DNA of 64,000 nt from Neelides folsomi (Eukaryota > Arthropoda > Collembola > Neelipleona > Neelidae). The notes beneath the pieces were generated by a model. It was not told the origin of the DNA and ran no database searches. It worked only from the letters and a program-made list of their open reading frames with translations. The translations under genes were made by a program, and so were the position numbers. Positions 1 to 64,000 of this stretch are shown here, piece by piece; position 1 is the stretch's first letter, and the number at the start of each line of letters is the position of its first letter. Location: assembly GCA_034687125.1 (NCBI GenBank), contig JAQGBZ010000001.1:558001-622000 (forward strand), written 5' to 3'.

Positions 1-860
1 AGAAGTGTAGTTGGATAAAAGAAACAATATTTATTTTATTTAAAATCTAAATAGCAATCAACGTTTTAAAACTTGGTTTTATTCACATTTTAGCACACAC
101 TTACATATTGATTTATCTGGTTACTTTTTTATTTCACTATTGTTTTGTTTAACTTGTTATGTAATTTGTAATATTTAAGAACCAGTGGAATAATTAATAA
201 TAAATTAATGATTACAGATATGTACATACATAAGTACTATAGTTCAATAAACCATTATTCTAACTTCATTAACTTCACGATTTTAAATTCATCTATTATG
301 GATTTTCATATAATCATATACCTAGGTAAGGTAAGTATGGTAGGTAAGGTAGGTAAGAATGAACAGATTTTCAGACTTAAGATTCATTCAGTAAGTTTAT
401 TTATCGATTAAAATAAATCTTAACTCTGAAATATCTTGTCTTTATTTACAAATTAAATTCCAAATATTTTTAAGATTTTATGAGTAATTTTGATAAAAAT
501 ACATTATTCCTTAACCATACATGGTGTTTTTACGGTAATCAGCAGTTGTGCTTAAAATGAGCAAAATTTTTAAATTGTACGTTTGATCAAAGATCTACTT
601 TATACATATGTATGTATGTAAAGTATGTACAATATAATGTATAGTTACATATACTATGTATGTACTTTATATGCATATACTTTATACATATGTATGTATA
701 GTATTGTGCTCTAAATGACTGCGGCTTGTATTTAAAAATGAAATTTAGCTGTACATTTAGCTTATATTGTACTCCCTAGATTCAAATAAAAGATCAAATA
801 CTGTAATATTCTGCTCGTGGATAAAAACTATTATATTTTATAATTAAAATTTAACGACGA
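1..860. other. AT-rich flank, no gene seen
   Basis: No coding stretch longer than 67 codons and no splice-consistent exon was found. It lies downstream of the small minus-strand peptide gene and so must contain its 3' UTR. I did not find an unambiguous minus-strand AATAAA close to the stop. The only structure is the palindromic TACATA/TATGTA repeat patch at 596-699. Confidence 0.6.
596..699. repeat. 22-bp direct repeat in an AT palindromic patch
   Basis: A 22-nt sequence beginning TACTTTATACATATG occurs exactly at 596-617 and again at 678-699. The DNA between is made of related TATGTA/TACATA units, so the patch can also fold on itself. It looks like simple-sequence expansion rather than a mobile-element end; no flanking target duplication was seen. 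Confidence 0.7.
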
Positions 861-1498
861 TTAATTTGACTCATTTTGATTTTGGTTTTGAGGTTGCCTC
901 CGTCTGACTGGCAAATTACCGGCATGTCGATTACCTTTACGATAAAAGAGTACACCTCCGTTGCTCACGTGCTTCTTTTGTCGATATTCTGAAAAAGGCA
1001 AAAATGTTAGATTTTACTTTTCGAGTTATCCTTAAATCCCACCATTTAATTCGTCTTCTCCAAAGTCATCGATTCCCATTGACCGCTGCTTGACTGCAAT
1101 GATCCGTGCTAAAGGATGATAAGTGACGTCTCTTTTGGAGTTCCTTGGGAATTGGCCGCCTGGTCTTCTCATAGGATTATAGTCGCTTGGATGGGGAGAC
1201 CAAAATCGGGCTCTTTTGAAAACTCCGTAATTGTCATCTCCCTCTTTTTACAAAGGTCATCAATTTTTTAGTTATGTACATTAGCATAATAAACAATCAA
1301 GCCGAAAATTTCATCTATTGTATAAACATTTATTAAACTTATTTAATTATTTTAAATAATTTAATTAAGCGACTTTTTACCATAATCTTCTCCATCGTAT
1401 TCGGCGCCTTCTTCTAGGAACAAAGGTTCTCCGAAAACTTTTGAACTTATGGAGAAGAAGAGCACGAGAGTGAAAAGCGAAATGATGAGTCGAGACAT
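861..1498 (-). CDS. Secreted neuropeptide-like precursor, uncharacterised
   Basis: Not assigned to a known family. Three exons on the minus strand (1381-1498, 1043-1243, 861-988) join in phase to 447 nt, 148 aa plus stop TAA. Introns are 137 and 54 nt; both would put stops in frame if retained. Residues 1-23 form a signal peptide with a hydrophobic core (LIISLFTLVLFF). An acidic stretch (about 29-44) follows. Basic cleavage sites are KR at 49-50, RR at 65-66, KR at 76-77, KK at 111-112 and RRR at 135-137. The tail is Q/N-rich. There is no cysteine and no Gly immediately before a dibasic site, so classical amidation is not indicated. The layout resembles a neuropeptide prohormone; the piece between the two KR sites (51-75, starting ARFWSPHPSDYNP) is the candidate mature peptide. 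The first acceptor has a poor pyrimidine tract and is the weakest part of the model. A TATA box lies 81 nt upstream of the ATG. Confidence 0.62.
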
Positions 1499-1578
1499 GT
1501 TAAATGACTTTTGGAGAGTTCCGATTTGGAGTGATCCGGACTTTTGAATATGAATGGCCCATCAAGGAGGAAACTCTT

Positions 1579-1586
1579 CTTTTATA
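1579..1586 (-). promoter_or_regulatory. TATA box of the peptide gene
   Basis: TATAAAAG on the minus strand, 81 nt before the ATG at 1498. A start site about 30 nt downstream (near 1550) would give a 5' UTR of roughly 50 nt. The same octamer occurs by chance elsewhere in the window, so its position relative to a signal-peptide exon is what supports it. Confidence 0.55.
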
Positions 1587-3786
1587 CCCTTCCAAGTCTG
1601 TCGTGGGTGGAGTAAATTGACTTTAATAACTGAGAAGTTGAGATAAATCGTAATAAAAGAAAGTAAGGGAACCTTGAGCCCCCGGACGATACGATAAGTC
1701 TCTATTGAAATTCCAAGCTCTGCCTTTTTCACGCACAGCTTCAGGGCTAAATTATGATGAATATTTTTTTCTTAAATCTCTGAAGAGGTTTCAATGGCTC
1801 AATGCTCAAGTTTAATTAAACTTGGAAATTGAATTCCGAGACTTAAAGTAACATTTTTCCTAAAAGTGAAACCCCATATCATCGAAATTGGGACTTGAGG
1901 GAATTTTTTTAAGTATGTATATAATTTGCATCTACTCGAATCTCATATTCTCACGTATCATTTGAATCATAATTATATAATTTTTAATCATATTTTATCA
2001 ATATAGCAAAAGAATCCTCAAATCTTGGGATATTGGAAATGGAAAAATCTTATTTTAACTTATTAAACTTTTCTCATACATTTCTAAAAATAAAATATAA
2101 AAATCACATTCAATTTTTTTCAATTATGTATGCAAAACATATTGTGAAAGCCAAAATCTACTCATATTGTATTTTACATTTTTAATTATATTTGTACTTT
2201 TATATTAATAAAATCTTGTTTTAATTTTTTCAACTTTATTTATTAGAAAAAAGTTTTTCTATTAAATTCCTAATTGTTTTCTTTATTGTCCAAATTAATT
2301 AACTACAGGAGCATAGAGAATAATAATTCATATTTTGCCATATTCTTTTTATAGTTGAAAAACGTGTCCTTAATAAAAATAAGTTCACCGCAAGTTTCTC
2401 TCAAGTTTCAACCTTTACTTGAACTCTGCCCAAACTTTGCAAAGTTAACCTATTTTAATACCTATAAGTTATGGTTTATCAACAAGAATTTTTTGCGGAA
2501 AGAATATTGGCTGAAAGCATAAGGTTTCTTTCTTTATCCCATATTAGTTATTTATTCTCCTTAATGGGCATTTAAAATGGATGAGCTTGGGATTGTATCG
2601 AATGATGGAATTGAAGGTAGATCTCTTCTATTTCCGTCCGACTAACTCAACCCATCTTGATTAAAGGAACGTGAAGTGGAAAGTCTGAAGGGACGCGTTC
2701 TCAACTCCTCGTGCCTTTTCCGGAACTTTCCAACCCTCAAAGGAGGAAAAAGGATATTTGAAGGGAAAGTCAACTTTATGTTCATGCATTGGGAGATCTC
2801 ATATATAGAGAGTCTCCAGACGAGTTTTTACACTTCCTCCTATGCTTCTCTCTCTCTCGGAGTATCATGATGAAGGATGAATGTGAGCTTTTACAAGTTT
2901 AAGAGAAAGGAAAGAAAGGGAAGTTGGGAATAGTCAACGCTCCTTTTCTCGCCTCTATTATCTTTCCAAAAAACTCTCTGCTCACTCTCGGGAGTCCGCC
3001 TAACTATGCACCAAAAACTCCCACGGCTCCGAGTGTAATAATGAACTCTGCCAAATTAGGACAAACTTATACTAAATAAAGTTAAACAACCCTTTTTTAC
3101 ATATACTGTATGAATAATGTATAAAAAATATGTTATGCATAAATATTAATAATTACACACTTACACGATATCACTGCAGTGCATATTAATGTAATTAAGA
3201 ATTTATTTTTATATCTACACTTAACATAACGTAAAAATTAACTAAAATGAATAATACCATATTGGTATGTATATATTAATTAAATAAATAGTATATTATA
3301 TGTAAGTATTAGTACCATATTTTATAATAACATTATGTTATATTGAGTAATTGTTATTTATTACATAAATTTTATAGTATTTGTATTATTTATTATTCAT
3401 AACAGTAAAAATTGAATTGTTTTATGAAATTGAAAAACATTTCATTAATAAAGCGCATCTGTTTGTGCCATTTAATTTATTGGAATGTATTAAAGTGTAT
3501 GTGATTAAGTATGATGTATGGAATGTAAGTTTGTATGTTATTCTTGTGTGTAGAATGGAGGGTGGACATGGAAGGAAATATTGGTGAAAGTACAGGGTGT
3601 AATTTTGGAACGATTGTATCTTTGAGGAAAGTGGAAGAGAAATGATATTGGAGATGTGCAGCGCAGAGAAAACTCCTTTGCGACTCGGAAGAAGAAGCTG
3701 AGGATCAGTTGGGAACAGAACTCCGCTCTGCACACAAAATCCCTTGCCAAAAAATTTACATCTTGCGTATTTCCGACACGTTGAAG
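1587..3786. other. Intergenic region between peptide gene and alpha8 gene
   Basis: Divergent intergenic DNA between the minus-strand peptide gene and the plus-strand alpha8 subunit gene. No convincing exon. 2.6-3.05 kb is somewhat richer in GC; 3.05-3.6 kb is very AT-rich. The alpha8 promoter and 5' UTR should lie in the last few hundred bases. TCAGTT at 3705-3710 fits an arthropod initiator, but no TATA box or matching downstream element was seen, so the start site is unplaced. Confidence 0.5.
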
Positions 3787-6700
3787 ATGAGGAAAAATAG
3801 GGAAAATTTCCCCTTTTGCCCAAGGATTAATGGGATTTTTAAATCATTGTTCGTCTGCTTCATCCTTCAAGGTAAGATTGGTAATTTTAATTGCTGGATT
3901 AAATAATTGGAATTGATTTCAGTTTCAGTGGATCGGATCGAGGGGAATCCTGACGCCAAGAGGCTTTATGATGACCTCCTTAGTAATTACAATCGACTCA
4001 TTCGACCTGTGTCAAATAACACAAATAAATTAACTGTGAGATTGGGTCTCAAACTTTCTCAGTTAATTGATGTGGTGAGTATTTCGAAATTAATAATTAA
4101 ATCAATATTAATAATCCACGAAACTATTTGTATTGATTTATCTAAATATATATGGTAAATTATAACTAATTCAAAAAAAATACTCACGCATATATTTCTT
4201 ACATAAAATAATGATTTATAGTAATTTAATAATTGTGCTCAACTTATCTTAATTTTGGTAAATATGCAAGAGTACGAATTAAATAGACAATGAGCTTTGA
4301 TTGCAAAGTCAATTAATTGTTAAATAAGCATAAGGTATTTTTCATACACTATTATTATGGTAAAGTACTCAGAGTCTACTATTTAAATATATTTTCAAAT
4401 CTTTCATAATAATGAAATAATAATTTATTTTATAGAACTTAAAGAGTCAAATCATGACGACCAACGTTTGGGTCGAACAGGTAAAATTCCAATTAATCAT
4501 CTAAATGAATAAAAACTCACTTACAATTTTATCTGTAGAAATGGACGGATTACAAACTCCAATGGGACCCAACTGAATACGGAGGCGTTGAGCAATTGTA
4601 CGTTCCTTCTGAACACATTTGGCTCCCTGATATTGTCCTCTATAACAAGTAAGACAAATCTAAATATTTAACAATACAAATTTTCTCATACCAAATAGCC
4701 ATAATAATTAACAATTGCCAACGGTTCATTTCAATCTCAGTGCAGACGGTAATTACGAAGTGACTCTGATGACGAAGGCAACTCTTCATTACACTGGAGA
4801 AATCGTATGGAAGCCGCCGGCCATTTACAAGTCTTCATGCGAAATCAATGTGGAATGGTTCCCATTCGATGAACAAAGCTGTGCAATGAAGTTTGGTAAT
4901 TTCATTAATATTAAAGCTCCAAACTGGCGGAGTTATATTATTTCCCAACCTTTGTTCTGATTTTCTCTTCTCATTCCAGGCTCATGGACCTACGATGGCT
5001 TTCAAGTAAGTAAACTTCTCATTTCTGATCCAACCCACATTTCTCTTTCTTCTATTTAATTTATATAAAACTTTGCTAATATAAATATAGGAGGTATATT
5101 TAGGCCTGCTCTGTATATTATGTAACCTAATAAAGTTGTATGAAGTACGATATGCCAAATTCCACTTCTAATCTTCTCTCTTTCTGTGAATGAGTTCAAA
5201 TGATAGTGGATGTGAGGAACTCAAAGTGTGTTCCGGAATATCATTTTCACTCTTTTCTCCCTTGAGATAAAATTGCTAAAAGGATGAGTCTCTCTATTCT
5301 ACCATTTTCTACCCCTATCGCTCCTAAAAATACAATTCGTCCTTATCTCTCTTTATTATGGGTTTAGGAAATTAAAAACTCAAAATTCTCTCTAACTTTA
5401 CTTGTACTATAACTTCATACATTACAATTAAGAGTATAAACTTTCTCATGGTAAACTTTTAAAATTGCAATTTCCTATAAGCGTATTTGAAACTGAAAAC
5501 TGAACAAACTTCACACTATTTAAAAAAAATTAAAAAATGTATAAAACCAAAAAAGCTACCTACAGAACAGATACATTGTTTAGATAACTTTTATTAAAAA
5601 GGACATGTAATTTGTATTTACTCTAAACAAAATTGCATATAACTATTGTAATAAAAGATATAAGTTTACTTATTAGAGTTATTAGGTAAATATTAAGCAC
5701 TTTGGAATAAAAAGTGAAATTTGAGAATAATCTTAAAAGCATATTGGAATGATGTGTCATATTAAGAATATTGAAAGAGGTCTGAAAGTGTTTGGGTTGA
5801 TGTGTTTAGGTTGACTTACAACATATGGAGCAGAGTGCTGGGAGCAACCTCGTCCCAATCGGTATCGATCTCAAGGAGTTCTATATGTCTGTCGAATGGG
5901 ATATCCTGGAAGTGCCGGCGAGGAGGAACGAGGAATATTACCCGTGCTGCATCGAACCCTACCCAGGTATCTCTTTCATTACCAACACTTACACTTTACA
6001 GCCCCATTTGGTCCATCAGTTAACCGGGAGTGAATTCCCGTCATAAATCCATCCCTATATAGATAAATGACTCCGGCCTACAATTACTCTTTCTCGAATC
6101 ATTCCCATTACTGCCAATACCCCTTTTATTCATTGGTCTGAGAGCAAGGAGTAAAAAAAGAGTAAAAAGGGAAAAAAGAGAGACCCACTTTTATAAATAA
6201 TGTTATTAGGTAATATAGTATTTTTATTGCTAGTAAAAAATATTCTTTTCCATTAGAGCTAAATACGCATCCACCATATGTTATACAATTAGCTAAAGTC
6301 CGCTATACTCACTATCAGTGTAAAGGCGCCAAGGTTTAATATTTTGATGAAATTTTAATCAATGTTTTTGACAGATATTACATTCAATTTGACTATGAGA
6401 CGGAAGACGCTTTTCTACACTGTGAATCTGATCATCCCTTGTGTGGGGATTTCGTTCCTCACAGTCCTCGTCTTCTACTTGCCGTCTGACTCAGGGGAAA
6501 AAGTGACTCTGTGCATCTCCATCCTCCTGTCACTCACCGTGTTCTTCCTCCTCTTGGCAGAAATCATTCCGCCGACTTCGCTCGCAGTTCCTCTCCTTGG
6601 CAAATACTTACTTTTCACGATGATCCTCGTCACTCTCTCCATTTGTGTGACGGTGGGGGTCCTCAACGTTCACTTCAGGTTCTCAACCAACTCAACCTGT

Positions 6701-7839
6701 CTAAAACAACTGTCTTCCATTCAAATTCACAATATTACCACGCTCCATTTCCAAACATTTCCCTATTATTTAAAGACAAAACAAATAAACAAAGTTCTAA
6801 TTTCAAATCTCACAAGAATTTAGACCATTTTTTATTTGATTCTTTTTTCATATTTATTCTAATAAAATTACATTTTTTGACAGGTCCCCCTCAACACACA
6901 AAATGTCGCCTTGGGTGAAGAAAGTGTTTCTAGAGTTTATGCCGCGGGTTCTTTGTATGAAAAGACCAGAATATCATCCGCGTTATGCATTCGAAGGAGA
7001 TTTTACAACTTCTGGAACGGAATTTGGAGCAAATTTTGGAAGGTGAATATGAAACTAAATATAAATTTAAAAATGTTACACAAAATGGAATTTAACTACT
7101 ACACTTATTAATAACGAAATAATTAAATAAATAAAATTTAATAATTTTATTATTTGACATTTTAGCACATTGAGAAGGGATAGTTATTATGACAGTAGTC
7201 CGAGAACAGAATCGAGTATTGATCATTCTCGACATGTAAAATCATTTTCGGATGAGTCAGGTAAGGAATCAAATTGAAATTAGCTTAATTATAACATAAA
7301 TAAAAAATTTAAAATTTAATTATTAATTTAAACATGAAATTAATTAAATAAAACTTTTTTTGATTTTTTTCTAGATATTGGGAATAGATATAGTCCAGAG
7401 ATCTTGGCAGCCCTTCAAAGCGTTCAATTCATTGCCCAACATATCAAAGACGAAGATAAAGATACGGAGGTTCGAATTCATCCATCATCTTTCAATTTCA
7501 CTATAAATTATATGATTATATGATGAAGTGATGATGAAGTGGGGCGATATTTAAGCCTGAGAAATGGCGACAACCCCTTGTTGAAATGGATTTAATGTAT
7601 GGGTTTATGGGTTTAAGGTGATTGAAGATTGGAAGTACGTGGCAATGGTTCTGGACAGACTATTTCTTTGGCTCTTCACCCTTGCTTGCATCTTGGGGAC
7701 CTGTGGGATCATTTTTCAAGCGCCGTCGCTTTACGACACTCGAACTCCCATTGATCAAGAGCTATCAGAAATTTTCTTTCAAAGATCTTCAGGACGAAGT
7801 CGCCCAGCCGTCAAAGTCCCAGAGACAAATGTGCTCTAA
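3787..7839 (+). CDS. nAChRalpha8: nAChR subunit, alpha8/beta2 type
   Basis: Ligand-gated cation channel subunit of the neuronal plasma membrane, binding acetylcholine as part of a pentamer. Exons: 3787-3871, 3923-4074, 4436-4480, 4539-4648, 4741-4895, 4980-5005, 5810-5966, 6375-6678, 6884-7042, 7166-7260, 7375-7469, 7618-7839; all GT-AG, all in phase, 1605 nt, 534 aa. ATG 3787 is the first in-frame ATG and precedes a hydrophobic signal segment (about 18-31). Mature chain starts near [10 protein letters not shown] (37). Loop A Tyr129, Cys-loop Cys164-Cys178, loop B Trp185, loop C Tyr235, Cys237-Cys238 (alpha hallmark), Tyr242; M1 about 256-278, M2 286-308 (GEK start), M3 320-342, M4 about 470-493. 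Sequons at Asn60 and Asn248. Alpha8/beta2 assignment rests on [40 protein letters not shown] and [10 protein letters not shown]; Drosophila beta2 is the same lineage without CC. The Cys-loop exon is split 155+26. Confidence 0.95.
4980..5005 (+). other. nAChRalpha8: 26-nt coding exon of alpha8 (loop B)
   Basis: This short exon (acceptor TCATTCCAG, donor GTAAGT) encodes most of GSWTYDGFQ, including loop B Trp185. The intron before it falls after the first base of Gly183. Together with the upstream 155-nt exon it equals the single 181-nt exon of the alpha1 gene, so it marks an intron at a position where the two neighbouring paralogues have none. Confidence 0.9.
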
Positions 7840-10800
7840 TTAATGCTCTAATTACAATCTCATTCATATTAAAATGTATTCAAAAGCATTTTTGAGGATA
7901 TTGAAAATTTAAACATTGGAGTGTTTGTTAAATTTAAAATATAACCTTACTTTTAATAAATATAAAATACCAATACTCATTAAAATAATTATGTAAGAAT
8001 GTTCTGGTGGTCAATTGTTACACAACAACACAACCCTTAAGCCAAAATTGACATGAAAAATACTCAGCAATATACACAAACCTTCAAAACCTAAACCTCA
8101 AGATAAATACATAATATTTCCATACTATAAAATCTCATTTTGAGTTTGTAAAGTATTTAACTAAAATGTTCAACTATTCAACAAAACTTTGAATACAATG
8201 ACTATAAAAGCACACATTTTGAATCTTATAAAATAATGATAAATTAACCCAAGTACAATTCTCAAATGGTTCTGATATGCTACAAGTTCCAAATAACTTT
8301 AAAACCTTTAAATAATAATGCGCAATCGTTAAAATGCGCATATAAGATATATTAAATGTAAATAGCTCTTCATTTCAATCGATTCATTCAATTCTTCTTA
8401 TTTAGCACAAAGTATTAAAAATGATTATAAGTGAGAAATTTTATTATACATGTTTTATTTATTTTAACTAAGGTAGATCTCTCTTGTGCCAATATTAAAC
8501 GTTTCCTGCTTTTAGTTAAATGATTAATTATTATGTCTGTAGGTAATAGAATCATGTCTCATAGAAGTATTTTGTGACATAAATCAATTATGAAGTTCGT
8601 TGTAGTCTTCCTTTTTATAATAATGAATATGTCAAATAATGAAAAATTGTTTCTTTTACGCTAATTTGAACATGCATGAAAAATAATAATAACTACATAA
8701 AATATATTCAATAACTACCTATATTCAATAATGCTCACTCTTTAAAACTATTCGTATTTAATATCTAAACGTGTATAAAAACAATTTATATTTTGTTGGT
8801 TATACTAATATTTAAATCTAGCTAATTGTTTAGTCATTGAAGTAAATCGAGATGTAAGTTTATTAGAATTCACTCAAAAATATACATAAATACCCAAGAT
8901 AGACTTTTAATCCTTATATAAAGTAGCTTGTAAAATAGTATGAACATTTAACTGTACAATAAAGTTAATCTAGGAATAATAATCTTTAATTTGAAAATAA
9001 AACAATTTATTAAATGTTTAAAGTCGTTGAAAATAATTTTTTATCAATTTAATATAAAAGTCGATATTATAACTGCACAATATTCCCTGCCATCTATCTT
9101 CTAATATCGTAATTGCCAAGTATAATTTAGAAATGGTAGAAAGCGTCACAGAAAGTGCAGCAATGTCCCAAATTATTCTTGAATGGCCATTTCGTTGTTG
9201 AATTTCTTTGTTTACAATGTATTTTTACCATGAATGGTGCCATAATTAATTAGTTAAATCAAAATGGATCCAAATATGCCAAAGATGTAAATGAGTATTT
9301 TTTGCAATGAACCAAAATTTATTCTTTAGTTTCAGTGATTGAGCAGGTGGTCATTTTGGACATAAATTTCCACATTAAGTCCTACTTTACTCCCATCTTG
9401 GCACATTTACTTTGCTAAATGAAAGTCGTTTGTTGTTTGTATTTGAAAGTGAGTATCAATTTCAACCCCTAATATCTTTTGCGCCTTTGATTTAAACATT
9501 TTTTAAATGGAAATAAGTTTAATCATTTAATTAATATGAAATTCGTTCTCAATACAAATACACAATAATTTGCCTCTATTGAGTGAAAACTTAAATAGAA
9601 ACTGTATAGCAATGTTATTTATAAATTAAATTCATTAACATTTTAGTAACAAAGTATCAACACATTGTTTTTTACTCTTAATTAATAGTTAACATTTAAT
9701 TGTAAATGTCAATAAAAGGTAGACCAATATAATTAATAGTTTTTTTATCAACCCCCAATCAAAGCTACATTGCATTTCATACACAACAAGCACATTTTAT
9801 CAACATTTCTGACGTTATATCTCTTTTTTATACTTATTTTAATAGTGACATTGTTTACTTATTTTGTAATAATTTATTCTAGACATTGATCATATATTTA
9901 ATTTTAATGACGTGTTTGTCTACATTTATAACCATAATCATCGTTCATAATTATCATGTACTTATTAATTATAATTAGTCCTATTGTTTAGTTATTAAAA
10001 ACAGTAAATATATCATTCATTTTACACATAACGACAAAATTCGATGAAAATCTCATTCAAGTACTTTTAAATACCTCATAGACTTAAACATTTACTGTAC
10101 TCGCATACCTTTATCACTTTAATACTCATTGCTTAAAAATTCATAATATATGCTAAAAATAAGTTTCTAACCACTAGTTTACTATACATTAATGCGAACA
10201 TTAAGTACATACCTAAATATTCATTGATTGTCAGTCACTGATTAATTATCTAAAAATCCAAGTAATTTAAAAAAGAAATATTTAATAAAATAAAATAGGA
10301 TAATAAACCAAAACAGTTAGCTACTTCTCTCGACCATCTTTTTCATCAATTAATATACCGATACAAATTATAAGCAACATATTACGTATTACACAAATTA
10401 TTAAAACTTGACTATAACTATCTGTACATATCAGTTGCATAATTAAATTGATTGTCTCAATAAAAAATTACAAAATCAATTAAATGGTGGAAAAATCATG
10501 TTAAATTTTATTTAAGATTTCAATAAACGCCGTTATCAAAAGTAAATTCATGTAAAAATGATACTTTTTTTAATCTAACAATAATGAATATCACTCTGCT
10601 ATCTAAAATTCTAAAAATTTGAAAAATAACTTAAAGATTAAGGTCAAAGTCTTAATTATGTCAATTATATCATAAGTGAAATGATTTGATCATTAAAAAC
10701 TAAAATTGGGTATATTCCTTCCATAGCATTTCCTCATAGAGCCAACGTCTGTCGGATTCAACATTTGACTTATCTTATACCTTTTTAGTCTTATTATTAA

Positions 10801-12255
10801 GCAATCTGTTCAACTAATGCAATGCGATGGAAAAGTTGCGAAAGTCGTTTGGGAATTTGAGTGAAAATGGGAGAAATCCAAACTTTCCCTCCATCACATT
10901 AGAAGTACACAAAAGTAAGTACACAAAAGAGAAATCTGTACTCATGCACGTGTGCTCAAATGAAGATTTATTTCACAACTCATATTTTACCTTATTGCGG
11001 AACTGCAACAAGTCGAGGTCAAAATATAAGTTTAGGGTTTTCAAGTTAAAAATCCTCTTGAGTACACTCAAAGTACATTAAAATTTAATAATAATTTAAT
11101 AATAATATATCGTCAAACACGTCCAACTTAATCAGGCTTATTTCCTCCTTTAAAATTGATTTTAATAATTAGATTTAATTGGGAAATTTAAAGCTGATAA
11201 ACAATTGATTTTAAGTGCTATAAACAGTTTTAAACAAGGGTGGATAATTGAACATGACAATTCCATTATAATTAACAGAGCGACGATTTAGTGCGATGCA
11301 ATCTGGGGTTATTCATCTTCTTCCCCACCGCCATTGTCCAGATTAAAGGAACTGACTAACTCTCTAGTAAGTTTTAATCCTCAATGCGGAAATAAATGGG
11401 AGCTCAAAGTGAAGTCGGGATGATATATATTTTAAGCAGCTCAGCCCAAAGTATTGTAATAATTCACAAACCTTTGAATCCAACTTGTTTGGGATTATTA
11501 TTATTAACATGAATAAATTGTGGAGGCATCCATCCGAGTCCATCCGAAAGTTCAAAAACAGCTCATGATTCCTTAATTAGATGCCGTAAATAAATTAAAC
11601 TCTCCAGAGATTTAAAAAAATGAGATTCCTTTCATTCTTTACTTAATTAGGCTCTAAACTTAAATGGCTAATTTTTTCCCTTTGGTGGAATAATCCAATT
11701 GATCATTCTCCTCTTCGTTTCAATAAAATTAAGAAAAACAAGGGAATTTACCTAACTTAATTAATAATTTACTCCCAAGGCTGGGCCTTGAAAGTGAAAA
11801 AGGTCTCGAATGATCTCCCGGTTCTAAGCGGGGATTTTTAAGGTACATAGAAGAATTAAAGATTAAAAAAATGATCAAACCGAGAGGTTTCCCCACGAAC
11901 CCGTTCGAGTTCATTCTCCTACCGTGAAAAGGGTCTTTAATTATGTAAGCAAAGACACACGTCATCTTTCATGTGAAAGACTCATCTTTATTTTTAATTT
12001 AATTTGTAAATCCAACAGCTTCTTATATAACAACAATTGCATTTTGTGAAGGCCAGAATGAGCAATTAATATAATAAGTTCTTGAAGTAAAAGAGCACAG
12101 AATATTTCTTAATGTAATTTGAGGCTTGAGTGATTCAATTAAATATAGCCGCATGAAAGTTATAAGAATGAGATGTGTATACAACTGTGTGTCCTACAAT
12201 ATGAGCAAATAGAATGATGAAGACGTTTCTTTGGCTGCTTATTCTTAAGCTTTTT
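7840..12255. other. Convergent intergenic region, alpha8 / alpha2 3' ends
   Basis: Very AT-rich DNA between two genes transcribed towards each other; it must hold both 3' UTRs. A minus-strand AATAAA (plus TTTATT at 11987-11992) lies about 270 nt past the alpha2 stop and may be its poly(A) signal. Stops are frequent in all frames; the few short open frames (such as 10827-11081) have no homology I recognise. No RNA gene or mobile element seen. Confidence 0.5.
7955..7960 (+). terminator. Candidate poly(A) signal of alpha8
   Basis: AATAAA 116 nt after the TAA stop, in an AT-rich trailer. It is the nearest canonical signal downstream of the last exon. The cleavage site is not determined. Confidence 0.45.
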
Positions 12256-15200
12256 TTATATGTCCGTGTCTTCGTTTTGTCCGGTCGTGATCGTTCCGAT
12301 GGGAATGATCTTCGTCAGCTTCTTGTCAATGGCTTCTGAGTAGTCGTAGAGGGCCGGGGCCTCCAGCAGAATCATTATCGTCCCGGCAAAAAAGGCCGCG
12401 TTGAAGAGCATGAGGAAGATCCGATCTAAGACCATGGCCACGAAGCCCCAATCTTTATCCTCCTAAAATATAAATTAAATTAACGTTAAACTAATAAACA
12501 AATTGTATCATAAATACTCCTGCAGTCCAACACACAGATACCCAAATACAAATACATAATTATTGTTAGTTGTTGACAAAAACTTCACAGAAGTATCTAA
12601 TACATATTTTTATTAATAAAGATGATAAAATTATAATTTAGAATAAATGTGAATGGCTAAATAAAAAAAATGAAATGAGTACTTTATACTATTAAAAGTC
12701 AAATACATAAATATTAAAAAAGGTCAAATTGGAACAATTAAGTTTTGAACAAAGACGGCGAATAAATTCCTAGGCTTTGTCTTAAGTAAAAGATAATTCA
12801 ATATTGGGAGTGGAATGAACCAACTAATCTTCCTCCTCCCCATTTAATATTGACAAATGGATGGGTTTTATTAGATCTTAAAGTATTTTTATGAGTCTCT
12901 CCGCCTCCTGGGACTGAAGTCCCGGGAGAGAGAAAGACGGGAGATGACGGAGAGTTGAAAGGGGCCGGGTGGATCGCAGCTGGAGTGAATTTGGAATGAC
13001 GTACCGAATCGAACTCATCTTGTCGTTGCATATGTGTCTGAATGAATTGAACATTATGGATGGCTTTTTGAATCTCGAAGGGATATTTTTTCCGTTCAGG
13101 CGGCGGGCCGTCGAGGCCGTAGGACGTCGCGGAGCTCGTGGGTCCGGGAAAGCCCTCCATTGCCCCTTGCTCCAAGAACCCCGAAAAGCCTTGGAGACTG
13201 AGGCCGCTGAGTCGGGACACTCCTTGGAACCCGTTGCAACCCTCGTCCCTCCCCGTCGGCGACCCACTTGGACTCGTCCTCGCTTGAAATGAGTCCAAAA
13301 ACAATTCACATATTATTATTTCTCACTCTACGTTATTCATCTATTCAACAAATTCAAGGGTCTTTCGATTTTTTTCACTAAATTCCCAAAACAAAAGACT
13401 TTGTTTTAAATAAATCTCGGATTTTAGGGAGATTAGGACAATGAGTTTGGACCTTGAATACTAAACAATGTTCATTTATTCAAAAGAATTCATGTTCATT
13501 CAATAGTGAATGAGCGAATCCTTTCTCATTCAAGAATTGAAAATTCACAAAATTTAAATTTCTAGAATTGAAAATTCCAAAATTCGAGGAACTGGAAGTT
13601 GTTAAGGGGGAAAGATTGTTCATTTATTCAAGAGGAAAGAGATGAAGAAGACAAATAAAAATTTACAAGTTGCTAATTTGACACCCTTTTGGGGGATTGG
13701 GGGTAAGAAGTGAGATTAAGGTGGGAGATTAAGGGGTATTAGGTGGCGGAGATGAGCCATAAAGGGACGGTTCAAGTACCTTTTGAGGGGTAGTTGAGGA
13801 CGTGCTCGGGAATCCTCATGAGCAAACACTTCGGGAGGAGTCTGGTGAAGAACCACCGGACCCAAGGAGCCATTTTGTGAGTTGACGGCTTCCGGTAATG
13901 GACGTTGAGAACAATCGTGGTGACGAGAACAGAGAGGCCGACGAGGAGCATGGTGAAGAGGAGATATTTCCCCAGCAGAGGAACCGCCAGGGACGTCGAC
14001 GGGATGATTTCGGATATGAGAAGGAAGAACATGGTCTGGGAGAGGAGGATCGAGACACAGAGGGCGATTTTTTCCCCCGAGTCGGCCGGGAGATAAAAGA
14101 CGAGGATGGAGAGGTAGGAAATCCCCACGGTGGGGACGATCAGATTCACCGTGTAGAAAAGCGTCCGCCGTCGAAGAGTGATGTTGAAAAATATATCTGA
14201 AAGGAGAGTAGCCGTCAGGACGACACTTTCAACCCCCTGTCACAAAACTCGTAAATGGAATAAAATCCTCTTTCAAACCTCTGAGCAGAATAATGAGGAA
14301 GTGAAGGGAGAGAAAAAAGAAATTAAACAGAAAATTGAAAAGAATCATCGTATTAAGAAAAGAAGAAGAATTTATATAGGAATAATAATTGGACAAAGAT
14401 TCCATAAAATAATAATTCGGGATTTTGAATTATGATTCCTCATATCATAAATTACAAGAATTCTCATTTCCACTTCCAATGACATTAAACACTTTGTTTC
14501 TCATTTGATTGATAATACATCTTGAAAGAAAAAGGCGACATGTATTCCTTATGACTTCTTTCTCATGATTTCTTTTTCCAACGATTTATTTCCCCCTTTC
14601 TTTCAACATCATTTCGACTCTCACAAGTGGCAGAAATGAGAAAGAAGGTAAGTAGAGGGAATCAGACAGGAAATTGATGGATTCCAAATAGGTTAAAGGT
14701 TCTTATAAGTAAAAACTTGTAAGTTAACTATAGCAGATTACACGGAAGCTTAACAGAGTATATAAGAAGAAAGTATTTATTAAAGTTATAACGAAAATTG
14801 AACCTTGGAATGGCTCGGGACAACAGGGGTAGAATTTTTCATGTCTCTCAGCTGGAACTGAAAGGATATCCCATTCGACGGAGGGGTAATACTCAGTTAA
14901 GTCAATACCCATTAGTACCAATTCTTGTCCGGGCACTTGATCGATGTGCTTCAAGTCAATCTAAAAGAGACACAAATCCACCTGTAATGCTACATCGATG
15001 CTCATCGGCTTAATTATTTAGTTTATTCCCATTCTTTCCCTACGTTCTGTTTCCCTATTCTATCTCTTCACAGGGCTTAACTACATATTGCTACTTGATA
15101 TTGTAGGGATTCATGGCCCTTATTTTCCCATTAGCTATTTCTTGCTACTTCGCTATTTCTATCCCCCTTTTGCTTTCACTTTCACTTTTGGTCATAAAGG

Positions 15201-18200
15201 GGAAGATAGGGAAATGTATAATAGATGCTGACTCCTTGACTCCTTGGCTCAAGCAGAAACTGAGAGTGTCTTGAAGCAAGAGAGAAACTGAGTTCACCAA
15301 ATGGAAGCACAATATTCCATAATTCATGAATTTCCACTAATGAATCTTAAATTCTAATTGAATTTCGAATCAAGTGTCTCTCCCCTTCTCTCTGACCCTT
15401 TCATCTCCCATCACAAACGCAATTAAAGATGACTCTTGAATTTTGATGCGCCCAACTAACGAGATTGAATAGGAATAACATTACGGTTAACGAGTCAAGT
15501 TCTATTATAGGGGCTCCAGATCATGCCATAACAGTGAGTGGAGAACCCCCATCCCAAACTCTCAATTTTAATAATGATAACAATAATGCTCAAAAAGAGA
15601 TTCCCAGTTTGGATAAGATCAAATTCCCATATCATATTTTATATACGTTTAATGCCATCATAATTCTTCATTTTCAGATTCTCATATTACAAATTATTAA
15701 AATTCTCATTGTCTAATCACATTATTTCTCATATGTAATATTCCCCCTTATTTAACCGTTTAATATTCTACGGATGATAAAAAGGATAAGGAAATCTCGT
15801 AAATATTAAATTGACTAAAAAATGAGGGGAAAGGCTTACCATGTATCCATCATAAGTCCAAGACCCGAATTTGAGAAAGCAGGTTTGCATATCAAAAGGG
15901 AAGTATCGGACGTCAATTTCACATGAAGATTTGAAAATGGCTGGGGGATTCCAATGAACCTTGCCGTCAGAGTGAAGTATGGCCTTTGTCATTGTAGTCA
16001 CAACGTATTCTCCATCCTGGGAGGAAAATCGTCATTATTCACCCGGGATGGTAAATTAAATCATGCACAATGGTTAGTCAAGCCGGGAGATTTATTCCTC
16101 CTTGCCACTTGATATTAACCATTTTAAGTTTTATGAATATCGATTGAGAAAGCAGATTTAAATTTTTATAGCATATGAAAAAGGGGGATTAGCATAAAGA
16201 TCGCATTGCGAAGAGAGAGATCATCTTCTTACCGCACTATGATGGAAACGGAAAATTCGCGGAGCCATGAAAAAAATGAAAATATTAGGAAAGAGAATAA
16301 ATTTTGAATTTGAATAATAGAACCAAACTCACTTGTTATAGAGAACAATATCTGGAAGCCATATGTGTTCGGACGGTACATAGAGCTCGGAGACGCCTCC
16401 ATACTCCCTCGGATCCCATTGAAATTTGTGATCTTCCCATTCCTGCAGAGCATGCTCTTTTTAGTGAGAAAGTTCCTACTTCCTTCCAACCACCCAGGAT
16501 AAACCCTGGTCAATACGAATACGAAAAGATAAATTTCTTACGTGTTCGAGCCAAACGTTCGTCGTCAGGATCTGATCTTTCAAGTTCTGGAACAAAAAAC
16601 AGATTTTATGAGATCAATTATATTTATAATTTATAATCCATTCTTTCAAACTCTCAAAAGTTCCTCAAAATTAAATAAGATTTTGAATTTAACCATTTTG
16701 TCCTAATTCAGACTTAGATAACTTTATTTTTGACTAAATAATGCGTTTTGGCCAAATGAGTTTTGACAAAATAATGTGCAACGGTTCGTCCGGGTTCGTG
16801 GTGAAGTATTAATAAAAGGCTGAGTTCATAGTCCATTATTTCATCTGTGGATATTTGTACAAACTGTATAATTAGTTAATTACATAACTCAGATTGATAA
16901 TTGAGTGTTGAATCGTCAAGATTATAAGAGGCAGTCATGTAAATAAACGAGTACCGCAGGTTTGAATATACTATGTAATTGAGGGGCTCAACGCGTCGAC
17001 GCTCAATTATCATTGAACTTGTGATTACATTAGATCTAAATGGGATCGGGCCGTCTAAACTTCCTCTTTGGAATGTCATATGGAAATAATGCTTGGGCTT
17101 AATATCGCCCATTTCTTCCAACATGGGCCAATGAGGAAGGATCCATAGATTCCAAATGCAGTCGTAATTGAGTGTATTTGTAACAAGTGAAAGTAATGGA
17201 TTTGAGGATGAGTGGATGCGGATTAATATAATATTACATTTCCTTCCCGGCAGATCATTAAGTCTTTAGATTAAATTACAATTTGAAGGAATAAAATCAT
17301 TGAGGCGAGACAAGGGACCGTTTCCATTGTTCCATTCTGGGCCTATACATCGGGATGAATTCCATTCTCGAGTAAGATTGAATGTTTGGGTTTAAAGCCT
17401 TGGGAGTTGGGAGAGCCATAATTCATTATATCACCGTACTTTATCTTTAGGTCCCTGAATACATTAAGTGCAAAGCACATTATTCTTACTTTCCATCAAA
17501 AGAGACTTTCTCGCACTGCACTATTCCACTATATGAACTACTATATGCTGTGGGTATCCCAGTGTTTAGACTCTCCGACTTTGTTCCGCTCACTCCACTT
17601 ACTTATTCCTTCCTTTGGTTATTTATTTATCATCTTTTCAAATTTATCTCTTCCGGAACAAATGCTTTTTTCACTATCATCTCCTAAACCTTGAATTTTA
17701 TTATTCACGAGTGGATTCTTTCAATATTTCATATAATATTTACCAAATTATAAAATAAACAAAACTCCCCCGTTTTGACAATCAGTACAAAACAAAAGGT
17801 AATTTGTTGATGTAAAATATTAATCCGCTCGGATTCAATTCAAATATGAAATGTTAATAATATAAGTCACGTTTATTTTGAACCGACATTTACGTGATTG
17901 TTTTACCCAACGTTGTTTAACATAATTAAAGTTCCATGGGTGGAGAGTTATATTGGTCCAATGAGGGTTGTGTGTATGAGTGATAAACGTCATGTAAGGA
18001 TTGTAATTGAATTAGGAGCCTTTGGTTTGCAAAGGAGACTTCTTCTATAATTTAATTTCCAATTCAGAGGCTTTTAGCATAAACAAATAACTTGCTAATT
18101 TTCTTGAGTGCTTCAAATTCTTAAATTAAAAATAATGACTCCCCTTTGATCACACTTTTAAATAGTTAAACACATTCATGGGGAATTTAAACTCTTTAGC

Positions 18201-21200
18201 AATTCTCTTTTTTCCCTCTTTTTCTCTCAAACCCCACTCGCATTTTACTCCTTTTAATGGACGTAATAAGGAGAACCAATAGCTCTCAAGGACTCAAAAG
18301 AAAGTTGCCGTTTTCTTCAACTCAACCATTTCAGCCCTCGCGTCTCGACAGAGCAAACACAATTAAGGGTCAGAAGGGAAAGCTCACAAAGCTCAGAACT
18401 TGCTAATACAATTTTTCATAAAAAGTTCATAAAAAGATCAACAACGTCCGCCTTCATTTGACGGACGATAGATAACAAAAAAGACTTCTTATAAACAACA
18501 CGTACCTACATACCTAATACATATACAGATATTTCAAAGCCACTATTTTCATATGTGAGTAACTTTTAGCAAAAGTTATATAATGAGTACTCTAAGATAC
18601 ATAGTAAATATTATATTTTAGTTCATAATATGAATTAGCTCATATAAATATATGACATAAATTGGTATATTTTTATACGAGAAGATTATAGGGTAGATAT
18701 GTTCCTTATAATATGGTTTTGTGCCAAAAAAAGAACTTGGATTCTCTTAGATCTCTTTTGAACAATTTTCTTATCATTTTTGTATTTTCAAAACTTCCCA
18801 ACTTTCCCTTTATACACTCATGTCAAAAGGAGGAAGTCCCAATTGTCCCATTCAAACTTTACATTTTAGACACACAAAATTCGGAATCTGTACAAACATT
18901 CAAAAACTGATAGGAGCGCAGTGTTTTCCTTTCCCATTTGCCCCCTGGTTCATTATTTATTCAAATCCCTTAAAATTCACAATTACTCTCAATCTTTTCC
19001 ACCAGATTTGAAAAACTAACTTTTCAGCTCTTTTTAATAATGTTATATCTTAACTTTTGTATCCATCTATCTTTATAAAGAACTGTAGTTAGTATGTTTT
19101 AATAAACTTTAACTCCCTTTATCAGTAATGGTGATTCAGGATATTGAAAAGGGATTGAGGAATACAAGGCAATCTGTCAAGAGGGCTTAGAATGATATTT
19201 AGAATATTATTTAGTTGTGAAAGGACATAAAGAGCAGTTAAAAAGATTTTCCCTTCACTTACATATCTCCTTAAAGGTTTAACATAAAAAAGGGTTCCGT
19301 ATCAGGTTCGCAATTTTATTCTCCATAAAAATTCGAACATCCATTTAAACCTAAAGACTAAAGGCATGAAATTTGATATTGGATAAAGGCGTTGGCCATG
19401 CCAAGCTCAATAAATCCAATAAAACGTTGGAGAAAGGGCTATTTGCCATCGTTATTACCTCCTAGAATGGCGATACTTTATCATAAATTGACCACAAAAA
19501 TATCGAGCCAAACCTTTTCCAATTTGAATTTCATGAGACTCATTTTTTCACAAATATACATATTTAAGAAAAAATGCAGAGTAGAATGAATAAACTTGTT
19601 TAAATTAAACATAATGTAGTCTTGTATGAATAATACACCGTATATGTAAGGTACATTCTTGCCTATACAGGTATGATGTTACATAACATGCTAAATAAAT
19701 ATTTTGATTTATAACTTTGCATATTATGAACAATGCATGGCAGCATTTAAGTTTTTCTATAAAACCATAAACTTTTGACACGTGCACGTTTGAAAAGGAT
19801 CAAGTTCAGTATTTTATAAAGTAAATTATGCAAATATGAATATTTAAGTTTTGTCCACGCTTGGAAAACTTTAGCCCAAAAAGTGTCGAATTGTTCCAAA
19901 CTTTTGGAAGGAGGAAAATGTCATTCTCCTCAAATTCCTGAAAAGGATCCGAGGAAATGTTGTGAGAAAGTTAAGGGACACCTCACGTTTCCCAAAGATG
20001 AAAACTGCTGGGAGGTAAATGCAATTGTCTCAAATAAAATCCATCGATTTTCAATTCAACGGAGTATTGAGAAGTGGAGAAATGAGCTCCAGAGACACGG
20101 AGGGGAAAAAGACAAGAGAGAAGAAGAAGCTCCTTTCCCAAAATGTGTGTGGTTCACTCGTGTGATTCCAATCTTGTTTTCTAGCTGTTGGAATTACAGT
20201 AAAAAGAAGGCCATTATTCTAACAACTTCCACACAGCTCCTCAAGTCCTTCCAAAGACACGGGCCTTTCATTACCTTAATCTTAATTTAATTCCATTTTC
20301 TCCTACTTTATCACCCAAAGTTCCACAATATAACTAATGGAGAGAATTGAGCCCCAAGCCATTCCCATCATTGTACCTCTTTTACTGCACAACTAGAATT
20401 TCAATCATTAAATTACCCAAAGAGCCTTCTTATATGGGGATTACACGTGTGTGTTTATTTCAATGTTTAACTTTAAATGGCCCTTTAAATTCTTTGTTAA
20501 GGGCCAAATAAACTACAATTTCTGATTAAAACGACTATAATCGATTCATACTAAAAGCTGCGCTGGTTGTATATTATACATTTTGTATTTTCTTACATTT
20601 TGAAACTTTGAAACTGTTTTCTTATATTTAAATTGTATTGGATTTTCCTTGTGGTTGAAGCTGTTTTTAATGGAATAGTCAAGATACAGGAATAAAGGTT
20701 GAGGGCTAAGCCGTGTGGTAATGCAAGGCATAAATTCAAACCTGCGGTTTTTAGACAGATGCCCTGAATTTATTTCCTGGAAGTGCCCTGGAAGGGGAGA
20801 ATTAAAGAATCGCGAGTAAATTGCGTCCTTTTACTTTTTTTTAACTGGCCATTTGGAGTTTTGGAGAATTTATATTTTCCCGTTTGTGGTCAATGTCGCG
20901 GTGAGGAAGTGCGTAAAGAGGTAGGGAAAATGAATGAGAGAAGTTGGCCCTGGTTTAAAAGGAGTCAGCCTCTGAGCTCATCTCATTCACATCCTGAGCC
21001 GCATCGGGGGAAATTCATTGATGTTCAGGGAAAGCTTCTCTATCTCTTCCCATCACTTGGGCCGTTGAAGGCCCAATGGTTCTTCTGAAAACACATTATG
21101 GGCAAAGTAGGACGAAATTCGGTCGCCGAATGCGGGGAAACCTTCAGGGTTCTTCTTTGATGGGAAAAGCACCTCTCCTTCCATTTTCTCATCTTTATCT

Positions 21201-23298
21201 CTTTGTGGCACTCTGGAGACTCTCCATACATTTCCCACACTCCGACTCCCCTTTCCCTCGACATCGCTCAATCAGGACGAGGAGGACATTCTAATTTTTT
21301 CCAGATTCAAAAACTTGGTTGGAATTTTGAAGAAATTCGCCCGTCGGCCAAGATTAGTCCCCGAGTCTGGGATGAGAGTGACAAGCATTAAAGGTGGTTA
21401 GGGACGGGGCGGAATCCTAATGGAGGAACTATTGATTGATACTTATAATAGGATTTTATGTCCATTACAGACACCGAGTCCATTATCCGCCTCTCTGGCT
21501 CTTCTTCAGACCTCAGTGGAGGAACAATGGGGAAATGAATCCTAATTTCCTCCTGATTCTTTGATGGTCAGTAATAAATTAGCAACTCCATATTGGCACC
21601 TTGTGTACCAGGAATGGGTCTGCAGTAAAAGAGGAACGATAATGGTATGGAAGAATCTTAAACCTCACGAGCCCCTACATTTTCTCGGAATTAATATTAA
21701 AGGAGAGGAAACCCTGAGGAGGGTTATGTGGGTTATAAAGGGAAAGTCTTCATTTAAAGTTTACCCTCTCATCCCTTACAAGTTTATAACTTTACCTTCT
21801 CCGTGTTTCCTCCTTCGGTCGCTCGGTTTCTCTCCTTTCCCATTTATTTTATGCCGTTTTATATTATTCTAACTTATGGTCTGCAACGGAGCTTCACTCC
21901 TACTTGAGACTTGAGAGCTTTCCGAGTCTCATCAGCCTCCATGCCTCATCCACACACGAGTTACTCAACTTTTGGGACTGTAAGGCCAACTTTACTGATT
22001 TTTCAAACTTAAATGAGAATCGAAATTTCCCTCGCTGCGCGCTCTCAAGGACCTGCCACTCCAAGGAACCTTTTTCTTTCCAATTTCGCCTAATTAAACT
22101 TTTCATGTTTTCCCCAGGCTTCGATTCAGGCCGATTCAAACAAGAATAATCATTGTTCAAATTGCAATTTATATGCAAGCAAAGGAATATATTTATTTTG
22201 ATCCAAACATGTATTTTTACATTCTCTATAATATCCAATTTCAGTTGACTATATGGTTATATCCTGCGATGAAAGGGAGCCTGCAAGTATAACTTGCGAT
22301 GAAGAGGGAAATTTGAATGTAAAAGTTTTGAAAGATAAATTGGAGGAAAGATGTGGGGATTGTATTGAAAGAGTTTAAATAGAACTTAATTTTTTCCTCA
22401 CCGACCTTTTCTAATGGTAATTTATGGTAAAATATAACTGGTTTGGAGAGATTGATCGTTTTTTGTGTAAAAGTAGGGAAATCCGCTTTCACCTTTTGGG
22501 TCCATAAGGATGAATGTGAGAGTTGGTTGTAAGTCTCGTATATACATTTAGAGCTTAACCATCTCTGTTGTCTCTCCCCTTCATAAGGTCTTGGGAAAGT
22601 TATTTAACTTGGGATTTGGAGCTTTGTTTTTCCTCTAATCCAACAACAAGGTTGTTTTTCTCCGAGTCAACTTGTTTCTTTCCCATTATCCCTCATAACT
22701 ACTGGTGGGTTGCCATTCATCCTACTTCTTCCGAGTCCTTTCCTTGGATCCTCGAAGCTGTCAGGAGATGCGGGGAGCATCTGTATGCATACCGCTGTCA
22801 CGACCATTCATGCTCGAATCCTTTATTCTAATATCCCCCGTGCTTCTCATGCCCTTTATGCCTCCCCATTTGGATAAAAACTAGGGCTCGTTCATTGAAG
22901 ACTGCATCCTGCACCGTGTGCGAGCCAAATCCGCCTCTTGGCACACACAACCTCAAATCCCGAAATTCGGAGTCTGGGAACCCGAAATCAGAACGCCCGA
23001 AAACGCGAAATCCAAACAAAATTAGGTCTATGTAGTTCTCCTCCGGTGGAAATGAAAGTTCGGACAAAGGTTGGATTTACGGGTCGGAATTGTAATTCGG
23101 AGGGCGTACCAGGTCAATGAGTTGTGAAAGGCGGAGGCCGAGTTTGACTTGAACCGTGTCCGTGTTGTTCATGACGGGGCGAATGAGGCGGTTGTAATTA
23201 CTGAGGAGGTCATCGTACAGCCGCTTGGCGTCGGGGTTCCCGCTGCACGGCATGAGGACGATGCCGATGAGGCCGACAATCCCAAGGAGAACCTGCAT
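12256..23298 (-). CDS. nAChRalpha2: nAChR alpha2-type subunit
   Basis: Acetylcholine-gated channel subunit, complete, 1584 nt, 527 aa. Minus-strand exons in order: 23110-23298, 16542-16586, 16333-16442, 16233-16236 (4 nt), 15840-16016, 14804-14960, 13780-14196, 13005-13282, 12256-12462. Start ATG 23298 heads a clean signal peptide (1-20) followed by [10 protein letters not shown]. Loop A Tyr113, Cys-loop Cys148-Cys162, loop B Trp169, loop C Tyr219, Cys221-Cys222 and Phe226 (usually Tyr). M1 about 240-262, M2 270-292, M3 304-326, M4 about 467-490. Sequons at Asn44 and Asn232. The alpha2 call rests on [57 protein letters not shown] and [11 protein letters not shown], all typical of insect alpha2. 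Odd points: Thr250 replaces the usual Cys in M1 (LIVPTVGIS), and a 4-nt microexon is needed to keep frame. Intron 1 is 6.5 kb. Confidence 0.94.
16233..16236 (-). other. nAChRalpha2: 4-nt microexon (TGCG) of alpha2
   Basis: Exon 3 ends CTATAACAA and the next obvious exon begins GATGGAGAA, so four bases completing Asn115 and encoding Ala116 of the invariant NNADG motif are missing. Direct joining shifts the frame, and extending the exon upstream meets a stop before any other AG. The intervening minus-strand sequence holds CCATCATAG-TGCG-GTAAGA: a good acceptor, four bases giving AAT GCG, and a near-consensus donor. 4+177 equals the 181-nt exon of alpha1 and the 155+26 of alpha8. Flanking introns are 96 and 216 nt. 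Confidence 0.87.
16587..23109 (-). other. alpha2 intron 1 (6.5 kb)
   Basis: Long intron between the signal-peptide exon and the 45-nt exon. I saw no nested gene, RNA gene or mobile element. The longest frame inside, 19883-20290 on the plus strand (135 codons, GTG start), shows no recognisable domain. Moderately GC-rich blocks (19.9-20.3, 20.8-21.4, 22.6-23.1 kb) alternate with AT-rich ones. Confidence 0.55.
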
Positions 23299-24800
23299 CG
23301 TCCCCTCGGAAATGACCCAGGCCGGGAGGAGACTAGGAGGGCCAAGAGCCGGAGGGGCAAATCATTACCACTCGACCTCACAGCGAAAGAGGAATAGTCA
23401 ATAAAATGATCCGGTCTTGTAGAGTCTGTGCTGAATATTCCCTTAGACCGTCTTCCTTCACCATTCTTCCGATCCTTCAAAGTCGGGGATGTTCTCGAGG
23501 AGAAAATCACATTTTATTCTTGGAGTCTGTCCAGCACACTCCACCGGCTCGTCTTTACGCCACTTCCATCCTCTGCTTTTCTATTGCACAATTGAAAATG
23601 ATTATTAGAGCTGGCTGTAATAAAGGGAGAGATTGAGAGCTAATTTTGCCACCGAATGGGAAGGATGAAATGGAAGACTTTCTTGCCTGTTTAATTTAAA
23701 AACCCGGCTGTGGAAACCCTTGGGTGGAGGACAGAACTAATTACATTTAGTAATTAATTCGCGCCGTCAGGCTTCACAACCCAAGATTTACAATTTATTC
23801 CGCCGACTCCCAACAATGAACAATTTGGCGTCCAATTTTGAGCTCATTTTCAATTAAGGGTTGAGCTGGCGGGGATTTTCCCTCTTTCAAATCGGCTGTC
23901 GCCCTCCATGGGAATGGGAATAATTCCGTATCCGAATGAATGGGGCAATAAAACCGGGAATTGGGAGTATTTGTATAATGCACGTTTGAATTGATGAATG
24001 TCCGCGGAGGGTCTGGGGGCCAAGTGAATCTCACTTCACTGCACTACGGCAATCTTTCACTCACTTTCACTCACTCATCCGCTCAGCCCTGATCTGTGGG
24101 ATTTGGGAGCGGAAAAATGTGCCGAGTCCGAGTGGGATTCCGGAAGAGCTGCGGAATGAGGGAACGTGATCGAGACGGGGTCGGAGTGGAAATTAGAGGC
24201 CTGCTCTCCACTCACTCTGGAGAGCCTCACTGGAAGGCGAAGGAGGGTTGAGGAAATTGTAGGACCAGCTCCGCTCTCCTTTCCTCTCGGACTACTCCAA
24301 TGGATGTTGGTGAAAAGTTGTCCTAGCCTGTTGCGATGCGTTAGCCGACTTTTTACTGGCAGCCATTCCCGCTCTCCGGGAGAAGAAAGAGAACTCTCGG
24401 CAGCAGAGGAGTCGGGGCAAAGAGCCCGCCAAGGGGAGGCAGACAATTCTGCCCGCCGTATTCTCCCCCCGTATCAACCGCATCCCGAGAGCAGCATGGG
24501 CAGACTCCTTCCCCGGCTCCACCGATCGAAACCTTTTCCCCACCATCATTCAACAGAGCTCCACTCTCCACTAATCACTCTCTCCCCACTTTTTTAATCA
24601 ACCGACCCTCTCGAAATAATTGCAAATTATCAATCTCCCGAGCCCCGATGAATTCCCCCAACCATCATCAGCCTCATCCCGGCCCTGACAGGAATTGAGA
24701 ATGAGACGGCCACAATGCCCCTAACTCCATCACACTTCCGAGAGATTCTAACGAGATCCATAGTCCTATCTTCCAGGCACGTGAGCCACCTCACATTCAC
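23299..24800. promoter_or_regulatory. GC-rich block upstream of alpha2, probable promoter region
   Basis: The 1.5 kb before the alpha2 start codon is clearly richer in G+C and CpG than the window as a whole, most strongly at 24.0-24.7 kb. Because stops are rare there, long overlapping frames appear on both strands (24075-24446 minus, 24166-24597 plus) without recognisable domains. It is the expected place for the alpha2 promoter and 5' UTR. I found no TATA box I would trust, so the start site is unknown. Confidence 0.4.
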
Positions 24801-27800
24801 ACCATATGCCTCCCATCACGCCCACACACACAATTCTCATTTTCTATTTCCGTTCCTGGAATTAAATTAATCTATATATACAACAACCACATTTTATTTG
24901 TATACCAAACTTATACCTCTGTTATAAATATAAGAATAATCATTCATCACCCGATATGTATTCGCACAGATTCTACAAAATTCAGTATATTTATAAGATT
25001 TATTCATACAGACAGAGAGTATTTAATAATACAGGAAATTTATCTAGGCTGTTATAACATATTATACCTATTGCATTAATCCATACAAGGTATATCTATG
25101 CGTATAAAATGCAGCATTTGTTGAACAATCTTTAACGTATTATGTAGAGAATTTATTCACTTTCTTTTATATCCAATATTCTTTCAGGGCATATGAAATA
25201 TTTTATGAATTAATGAATTTTAGCGAATGTGCAAAAAGTGATCCGTTCGATGTGAGGATTGGGATTTGAAAAGAGGGCCAAGAGAACCCTGCATCATAAT
25301 TCCTCATATTTGATCTCATTAAGAGCGTTGGAAATGGTTTACGGTGAAACTTTTCTTCGGATTGGATTTGGATGTAAATGAAGTTTTAGTTATTTAAGAA
25401 ATATTATCCGCCTGAGAGCAGATTCCAATTGCCTTCAACCCAAATTTCCTCACGTAGAGGAAAGAGGAGAAATCTCTGCATTTCTCTCAAATTACACTGC
25501 TATTTTATTGCTAAATTCGAGTATTTTTGCCAAAATGCACCTCGTTTGATTCCATTTTCCTATTTCGCAAAATTACCTCATATTTTAATAATGGACCTTG
25601 AATTTCAATTCAGGGTGTAAGATATGAGTGCTCTGGCGATTGGGATTGAATCCCTGACTTTTGAGTGGAGAGCTCAAATATGGTGAAAGGGGTTTTTGAA
25701 AGAACGTCATTTTAAATCTTGAAATCTACGTGATCCCAAATCTCGAAGGAAAGGAAATATTCAATTTTGGAAAATTGTGTCATAAAGATCATAAATATTT
25801 GATGATCATTTTCCTGGCCCATGCTGCTTAGCATGACAAAGATATTAACCTCCAAATCTACTTTCCAAAGAAAACAAATTCCCCACATTTGAAAGTTATG
25901 TCTGGGATTGGATAAAGGATTCCTAATGGCTCCCTTTTAAATGTATAAAGGAGTAATGGGGAGGGCTTCTTGGAACATTTGGGAATCCAAGTCAAATGGG
26001 TGGGCCAAATGCTTGCGGGTTGGACAGAAATTGAATTTCTCGGGCCTCGGTTCTATGTGGGAGCTCTTAGCATTTTAATTTGGGCCGCCGTTAAAGTCCC
26101 GCTGCTCTTCCAAACCTCTCTCAATGTTTTCTCTCAGAGACGGAAATTGGTCTCTGATCGGTTCAAGCAGTGGTGATTTATGAAGGTTTTCCCTATCAAA
26201 GTCTCGGAGAGGCGAAGGCTCGAAGAAGACCCTCGGCCCAAAGATCCTGATCAAAAGTTCAAAAGTCAATAAAGCAGAAAGAAGAGAAAGAGAATTTCGG
26301 AGTGAGGGAGATTATTTTGAATCAGGGAGTAGTGGAGCAGACATCCTTTTTACAGTCCGCTCCTCCCAGCCTTCTCAATTCAACTTGAAGGGACTCCTAT
26401 CCATTTCGCCTTTTTTCCTTTTTCTTACGGCTCGGGCTAAAAGAAACTCCTTAGCTTTGCAACCTCCAACATTAGAACCTCACAATATACTTTGAGGAGA
26501 CTATAAAAGGATCTCATCTCACATTCTTATACTTAGTCAGACATTTTTATAACTCTTATAAATATACATCTATAATGGTCTAGCTGGTTAAAATGAAAAT
26601 GGAGATCTTGGTTCGAATTTCTAAGATCAGCTTAGATCCTAATTTTAACAAAAGTAAGAGGATAATAGTTATGGTATATCAATGAGAGAAATTCCCAACA
26701 CTCGTCCCCATTCTCCAGCGGCTTAGGACTCTCCGAGGCCTCTGCAATTTCAAGGAAGGGAAAACGAAGAAGGGAAGAGTTAGTGGGATGGGGAATGGGC
26801 TGAATATCGACGAGAAGAGTTGGGAAGTTTGTGAAAGATATCTCCGGAAGTCTTGCTATGAAATCGGATACAAGGCGGAAACTCCTTATTTGCCTCCTTA
26901 TGGGGACGTTTCACTCCTTTTGACTCCAATCACATGTAAATTTCCTTCATAGTCCCCCTGGTCCCACTAGAGAACTCGAACAACTCGAAGGAACTACACG
27001 AAACAGAGGAATCCTGCAGTTCCAATTTCCATCCTCCATGTCATTGGCGATGTCCGAGAGGCGTCCGATGAATCTACAAATCTCGGGTTTTATTTCTCAT
27101 TTCCACATTTATTGCTCAGAAAGCGGGCCAGAGGTTGGTCCGGCAAACCATCAATAAATTTCTCTCGTATAACACAAAGGAACTCTCCGCGTATCCTTGT
27201 TCCTTTTACCAAGACCGACCTCGAACAACAAAGAGACTCTTCTTTTATATGCCTAAATACGTCTATAACCTCGGACGTATGTTTAACTCCTCTTGTAAGG
27301 CAGAGTCTGGAATGGAGAAAAATCTTTTTCCAAAAATACATTACATTTCACGTAACATATAATTTCAAATATATAAGGTCATTTTTGGCAAAGGAGAAAG
27401 GTCAGATATCTATAAATATAAAAAAAGGTTCCAAAAAGTAGTCTGTGGATATAATGCTCGTTTTGAAAAGAGATAAATCCCTCTGTAAACCCCGCCTTCT
27501 TTTCTTTCTGGCTTTTGACTCTCTCTCAAGCTCTTTGGATAAATATTGGCATCGGGTTCATTAAATAAATATTTTTTTCCACAAAAGAGAAAAAATTCTT
27601 TCCCAATGGAATTACTACCAAAGAAATTGAAATTAAAGTTCAGACATAATATGAGTTTGTTTTCATAATGGAGAAAATAATGGAGTGGTTTGAATCAGTT
27701 TTTAGCATTATGCCTATACCTGCATGTAGAGATTGTTTGAAAGTTAGAGAAAACTATATTAAGGAACTATGCGAGGGATATTTAAATTCAATAGGGTGGA

Positions 27801-30800
27801 TAATGTTATGTTAGTTATTTCTTCCTTCCGTTTTGCTCTTGGGTTGACGAGGAATTTAGAAAATTAGAATTAAAATTTGGAGCATTTCATTAGAGCTTAA
27901 GTCGAAAGTCTCCTTTGATCTCACTTTGTGTTCCAACATCATTTCCATTTTCATACAATATATTTCAATTATATTAGCAAGCTGGGATTCAAACTTTAAA
28001 AGGGCAAGTTAAAAGGAGATTAAATGCTTCAATTTTACGCCCCCATTTCTCTTTACGGGCCTTGAAGTACCTTTCGTGGTGGAATTGGCAATTTGTAAAA
28101 GCACGGAGCTCGGAGGCTGAGGAAGGGAATTTTGATTTATTAATCAATATCGTTACTCACAAGCCTTATTACATATTAAATGCATAATAAATAAACCGAC
28201 ATTTCTTTTCAACCGGAACCCTTCGTATAAATTTATATTTAATAATCTCGGTTATTTAACTCTCTCAAAGAGAAAATTGCATTTTGAGGAAAAAGTTATT
28301 GAGGCGGGAATTCGGAATTAATGAGTCGGATCTCGAGTTTAAAAAAGGTTAAATCAGGCTTTTTAACTCTGATAGTTTTTCATGCCTTAAGGGTTGTTGA
28401 AACTAATAAGGTTTAAATCATGCCGTGGAATCATTTCGTAATTCCCCTCCACTGGCTTTGCATTCACTCGCTTACCTATGTAAATATTATTCATACGCAC
28501 ACACATTCAAATGGTATTGTACCGATGAAGTCAATGTACAATGTTTCACATTTGGAATACATAATAAATGCCCAAAGACATTATTTGCTTTCTACACATA
28601 TTTCCTTGTTATACATATTCATCTAACATTAAGTATATAACTAATTTACATATTTGCCAAACCATATTAATCTAAAGGTATTCTATAAATGTAGTGTAAA
28701 TAAATATTTCGCATTTTTTCCCTTTACTACTTTCTCCATGTTTGGATATTTTGAATAGATCTATGATACAATATATGTGGAATTATTTTTATCTTTATTA
28801 GAATGATATTGTGATTTTAGAATAAATTCTCCAAGATTGAAATCACGCTTTGCATTGTACCAGTTTGTTCGATGTGAAAATCAATACATATTTTGGTTAG
28901 AGAAGAACAGTTTTTGATTAACTTGTCAGATTCGTTTTTTCATATTGTCTGAAATGGTTTCTTATTGAGAGATTTGCAGTTGACGCATTCTATTCATGTG
29001 TAGAGTGTGTGTGTGTGTAATCTTCCATATTTATGAGCTACCAAAATACTATATCTTTCAGCTTATAAATAAAACATCAAATGCCTTTACTATAAGAATC
29101 ATCTTTATCATAATATATCTTTAATATTACTATGTATGTGCATTACAAGCAACACAATGGGTATAACAGTATAATTTTGTAATACTCTATTTAGAATTTA
29201 AGAGTTTTTTTAAATCTACTTTGAGCGCGTATTTTGTATAGTGTACGCGATATGGGATTAAGTTTACTATAAGTTATGTAATAGTTATATGTATAATATA
29301 TTAGAAGAGAAAAATAATGGAATTTCTTTCAGAGTTGTTTATATTTATATAAAAGATGTGAAAAGTCTTAAAAGCGAAGGGCTGAATGCAATTACTAAAA
29401 TTCCTCTGTCTGCTTTCCCCTTTTCAATTTAACATCAAAAGAAATGAGTCAATATATTTAAGGGAAGTGCTGAGATAACAAGGAGAAGTCTAAGGATTTA
29501 AATAAGACTGCGTATGGTATTCTCTCATTTTGCTAAAAAGAGACTGCAATTTCCAAACGGGACGTGAAGGGATTTTAAGGAGGGCTGATGAGCCAAGTAT
29601 GTGTCCAGATCAAGTTAGTATTCCACTCAGCCTTTGATCTCCGATCCTATCGCCTTTGAGGGGCTAAAGATTCAAAGGAGTTTTTTAACCAAAATCTCTC
29701 TCAGAATTCTCCGCCCAATCTTCGAAGTTTGGACGGTTAGAAATACTTCTGGTCTTCGAGAAAAGATCTCCACCAGATCTTCCGCACGGATCTTGCACCA
29801 AAGATCCACTACAGATTCGGAAAGGTCATATCCATACATATTTAAAAGCAGGAAACGAGTCCCGCCAGTATTCCAATGTCTCCTTTGTTGGCTCCTTATT
29901 CCGCTGAGCCCGCAAGGATTTGTCAGAGTGAGAAGAGCTGGGCAAGTGAGAGCGACAGCATTTTTCGGAACAGGCCTTAAATATTGGATTTACCCTAAGC
30001 CGGGCATCAAATGACTCCACCTTAATTGAGCTCTCCTGGAAGATTCATTGCATGCAGGGGACAAATAAGGAGAAAATAGGGGAGTCGACCGCGGGGTTTG
30101 GGAGAATGAAGTTCCACTGTCATCACCCACTCGGAGGATACACACGGCTCACTTTTTTTCCTCTCACTCATCATTCCCTCTGAATTTAGGAAAAGCATTT
30201 GGCTTTCGCCCAATCTATTTACCTGCCACTCAACAAGACAAATGGGTTTCTAACAGGAGTCATGAGTGAGTTTGTTCTTCTAAACCAGTCAATTTATTCA
30301 TTAGGAATTTTTTTCACCTCATCCCTCAATCCAATTCTTGAAACTTACATGTATGTACCTATGTGGAAGAATAGAGAAAATTGAAAATATTCGAATAAGA
30401 AAACCCAAATTGCATGTAGAAAAAGTGGAATTCTTTACAATGGTGGAAAATGAAAGAAATTGGCGAAATCGTTCCCAAAGTCAAAGATGAAAAGTCTGAA
30501 ATGAAAGAGAAAGAGGAGAATGAGAGAAGATGAAAATGAGAGTGATTGAATTGAAACCCCGCCTTTCAGCTCTTGGACCAATTGAGCTCCAATGGGTCCA
30601 AAGAGCCCCAAAGGCGGTCGAGACGGATTAAATCCCGAGGACTCATAATCCGTCTCTTTACCCAAAAGCCCTTGTTTTCCTCCCAGCCCCGCTCACTCAA
30701 TATTTAAGTGTGGGAAATCGGAGTTTAAATCAGAGATTCCTCATGGAAATGAGTTCTTGGCAATGAGGAACCTTCATTTGAACCTTGATTTAAGGGAGGA

Positions 30801-32327
30801 TTTAGCTTTTGAAATGTAACAGCTGCATCGGTTCAGAACCAACTCCACAGGCATCACCAGGGCTTGAATATTCTAACTAGGAAGAGATATGAGAAATTGT
30901 ACCATGGCGAGATTGTGAATTGAAAATGGAAACATCTGCCGAAAGCTGATGCGGAGCCAACTAAATTGCACAACGGAGACAAAACTCGGGCTTTTCATAA
31001 CCTTCAACTCAAAACCCATTTTTCTTGATTTGTAGGGGAAAGTTAAGGAGAGATAGTTCCAAAGAGAATGTATAATCTCCAATTGCCTTTCATCTAATTT
31101 TCTCCAGGCGCGACAAAGTCCGAGTTAAACCGAGTTTTATAAAATATATACCCATATCATACATGTATCTTTACATCTTGCTCCGCAGGTCTATCTTAAT
31201 GGCTTAAGATTATCATTATCATATTTCTTTCCCGTGCGTTGGGAAGTATAACTCATATAAAGTTATTTAGTTCTTGGCCCTATCTTCTTTGACATTCGCA
31301 TTATCCCTTAATTTGTTATTTTCATCAGGGAGAAAGCGCAGAAAGGCTTAATTTATGCTTCCAACATTGGTTTCTTACGGATTAGGATTTTTCCTCATGT
31401 AATTTATATCAAAGTTTTTGATTCGCTGTTTTTATCCAACAAAATTGATTGAAAAAGTTTGGATGGAAATTTATTAAAAACGATTTATTCTTGTAGAACA
31501 TCTCACCATCTGACGAATTATCCTGCTCGTGTTTTCCTTTTAAAGCCCTAGAGACTTGTGTGAGTCTGGTGACGTGAGTCAACGCATTAAAGAGTTTGAA
31601 CAGGATAATTCAATTTATGAAGGTGATAAGTCGATAAGTAATAAAGTAAATTATGGGCTGCCGTTAAGTTTAAAATTGAGAAAGTAACTTTTACTCCTTT
31701 CTCGGTTACTTTCTCTCCTTTCTCTTTCACTCTATTCCCCTAATTCTATGGGGGAGAATAGGAGAAAGGGAATTTAAAGGGAGTAAAATACAGTGAAGTC
31801 TGAATGGATATTATGAGTATCTTCTCAAGTGCACATAAACTACATTCCACCTTTTATGAATTCATCTTATTGGGGGAGAGATATGAAAAGGAATTCAAAC
31901 TTTTGTCGCCCAATTCCTCTCTCTTGCTCTTCCTCAACTCCATTCAGAATAAGCTTTTGTATAAATGCCGAGTCGAGACAATATTGATTTTTTAAAGATT
32001 TATTTATCAAATAAGAGGGTCATATTGTTATATGCAAAATGCAGTAGGTCTAGAAAGAACTAGGTCGTGACAACCTTCTTCTTTTCCTCCACCTAACATC
32101 CTTTAAAGGTATAAGACCTCGGAGTTTCTTTGAAGACTAAAGTTGAATGGGAGAATCTTTGGCAGTTCCTCAAAATTTATCTGGTGCAAGGGGAAGGAAG
32201 CGTCTTGAACTCCTCTACTTTCAATCACTTTCAATGTCCCTTCGCATTTCCCACCTCATTCGGTTTAAGCCGGTAAGCGTCGTTGTATCATTTGGATCCA
32301 AATTGGATGAGTCGCCAAGGTAGGGAA

Positions 32328-32395
32328 AGCTTTGAATTCCCAAGCTTTGAATCTCGAGATTTCACAGCTTTGAGTCTCTTAGCTTTGAATCTTCT
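32328..32395. repeat. AGCTTTGAATCTC repeat cluster, 38-bp higher-order period
   Basis: AGCTTTGA starts at 32328, 32343, 32366 and 32381: spacings of 15, 23 and 15, i.e. two copies of a 38-bp unit each holding two related halves, with mismatches. No gene lies here. Confidence 0.65.
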
Positions 32396-35300
32396 TGAGT
32401 CTCGAAGCTAAGGAAATGGGAGGGTGTGGAAATGAACTGGGTGTTAGTGGAGAGGAAAAGAGGAAGGAGAAGATCCGTCTCCCAAACTACCTCTCATGCA
32501 ATATGAATTGAGGGAGAGCGGAAATTTCGTTCTTCGAACGACCGGATTTCCATTCAGAGCCTTAACTTAATCAGTTTTCCCACAAGAAGAACAAATCTCG
32601 GTTCGGATCACATTCTTCCCAACTTCCCAAACTTTCTTCCTCGTTAAATATTTATCTTTTAACTTACCTCGCCACACACCACGCATAAGGAAGGCTCGTG
32701 ATATCCTCCATTGGTCTATTATTATCTATGCACAAAATTCATAAAATTCACACTTCGACAAATTGCGGGGAAAGGTTTCGCCCGGGAAAGGAGGCATAAA
32801 TTTAAACAAAGGCAATTAAAATAATGCATGGGTTGTTCCTCATAAAAATCTCATTAGGAACGGCTTGGTGTTAATGTAGACATTATGTAAGACATCATTT
32901 ATGCAAAACTGTAAGACATTCAGACTTGGAAAGAATGATCCATTAGCTAAAAATTCAAATGCTTAAGGAAGATCCTTATATAAAAGCAACCTGAAAGAAT
33001 AATGAAGAAAAGGAGGAAATTTATATGTGGAAGTAATAGGGCATTTTTCGAAAAGTCATTTTCCCTGTCGAGGACGAGGACGTCTAGAATGGCGAGAACG
33101 AGAGATGTGTCGGGTGGAATGATTATAAATGAATGTGAGTGGGGTTGAAGGAGAGAAAGAAAAATGGAATAATTATAGCCAAGGAGGAATCTTGTGGAGA
33201 TATCATTGAGCGGGAGGGCGGGTAAAGTGATGAGAGCCGTTCTCAAGACAGAAGGCTTCACTCTCTCACCCATAATCTCCTCATTACTTTCTCTCTAGGA
33301 CCTCGATGAAAGAACTCCGACATTCCCGGATATTCCAAGCGGGTATTTTTGGAAAAATTCAATTTTGCACTTGAGTGTCTCTTAATGTGAAGTTCCTTCA
33401 AGAGGGTGCCAATAATGAAAGTGAAAGATATTTATTGGATTTCTCATCGTTTGAGCAAATTTCTCTTTTTGGTCATTAGCCGCCGCATTAGCTCTTCGGG
33501 AATCACCTTAGATGAGGAAGACACTTTAAGTTATTTTCACCATTTCCCCTCTTCCTCATTTTCTCCTTCACTTCCTCATTTTCTTCCTTTTCTCATCCCT
33601 CAGTTAAACGAGGATTGGATGATTTTTCCCATTTTGGCATGGAGTTTGAATGACCCGCGGAGCTGAGATTGAAGACATAAAAACTTTCCTTTTTAGTGAA
33701 GTAATATAGCAGAGTTAGGCCCAGGGATTAGAGGAAGGAAGATAGGACATTTAATTTTACATGGATTCCCTCACAAAGGAGGTTGGGAGTTTGGGTGGGC
33801 GGATTGGTGATACAATTTGAAAGTTTTTAGTGTTGTTCCTAACTATGTATTTACTTCCCTTTCATGCAGCATAAAAGCCATCAAGTTTTCATCCTAATTA
33901 CCGAGACTCTTTCTATAATGTGATAGACGTCGTAACTTCCCTCGCCCACCCCAGACGCGATGAGGAAGTGGGAAGGGCCCAGACAAGAACTCTAATTCTA
34001 TCATAAAATAGAATGTAGAGCGTAATTCAAACCCGGGTTCTCTTCCTTTCTCTTCCGGTCGCTACATCTAATAGTCTCCATAATACGAGTACTCGTAATA
34101 ACACATGTCCGACTCAAACTTGGCTCTATTTTATAACATCCCTTTGTATTCTTTACTTCCAAGCCTGATTCAATTTTTAAACCACTTTAGCTAATCCGAT
34201 TCTGATTTTTTTTACAAAGTTCTGAGCAAATTATCTTATATTCTCAAACATGCAAAGTAGCAAGTTTTTTACAAATAAATCTGAAAAAATCTGAAAAATC
34301 TAATTAGGCGGAATTATGCCTGGTATTAACTAATATACGTATATTAATTATAATTTACAATTTATTACATACTCTTTGTGTTAAATACTCTTTGTTTAAT
34401 TATTTCTATAAATAAATACTTTAATGAATTTTTGTAAAAATTTTCCTTTCGTATTGTTTAGTTTTTAGTTTTTCTTTTTTGTATTTACAAAAGACTTTGA
34501 AATTGAGTAAACAGGTGAAATAAGTAAAGAGCAATTGTTCACAAAGCAGAAATTGAAATGGTCTTTTTTATATCTCTCTTAGTTATTGAAGTGAGATAAA
34601 AGGAAAATGTTGGAGTACTTGACCCCCGGACTGTGAGCAGAGGTTTAATGGAAAGAAAGGCTAAACTGTTTACTTTCATGTTTATGCTCCCCAGTCATTT
34701 TCAGTTAAAGGAATAAAAGTTTTATTTCTGGTCACATGAGTTAGATTTTATTGTTGGACTTGAGCCGAAAAAAATCGATGAAGACAAGTCCGCTTGGCGA
34801 AGTTGGAAAAATGAAGAGACATTTTGTAAATGCCAAGTATGCCGTAAAAGGATGTTCGAATGGAGAAGAGCCAACTTAGGTTTACTTTAAACTTTCCAAA
34901 GGCGGAAGAACATTTGAAATTGCATAACGGGGAATTTGAATTCCCTTCCCTTGTTCTCGGTGAGTGGTGGGGAAAGGAGTGGGGAATGCAAGGAGGGAAA
35001 TTCGCATCCAATAAGGGACACTTTGTATTTAGTGGGCTTTAAACTAAGGAGGAAACATGGCCCCTCAAATAAATAGAGAAGGAGAAGAAAAGGTAAATAA
35101 TCATCAGGAGAGGGCAAAGAGCCGGAAAATTTGTCTTAATTAAACCCATTGCGTTCTCATGTATTAATCCCGCAAATGCATTCTGAATTTCAAGTTCCGC
35201 CACCAGACCTTTCATTGGGGATTATCTTTTTCACTACTAAATTCATCACAAACGGAGCGGAACAATTTAATAAACATTGCATATTTGCCTTCTCCAACAT

Positions 35301-36042
35301 ACACACATACATACCTTTACATCCTCATTTTATAGACATTGACGAAGTTAAGCTTCAATTGACAAGTCTATAAAGTATAGAATTAATAGTCAAAGTAAAT
35401 ATTTATTACAAAGTGAAGTAACATCATGAATACAAAGTTAGTACATATATCTAATAACAAGTATTGAATTCCATCTGACATACAATTCACAAAGAAATAC
35501 TAAAATTTGGAAAACAAAGAATTTTCTATCTGAAGATAAAATGCTTTGGATGCAAAAAGGGAAATAATGCTTTCACCCGCGCATTTCTAAAACAAGAGAT
35601 TCTCTTTGAACTCATATTATTGCTCCTATTTGATCAGCCCTTTGAATTTCACAATGCGTGTGATCGCAACCAGCACAAGGGAAGAAATGGAAATAGAAAT
35701 TTAAACTGCAATTTCAAATTCGGCTGACTCTCCCGTTTCATGTTCTTGTTTACTGTCATTTCATAGGGAAGCCCAGAAACCGCTCTTAATTAAACTGATA
35801 AAAACATCCATGGCCACATTTCATTTAGATCCGTGTTTCATTTCCGCTCCGACCACCTCAATAAATGAAACCGAAGTATATTTTCATCAACTCCTAATAT
35901 TCATTCACTCTACATCTGTATATACCTTTTATGGTCCAAATAAACGTCGGGTTTTGGTAATCAACAAACAAAGTGAGGTTATGATTTATAATTACGCGGG
36001 CGCATGTTTTACCAGTCTTAAATACACACTACATACATTGAA

Positions 36043-36086
36043 CATTAAAAGGCCCATTAAAAGGCACATTAAACCCAACATTAAAA
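36043..36086. repeat. 12-bp tandem repeat, four copies
   Basis: CATTAAA starts at 36043, 36055, 36067 and 36079, an exact 12-bp period. The spacer between copies is AGG-rich in the first two and has drifted in the last two. Confidence 0.7.
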
Positions 36087-36271
36087 CATTATGCTATTAA
36101 ATAACACTAATTTTTCACTATTTATGCAGTTTCCCTCATTAGGAGATAAAATCAAGTTATCATATTATTATTTTAGTGGTTTTATATTGTCTGTAAAAGG
36201 AACAAGAAAATGGAAAATACATACGAGTACATTATATAATCTTTCCATGAAAGTAATCTCGGTTTTGGCTG

Positions 36272-36343
36272 ACGCATTAAAGATACCAAAAATAAGGAAT
36301 TTAACGCACGCATTAAAGATCCCCAAACAAGGAATTGAAATTC
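36272..36343. repeat. 36-bp imperfect tandem duplication
   Basis: ACGCATTAAAGAT at 36272 recurs at 36308, followed in both copies by a CCAAA...AAGGAATT segment. It shares the CATTAAA core with the 12-bp array 200 bp upstream. Confidence 0.65.
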
Positions 36344-38399
36344 ATATATGAGAGGAATTTGCATACAACGCGGGTTGTATACGCATACGCGCAAATCAAT
36401 TATTTTATTAATGGACGGTCATAAATCATTTGAGGAATTTGAGTAAGGGTGTAAATGGGGCTTTTGTGTTAAGAGGACAGAGGTTTTTGCATGAGGAAGT
36501 TGGTTAGGAAATGGTGGGAGTGAATGAGAGAGTGATTTGACATTAAAGAAGAGAATTATCCGTCCGAGAGCCCCCAATTGATAAAACCGGATGAGAACTA
36601 ATGGAGAAGGGGCATAAAGTGGGGATCTGGAGAAGAGCGGAGGATGGAACGAGAGTCGGAAGCATTAGGAGTCTCATGAGTTCCTCTTGTAGAAATTCCC
36701 CTTGGTATGGATGAATTGTGATATTTGGAAGTTGATTCTTCTCTCATTCGCGTCTCCAAGTCCTCCTGAGGAAAAGGAGGAGGAGAAAAGGGAAGGGAGA
36801 GAGGAAGGAACAAACAAGGGAAAAGATCTCATTTCGATTCCACTTGTATTCTCTCAAAAAGCTACTTAGGGAAGAAAGGACTTTGGAAACAAAGGGGTTC
36901 TTTTGGATTCAGAGAGGTTTGGGAAGAAAAAAGGATTTTATTTGGTTCGAGTTGTCTTCAGGATCCGTCTTGGTCTTGGCAGATGTCAGGGAAATAAACA
37001 GAGTTTGGATTGCGAGAGTCGGCCCTACTTTTAATTAAAATCAGTCTCACCAGACATTTAATTTCAACCCACATTCCGCTCCTACCTGGGTTGTAATGGA
37101 GAAGCCCCCCGCCATTCCTAAGATAAATTTAAAGCCCCCATTCATGCCGCTCTAATTCCTCCTCTCGCCTCGCACGTTACTCCTCGAAAAGAGGGAAATT
37201 TAAACCTTAATCTCATTTTGTTTCTAAGAACTTGTCCTTTTCATCCGCCAGGACTTGCAAAAAACTATACTTATTCTTTACACAAAAGTACTACAAAACC
37301 AGTACAACTATTATATAAATAGCATAACTACCAACTTGTAGTTTTGGTATAAGATTTTTCTACTTTTTTTACTTTCTTGACTAGTTTTTTTGTAAGATTT
37401 CTCCCACTTTTAATATTTGAGTGTAGTGGTGGGGGCAATGGGACGGAACGGCTTTCATTCCTTGCCCGTTCTCAAAATGCATGAATGGAGGAATCTGTTG
37501 AGGTTCTAATTTGTTGGCCAACTTGGAGTCTTGGAATCCGAGTTTCTCTTTCCTGCTGACCCATGAGGTTGATAACGGCTAGGCTGAGAAACCCAACAAC
37601 TTCTCCTTTTTCATTCTCGACTTTCACACAACATTGGGTGCTGTCTGAGAGAGAAATTTCTGGGCGAAATTACTTTTCCTTAAGGCCATTGTGAAAGGAA
37701 CTATTCACTCACTCAGATAGCCTCACACTCCTCTTTTATAGAGATTCAGTAATGCTAGAAGGAGTTGTTAAAGGATCTCTTAAGGATATAACTATTACAT
37801 ATCATGTGACCTGTACAAGTATTTACAGATGATGTATATAGGAAATGTATATTGAGTTTATAGAAGAAAGGATATATAGAATATAGAGCTCGAATATACT
37901 GATAGAAAATTCGAATTTGCAAGGTTGTATTTAGTTTATATGGATCTTGTATAGGGCCTTTGTTTTAATCCAAACACACCTGGGACTTCATTTCTTTTAT
38001 CATGATGAGGATGTTGAGAGGGCGGTTTAAACTCCCCGCCCAACACACCTCATTAATATCAGGGTCTCTTTTCATTCAGTAAGTGGAAGTGATAAGGACG
38101 GGAGGAGAATTCTATGGCTTATTCCTTACTTATCAAGTTGATCAAAACCTTCCTCTTACCTCGTTGTTTCGCCTTTGTTTGGGAGATCGAGGAGCTGGAG
38201 AGCCTTCGTTGTTAATTTGAGATAAAACTTTCCTCGCCCTATCTCCCCCTAATGGAGTGCGGAGAGAATATTGGCTACCTCAATGGAACAAAGGTTTATA
38301 ATTTAGAAATTAATTGGGAACGTCTCCTGTTATAAGCCACCAGAGAGCCTTTCAACTCCCACGGTCCATCTCCCTCATTCTCCCTTTATTTTCCCTTTA

Positions 38400-38431
38400 C
38401 TCTCCCGTAACTCTCCCGTTACTCTCCCGCA
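38400..38431. repeat. 11-bp tandem repeat, three copies
   Basis: CTCTCCCGTAA, CTCTCCCGTTA and CTCTCCCGCA follow one another from 38400 in a pyrimidine-rich tract. A minisatellite-like run; no coding role seen. Confidence 0.7.
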
Positions 38432-41400
38432 CTTTCCCACTCGCCCTTAGTTAGTCTCCATGAGAGATCCATGGGAGATTCTCAAATTTCACAATGTTCA
38501 AATTGCTTTTTCTTCCCCGCCACTTCTCTTGGAAAACTTCCCTCTTGGGGATGAAGAATGAGAGTAATGGCTTCATCAAAAATCCTAATTAGAGGAGACC
38601 AAACATTTTTGACAAATGAGTTCAAAGAGATTGTGTTACTAAAAAATCAATGTTTTTAAAAGGCTTTGATGTGAATATTTTATAAAGGGATCCCCACAGC
38701 GAAGGAAACCGTCTCTTTCAACTACCACTCTTTTCAATCAACTCAATCTACACATTTTATATAAATAGCTATATTACATACAATACGTGTATCAAAATAC
38801 AAGGATGAGTGGTTGCTGAATCTAAAAGTAAAAGTCATTCAATCGAATCACATTCAGATACATTCATACTGATATTATAAAAAAGAAAGTGAGATACTGG
38901 TGAGATATAAGTGACAATTGTAAGAGCTTTAATATATTTAAAGTTCTTGGTCTACAACTCAAAAGAGAAGGGGATAAAACATGGATTGAAAGATTGATCG
39001 TGATCAAAAAACTTTCCTGTTATGAAAATGAAGCTAAGAGAGAATGGAGAAAGTTGAAGACTTTGATCTCTCGTCTTCGCTTCAATGATTTTTAATTTCA
39101 CACTTGCAAGCTATACCAAGAGAATGAAAGTGAACTACTTAGTTTGATATGCAATTCTATAAAATGCGAATATTTAAGCAGGAGATAAGAAATTTATTTA
39201 ACCATACCTTTTTACTTTAAGACTTTAATTTATTCATACACAAGGTTGTAAAGTTAGTATTGTTATTATTAATAATATTAATTAATATCATATTCATGTA
39301 TTATATCTTATATCTAATAATAGACTAAAATATACAATAGTGTAGAATATTTATTGTTAGTATACTAATATGCGCGATATATAATCAACATTAATTTCTC
39401 AGGTATATGAAAGACGATACTACAAACAGATGAACAGATATTTATGTAAACAGATAATAATATGATCATTTTGTATAATCTAGAGATCACTATTAGGTAA
39501 AATATCAGTGTATAATACCAAGGTATAGTATAAATATAGGAAAACAATTTATCCTATAGAATAGTTTACTACGATACTATATAGAATATTTTAAAGCATA
39601 CTACAAATTCACAATGGTACGAGTATAATATTTATAAGCGCATTAAATAGTGATCTTTGGTTCCCTATACCGAAATACCTAGAGCTAATGCATATCTCTA
39701 CGTGTTTGCATTCGTTCCTTTTTTGCAAATAATGAGGGTTTGCTGTGAGGAGATCAAATATGCATTTGCCAGATCCTCACACACGCCTGAGCTTCCTTTT
39801 ACAAGGGCATAATTCGTAAAGGAAAAATAACTTTTTTCCGGGAAATAGACCATGATGGGTTGGGTTGATTGGATTGCGTCCCTTTGTGTGTAGTGCTATT
39901 ACCTTCTCCAACAACGATATTTTCCTCTTCACATTGATGGAATCCTAGAGGTGGAAGTCGGAGACAGACTCCCAATCCTAACACGCCTTCAAGGAGAGTC
40001 AAAGAGAGGATCTCGGTGACTTTTTCAGGGAAATCTTGTTTATGGAAGGAATAAAACGGTGGAAATGGATCGTAAACGGATAACTACCGTGAGAATACGA
40101 AGGCTTTCTCTTCAAAGGACTTAGCTTATAGTCAGGGATTTATATTCTCCCTCATTTCGATTCGGTGTTGCCTGCGGGAATTCTCTCCCTCCTCCGCACA
40201 TCTCATTAGAAAAAGAACTTTTAAGGTCAAACTTTCCTCCGAGATCTTTCCTCTCGGGAATTTTGCCCTTAACTTTAAATGGGCTTCCATTACATTCTTG
40301 CTCTTTACATTCCATCCCATCTTGGCATCCATACATCACTCCACCGTCTCGTAGACCAGGGCCAAAGAGGAAGACTAAAGCCTTTTTTAATTGACTCCGC
40401 TCTATTTTTTCCAACTGTATCGAATTGTGTCCAATGTTTATCTGCGTACTTTTTTTGGAAGGAGGAACTGGAAAAATAAATTGAATTTCGTATATATGGA
40501 AGGACCCGGGCGAGAATGAGACAATTTCCCCTGAGGCCGCTCAACAAACTGGACGAAAATGAGTGTTGTTTCTTCTTCTCCATTTCAAGGATTTTGAACG
40601 TAATAAAGAGGAAAAGAAATTGCAATGTGGCCTGTAAGTATAAAAGTACATCGCATCGCTGAAATGAATTTCTTTCAAATATCGAAGAGGATTGCAAGGG
40701 AGATTTACTTCAATAATATCTCAAAAGTAAGCAAATGTCTCGATTGCGTCATCGGGGTTGGAAGAATTGCAAGAGGAAAAGAGAAAGGCTCGCGCGGTCC
40801 TCTTTGAAGCCCCTTCAAAAACTCGAGAGGGAAACGAGAATTTCATATACTCATTACAAATAAATTCCCGAAGTGGGTTGGAAATCCTGGTCGTAATCCA
40901 AAGCACATGTTGGTCCTTTGGAATTTGTTCGGGCTCGGGGATCCGAGAGGCGTGGAAATTTCCATAGATGGTAATGCGAGTTCGCTATTCCGTAGAGTCG
41001 ACAAGGGGCTGCGTTTAAAATTGCCTAATCATCTCGACGCTAATGTAATCAAATGGAAATAACCAAGGGAGCTAATTTGCTTTCGGAGGGAGTGAGATGG
41101 TTGTTAAGTATGCATGGACGTCCCTGGCCCTAACGATAAGGCTCAGAATCATTATGCAATGACGACCTAGACACTCCGATCTTTTCTTTTATCTTTTAAA
41201 TCTACACATTTGAATAAGAATCTGACATTTTAGCTTTTTTTCTATCGACCTCCTGTTCAGTTAAAAATCAGATATACCTAAATGCTGAAACGATGAGAGA
41301 AAATTCAAAATTCCGATACAAGAATATATCATTAAATATAAGAATATATTAATAAATACTTTTAAGTAGGTACTTATTATTTATTAAATACATTGCATTT

Positions 41401-41700
41401 AATATGTGTTTATTAACGAGAATGGAAAATTTCTTACATTACTAATCTTTTCAGTTTAAAATCATGTTTAAATCCTAATTAAAATAAATATTTAAATCCA
41501 AATTAAATCAATTTGAAAATAATTATTTAGATCCAAATTGAAGTATTTTGACAATAAATCACCTAATATATCCTACAAATATCCTGTTGAATATCCATGT
41601 TTAATCCAACATAAAATCATTTAAAATTTCAAATTAAATCGTATAACGAAATTAGATTTTTGCATAGGGAAAAGGAGGTTGATTTTAAAGTATTGGATTT

Positions 41701-42039
41701 AGAGGAAGTTGATGGTAATTGGGGCGGAGGACGGAGTTGGTTGGCCCGGAGTGGACCACGTTCAGTTTCAGTATCTTCTTGTCGGTGCAGAGAGAAGAAA
41801 TTGAGATTCCGGAGGGTCTTGCGTAGTTCTCAATCGATGTCTGTCTGCGAACTGGGCGAGTTGGAACTGGCTTCCCAACGCTGGGAACCCGGTCCAACAT
41901 AGAACCCCCGTAGAACCAACGTTTCTGCACCAACCTCCAGCACCAGTTTACCCAACTCTCCTCGCCCGCCGCTCACTCACCCCGAATTTTTCTTCCACTC
42001 TCCACATCGATTTCTCCTTTCCACACGATTTCAACAATG
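41701..42039 (+). promoter_or_regulatory. Promoter-like GC-rich patch with orphan first exon ending ATG|GTAAGA
   Basis: A block of about 340 bp, richer in G+C and CpG than its very AT-rich flanks. It holds TCAGTT and TCAGTA (41762-41773), which fit the arthropod initiator, then a pyrimidine-rich leader, and ends TTCAACAATG at 42030-42039 followed directly by the donor GTAAGA. ATG at 42037 has a good initiation context. This is how a first exon carrying only the start codon looks. No in-phase second exon was found before the alpha1 start. It could be a distant 5' UTR exon of alpha1: spliced to the acceptor at 45958-45959 the ATG would give a four-codon upstream ORF. Tentative. Confidence 0.35.
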
Positions 42040-45000
42040 GTAAGACGCTTTCAAGTGCATTCCATTATTTACTTACATTTTCACATACCCACAGGCGGTC
42101 CACATCCATTTTCCGAATTTAAATTACAATTTTCCAACCATTTATAGTCGTTTTCAACGATTTACCGCATTTAACCATTTAAATTAATCATTTTAAAATA
42201 CTTTTCATCTCCAAAAATTCATAAAATGGTATAAAATAATTCATAAATATTGATTTAATAAGTTATAAATATTGATTTTAACAATAGATGGGGAGATGAC
42301 AATTTGCATAAAATTAATTTTAAATTTTAAATTGAATGGAGATAGATTTCGGCATATTTGACATTGTAATTATTTGGTTTGGCATGTGTTTATTATTATA
42401 ATTGAACATTGCTCTACAGGCTGTTTATTTCATCACATTTTCCATTTGACAGATTCGTGCAAGTCAAGAGTTGTGAATTATAATAGCTCCAGGCTTTTGG
42501 TGATTATCCCTTGTTGTACCTTTACCTTGATTAAAGTTTTAATCCTCTCCACTTATGCCACCACTCACATCTCCATCATTTCCTTCCTTATAATAGCATT
42601 TAATTAAATAGAGCATAGGATTGAAATATTTTCCTTGTAAAGACAACTTTGAACAAAAACAGGAAATGTCAAACATTTTGTTTTAACTTTGACGAAGAAT
42701 TATTTGAGTGCGTCACCTCCAATAGCACGGAAGAGGAAAATTGGTGCTTAAAACAAAAGAGTGCAAAGTTGAGAAGAGTCTTGAAGTACACAAGGCAAAT
42801 GCGAGTGATAAATAAAACCCAAATGGAACCTGTCGATACACGCTGAGAAAAGTTAGGTGAAAGTAATGGCATTCGTTCAAGGCATGAGATGAATGAGTTA
42901 ACGCGCTTTCTCCCACTTTCACTTCGCTCCCAAACTCATTTAAACTCATTTAACTCTTGGAATTACTCTGCTTAAAATTGATTCTGAAAGTGAAGTAAAA
43001 TAAATTAAGCTAAAACATGCGAATACCATATACTATATGGTACACGCGCTGTATGATACCAATGTATGGTACATTTATAAATAATACAAATGCTTACAAT
43101 TAGTTAACTATTTATAACTCAACTTAAATGCAACGTATTTAATAAATAATATATGATCTTAAAATTAGTATAAATACACCTGTAAATATTGAAGGCATTA
43201 ATATAAGAAAATTATTGTTAAGTTAATATAGAATTAAAAGTAAGGTTGTTTTATTTAAAGTTTAGAGTGTCAGTTTCATCTAAAAGTGCTTATTTATGAA
43301 AATGATGCAAATGTATATTTCAACTATGGCAAATGTTTATATTTATTCAGAAAAGATGTGGAGGAATTAAGTGTTTAATCATATATGGAATATTTTAAGG
43401 GCTAAACTTTTGGTATAATACAATATAACAATATGTTACACTCTTAGAATAATATGTATGTAAATGTATTTTGGAATAATGATGCAAAGAGCTTTATTTA
43501 TTTTCCCTTCATACTAGCATTTTGTATATGACATAGGACGAGAAAATCTTTTATAAGCATAGGTATTAGATAATGGTGTGTACGTAAGTATAAAACCAAA
43601 TTGCTTACATAAGTTATCATTACGATCCTCCCGGATGCATCGCAAAATCGCAATTCCAATCTCCCTTAGATTATACTATATTATACTTTATATAGGAAAA
43701 TATCACCATGTTGATTTTGTATATTTATTTAGGAATGTGTGGTACTTGTGGATGATTGTGAGTTTTTGTACCCAAGTACATGCATTGTTGAAATTAAGAA
43801 TCCTCAGGGTAAAAAACATGAGATCGATTAAAAGGAAGGAGGCTAATAAAGAGACTCTCATGAGTGAAGCAAAGAACGTCTTGCAAATATTGACTTGGAA
43901 TAGAATGTAAACACGAGGGAAAAGATAATCTGTTGCTGAGTTGCTTTCTTAACGAGGAACCTTTGACTCCTTTTCTATAAAGGTATGAGAAATCTTGGGT
44001 CTATTCATGAAATTCCATCTTAATGGAATCCTATCACGATTTTCTCATGTCCTTTTGCCCAATTCTAAAAATAGGAGAAAATTAAAGCCTGAAAAATAGA
44101 TCCTTTAATCAATAATTAGCAAAAAGCAACGTTTGTAAAGTTCAAATTAGTCTTTCACGTGGTTAGGATATTAAAGGGTATCTTTCTTTTAGTCTTTTTC
44201 GTATTTAGTATTTCTTATCCTTGTATTTAGTACTCTATATAGTCTATTTTTTATATAAAAATATGTTAATAAGTTAATTTTGAATAATTTGAAAGAAATT
44301 GAAGAGCAGACTTAACAAATGGGCAGATCATTAATTGAATAAATAATAAGGAAGAACCTTAAATAAAATTAGTAAAATTATATTCCAGTCAGCTCTTTAT
44401 CGATTCGTAAAAATTTGATTTAAGCCTGGATAAAAAGTAGCAAATGGTTCCTGTGGATTAGTATTCCGAGGACGAGAGTTTAATAAAGGGAGTAAGCTGC
44501 CCGGGCCCATTGATCATCTCCATTCCGATGGATGTAGTTAAAGAGATTGGATCACTCCCCCATATTTCCTCATAGAAAAAGGGAAAAATAAGGAGAATAA
44601 ATGTGGAGATGGCGGAAAGTCACTGGCACTGTTTCCGTCTGCATCGATAAATTCTGCAGATGAAGACAAGTTCCCTTTCACCCACCGCTTTTCCCCATCT
44701 CCCACTCAGAAAGGGGGCAAACGACGCTGGTGGCACTTCTGATGAATCCCTTCTTCAAATTCCTACTTTTGATCTTTCCTATAGGACTAGGACCCACCCG
44801 CATACACAAAATATTTTTTGAATATTCCCCCTCTTTACATATTTATGGGGAAATATGGAGGTCTATAAACCTCTTTATATAATATTTTCCTTTCCGAAAT
44901 ACATTATTTATATACATCTGCAGAGCTGTCTATTGAAAGTAGCAATGTGAGTTTGTTTGGTAAATACACAAGGACATATCTATTATGGAAGAGTGCCACC

Positions 45001-46072
45001 CTGCATCGTGCCATGTTTATTAGGAGTTTAGGAAACATTCTCGAGTTCATTAATCATCCTAAGCGATCTAATATGAGAAAAAGAGGAATCTTTAGCTCAT
45101 TTCTACATATAATGGATTTCATCCCCATCTGGAGTACCGACTATACTATATATATATTAAGTTGAAATGGGAATCTGAACATTAGTTATTAGGAGTCCCC
45201 GGTGGCTGGGAGGAAAGTTTATAGGAGAGTTTATAGTTACATACTCGGGTGATGTATTACTAACGATGTTGAATCCTTTGGAGGAGAGAAAAGATAAGGA
45301 ATCGTGGCATTATGGGCCCAGGCCCATTTCAATGCATAAGGTTCGGCAAATCTCCTCCCTGTATTTAATTTAATTATTCATTCCGCATCCTTAACTCCTC
45401 CCTGAGTGTGAATTTATGGAATATTAATGGAATGAGAAGGTGACAGGGCAGCTTGGGTATGAATAGCCAAATCAGTCTGAATCTTCTCCCCAATTTATAT
45501 GCAAAATAAATTAGTCAAGAGACAAAATGAAGAAACTTTCCATCTCTAACTGGCAGCCACTCAACTTCACTGCTTCCAACTTATTTATCTAACTAATCAA
45601 GAAATGTCTTCACAAATTTGGATTTTCTGCATTTTACCCCAACAAACCGAAGGATTTTTGCAATGAGGAAAATACAGTTCCATCACAATCACACTGACGT
45701 CGTTTTTTATATATTTAGATGACAAGGGCATGTTTTAGCTTTACGCTCCATACTTTAGCAGCTCATGAAAGTGCATTTAGGGAAAATAAAGTGAAAGTGG
45801 AGATAAAGTTGAGAGCTCGCATTTGATGACGGCGGTTTGAGGGCTGTTAATGTGATTTGGACATCGTCGATCTCACTTGGTGGATGGGTGATTAATTGGG
45901 AGTGGATGGGGGAGGAAAATGGATAATAATTTATTGACGTCTCCATGTATCTCTGACAGATTGAGGGCTAGGGAGGGGCGTGTGGCGAGACTTGCGACTC
46001 CACCATAAGCATAAGCTGTTCCTGCCTCGTATAAGCTGCTTCTGCATCGCCACTGAGGGAGATTTGACCATC
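42040..46072. other. Region upstream of the alpha1 start codon, no coding exon seen
   Basis: AT-rich DNA between the promoter-like patch and the first alpha1 coding exon. The frames at 42649-42846 and 43578-43910 have no recognised domain and no supporting splice partner. A fair acceptor (CTCTGACAG, ending 45959) lies 113 nt before the alpha1 ATG and may be where a 5' UTR exon joins. Confidence 0.4.
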
Positions 46073-49000
46073 ATGAACAACATAAAGAGGAGCCGGATGC
46101 TTTCGAGGATTACCCTCACTCTGGTCGCCTTAGCCATTGGATTTAGCCCTACAGGAATTGATTGTAACGCGGATGCGAAGAGATTATACGACGACCTCCT
46201 GAGCAACTACAATCGACTCATCTTCCCTGTGGGCAATAACTCAGATAGACTCACTGTCAAAATGGGACTTAAGTTATCCCAGCTCATTGATGTGGTAAGA
46301 AAATTTTGAATTATATCACTAACATTCTACATGCCATACCTCACATATAATATACTCTTTGTAATATATTACATAACATAGATTACATAGTATTTTGGTA
46401 AACTATATTATTTTCATAAATGTATTTATTTAATGCATAGTACTAGAAAATAAATTTAAATCATATTTAATATTTGAATATCCAATTTTTGAGTTACTGT
46501 AAATACTTAATAGACTTAGACTTAATACCTTGTTTAAATTGTAAGTAGGATTGTATGTCTTTGGAATGTTATATTGACCGCATTATTTACATTATTTAAA
46601 GTCCTATTCAACCCGTTTATCCATCAATTTCCGCTTTCAACCGTCCTTTTGAAAATATCTCTCCTGGCACTCATTCCTCTTCCTTCTCCATTAATCATCT
46701 ATGAAATTAAATTAAATACGATAATTAATATTCTCCTTACAAATACCGCACATGCCTCGGTCCTCACAGCAATAAACAGAAGGCTGGGGATTAAACTCAA
46801 TCGCTTCGTTCAAAATTATGGCTAAACACTTCCGCACCGGTGAATATTTCATTTCCTAAACTGTTTTCGTATTTACGGCATGGACCGCACCAAACGTCAC
46901 ATAATTCCAATAAGGACTCCTGATCTGTTTACTACTAAAGATGATATATATGATCATATTTGTTGATCGTGAGGAGCTTTTTGAATTTTCATCCTCCCAT
47001 TAAACTCTCTCAAGTTTGAGTTGTGTGGGGGTTTAAAGGTAATCCGAGTCGGTTGGTTTGAACGTAATAATACGCCCGAGTCCATTGCATTATTTATGAT
47101 CTCACTGTCGATTTGGAGGAAACGAGACTGAAAGAGCAGAGCTAATTTGATATGTGGGAGGATCGTGGAGTCGCGTTGGAGCGAGGCTTTTATGAATGAA
47201 TCTCTTTTGAAAAATTGGAGGTCAAACGGGGAAGAATGTGATGATGCGGCCGGGATTCATGGTTGGGAAATTAAATAAAGAAAAATGTTCCTTGGGAGCC
47301 GGGAAGGACGCGGGAGAATCCTGGAGGTTGAAAATAGGCTTGTCCTCGAGACATGAATTATGGTGAAAGTTCTTTCACAGCGGCAATATTTCTTCTTGTG
47401 TAAGCGGGAGGAAGAAAAGGAGAAACTTTGACTGGCTTTTGGCTCTTCATCCTCCGAAAAGTGTTGGCAAACCGTTGAAACGATTCTCTTGTGGTCAGGG
47501 TAAATCAACATAGACTCCCACATTCATTCTACTTTATGACCATAACTGCCAAGCTGCTTTTAAATCTGATTTCCCCATTGCTCTCTTCCAACAATGTTTT
47601 CATTTTTAAAAATCCCTTTTCTCAACGGACTCAACACACCACAAAGTATAGTACACAGTCAAGCTGATTCACAATTCAGGCCGCGGTTCAAAAGACACAT
47701 TTTAGTTAACAAGAATTTTTTTATGGCCGTTGCATAATGCACACTCGACTCAGTTTTAATAGAACAAAGACGGACGACGAGGAAAATTCTTTTTCTTCTA
47801 TTTTTTAGTTTATTCTTGAAGAATAAATAAAACTTATTAAAAAATAGTGTGAGAAGGTCATAAATAAATGTGTGCCACTTACAGTATTATGCAATATAAT
47901 ATACGATACATATTATGATGTTTATACAATATTTGATTGTGACCTAAGCTCGATATAAATATTAAAAATTTGAATAACATGAATAAAATTTGATCTATAA
48001 GATCTAGAACATTTCTTAAATTTTGCCTAAACTCACATTCAGTTTGGTAAAATGAAAGAATAGTCATAAAGTCATAAATTAACAATTCACATGGGTCTTA
48101 TCTATAAAAATGAGAGAGCAGGCGGAGCTGGTACAAAAGGGATTGTCTTTTATCCGCCGGAGATCGCCTCCACGCTTTCCATTCTCTCCACGTTATTGTC
48201 TTACTTATTCCATGCTGAGCCGGGCAAAAAAGAGGGATGTGGGCGAGTGGAGCTGAAAATCGACCCGTCGGCCAACTTCCTTTCCCTCGGCCAAAGATGT
48301 TCCTATCACTTCTCCCCTCTCTATACTTTCCCTTTATTGCCCATTGGGTTTGGAGAAGACCAAATGTTGATTTCATCACATATTTTTATCCCTTTTTATT
48401 TATTATAAACCTATTAAGGGAGGGATCGGGAGGACATTCGAGCCTTCAAATTGTTATGGCGAGGTTCATAAATGCCCCTTTCCCTTTGATTTATTTCCTT
48501 GATGGCACATTTCCCCAAGTGCCTAATGTTCCTCTCTTGAATCTAAATCCCCAAATTTTGATTTGTAAAACGACCCCGTTTTTATCCCTAAGATGAATTG
48601 CCCCGCCTTTTGTCTTCACAATTCGTCTTATTACAGAATTCGCCCAGTTACTGGAGTTTTGGCCCTTTCCGTATAATTCGAATATAACCCGATGGCATCA
48701 AGATACCACTATAGGTATACCACAGTATTGCTGATATGTAAGTAGTTATATGTACGAATGCGATGCCATCGGTTGATCTTTGGTGAATTTATATACAGAC
48801 TGAAAGATTGACTTTCCAATAGATCTTGAGACAGGCTGCGTTAATGAATAAACAGATGATTGAAGGCCGGTCAAAAGGAAGGGGCAATTAAAGTTGAAAG
48901 ATACAAATGAGCGAGCCCAGTGAGGAGGAGAATTAAGAATCCCGGCCGACCTCCTTCCTGTATTGGAGACTCATAAATTCCGGGCCTCTTTAAGTGGAGG

Positions 49001-52000
49001 GAAATGAAACTGATCCAGTTGCGGAAATAATAGGAGAGCTATTATGAACAGCAGAACCAATTTCTCTTGAGTGCTCCCATGAATCTTGGTCCGAAATAGA
49101 GTCCCATTATCATAAGGCAAAGTGAGAGGAAGCTGAAGTTTGATATCAGATCCGGACAAATAATTAGCAAGGGCCTCTTTTCCAATTTCAACTATTTAGA
49201 TGAAAGTTCCACTCTTCGATTTGGGCCATTTTAACGTCGCCAATAAACATTTTATTTCTCCCAACTTTTAAACTTTGTAATTAAAAAGACTTTTATTGCG
49301 CTCCACTTTTTAATTTGGATACTTTGTAAACTCGGAGCGGAAAATCAATATGGAAAGTTTGGGTTATTCTCTCTATATAACTATCTATTACTGGATCGTG
49401 GGAGAGAAAGGGGCTTTCGCATTGATCACTTTGACTCTTATATAATATTCCGACTCATGTCAGCGAATCTTCTCAATTTCTTTTCATCTCTCCATCAGAG
49501 AGCTGGGAAATATGGGCTGAGTGATCCCAATGACTTTCTTTCCCCTCACATATCTCATTCCATTTCATTCAAATCTGGACATGTAAATTTAGGTTCATTC
49601 CAAAGGGAACTTTTGCGACCTCAGTCAGCAAGGTCCATTATAGCCCATTACTTTCCTATATACCCTTCTTCCTTTATGTTCCTTTATGGCCATGTGGAAA
49701 TATTACTCTCCCTTCCTCCGATATTTTTACAAGAAACTTCGTTTCTGGAAAACCATTACATCCAATGACTTTTCTCTCAAAGATAGCACTTTTTTGATTT
49801 CCCATAAGAACTTTGGGATCACAACTCCAATGTAAAGAAAAAACTAGAGTTAATATAAAAACTCTTCTGTTAATGTAAGAACAGAATTCGTATATAAAAA
49901 CTGAACAAAAATGACTTTTTTTAATAAAAGAAAAAGGAGATGAGAAAGGCGTAAAATATACGAAATTCTCTTGACTGGAATTGAGAGCTAAAAGAGGAGA
50001 AAACATGTCTTTAATGGCAATTGAAATAATGGATTCGCCCTTTTATCAGCTCAAGAAAAGGATTAATTCAATCAACATCCTCCCATTTTTATAATTTAAG
50101 GCTCTATTATGTAGACAGAGGCTAAAGGGGAGATTTGTCATGGGAGGGCTTTTATACAAATAGGTTCTTGGCCTCTCCATTTAATTGTTTTAAATTTATG
50201 TTGCATTTCAGTGAAAGTACTTTCCAGAATATAGTGATCTCTATACACTTATGTAAGTACTCGCAGTGTTTAGAATAAGTAAGGAGGAGTTAATCTTCCT
50301 TTATCTTGTTTAGCTCCCTATAGCTCTCTTTGGCTCCCTATCTTAATGTGCACAATTGCCTTGGTAAACGAAGAATGTTGGGGAAATGGGCCCAAGTTTG
50401 CCCAATATGTGGGATATGGGCAACAGGAGGCGGAGACTTTTCCTCTCCAGTGACCCTTAATGGATGAGGCGCGCAATGAGCCTTAATTGTTAATTCCGGA
50501 GCGGGAAATATAATTAAAGATAAGCAAAGAAAGGGAATAAAATTAGCTCCATTCCTCCTTTGGTCTTTGGGGCCAGAGCATTGTTGAGTAATAATGAATG
50601 AGCTCCCGAGGAGGTTCGAGGTAGCCGAGGAACTCAAAGAGATAAAAAGAAAAGTTGAATGATATGGTCTGAAGAAGGGAGTTGGTCGCCGAATCGATTT
50701 CAACTTGCCTCGAGGAGGCCGAGATGAATATTGCTCTCGGGGTCTCGGGTTTACAAAAGAGGACAATAAAACTGCCAGGCCATCCAACCATGCCGACTTA
50801 GCCCAACGACCAAGAAATTTCAACTGTCCTTGCCAAAAAATCGCCAAGATTGGACGAGAGGAAAATTGGGGGTCCTTTCCATCCAAAACTCATGCTAATC
50901 CTCTTTACGTGGAAAGTTTCTCTATAAAGTCCTCCTCAAGACCATCATCTCGCCCATTGGCATCAAGAGGCCAAATTCCCCCACAACACTCTTCGGTCAT
51001 TCCAATATAAAACCAATTTTAGGACCCAACTTCACGATATCATGACACTTCACTTTAAATTCATATTAAGTATATCCACCATCCTATAGAGGAATATTTA
51101 TGTTTAGTGTTATATCTTTCGGTACTACAAATAAATATCTGTACAAAGGAGTGTGTCACATATTACATTTTGCATAAAATATCAGTACTTATAACACTTA
51201 CGATACATTATAAATAATATAATCATCTCAAAATATGGCGTTGGCAATTTTTCAAACAATAGAGAAAATACTGATATATCCTGATATAAAAATTCTACAG
51301 ATCTTTATTATCCGCTCAAAATTTCATATATTAACTGTCATGTATTGTGAGTAAAATTCCATATAAGCCTTAAAAATTTTACATAAAAAGTTTGAAAAGT
51401 TAGAAAAATTGCCTGAATTTTTTACAATCCTTATAATGCCAAATATGGTAGATATAACATATGTCATATAAGGTATATGTATTGTATTTGAAAATTTTTC
51501 TGAATTGGATCAAAGTTTAGAATTTTGGTGACGGAGCAATAAGTCGAATTTTGATTTGGTGCAATGGCGTTTGGGTGTCAAGTGGAGGAAGTAATGAAAG
51601 AAGTGGGGGGATGAAGAACAAGTCGGATGATTTGATTGACACAAGTGAGTCTGGGAGGATAAAAAGAGAGACAGATTACTCGACAGTTTTTCCACCTACT
51701 CCGCTCCATCTTCGCTCCTCCTTTGTAGTCCTCCTTAATTTATCCTGTAAGATCCGGCTCCATGACGTTCGACATTCTGGTCTGCCTCCGCAAATGGAGG
51801 ATGTCGTTTTTCTTTTCTTATCTACTCCGAGAGGATCTCGGTGGCCAGGGAGAATAGCATGTCTTTTAGCGCCGATCGCTTTTCCCTGCCAAATCCTCAT
51901 CCATCTTACTTGATTGATTGTGCTCCTCATATATTCAAGCAGCCATGGTTTATTGCCTCGCTTCCAGCTCCATATTCACTTTCTCCAGTTCCTTCCCCTG

Positions 52001-55000
52001 ATAATTCCTCCCATTTTACTATTAGTCACCAGTCTCACAAACCTCGAAACAAGAACGGTTTTAATTAAATACATACTATTAACAAATGATTTACTTAAAT
52101 GATAAAGAAAGAAATGAGAAAACCCCATATATAAAACCAACTAAATTGAATTTTATTTTATTTTAGAACCTGAAGAATCAAATTATGACTACCAACGTAT
52201 GGGTTGAACAGGTAATGTTTTTTCTATATATCTAAATATAATAAATATTATACAATCATGTAGCAATACAATATTTGCAGCCGTGAACCGTAATATTGTA
52301 ATATTTCATGCAAATAAATACATTATTTAAAATGATATTATTTAAAATATGAAATAAATTCAGTTTTAATTTTGTTTATGTTTAAATAAAAATAATATGA
52401 AGGGGAATAAAGAAAACAGAGGAAGGAAAAAGACTTGAGTTAGTTTCTTATTATTATCTTCATTCAAACAATAAATTGATTTGGGCCATTTGAAATATGA
52501 ATGAAATGGGAGGAAAGAAAGTCAATTTCTATGCAAATGGAATATGACGATCTCTGGGAGGAAAGTTTCAAGAGGGACATTTCGATGAATTGAGTACGGC
52601 TGAATGTGAATGAGCTTGTTTTGGACCCTTTATTTGTGGGGTTTTGGGGAATTGGATCTTGCAATATATTTAGATGAGATGCTAATCAGATTCAAATCAA
52701 TTTGTAGGAATGGCACGACTACAAATTGACTTGGAACCCGGGTAAGCCACAGCTGTACAAATTCCTAACTATTTCATACAAATTCACATGAAGGTGAAAA
52801 GAATTAACCCTCACTTTCCTATCTTTTTATCGACATTTAGACGACTATGGCGGTGTTGAGACGCTTCATGGTAAGTAAACCATAATATAAGCATTTACAT
52901 GCAAAATTTCGACATTACCTATATTTAACATTATAATACAGGTATAGCTAGCCCATTTCCCTATCCTTTGGTATAAATTGTTTATTCAATAATTTTCTAT
53001 TGTTTACTTTCTCCGTTATTTTCTTTTTACAATATTTTCCTAGCTATTTTGCATATCTTGTATATTTTTCTAATTATTTATTACGTTGTTTATTTAAAGT
53101 TAAAAGTTCGATTGACAAACTTTCGAGAAATCTACAAAACCATGTTAAATAGAGCAGGTTAAGTTAGATAAGATTGGGAAACCAACAATGAAATACAATT
53201 TCATGTGTGGAAAGTGGCGCCCAATGATTTTAGCATGTTTTTGCAGACTTCCCGAATGTAATCCGTTTGATCAAAGTGGTATTTTCATATTAGTGGGCTT
53301 TTACTCGAGTAAAATGTGATTAGTTTGGCCATCAAATTGGAAAAGTTTATTGAGTGAATTCTCTTTGTGATTTTAATAGTTCCATCGGAACACATTTGGC
53401 TCCCTGACATTGTCCTCTACAACAAGTAAGTTGGTTTTTATCTCTTTTCTACCCTAGAAATTCCCTTAATGCTTTTTCCAATAATACTTCGTCCTAACCT
53501 CTCATTATAAATCATTCCCTCTGCGATCATCTTCTCCCGCTCTCCAAAGGGTAATTTAAACCCATACGGTAAATTAGGTAATCCTCTTAACGAGCTGCAA
53601 GGTCGTAAATTGAGAAACAAATCTCCATCCTCATGGTTGGTCTTATCACACGGAATCTCATTATTTTCACGCTTCCCTCTCCCACTTTTCCATCATGCAT
53701 CAAGAACCCAATGCTTTCTCTGACTTCCCTATAATTAACTCATTAGGTAAACGTGGGAGCGAAACGTGTTCATTTTTGAATTTCAACCCATAAAAGTAAT
53801 TTTATCAAATTCAAACAATCGAAAGAAACTTTCAAATTCCAACTTTTGTAATTAAACAGAGAACTTGGATCGTCGAGCACGAAATGATGTGTATTCTCCT
53901 ACGCAAACCACAAAGCTCCAACTTTCTTTTTCTATCATAAATCTTGAGATAAGTTGGGGCTGACAAGAGGCAGGGGCTTTCTCATTATACGCTCCACTTC
54001 TCCCTCCTTGGGCCACAAACATCAAATATACACTTATTTCGCTATTTATTGCCACAAAACCCAAATTGTATTCGAGGACTATGCGAAATGACGGAAATGG
54101 AGACGGCGGATCAAAATTTAAACCATACATTATGTATGGTGTTTGTGTGTGTATAGCACAAATAAAATATCCTCTTGTAAAATTTATATGGAACCAAATA
54201 TCTCATTTTATACTGTTTTTTATATATCTTTTATAGTGGAAATTTATACCACAATATAACAACATTTATTTTTATATCCAATATACCAATAATATACATT
54301 GTATGTATAGACAAAATTTTACATATATTTTTTATATGCAAAATTGCGTCTCACAATATTCCATGCATATATTACTGACATATAACTGTACTACATGTAG
54401 TTACTTTAATACACATCATATATTATTTTTATATTTAGTATTCATATAACTAGATATAAAATTTTATGTATTGGTATGCGAGTTTTATATCAAATGTTAT
54501 GATATAGAGAAATTGTCTGTATTGGTAGGGTTTTTAAATAAGAGTGTAACATAGTTTGAAGTGGTATGAAATAGGAGAAGGAATAAAAATGGGGCTCATA
54601 AACTTGAGGCGTCACTAACGTAGTTGGGTATTCTCGACGTGAGCCTGTTTCCGCATAAGATTCCCAAGCCCTGAAGGGGCTCTTGAAAGAGTGGAATCGA
54701 AAATGGAGCAGCCTCTTCAAAATAAATTTTAAGATGGAGAGGGAAGGGGAAATAATATCGGAGAGAAAGTTGGGGAATTTAAGGAGGGAATGACAAGGGA
54801 AAGATGAACGATGAGCCTTGGAGCAATACGGACCATTTTTCCTCACAATTTTTTGAAAGGATGCCAAGTATTGAGTTGGGAAGAAAGGAGAGGGTAAAGG
54901 GGAGGGATGCGGACCCAATGCAAAATCCTTCAATTTCACACCAAACAAGCTGAGGGATTTCTATGGCCTTGTCATTCCCCACTATGTTCGTATACTAACT

Positions 55001-58000
55001 CTATAAAATCCTCTCACTTATAAAAAACCTCACTGATAGAAAGACCTTCATAATCTAAACCCCATTTTTGTTTATGAGGGCTCTCGAAGAATTTTTATTT
55101 TTGAGAGAAAATTCAAAGAATTTTTTATTACATTAAATAGGTTCACCTACCTCTACTACTATAATTTATTCGAAGGGAAGTGGTGAGGGAGAATAAAATT
55201 TTATTCAATTTATTTTATATTTATAAATAAATGTGCAACTATTCTATGTACATAAAACCGGAGAGTTAAAATTTTGAAAAAATATAAAACAAGTTTATGG
55301 TTATTTTATACTTTGTCTGCTTATATGAAATATTTCACAATGAAAATGAAAGCTAGAGAGAATTTTCGGTTTTTAAAAGGGAAATAAAAGACTGACGGTA
55401 TGAGTAATGGATTGAATTTAGAGAGCTGTAGTTTTTTAAGTCTCGCCATAGGGTTCAATTTCAATGATATCACCATGTTCTAGAGAGAGGAAAATGAAGT
55501 TCTCGCCCGGAGATAAAACCCATTTTTCTCTCACGGAGAACCGCACAAAAAAATGAACATGAAAAAATTATGATAATTTTGTCATATAAGAATTCAAAGC
55601 TAATCATTTCAATTCTCCACAAAAGTAATGTTTCATGTTTTAGACATGGGAAACAGATTGTGCGGGAGTTTTAAACATTGGTGGATTGATCTTTAAAATC
55701 TTAAAACTTTTGTTTTAAGACTTGGGGTCGTTGGGGTCTTGAGGTTGTTTTGAAAATAACTCTGGGTTTAATTCCTCCTTATGGTTAGATTAGAGTTAAA
55801 TTGAAACAAAGTGGGTCATTACACGGGGAGCCTGAGAGATACAAAAAGGAGAAGTGGGTTAAGGGGCAGAAATTAAAAAGGGAATTACGGGGATCATCAC
55901 CATAAACCTCGAGGCTCACGGAGCAGAAGAATAAATTGACCGTTAAGAACACTTCCCTTTCAATTAAAACAAGTATTTGTGCAATTTTTCCTTCTCAAGG
56001 CGGGTCCGCGTCTTAGAACCCATTTTGCAGAGAGTCGAAGGGACTAAATTATTACCAAAGCTCCACTTCAATTTAATGTGCCCTTCTGCGGAAGACACTC
56101 GGGAGTTATTGCCCATGTTGTAGTTCCCCATTCTCTCTCCCCATTTAATTTATCTCGCACTTCCCTCCCTCACCGATTTATGTAACAGTCAAAATTTGAA
56201 ATTGTAACGAGGAAATTTTACTCTGACCATTTGGCACAGACTCGTTTAATTGAAAGATAGGACCATCCATAAATCCTATCCAGCTTCAATGCATAAAAAT
56301 GTCTTCCAGGCGTGCGAGTTCGCGCCATCTTGATTTACCCATGTTTTCCATTTTCCACATTTAAATCAAATTTGAATCTTCAAGTTATGACATGACCTTA
56401 TGAGTTATAACCTTATAACATAACTATAAATTTTATTATCAAAGGTGGAAAATGGAATTTTCTATATAAGGTTTACCATATTGCCTTTTATAATATATTT
56501 ATAATATTATTAAATTAAAAGAATTAGAAAATTAAATAGAAGTGATTTTCGAATCAAATTTTTGTACGAATTCATATTAGGTATTTCGCAAATAAAAATC
56601 AATGTATTTGCATAAAATGAAGTCCATTGAGGATAAAGGATTCAATAAAGATAAGCATAACTTGCATAATTAAATGGGTTGAATAAATTTTGGTGTAAAC
56701 ATTTGGAAGTTACTTTCTTGGAGAAATGCATTCCACACAGATGGTCTTATGGAGTTATGGAGAGGGGGAAAGGAGGAGGCGTAATTTTACACAGCGGTAA
56801 AGTCCCTGATTAAAGGCCCAGTAATTATTTAAACTGCGTTGTAAATGTTGTGGATAACGATGGTGGAGGTGATTTGCCTTAATTTGATTTTTCTCTCTCC
56901 TTCCAGTGCTGATGGGAATTACGAAATTACAATAATGACCAAGGCCATTCTCAATTATACTGGGACGGTGAGATGGAAGCCCCCCGCCATTTACAAATCA
57001 TCTTGCGAAATTGACGTGGAGTATTTCCCATTCGACGAACAAACCTGCACCATGAAATTCGGATCATGGACCTACGATGGTGACATGGTAAATTAACCTC
57101 ACATTTAAACTCTAATGCCCGGGCGTTTCGGTGCCTGGGCTATTCACAGAGAGACAATGGTCTGGGGATTTCAAAATGGTGGGAAGATTGGAGAAATGGT
57201 GGGAAATTGGAAGGCACAGGTCCGAGAGTCCTCCGAACAATTAGGGACATTATCTCCAACTTCCCATGTCTCTATTATATTTTATAGTCTTTCCTCTCGC
57301 CCTCGAATAAACCCTTATCTCTTCACCTAACGATCACCTTCCCCCATTACCACCAGGGCAATAACGGCATAGATAAATTTTAACTGCGACACTTTTTATT
57401 TTAAATGAAACAATGAGATTCACTTGTGACGTGAAGTCATCATTATACGAATATATTTTTATGTATAGTATCCAGTACTTTTTTTATACATACCATACTT
57501 ACCTACATTATATTAATACTGATACACGTTTTGGATTTGAGAGACAAGATGATCGTTTTAATATCAAACTCAATCCTCGTTTAAATAAAGTGGGCATATA
57601 AAGAAAGTTTTATAATGGTAATCTCTCCTGAGTTCTTTTCCATTCCGTCTCTGACAGTTCCTTTTGGAGAATCCTCTTAAGCTCCGTCTCGTCTTGTGGT
57701 ATTTAGATAATATCAGAAAAGTTTTTATTCAACAACCCTCGTCCTTCAACACTTCTTTACACATTTCTTCACACTCAAATCTTCATTTATCTATTTACTA
57801 TTGCAATTTTCATAGAACAATATGGGAATAAATATTAATATTTCATACGAGTATTTTACATCTCGTATCTTGAGTATAAAGAGCATATACGATAGTACGT
57901 AGTTTCAGTAGGTTATGAACACATAAACGTAAATGAAGAAACAAATTTAAACTTTTGACATAATAATATTCTGAAATGTTCATTTTACAAAAAAAACTCT

Positions 58001-61000
58001 TTTAAAGCTTCAAGCTGTATTTTAATGATTTGAGAAGATTTTAAGAATTGAAATGGAAGTAGAGCGAAATAAGCCTCGTCGTTTTTCTTTTTCTTATCAA
58101 CTCTGACATCTCCAGAAAATGAGTTTTGGTGAAAGTAATGGAACCGGTCGCATGGTTTACAACCACCATTCTTCAGAAATTTGATATCTTTTTTCAAAAT
58201 AGATAAAGAGTAAAATATTGAAGAGCAAAAAGTTTCCAAGTTTAGCCCATCAGCCCCACTTGGATGATGATGATGACCAGGAAGAAGATAAAAGTTTTGG
58301 AATCTTTCTCCACTCCAATTCAATTAAATGTTAGAAAAAATAAATGGAAAAACAAATTACCCAGCTAATCCTAAAAACTAATAAGGGAAAAAACTGTAAG
58401 TAAGTAGCTCTTGAATTGTGTGGTTTAAAGAAACATTTGAGTTTATTTTCTCTCCAAACTATTTCTATATAGAAGAATGTAAAATCTGGCATACTTACAC
58501 AAACTTTACATACTTATCGTTAGAATACTAAAACTAGATAAAATAAATATTGTAGCCATTTTAGCTAGATTTAATTGAGTGCATGGCTCGCGAGAGTTAG
58601 TCAAGGATTCATAGCAAGATTTAGTTAACTGTTTGTATATGTAAAAGCTAGGCTGACTTATAGTGGGAGTGCTTACATAAATATAAGGGGATTTAGTCGA
58701 TTGCACTATAGGGAATATTTTATAAAATACTTTACATAAGGGTTTTGAAGACAGAAGAGATTTTGTTGTAGCAAGCTCAATTCACTTGACTGCCATTTCC
58801 ATTAGATGATGAAGAGGGATGGTTTTTTGCCGGGGATTTACAACCGCTGGAAAGAGCGGAATGAGATTAGGAGAAAAAAGAAGTAAATAGAAATGAAATG
58901 AAGCAAGGAGGAGAGTCGAAGAAATTCGAACATCTCTTGACTGGATTGAATTTAGATAAGATCCAATCGGTCCGTTTGACTCTTAACTTTTCTCTCTGGA
59001 AGTTTGAGAAGTCTTGGAGGAAGTTTGCGGTCTTCTTTTCCTACATCACTTGTTTCCGTATCTGGAGCACATATCTGGGCTTGACTAAGCAATAAGAGCC
59101 ATTTGGAGGAGAAAACCTTTCTCCGCCCAAACTTTTCTCGGCCCAAATAAACTGGATGGATTACGCTAAATTTTTTACCAGCCTCCTCCCATGGCATAAA
59201 TATCGCTTCATTTTACACAACAAGGCAAAGTCGAAGTAAGTGAGTATAAGAATAAGTCGGCTATGAAGCCACCCGGGTTTTTCCTGCGGGATTCTTCTTC
59301 CGACTTCCGACCTCCACTTCCCTCACTTCATGGCCCCTGATATTATATGACCTTTTCATTCTTTTATGGCTCTCTTACCCCAAACATCATTTTTCACATC
59401 AAACCCTCTTTCCTCTCCTCCTTAACTCATCAAACGGGGGAGTTATGGGGGAAATCTTCATTTGACACGAACCCAATAAACCACGAGTTTATTAACTGAG
59501 CCCGCCCATTACTCCGCCAACTTCCTGAATTATACAAGAATTCCTATAAATTTATTTCCAAAAAAGACTCGGAATTCTTCAGCCTTCTCCTGAGACATAT
59601 TTTATTTCATGGGTATCATAACTTTAATTTTAATTGAAAAACTTTTCAAATTACAAACTCCTCTCGTGCTTTAATAATTTAGAAAAAAATTCCATCTGCA
59701 CACGACTCAACAAATAGAATTTGAGATGATAATTATTTTTTCCCGAGTTTCTCCCTTCATTTACCTAACTATGCATTTGTCAATTAAAGAAAACTCAAAT
59801 AACTTTTTTTAAAATCAAAGTTAATTTCAACATTCACTCCCAGGAAAGAAGGAAAAAGAAAATCTTTTTCCCATGATGGTAGAAATTCAATAGCGAGGTT
59901 TAGCATGTAATCACTTTGTAGGAAGGAAGATGAAGTTCGAAAAAGATGTCTTAAAATAATTAAATTTTGTCATTGCGTCGTAAAAAGAGAGACATATGAG
60001 ATCTCATACAAGATCATGTTGAAATATATAGCGGTTTATAACTAAAACTGTACACGTACGTATGAGGGAATAAATGGAGAAGTCAGAAAAGCGTAATAGT
60101 AGCGTAGAAGTGGACAAACACTTATGCTTTCTCTACACGATTTCCCTCTTTTCATTTTCATCTCATCCTACGGCAGTTTTGGGGAATGTAAAATGCTCTT
60201 AAAAATATAATGACTTGAGGGGTATGAGAAGAAAAAACGGAGAATAAAGGAAATGGGAAAACATTAAACTTTTCTCAACCTTTCCCCTCATTTCCTCAAG
60301 CTGTGTGCCTAATGGTAAAAAATGTCATATATTATCATTTTCCAGAGAAAATTACATATAAAATATCTCAACTACTTAGTTTTTTTGAAATTTCAATTCC
60401 ATTTTACCTGCTTATAACCCTTACACGCACTGTTTACGACTTTGGGTAAAAATAATATTAGAAAATGAAAAATCTCATAAATAAAATATATCTGCATATG
60501 TATGACAGGATATAAAATTGGAACAAGAATTGTAAGGTGATATACAAATATTATGTGATACTGTAACAGACATTATGATGGTTAATATCATTGATATTAA
60601 AAATTATATGACTTATATGACGATATATGAATCATATGATATGACATGATATGATATAAGATAAAGGAGACTTTCGAATTTCTCAGTTTTTCTTCAATTC
60701 ATCCATGAGGTTCAAATGGCCATGTTTAACAAGACAGTAGATCCGAAATAATAGCTGACACGGAAATATAACACAAGATTTTCTTTTTCAGTTTGATCTT
60801 CGGCACATAAATCAAACGGTGGACTCGGACGAGATCGAAATGGGTATAGATCTCCAGGACTATTACATCTCTGTGGAATGGGACATCATGAAGGTCCCGG
60901 CCGAACGACACGAGAAATACTACAGCTGTTGCGAATATCCCTACTTGGACATCATCTTCACGCTGATCCTCCGCCGGAAAACTTTGTTCTACACCGTCAA

Positions 61001-61619
61001 TTTGATCATCCCCTGCGTGGGGATTTCGTTCCTCTCCGTGCTCGTCTTCTACTTGCCCTCTGACTCAGGGGAAAAGATGTCCCTCTGTATTTCTATCCTC
61101 CTTTCCCTCACTGTGTTCTTCTTGCTGCTGGCCGAAATCATCCCGCCGACTTCCTTGGCGGTTCCGCTTCTAGGAAAATATTTGCTCTTCACCATGATTT
61201 TGATTACCTTTTCTGTCATCGTGACCATCTGCATTTTGAATGTCAATTACCGGTCGCCTGCAACGCACAAAATGTCCCCTTGGGTCAAGACTGTGTTCAT
61301 CGAGTTCCTCCCGAAGTATTTATTCCTCCAGCGACCGAACAAAGACGAGGAGGAAGAGGGGGAGGAGAACAGCGGCGGGGGAAGCGACCCCCTTGGAGGG
61401 GGGTCGCTCCAAATCTGCCACATTCACGGGTTAAACCCGTCACAAGAAATGGATATTCCTTTTTACCCGGCAATGCCCTCGCCGATCTTTCTCAGCGAGT
61501 CGGAGGCCCTGAGACACAATTTTGGGGAAATACGGAGATTCCCGACGGAGATTGAGAAGTCGGCGACGAACATTCGATTTGTTGCTCAACACATGAAGAA
61601 TAAGGATCGGTTTGAGGCG
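46073..61619 (+). CDS. nAChRalpha1: nAChR alpha1-type subunit, 3' end beyond the window
   Basis: Acetylcholine-gated channel subunit; 462 residues in view. Exons: 46073-46294, 52167-52211, 52708-52741, 52841-52870, 53380-53425, 56907-57087, 60792-61619, all GT-AG and in phase. ATG 46073 is the first in-frame ATG; ATG 46097 would give a tidier signal peptide ending near Cys31. Mature N-terminus [10 protein letters not shown]. Loop A Tyr124, Cys-loop Cys159-Cys173, loop B Trp180, loop C Tyr230, Cys232-Cys233, Tyr237; M1 about 251-272, M2 281-303, M3 315-337, then a variable M3-M4 loop with an acidic run and Gly-rich segment. The alpha1 call rests on [42 protein letters not shown] and [13 protein letters not shown]. 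The M4 exon, expected to begin VEEDW or similar, is not found before 64000. Phe51 replaces the Arg of LIRPV, and the N-x-T before M1 is lost. Introns of 5.9, 3.5 and 3.7 kb. Confidence 0.94.
46295..52166 (+). other. alpha1 intron 1 (5.9 kb)
   Basis: Donor GTAAGA, acceptor TTTTATTTTAG. Contains the longest unassigned frame in the window, 182 codons on the minus strand at 50338-50886, in a locally GC-richer patch; composition alone can explain it. No nested gene, tRNA or transposon recognised. Confidence 0.6.
52708..53425 (+). other. nAChRalpha1: Three mini-exons of alpha1 (34+30+46 nt)
   Basis: Exons 52708-52741, 52841-52870 and 53380-53425 together make exactly 110 nt, the size of one undivided exon in alpha2 (16333-16442) and alpha8 (4539-4648). 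Both extra introns (99 and 509 nt) interrupt a Gly- or Asp-type codon after its first base, with donors GTAAGC and GTAAGT and acceptors ATTTAG and TAATAG. The segment codes [21 protein letters not shown] and [15 protein letters not shown], the stretch leading to loop A. Confidence 0.92.
53426..56906 (+). other. alpha1 intron before the Cys-loop exon (3.5 kb)
   Basis: Donor GTAAGT, acceptor TCTCCTTCCAG. AT-rich with simple-sequence stretches (54.1-54.5 kb). Open frames at 53852-54130 and 54490-54948 on the minus strand lack recognisable domains. Nothing else seen. Confidence 0.6.
57088..60791 (+). other. alpha1 intron after the Cys-loop exon (3.7 kb)
   Basis: Donor GTAAAT (slightly weak), acceptor TCTTTTTCAG. 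Splits the chain just after SWTYDGDM, the same point as in the two paralogues. No nested gene seen; it contains the ATATGA-type repeat near its 3' end. Confidence 0.6.
60604..60660. repeat. Degenerate ATATGA simple repeat
   Basis: Irregular run of ATATGA, CATATGAT and GACATGAT units, about 130 bp upstream of the large alpha1 exon. Typical of slippage in AT-rich introns. Confidence 0.6.
61383..61408 (+). repeat. Perfect 10-bp GC-rich inverted repeat inside alpha1 coding sequence
   Basis: Arms AGCGACCCCC (61383-61392) and GGGGGTCGCT (61399-61408) around the 6-nt loop TTGGAG. The transcript could form a stable hairpin. It encodes the Gly/Ser-rich part of the M3-M4 loop, where the protein sequence is poorly constrained. 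Confidence 0.8.
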
Positions 61620-64000
61620 GTAAAGATTGATCTTTTTCTATTAAAATTACATTTCGGAGAACGGGCGTAACTCGGGTCCATTTGTCTCGTCCAATAAGAG
61701 CTTAAATCCCTTAAAGGCAACTTTAAGGAAATGGGGGTTAAAGAAATAAGAATATCTCTATGGTATAAGTATATCCGACGGTGAGAAGAAAAAGACTCTT
61801 TGATTGTATTTATTTTAAAAGCGACAGAAAGAGACTTTTGTTATTCTGGAGGGATTTAGGCATAGAAAAGTTGCTCAATCTCTGCCACCTCTTCATTTTT
61901 CTTCATTCAAATTGACGGTAATTCGGATTTGGGGCGGATTCCCCACAAAATAAAAAGGGGATTGTCTGCGTCAAGAATAATCTCCAAATACGTCAATAGG
62001 GAAAAAATGGCTAGACACGTGTCGTCAATATCTTATCCATTCATCCCTTATCTGAACCCTTTTTCCATCGTTGCTCACAAAAAAGGACATAATGGCTTAT
62101 TTTATGATTTCTTTTTCCATCCAATTAATAAAAGTAAAAGATTAAGAGAATAAAATCCTATTAAAGGTTGGAAGACAAAACCAATAACATAAAAAGGAAT
62201 GGAAAAACAGTAAAAGATTGGTTAGAAAAACTTGAAAAGAAATAAAAAAGACACGAATTGATTTCTCCAATTTTCTTTAATGAAGAATAATGAATGAGGG
62301 TTTGGGAAGTGAGAAGGAGATTCAAGTGACACATTGGCTATTATTTTCCCTCTATCTGAATCTAACTATGTTTCCTTCAACGGTAGCGACAGTATCTCTT
62401 AAAGAGATTTCCCTATGATCCCCATTTAAGTTTCTAATACTTCCCATTTGGAAAGTTTGAAAAGTAAATGGAACGAGTGGATTAATGGGGGAGAGAAATG
62501 AAGTGCTTTTCTCTTACTTCAAATCATTGAGCTCAAAAGGAATTCCATTGATAACTCATTCAAATTTCCAATTACTCTTCAACTTTCGCGATGTGGCCCG
62601 GCTTTGAATCAATTTCTATTCAAATCCAAAGTCTACCATGCATACAAACATGTATGTTTAAAGGATGAATGAAACACAACTGAGCTCTTTATTTTAATGA
62701 ATTTTAATTACTCAATTCCTAGTCACTCTTAATTAAAGTCCTATTTTACAATTTTAAAAGCTTAATTAAATTCATTAAATTCACTAATTAAATTCATCAA
62801 CTTTTTAAGTTGAAAACTTATTTTGTTTTTCTTGTTTCTTTTTCAGTACACTTGAGTAAATAACATCAAATTAAATTCAAGCAAAAGTTAATTAACGTCA
62901 AAAAATGGAATTGAATTAATTAATATGTTTCAAATCACATTTTGATTGCATTTCTTTCAAAGAAATTGAATGGTGAATTTCTTACCAATTTAATTAATTG
63001 ATGTTTTCTGTATATTTGAATTTAAATAGTTTTCTCTTATCATTAGTTTTCGACTTTGGAAAAAGTGTGATTGGTGAAAGAGGGAGAAAGTTCTCTAATT
63101 AAAATTCATTTTCTTCGATAATTGATCTCGGCAAACGATGTTAGCGTAAAAGTTTGTGAATAGAATTTAAATGAGCGAAGAAGAGAATTAATTTTTCCTC
63201 ATTGAATGAATATTCAATTATCTTCCTTTGGGGAAAGTCATATTTTTAGCATAAGGCCAAGTTTTACAAATGAAACTTTTCACAGGTTTTATTCGCTTGA
63301 CTTATACCTAATAAATAATCTTAATCTTTATATACGTCAATTCGAATTCGTACAAAATGGAATATTTACCAATAAAAATTCTGAATTTAAGAAAGTATTT
63401 TTCTTCCTATATGAAGGATGTTATAAATATTATCGCTGTTCATTTAAGGTGTATATATTTACGTATTTATTCAATGTATTTAAATACTAATATAAATATT
63501 TATGTTTGTGGGTGAATTCAAAGCATCTGTAGAATTTTTTGAAATATATCTACTAGATTTTTTTTCCATAAAAAGCATATGGATTTATAAAGGAAGAGAT
63601 TTACATTCAACAAGCATTGAGAATATAAAAGTTGATGTCGGGGGTTTGAGATGTCATGATAAATAGAAAGTTTTGGATCCTTGGGGAACAACCAAAGAGG
63701 AACTTGATGCTCTCAAGAAAGATTACAAGGGAAATAATAACGACAAGTTGTGAAAGGGCTCAAGATTTACAATTTTATATCAAACATTGAATCTCATTTG
63801 TCAAATCGTACGGGAATATCTAAGTCGAAGTTTCCCAGAATGAGCCTTTCAAACTCAGGTTCGATTTGAAAGGTTTGTCAAACTTGAGAAAGGAATGTTA
63901 AAATGAAGTTTCCAACAAAGACACATTTTATCAAAAGGAGTCTCGTTAGTTTCTTTTATAATTCCAATCTGTGCAATAGAAAGAATCTCTGATGAGAAAG
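61620..64000 (+). other. alpha1 intron, continuing past the window edge
   Basis: Starts with donor GTAAAG after GCG (61617-61619), at the usual intron position just before the M4 exon. I looked for an exon beginning with an ED(W/K)DW-like M4 start on the plus strand and found none up to 64000. AT-rich; open frames 61929-62153 and 63206-63490 have no recognisable domain. The last 400 bp show a stop-interrupted, coding-like frame described under findings. Confidence 0.6.

Follow-up and report, generated by a model that had tools for sequence, protein, structure and literature searches.

A nicotinic receptor gene of Neelides folsomi appears to contain a real, most likely constitutive coding exon of four nucleotides, TGCG. 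It would represent the start of an ancient exon whose counterparts in related genes open with [TC]GCN; in this gene, the gain of an intron would have cut off the exon's first four bases. On the sequence evidence set out below, we assign this reading a probability of about 0.92.

The window analysed here is a stretch of 64,000 nucleotides from a genome of 75.1 Mb in 840 contigs, in which the ligand-binding-domain family yields 76 exon-level matches. Three nicotinic alpha-type genes occupy the window on alternating strands, at ~4400-7000 (+), 12256-23298 (-) and 53400-61300 (+). The gene with the microexon lies between the two genes that a first-pass annotation had named alpha8 and alpha1. That annotation called it alpha2, a name we treat as tentative, the sequence placing it no more closely than among alpha-type subunits. 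It was assembled as nine exons at 12256-23298 (-) with an open frame of 527 codons (Table 1). A Pfam domain search of its product returned PF02931 (259 bits) and PF02932 (225 bits), both above cut-off, and the best match among solved chains is the neuronal nicotinic alpha-4 subunit. Vicinal cysteines are the criterion for an alpha-type nicotinic subunit, and the subunit is classed as alpha-type because exon 6 carries YPCC. Judged by its Cys-loop ligand-binding and membrane domains and by this motif, the gene is one for a nicotinic receptor alpha-type subunit.

Table 1. Exons of the microexon gene and the two introns that flank the microexon. The membrane helices of exons 7 and 9 are named as we take them to be from general knowledge.
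Feature	Position	Strand	Description
Exon 1	23110..23298	-	Start codon (putative) and signal peptide region
Exon 2	16542..16586	-	45 nt; donor GTAAGA
Exon 3	16333..16442	-	110 nt; ends ...PDIVLYN + AA; last bases TATAACAA, then donor GTGAGT
Intron upstream of microexon	16237..16332	-	96 nt, phase 2, GTGAGT...CATAG
Exon 4, microexon TGCG	16233..16236	-	4 nt; completes Asn (AA-T) and encodes Ala (GCG)
Intron downstream of microexon	16017..16232	-	216 nt, phase 0, GTAAGA...CCCAG
Exon 5	15840..16016	-	177 nt; begins GATGGAG = DGEYVV; probable remainder of ancestral exon
Exon 6	14804..14960	-	Contains YPCC vicinal cysteines
Exon 7	13780..14196	-	First three membrane helices
Exon 8	13005..13282	-	Cytoplasmic loop; predicted borders, least certain of the gene; acceptor ends AAG
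Exon 9	12256..12462	-	Last membrane helix and stop

The interval between exons 3 and 5 contains AG-TGCG-GTAAGA at 16236-16233 (-), flanked by ...TTTCCATCATAG and GTAAGAAG, exactly as the first-pass annotation had reported it. The 316 bp given there is the whole interval, and comprises the 96-nt intron, the four bases and the 216-nt intron. Translation with TGCG included gives LYNNADGEYVV and keeps the frame. Skipping it, which the annotation had rightly said would destroy the frame, gives LYNKMENTL-stop, with the stop after six codons, at codon 121 of the whole protein. Retention of the 216-nt intron gives NNAVRR-stop, and retention of the whole 316-nt interval gives NK-stop. Since skipping places a stop at codon 121, no whole receptor subunit is expected from skipped or unspliced messages. 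Two neuronal receptor chains of known structure (8ssz, alpha-4 and beta-2), which we take to be human, have the peptide LYNNADG at the corresponding position. At four nucleotides between splice signals, the exon falls within the limit of 15 nt (<=15 nt) that we use for small coding microexons, and it is required for the conserved frame and peptide. The claim that TGCG is a 4-nt coding microexon required for the frame is thus supported by the frame itself, by its uniqueness in the interval, by the homologous exons of the same genome and by the solved chains with NNADG.

Spliced alignment with a purpose-written aligner gave the same structure: the microexon was chosen with all 12 queries, 10 of them relatives from the same genome and the other two the 8ssz alpha-4 and beta-2 chains. 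When the acceptor AG of the microexon was blanked, every one of the 12 best paths lost between 20.6 and 25.6 score units, and in each of them (12/12) the exon-3 donor shifted four bases on, taking in an in-frame TGA. The proteins of the 10 relatives came from alignments seeded with the microexon gene, and in their DNA the Ala codon runs directly into the codon after it; the two solved 8ssz chains are independent queries. An earlier alignment that used the gene's own assembled protein was circular and is excluded from these counts, as are the 12-nt exons that the aligner drew in poorly conserved parts of two loci (L025 and L027) and other small exons drawn in poorly conserved parts of distant loci. 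Exons of 3 and 11 nt in the divergent locus L029 (G000:C173:72500-80500, 3224-5978) were dropped because the use of a better, ordinary acceptor lying 26 nt upstream allows the exons to be joined directly and in frame.

We scored the splice sites with position weight matrices built from 34 introns of receptor genes, taken from four loci scoring >900, hand-chosen from six lower-scoring loci, and including three other introns of the microexon gene. The exon-5 acceptor scores at or above 32 of these 34 comparison introns, the exon-3 donor at or above 26 and the microexon acceptor at or above 18. The microexon's own donor is low, at or above just two of the 34; by inspection, this is because GCG precedes the GT, as GTAAGA itself is also used by exon 2. 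Within the 96-nt intron, AG is confined to positions 4 and 95, and there is a branch-point-like CTAAT whose presumed branch A lies 48 nt from the intron's end; in the 216-nt intron, a similar CTAAC motif places the presumed branch A 57 nt from the end.

It has been argued for such exons (excerpts of PMC4674806 and PMC8831610) that so short a sequence leaves no room for the two splice-site complexes at once, and for these four bases we therefore infer splicing in two steps. The introns, at 96 and 216 nt, are of lengths that suggest intron definition. The 96-nt intron would be removed by intron definition, joining exon 3 to TGCG; the product would carry a rebuilt donor, ...AACAATGCG-GTAAGA, which would then be used to remove the 216-nt intron, and the reverse order of the two removals is possible. 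The microexon is most likely included constitutively and spliced in two steps. A mechanism of the same kind, intron definition with stepwise (recursive) splicing, is suggested by the authors who described the constitutive single-nucleotide exon of Arabidopsis APC11 (PMC4674806, in excerpt); that exon is one base long, from a plant and experimentally tested, whereas the exon described here is four bases long and read from sequence. A zero-nucleotide recursive splice site, in which AG directly abuts GT within a long intron, was rejected, as four coding bases intervene here and the interval is 316 nt.

Four-base coding microexons are already known as a kind because human MPC1 and TNNI1 have them, and no skipped forms of either were reported in the cell lines tested (excerpts of PMC9929638). 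Like TGCG, these exons are four bases long, coding and not a multiple of three. They lie in different genes, and a common origin with the exon described here is not suspected. The MPC1 exon has long introns on either side, which contain the exon-definition region that handles it (PMC9929638, in excerpt), in contrast to the flanking introns of 96 and 216 nt found here.

The alternative that survives best is that TGCG is a regulated cassette, non-inclusion of which would give a truncated, decayed message, so that the exon acts as an on/off switch for the subunit in the Srrm-type (eMIC) manner. We consider this unlikely. Skipping would indeed shift the frame into a stop after six codons, and several features that excerpts of PMC8797185 describe for the neuronal eMIC/Srrm microexons of Drosophila are also seen here: short flanking introns, a long AG-free zone, a strong upstream donor (26/34), a low-scoring donor of the exon's own (2/34) and a CTAAC branch-point motif downstream. 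The weak own and strong upstream 5' splice sites rest on these scores; the long AG exclusion zone, short introns and strong branch points were judged by inspection, without a published threshold. The same Drosophila exons are described as having a UGC motif near the 3' splice site and an extremely weak 3' splice site (PMC8797185, in excerpt). Here, by contrast, no TGC occurs anywhere in the 96-nt upstream intron, and the acceptor is mid-ranking rather than weak (18/34). Also against a switch are an exon length not divisible by three, the longer exons that the homologous codons open in relatives, and the 4-bp microexon of human MPC1, which is reported as constitutive in the available text of PMC9929638. 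With cis features so mixed, the on/off switch is speculation. A fuller version, in which a gained intron severed four bases of an ancient receptor exon and their inclusion later came under cell-type-dependent regulation, acting as a switch on the amount of subunit made, would in our view be improbable.

Among the 16 aligned loci from this genome, 11 besides the microexon gene have a phase-2 intron in the same codon. In 10 of these 11, [TC]GCN opens the following exon, which then runs on without a break, and in the eleventh, L029, the exon is likewise unbroken once the acceptor is properly placed. As drawn, the next exon measures 181 nt in alpha1, 155 in alpha8, 181 in L022, 297 in L023, 206 in L024, 184 in L025, 91 in L026, 181 in L027, 78 in L034 and 73 in L035; these differences stem from other introns, and the lengths are less certain for the divergent loci. 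The alignment of L031 has no intron at the homologous place, and L028, L030, L032 and L033, all distant channels, aligned with weak scores (103 to 134).

In the same window, both alpha1 and alpha8 share with the microexon gene the phase-2 intron before TGCNGA and the peptide NNADG, but neither has a 4-nt piece: the homologous exon is a single piece of 181 nt in alpha1, 155+26 in alpha8 and 4+177 in the microexon gene, an arithmetic that the first-pass annotation had correct. None of the nearest relatives (alpha8, alpha1, L022 and L023, at 65-69% identity) has its exon split here, and a within-genome tree of 10 rows gave no settled branching of the microexon gene with these four. The simplest history would be one of intron gain in this gene: the new intron interrupted the ancient exon after its fourth base, and the old acceptor was kept.

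A source for the presumably gained intron was looked for within the genome. A genome query made up of the 216-nt intron plus 27 nt from exon 5 matched itself only, in a search that skips very common words; origin from a repeated element was rejected, no second genome copy having been found in that search. Origin as a copy of the older intron was rejected as well, as 25 of 500 shuffles matched or exceeded the local similarity between the two, which is therefore not convincing.

Intron positions vary elsewhere in the family. The alpha8 gene (~4741-5005, +) has an extra intron of 84 nt, 155 nt into the homologous exon, that is absent from alpha1 and from the microexon gene, and this intron therefore indicates repeated shifts of intron positions in this receptor family. 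Locus L026 has an extra intron 91 nt into the homologous exon, and L022 and L023 have one that follows GEK and precedes the second membrane helix; these extra introns suggest intron turnover in the family. Such variation is what could be said for the converse history, in which the 4-nt exon is ancestral and the lack of a second intron in the relatives reflects loss there, not gain here (the extra introns of alpha8 at 155 nt and of L026 at 91 nt being the cases in point). That history needs loss in all 11 other loci examined, the four closest genes (65 to 69% identity) among them, and we regard it as very improbable; gain in the microexon gene is the reading we retain.

The match is also rarer than had been supposed. 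The first-pass annotation estimated that AG-YGCN-GT would arise by chance once per about 8 kb, which proved too generous to chance: we counted five sites, including the microexon, in 128,000 positions (both strands of the window), or about one per 26 kb, giving an expectation of 0.012 in 316 nt. It had added that the donor makes a chance match rarer still. The microexon is the only one of the five sites with a GTRAG donor; its splice score is 9.0, versus -4.2 to -10.6 for the other four. In a first-order Markov simulation of 20,000 intervals, with the first 8 and last 25 bases fixed, the pattern occurred 40 nt or more from both ends in 51 intervals, and in none (0/20,000) did its splice score reach that observed.

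No competing exon was found in the interval. When internal exons of 1-118 nt with GT-AG borders were listed, each intron being required to measure 40 nt or more, TGCG was the only candidate to keep the frame; any other internal exon within these limits was thus rejected, and a 1-nt exon of the form AG-Y-GT does not occur there. Placing the exon-5 acceptor further upstream was rejected too: an in-frame TGA lies five codons before GATGG, and the acceptor is fixed because these five codons hold no other AG. That there is no microexon, the large exons being joined directly or via another insert in a gene that is broken or uses another splice site, could draw on the low score of the microexon's own donor, but it is highly unlikely given that direct joining of exons 3 and 5 hits a stop, that the interval offers no other in-frame internal exon within the above limits, that the acceptor before GATGG cannot shift upstream, and that the remaining exons give a 527-codon open frame with both Pfam domains.

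Microexons of 4 and 5 bp are given for eight human genes only, some of them non-coding, in excerpts of PMC9929638, and in the open-access literature, of which our coverage was partial, no title among the matches listed named a nicotinic receptor microexon. The expectation of the first-pass annotation that gene finders tend to miss such exons agrees with excerpts of PMC8831610, which describe annotation missing very small exons in plants. Nicotinic receptors of this type are targets of neonicotinoids (PMC7419010, in excerpt). Four-base, frame-critical coding exons are very rare, and the history of this one can be read because relatives in the same genome keep the start of the parent exon whole. 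It would provide an example of how such an exon can arise, by an intron landing beside an older intron. Where the microexon is missed, the receptor protein would be predicted wrongly just after loop A, as we take the ligand-binding loop immediately before the microexon site to be named.
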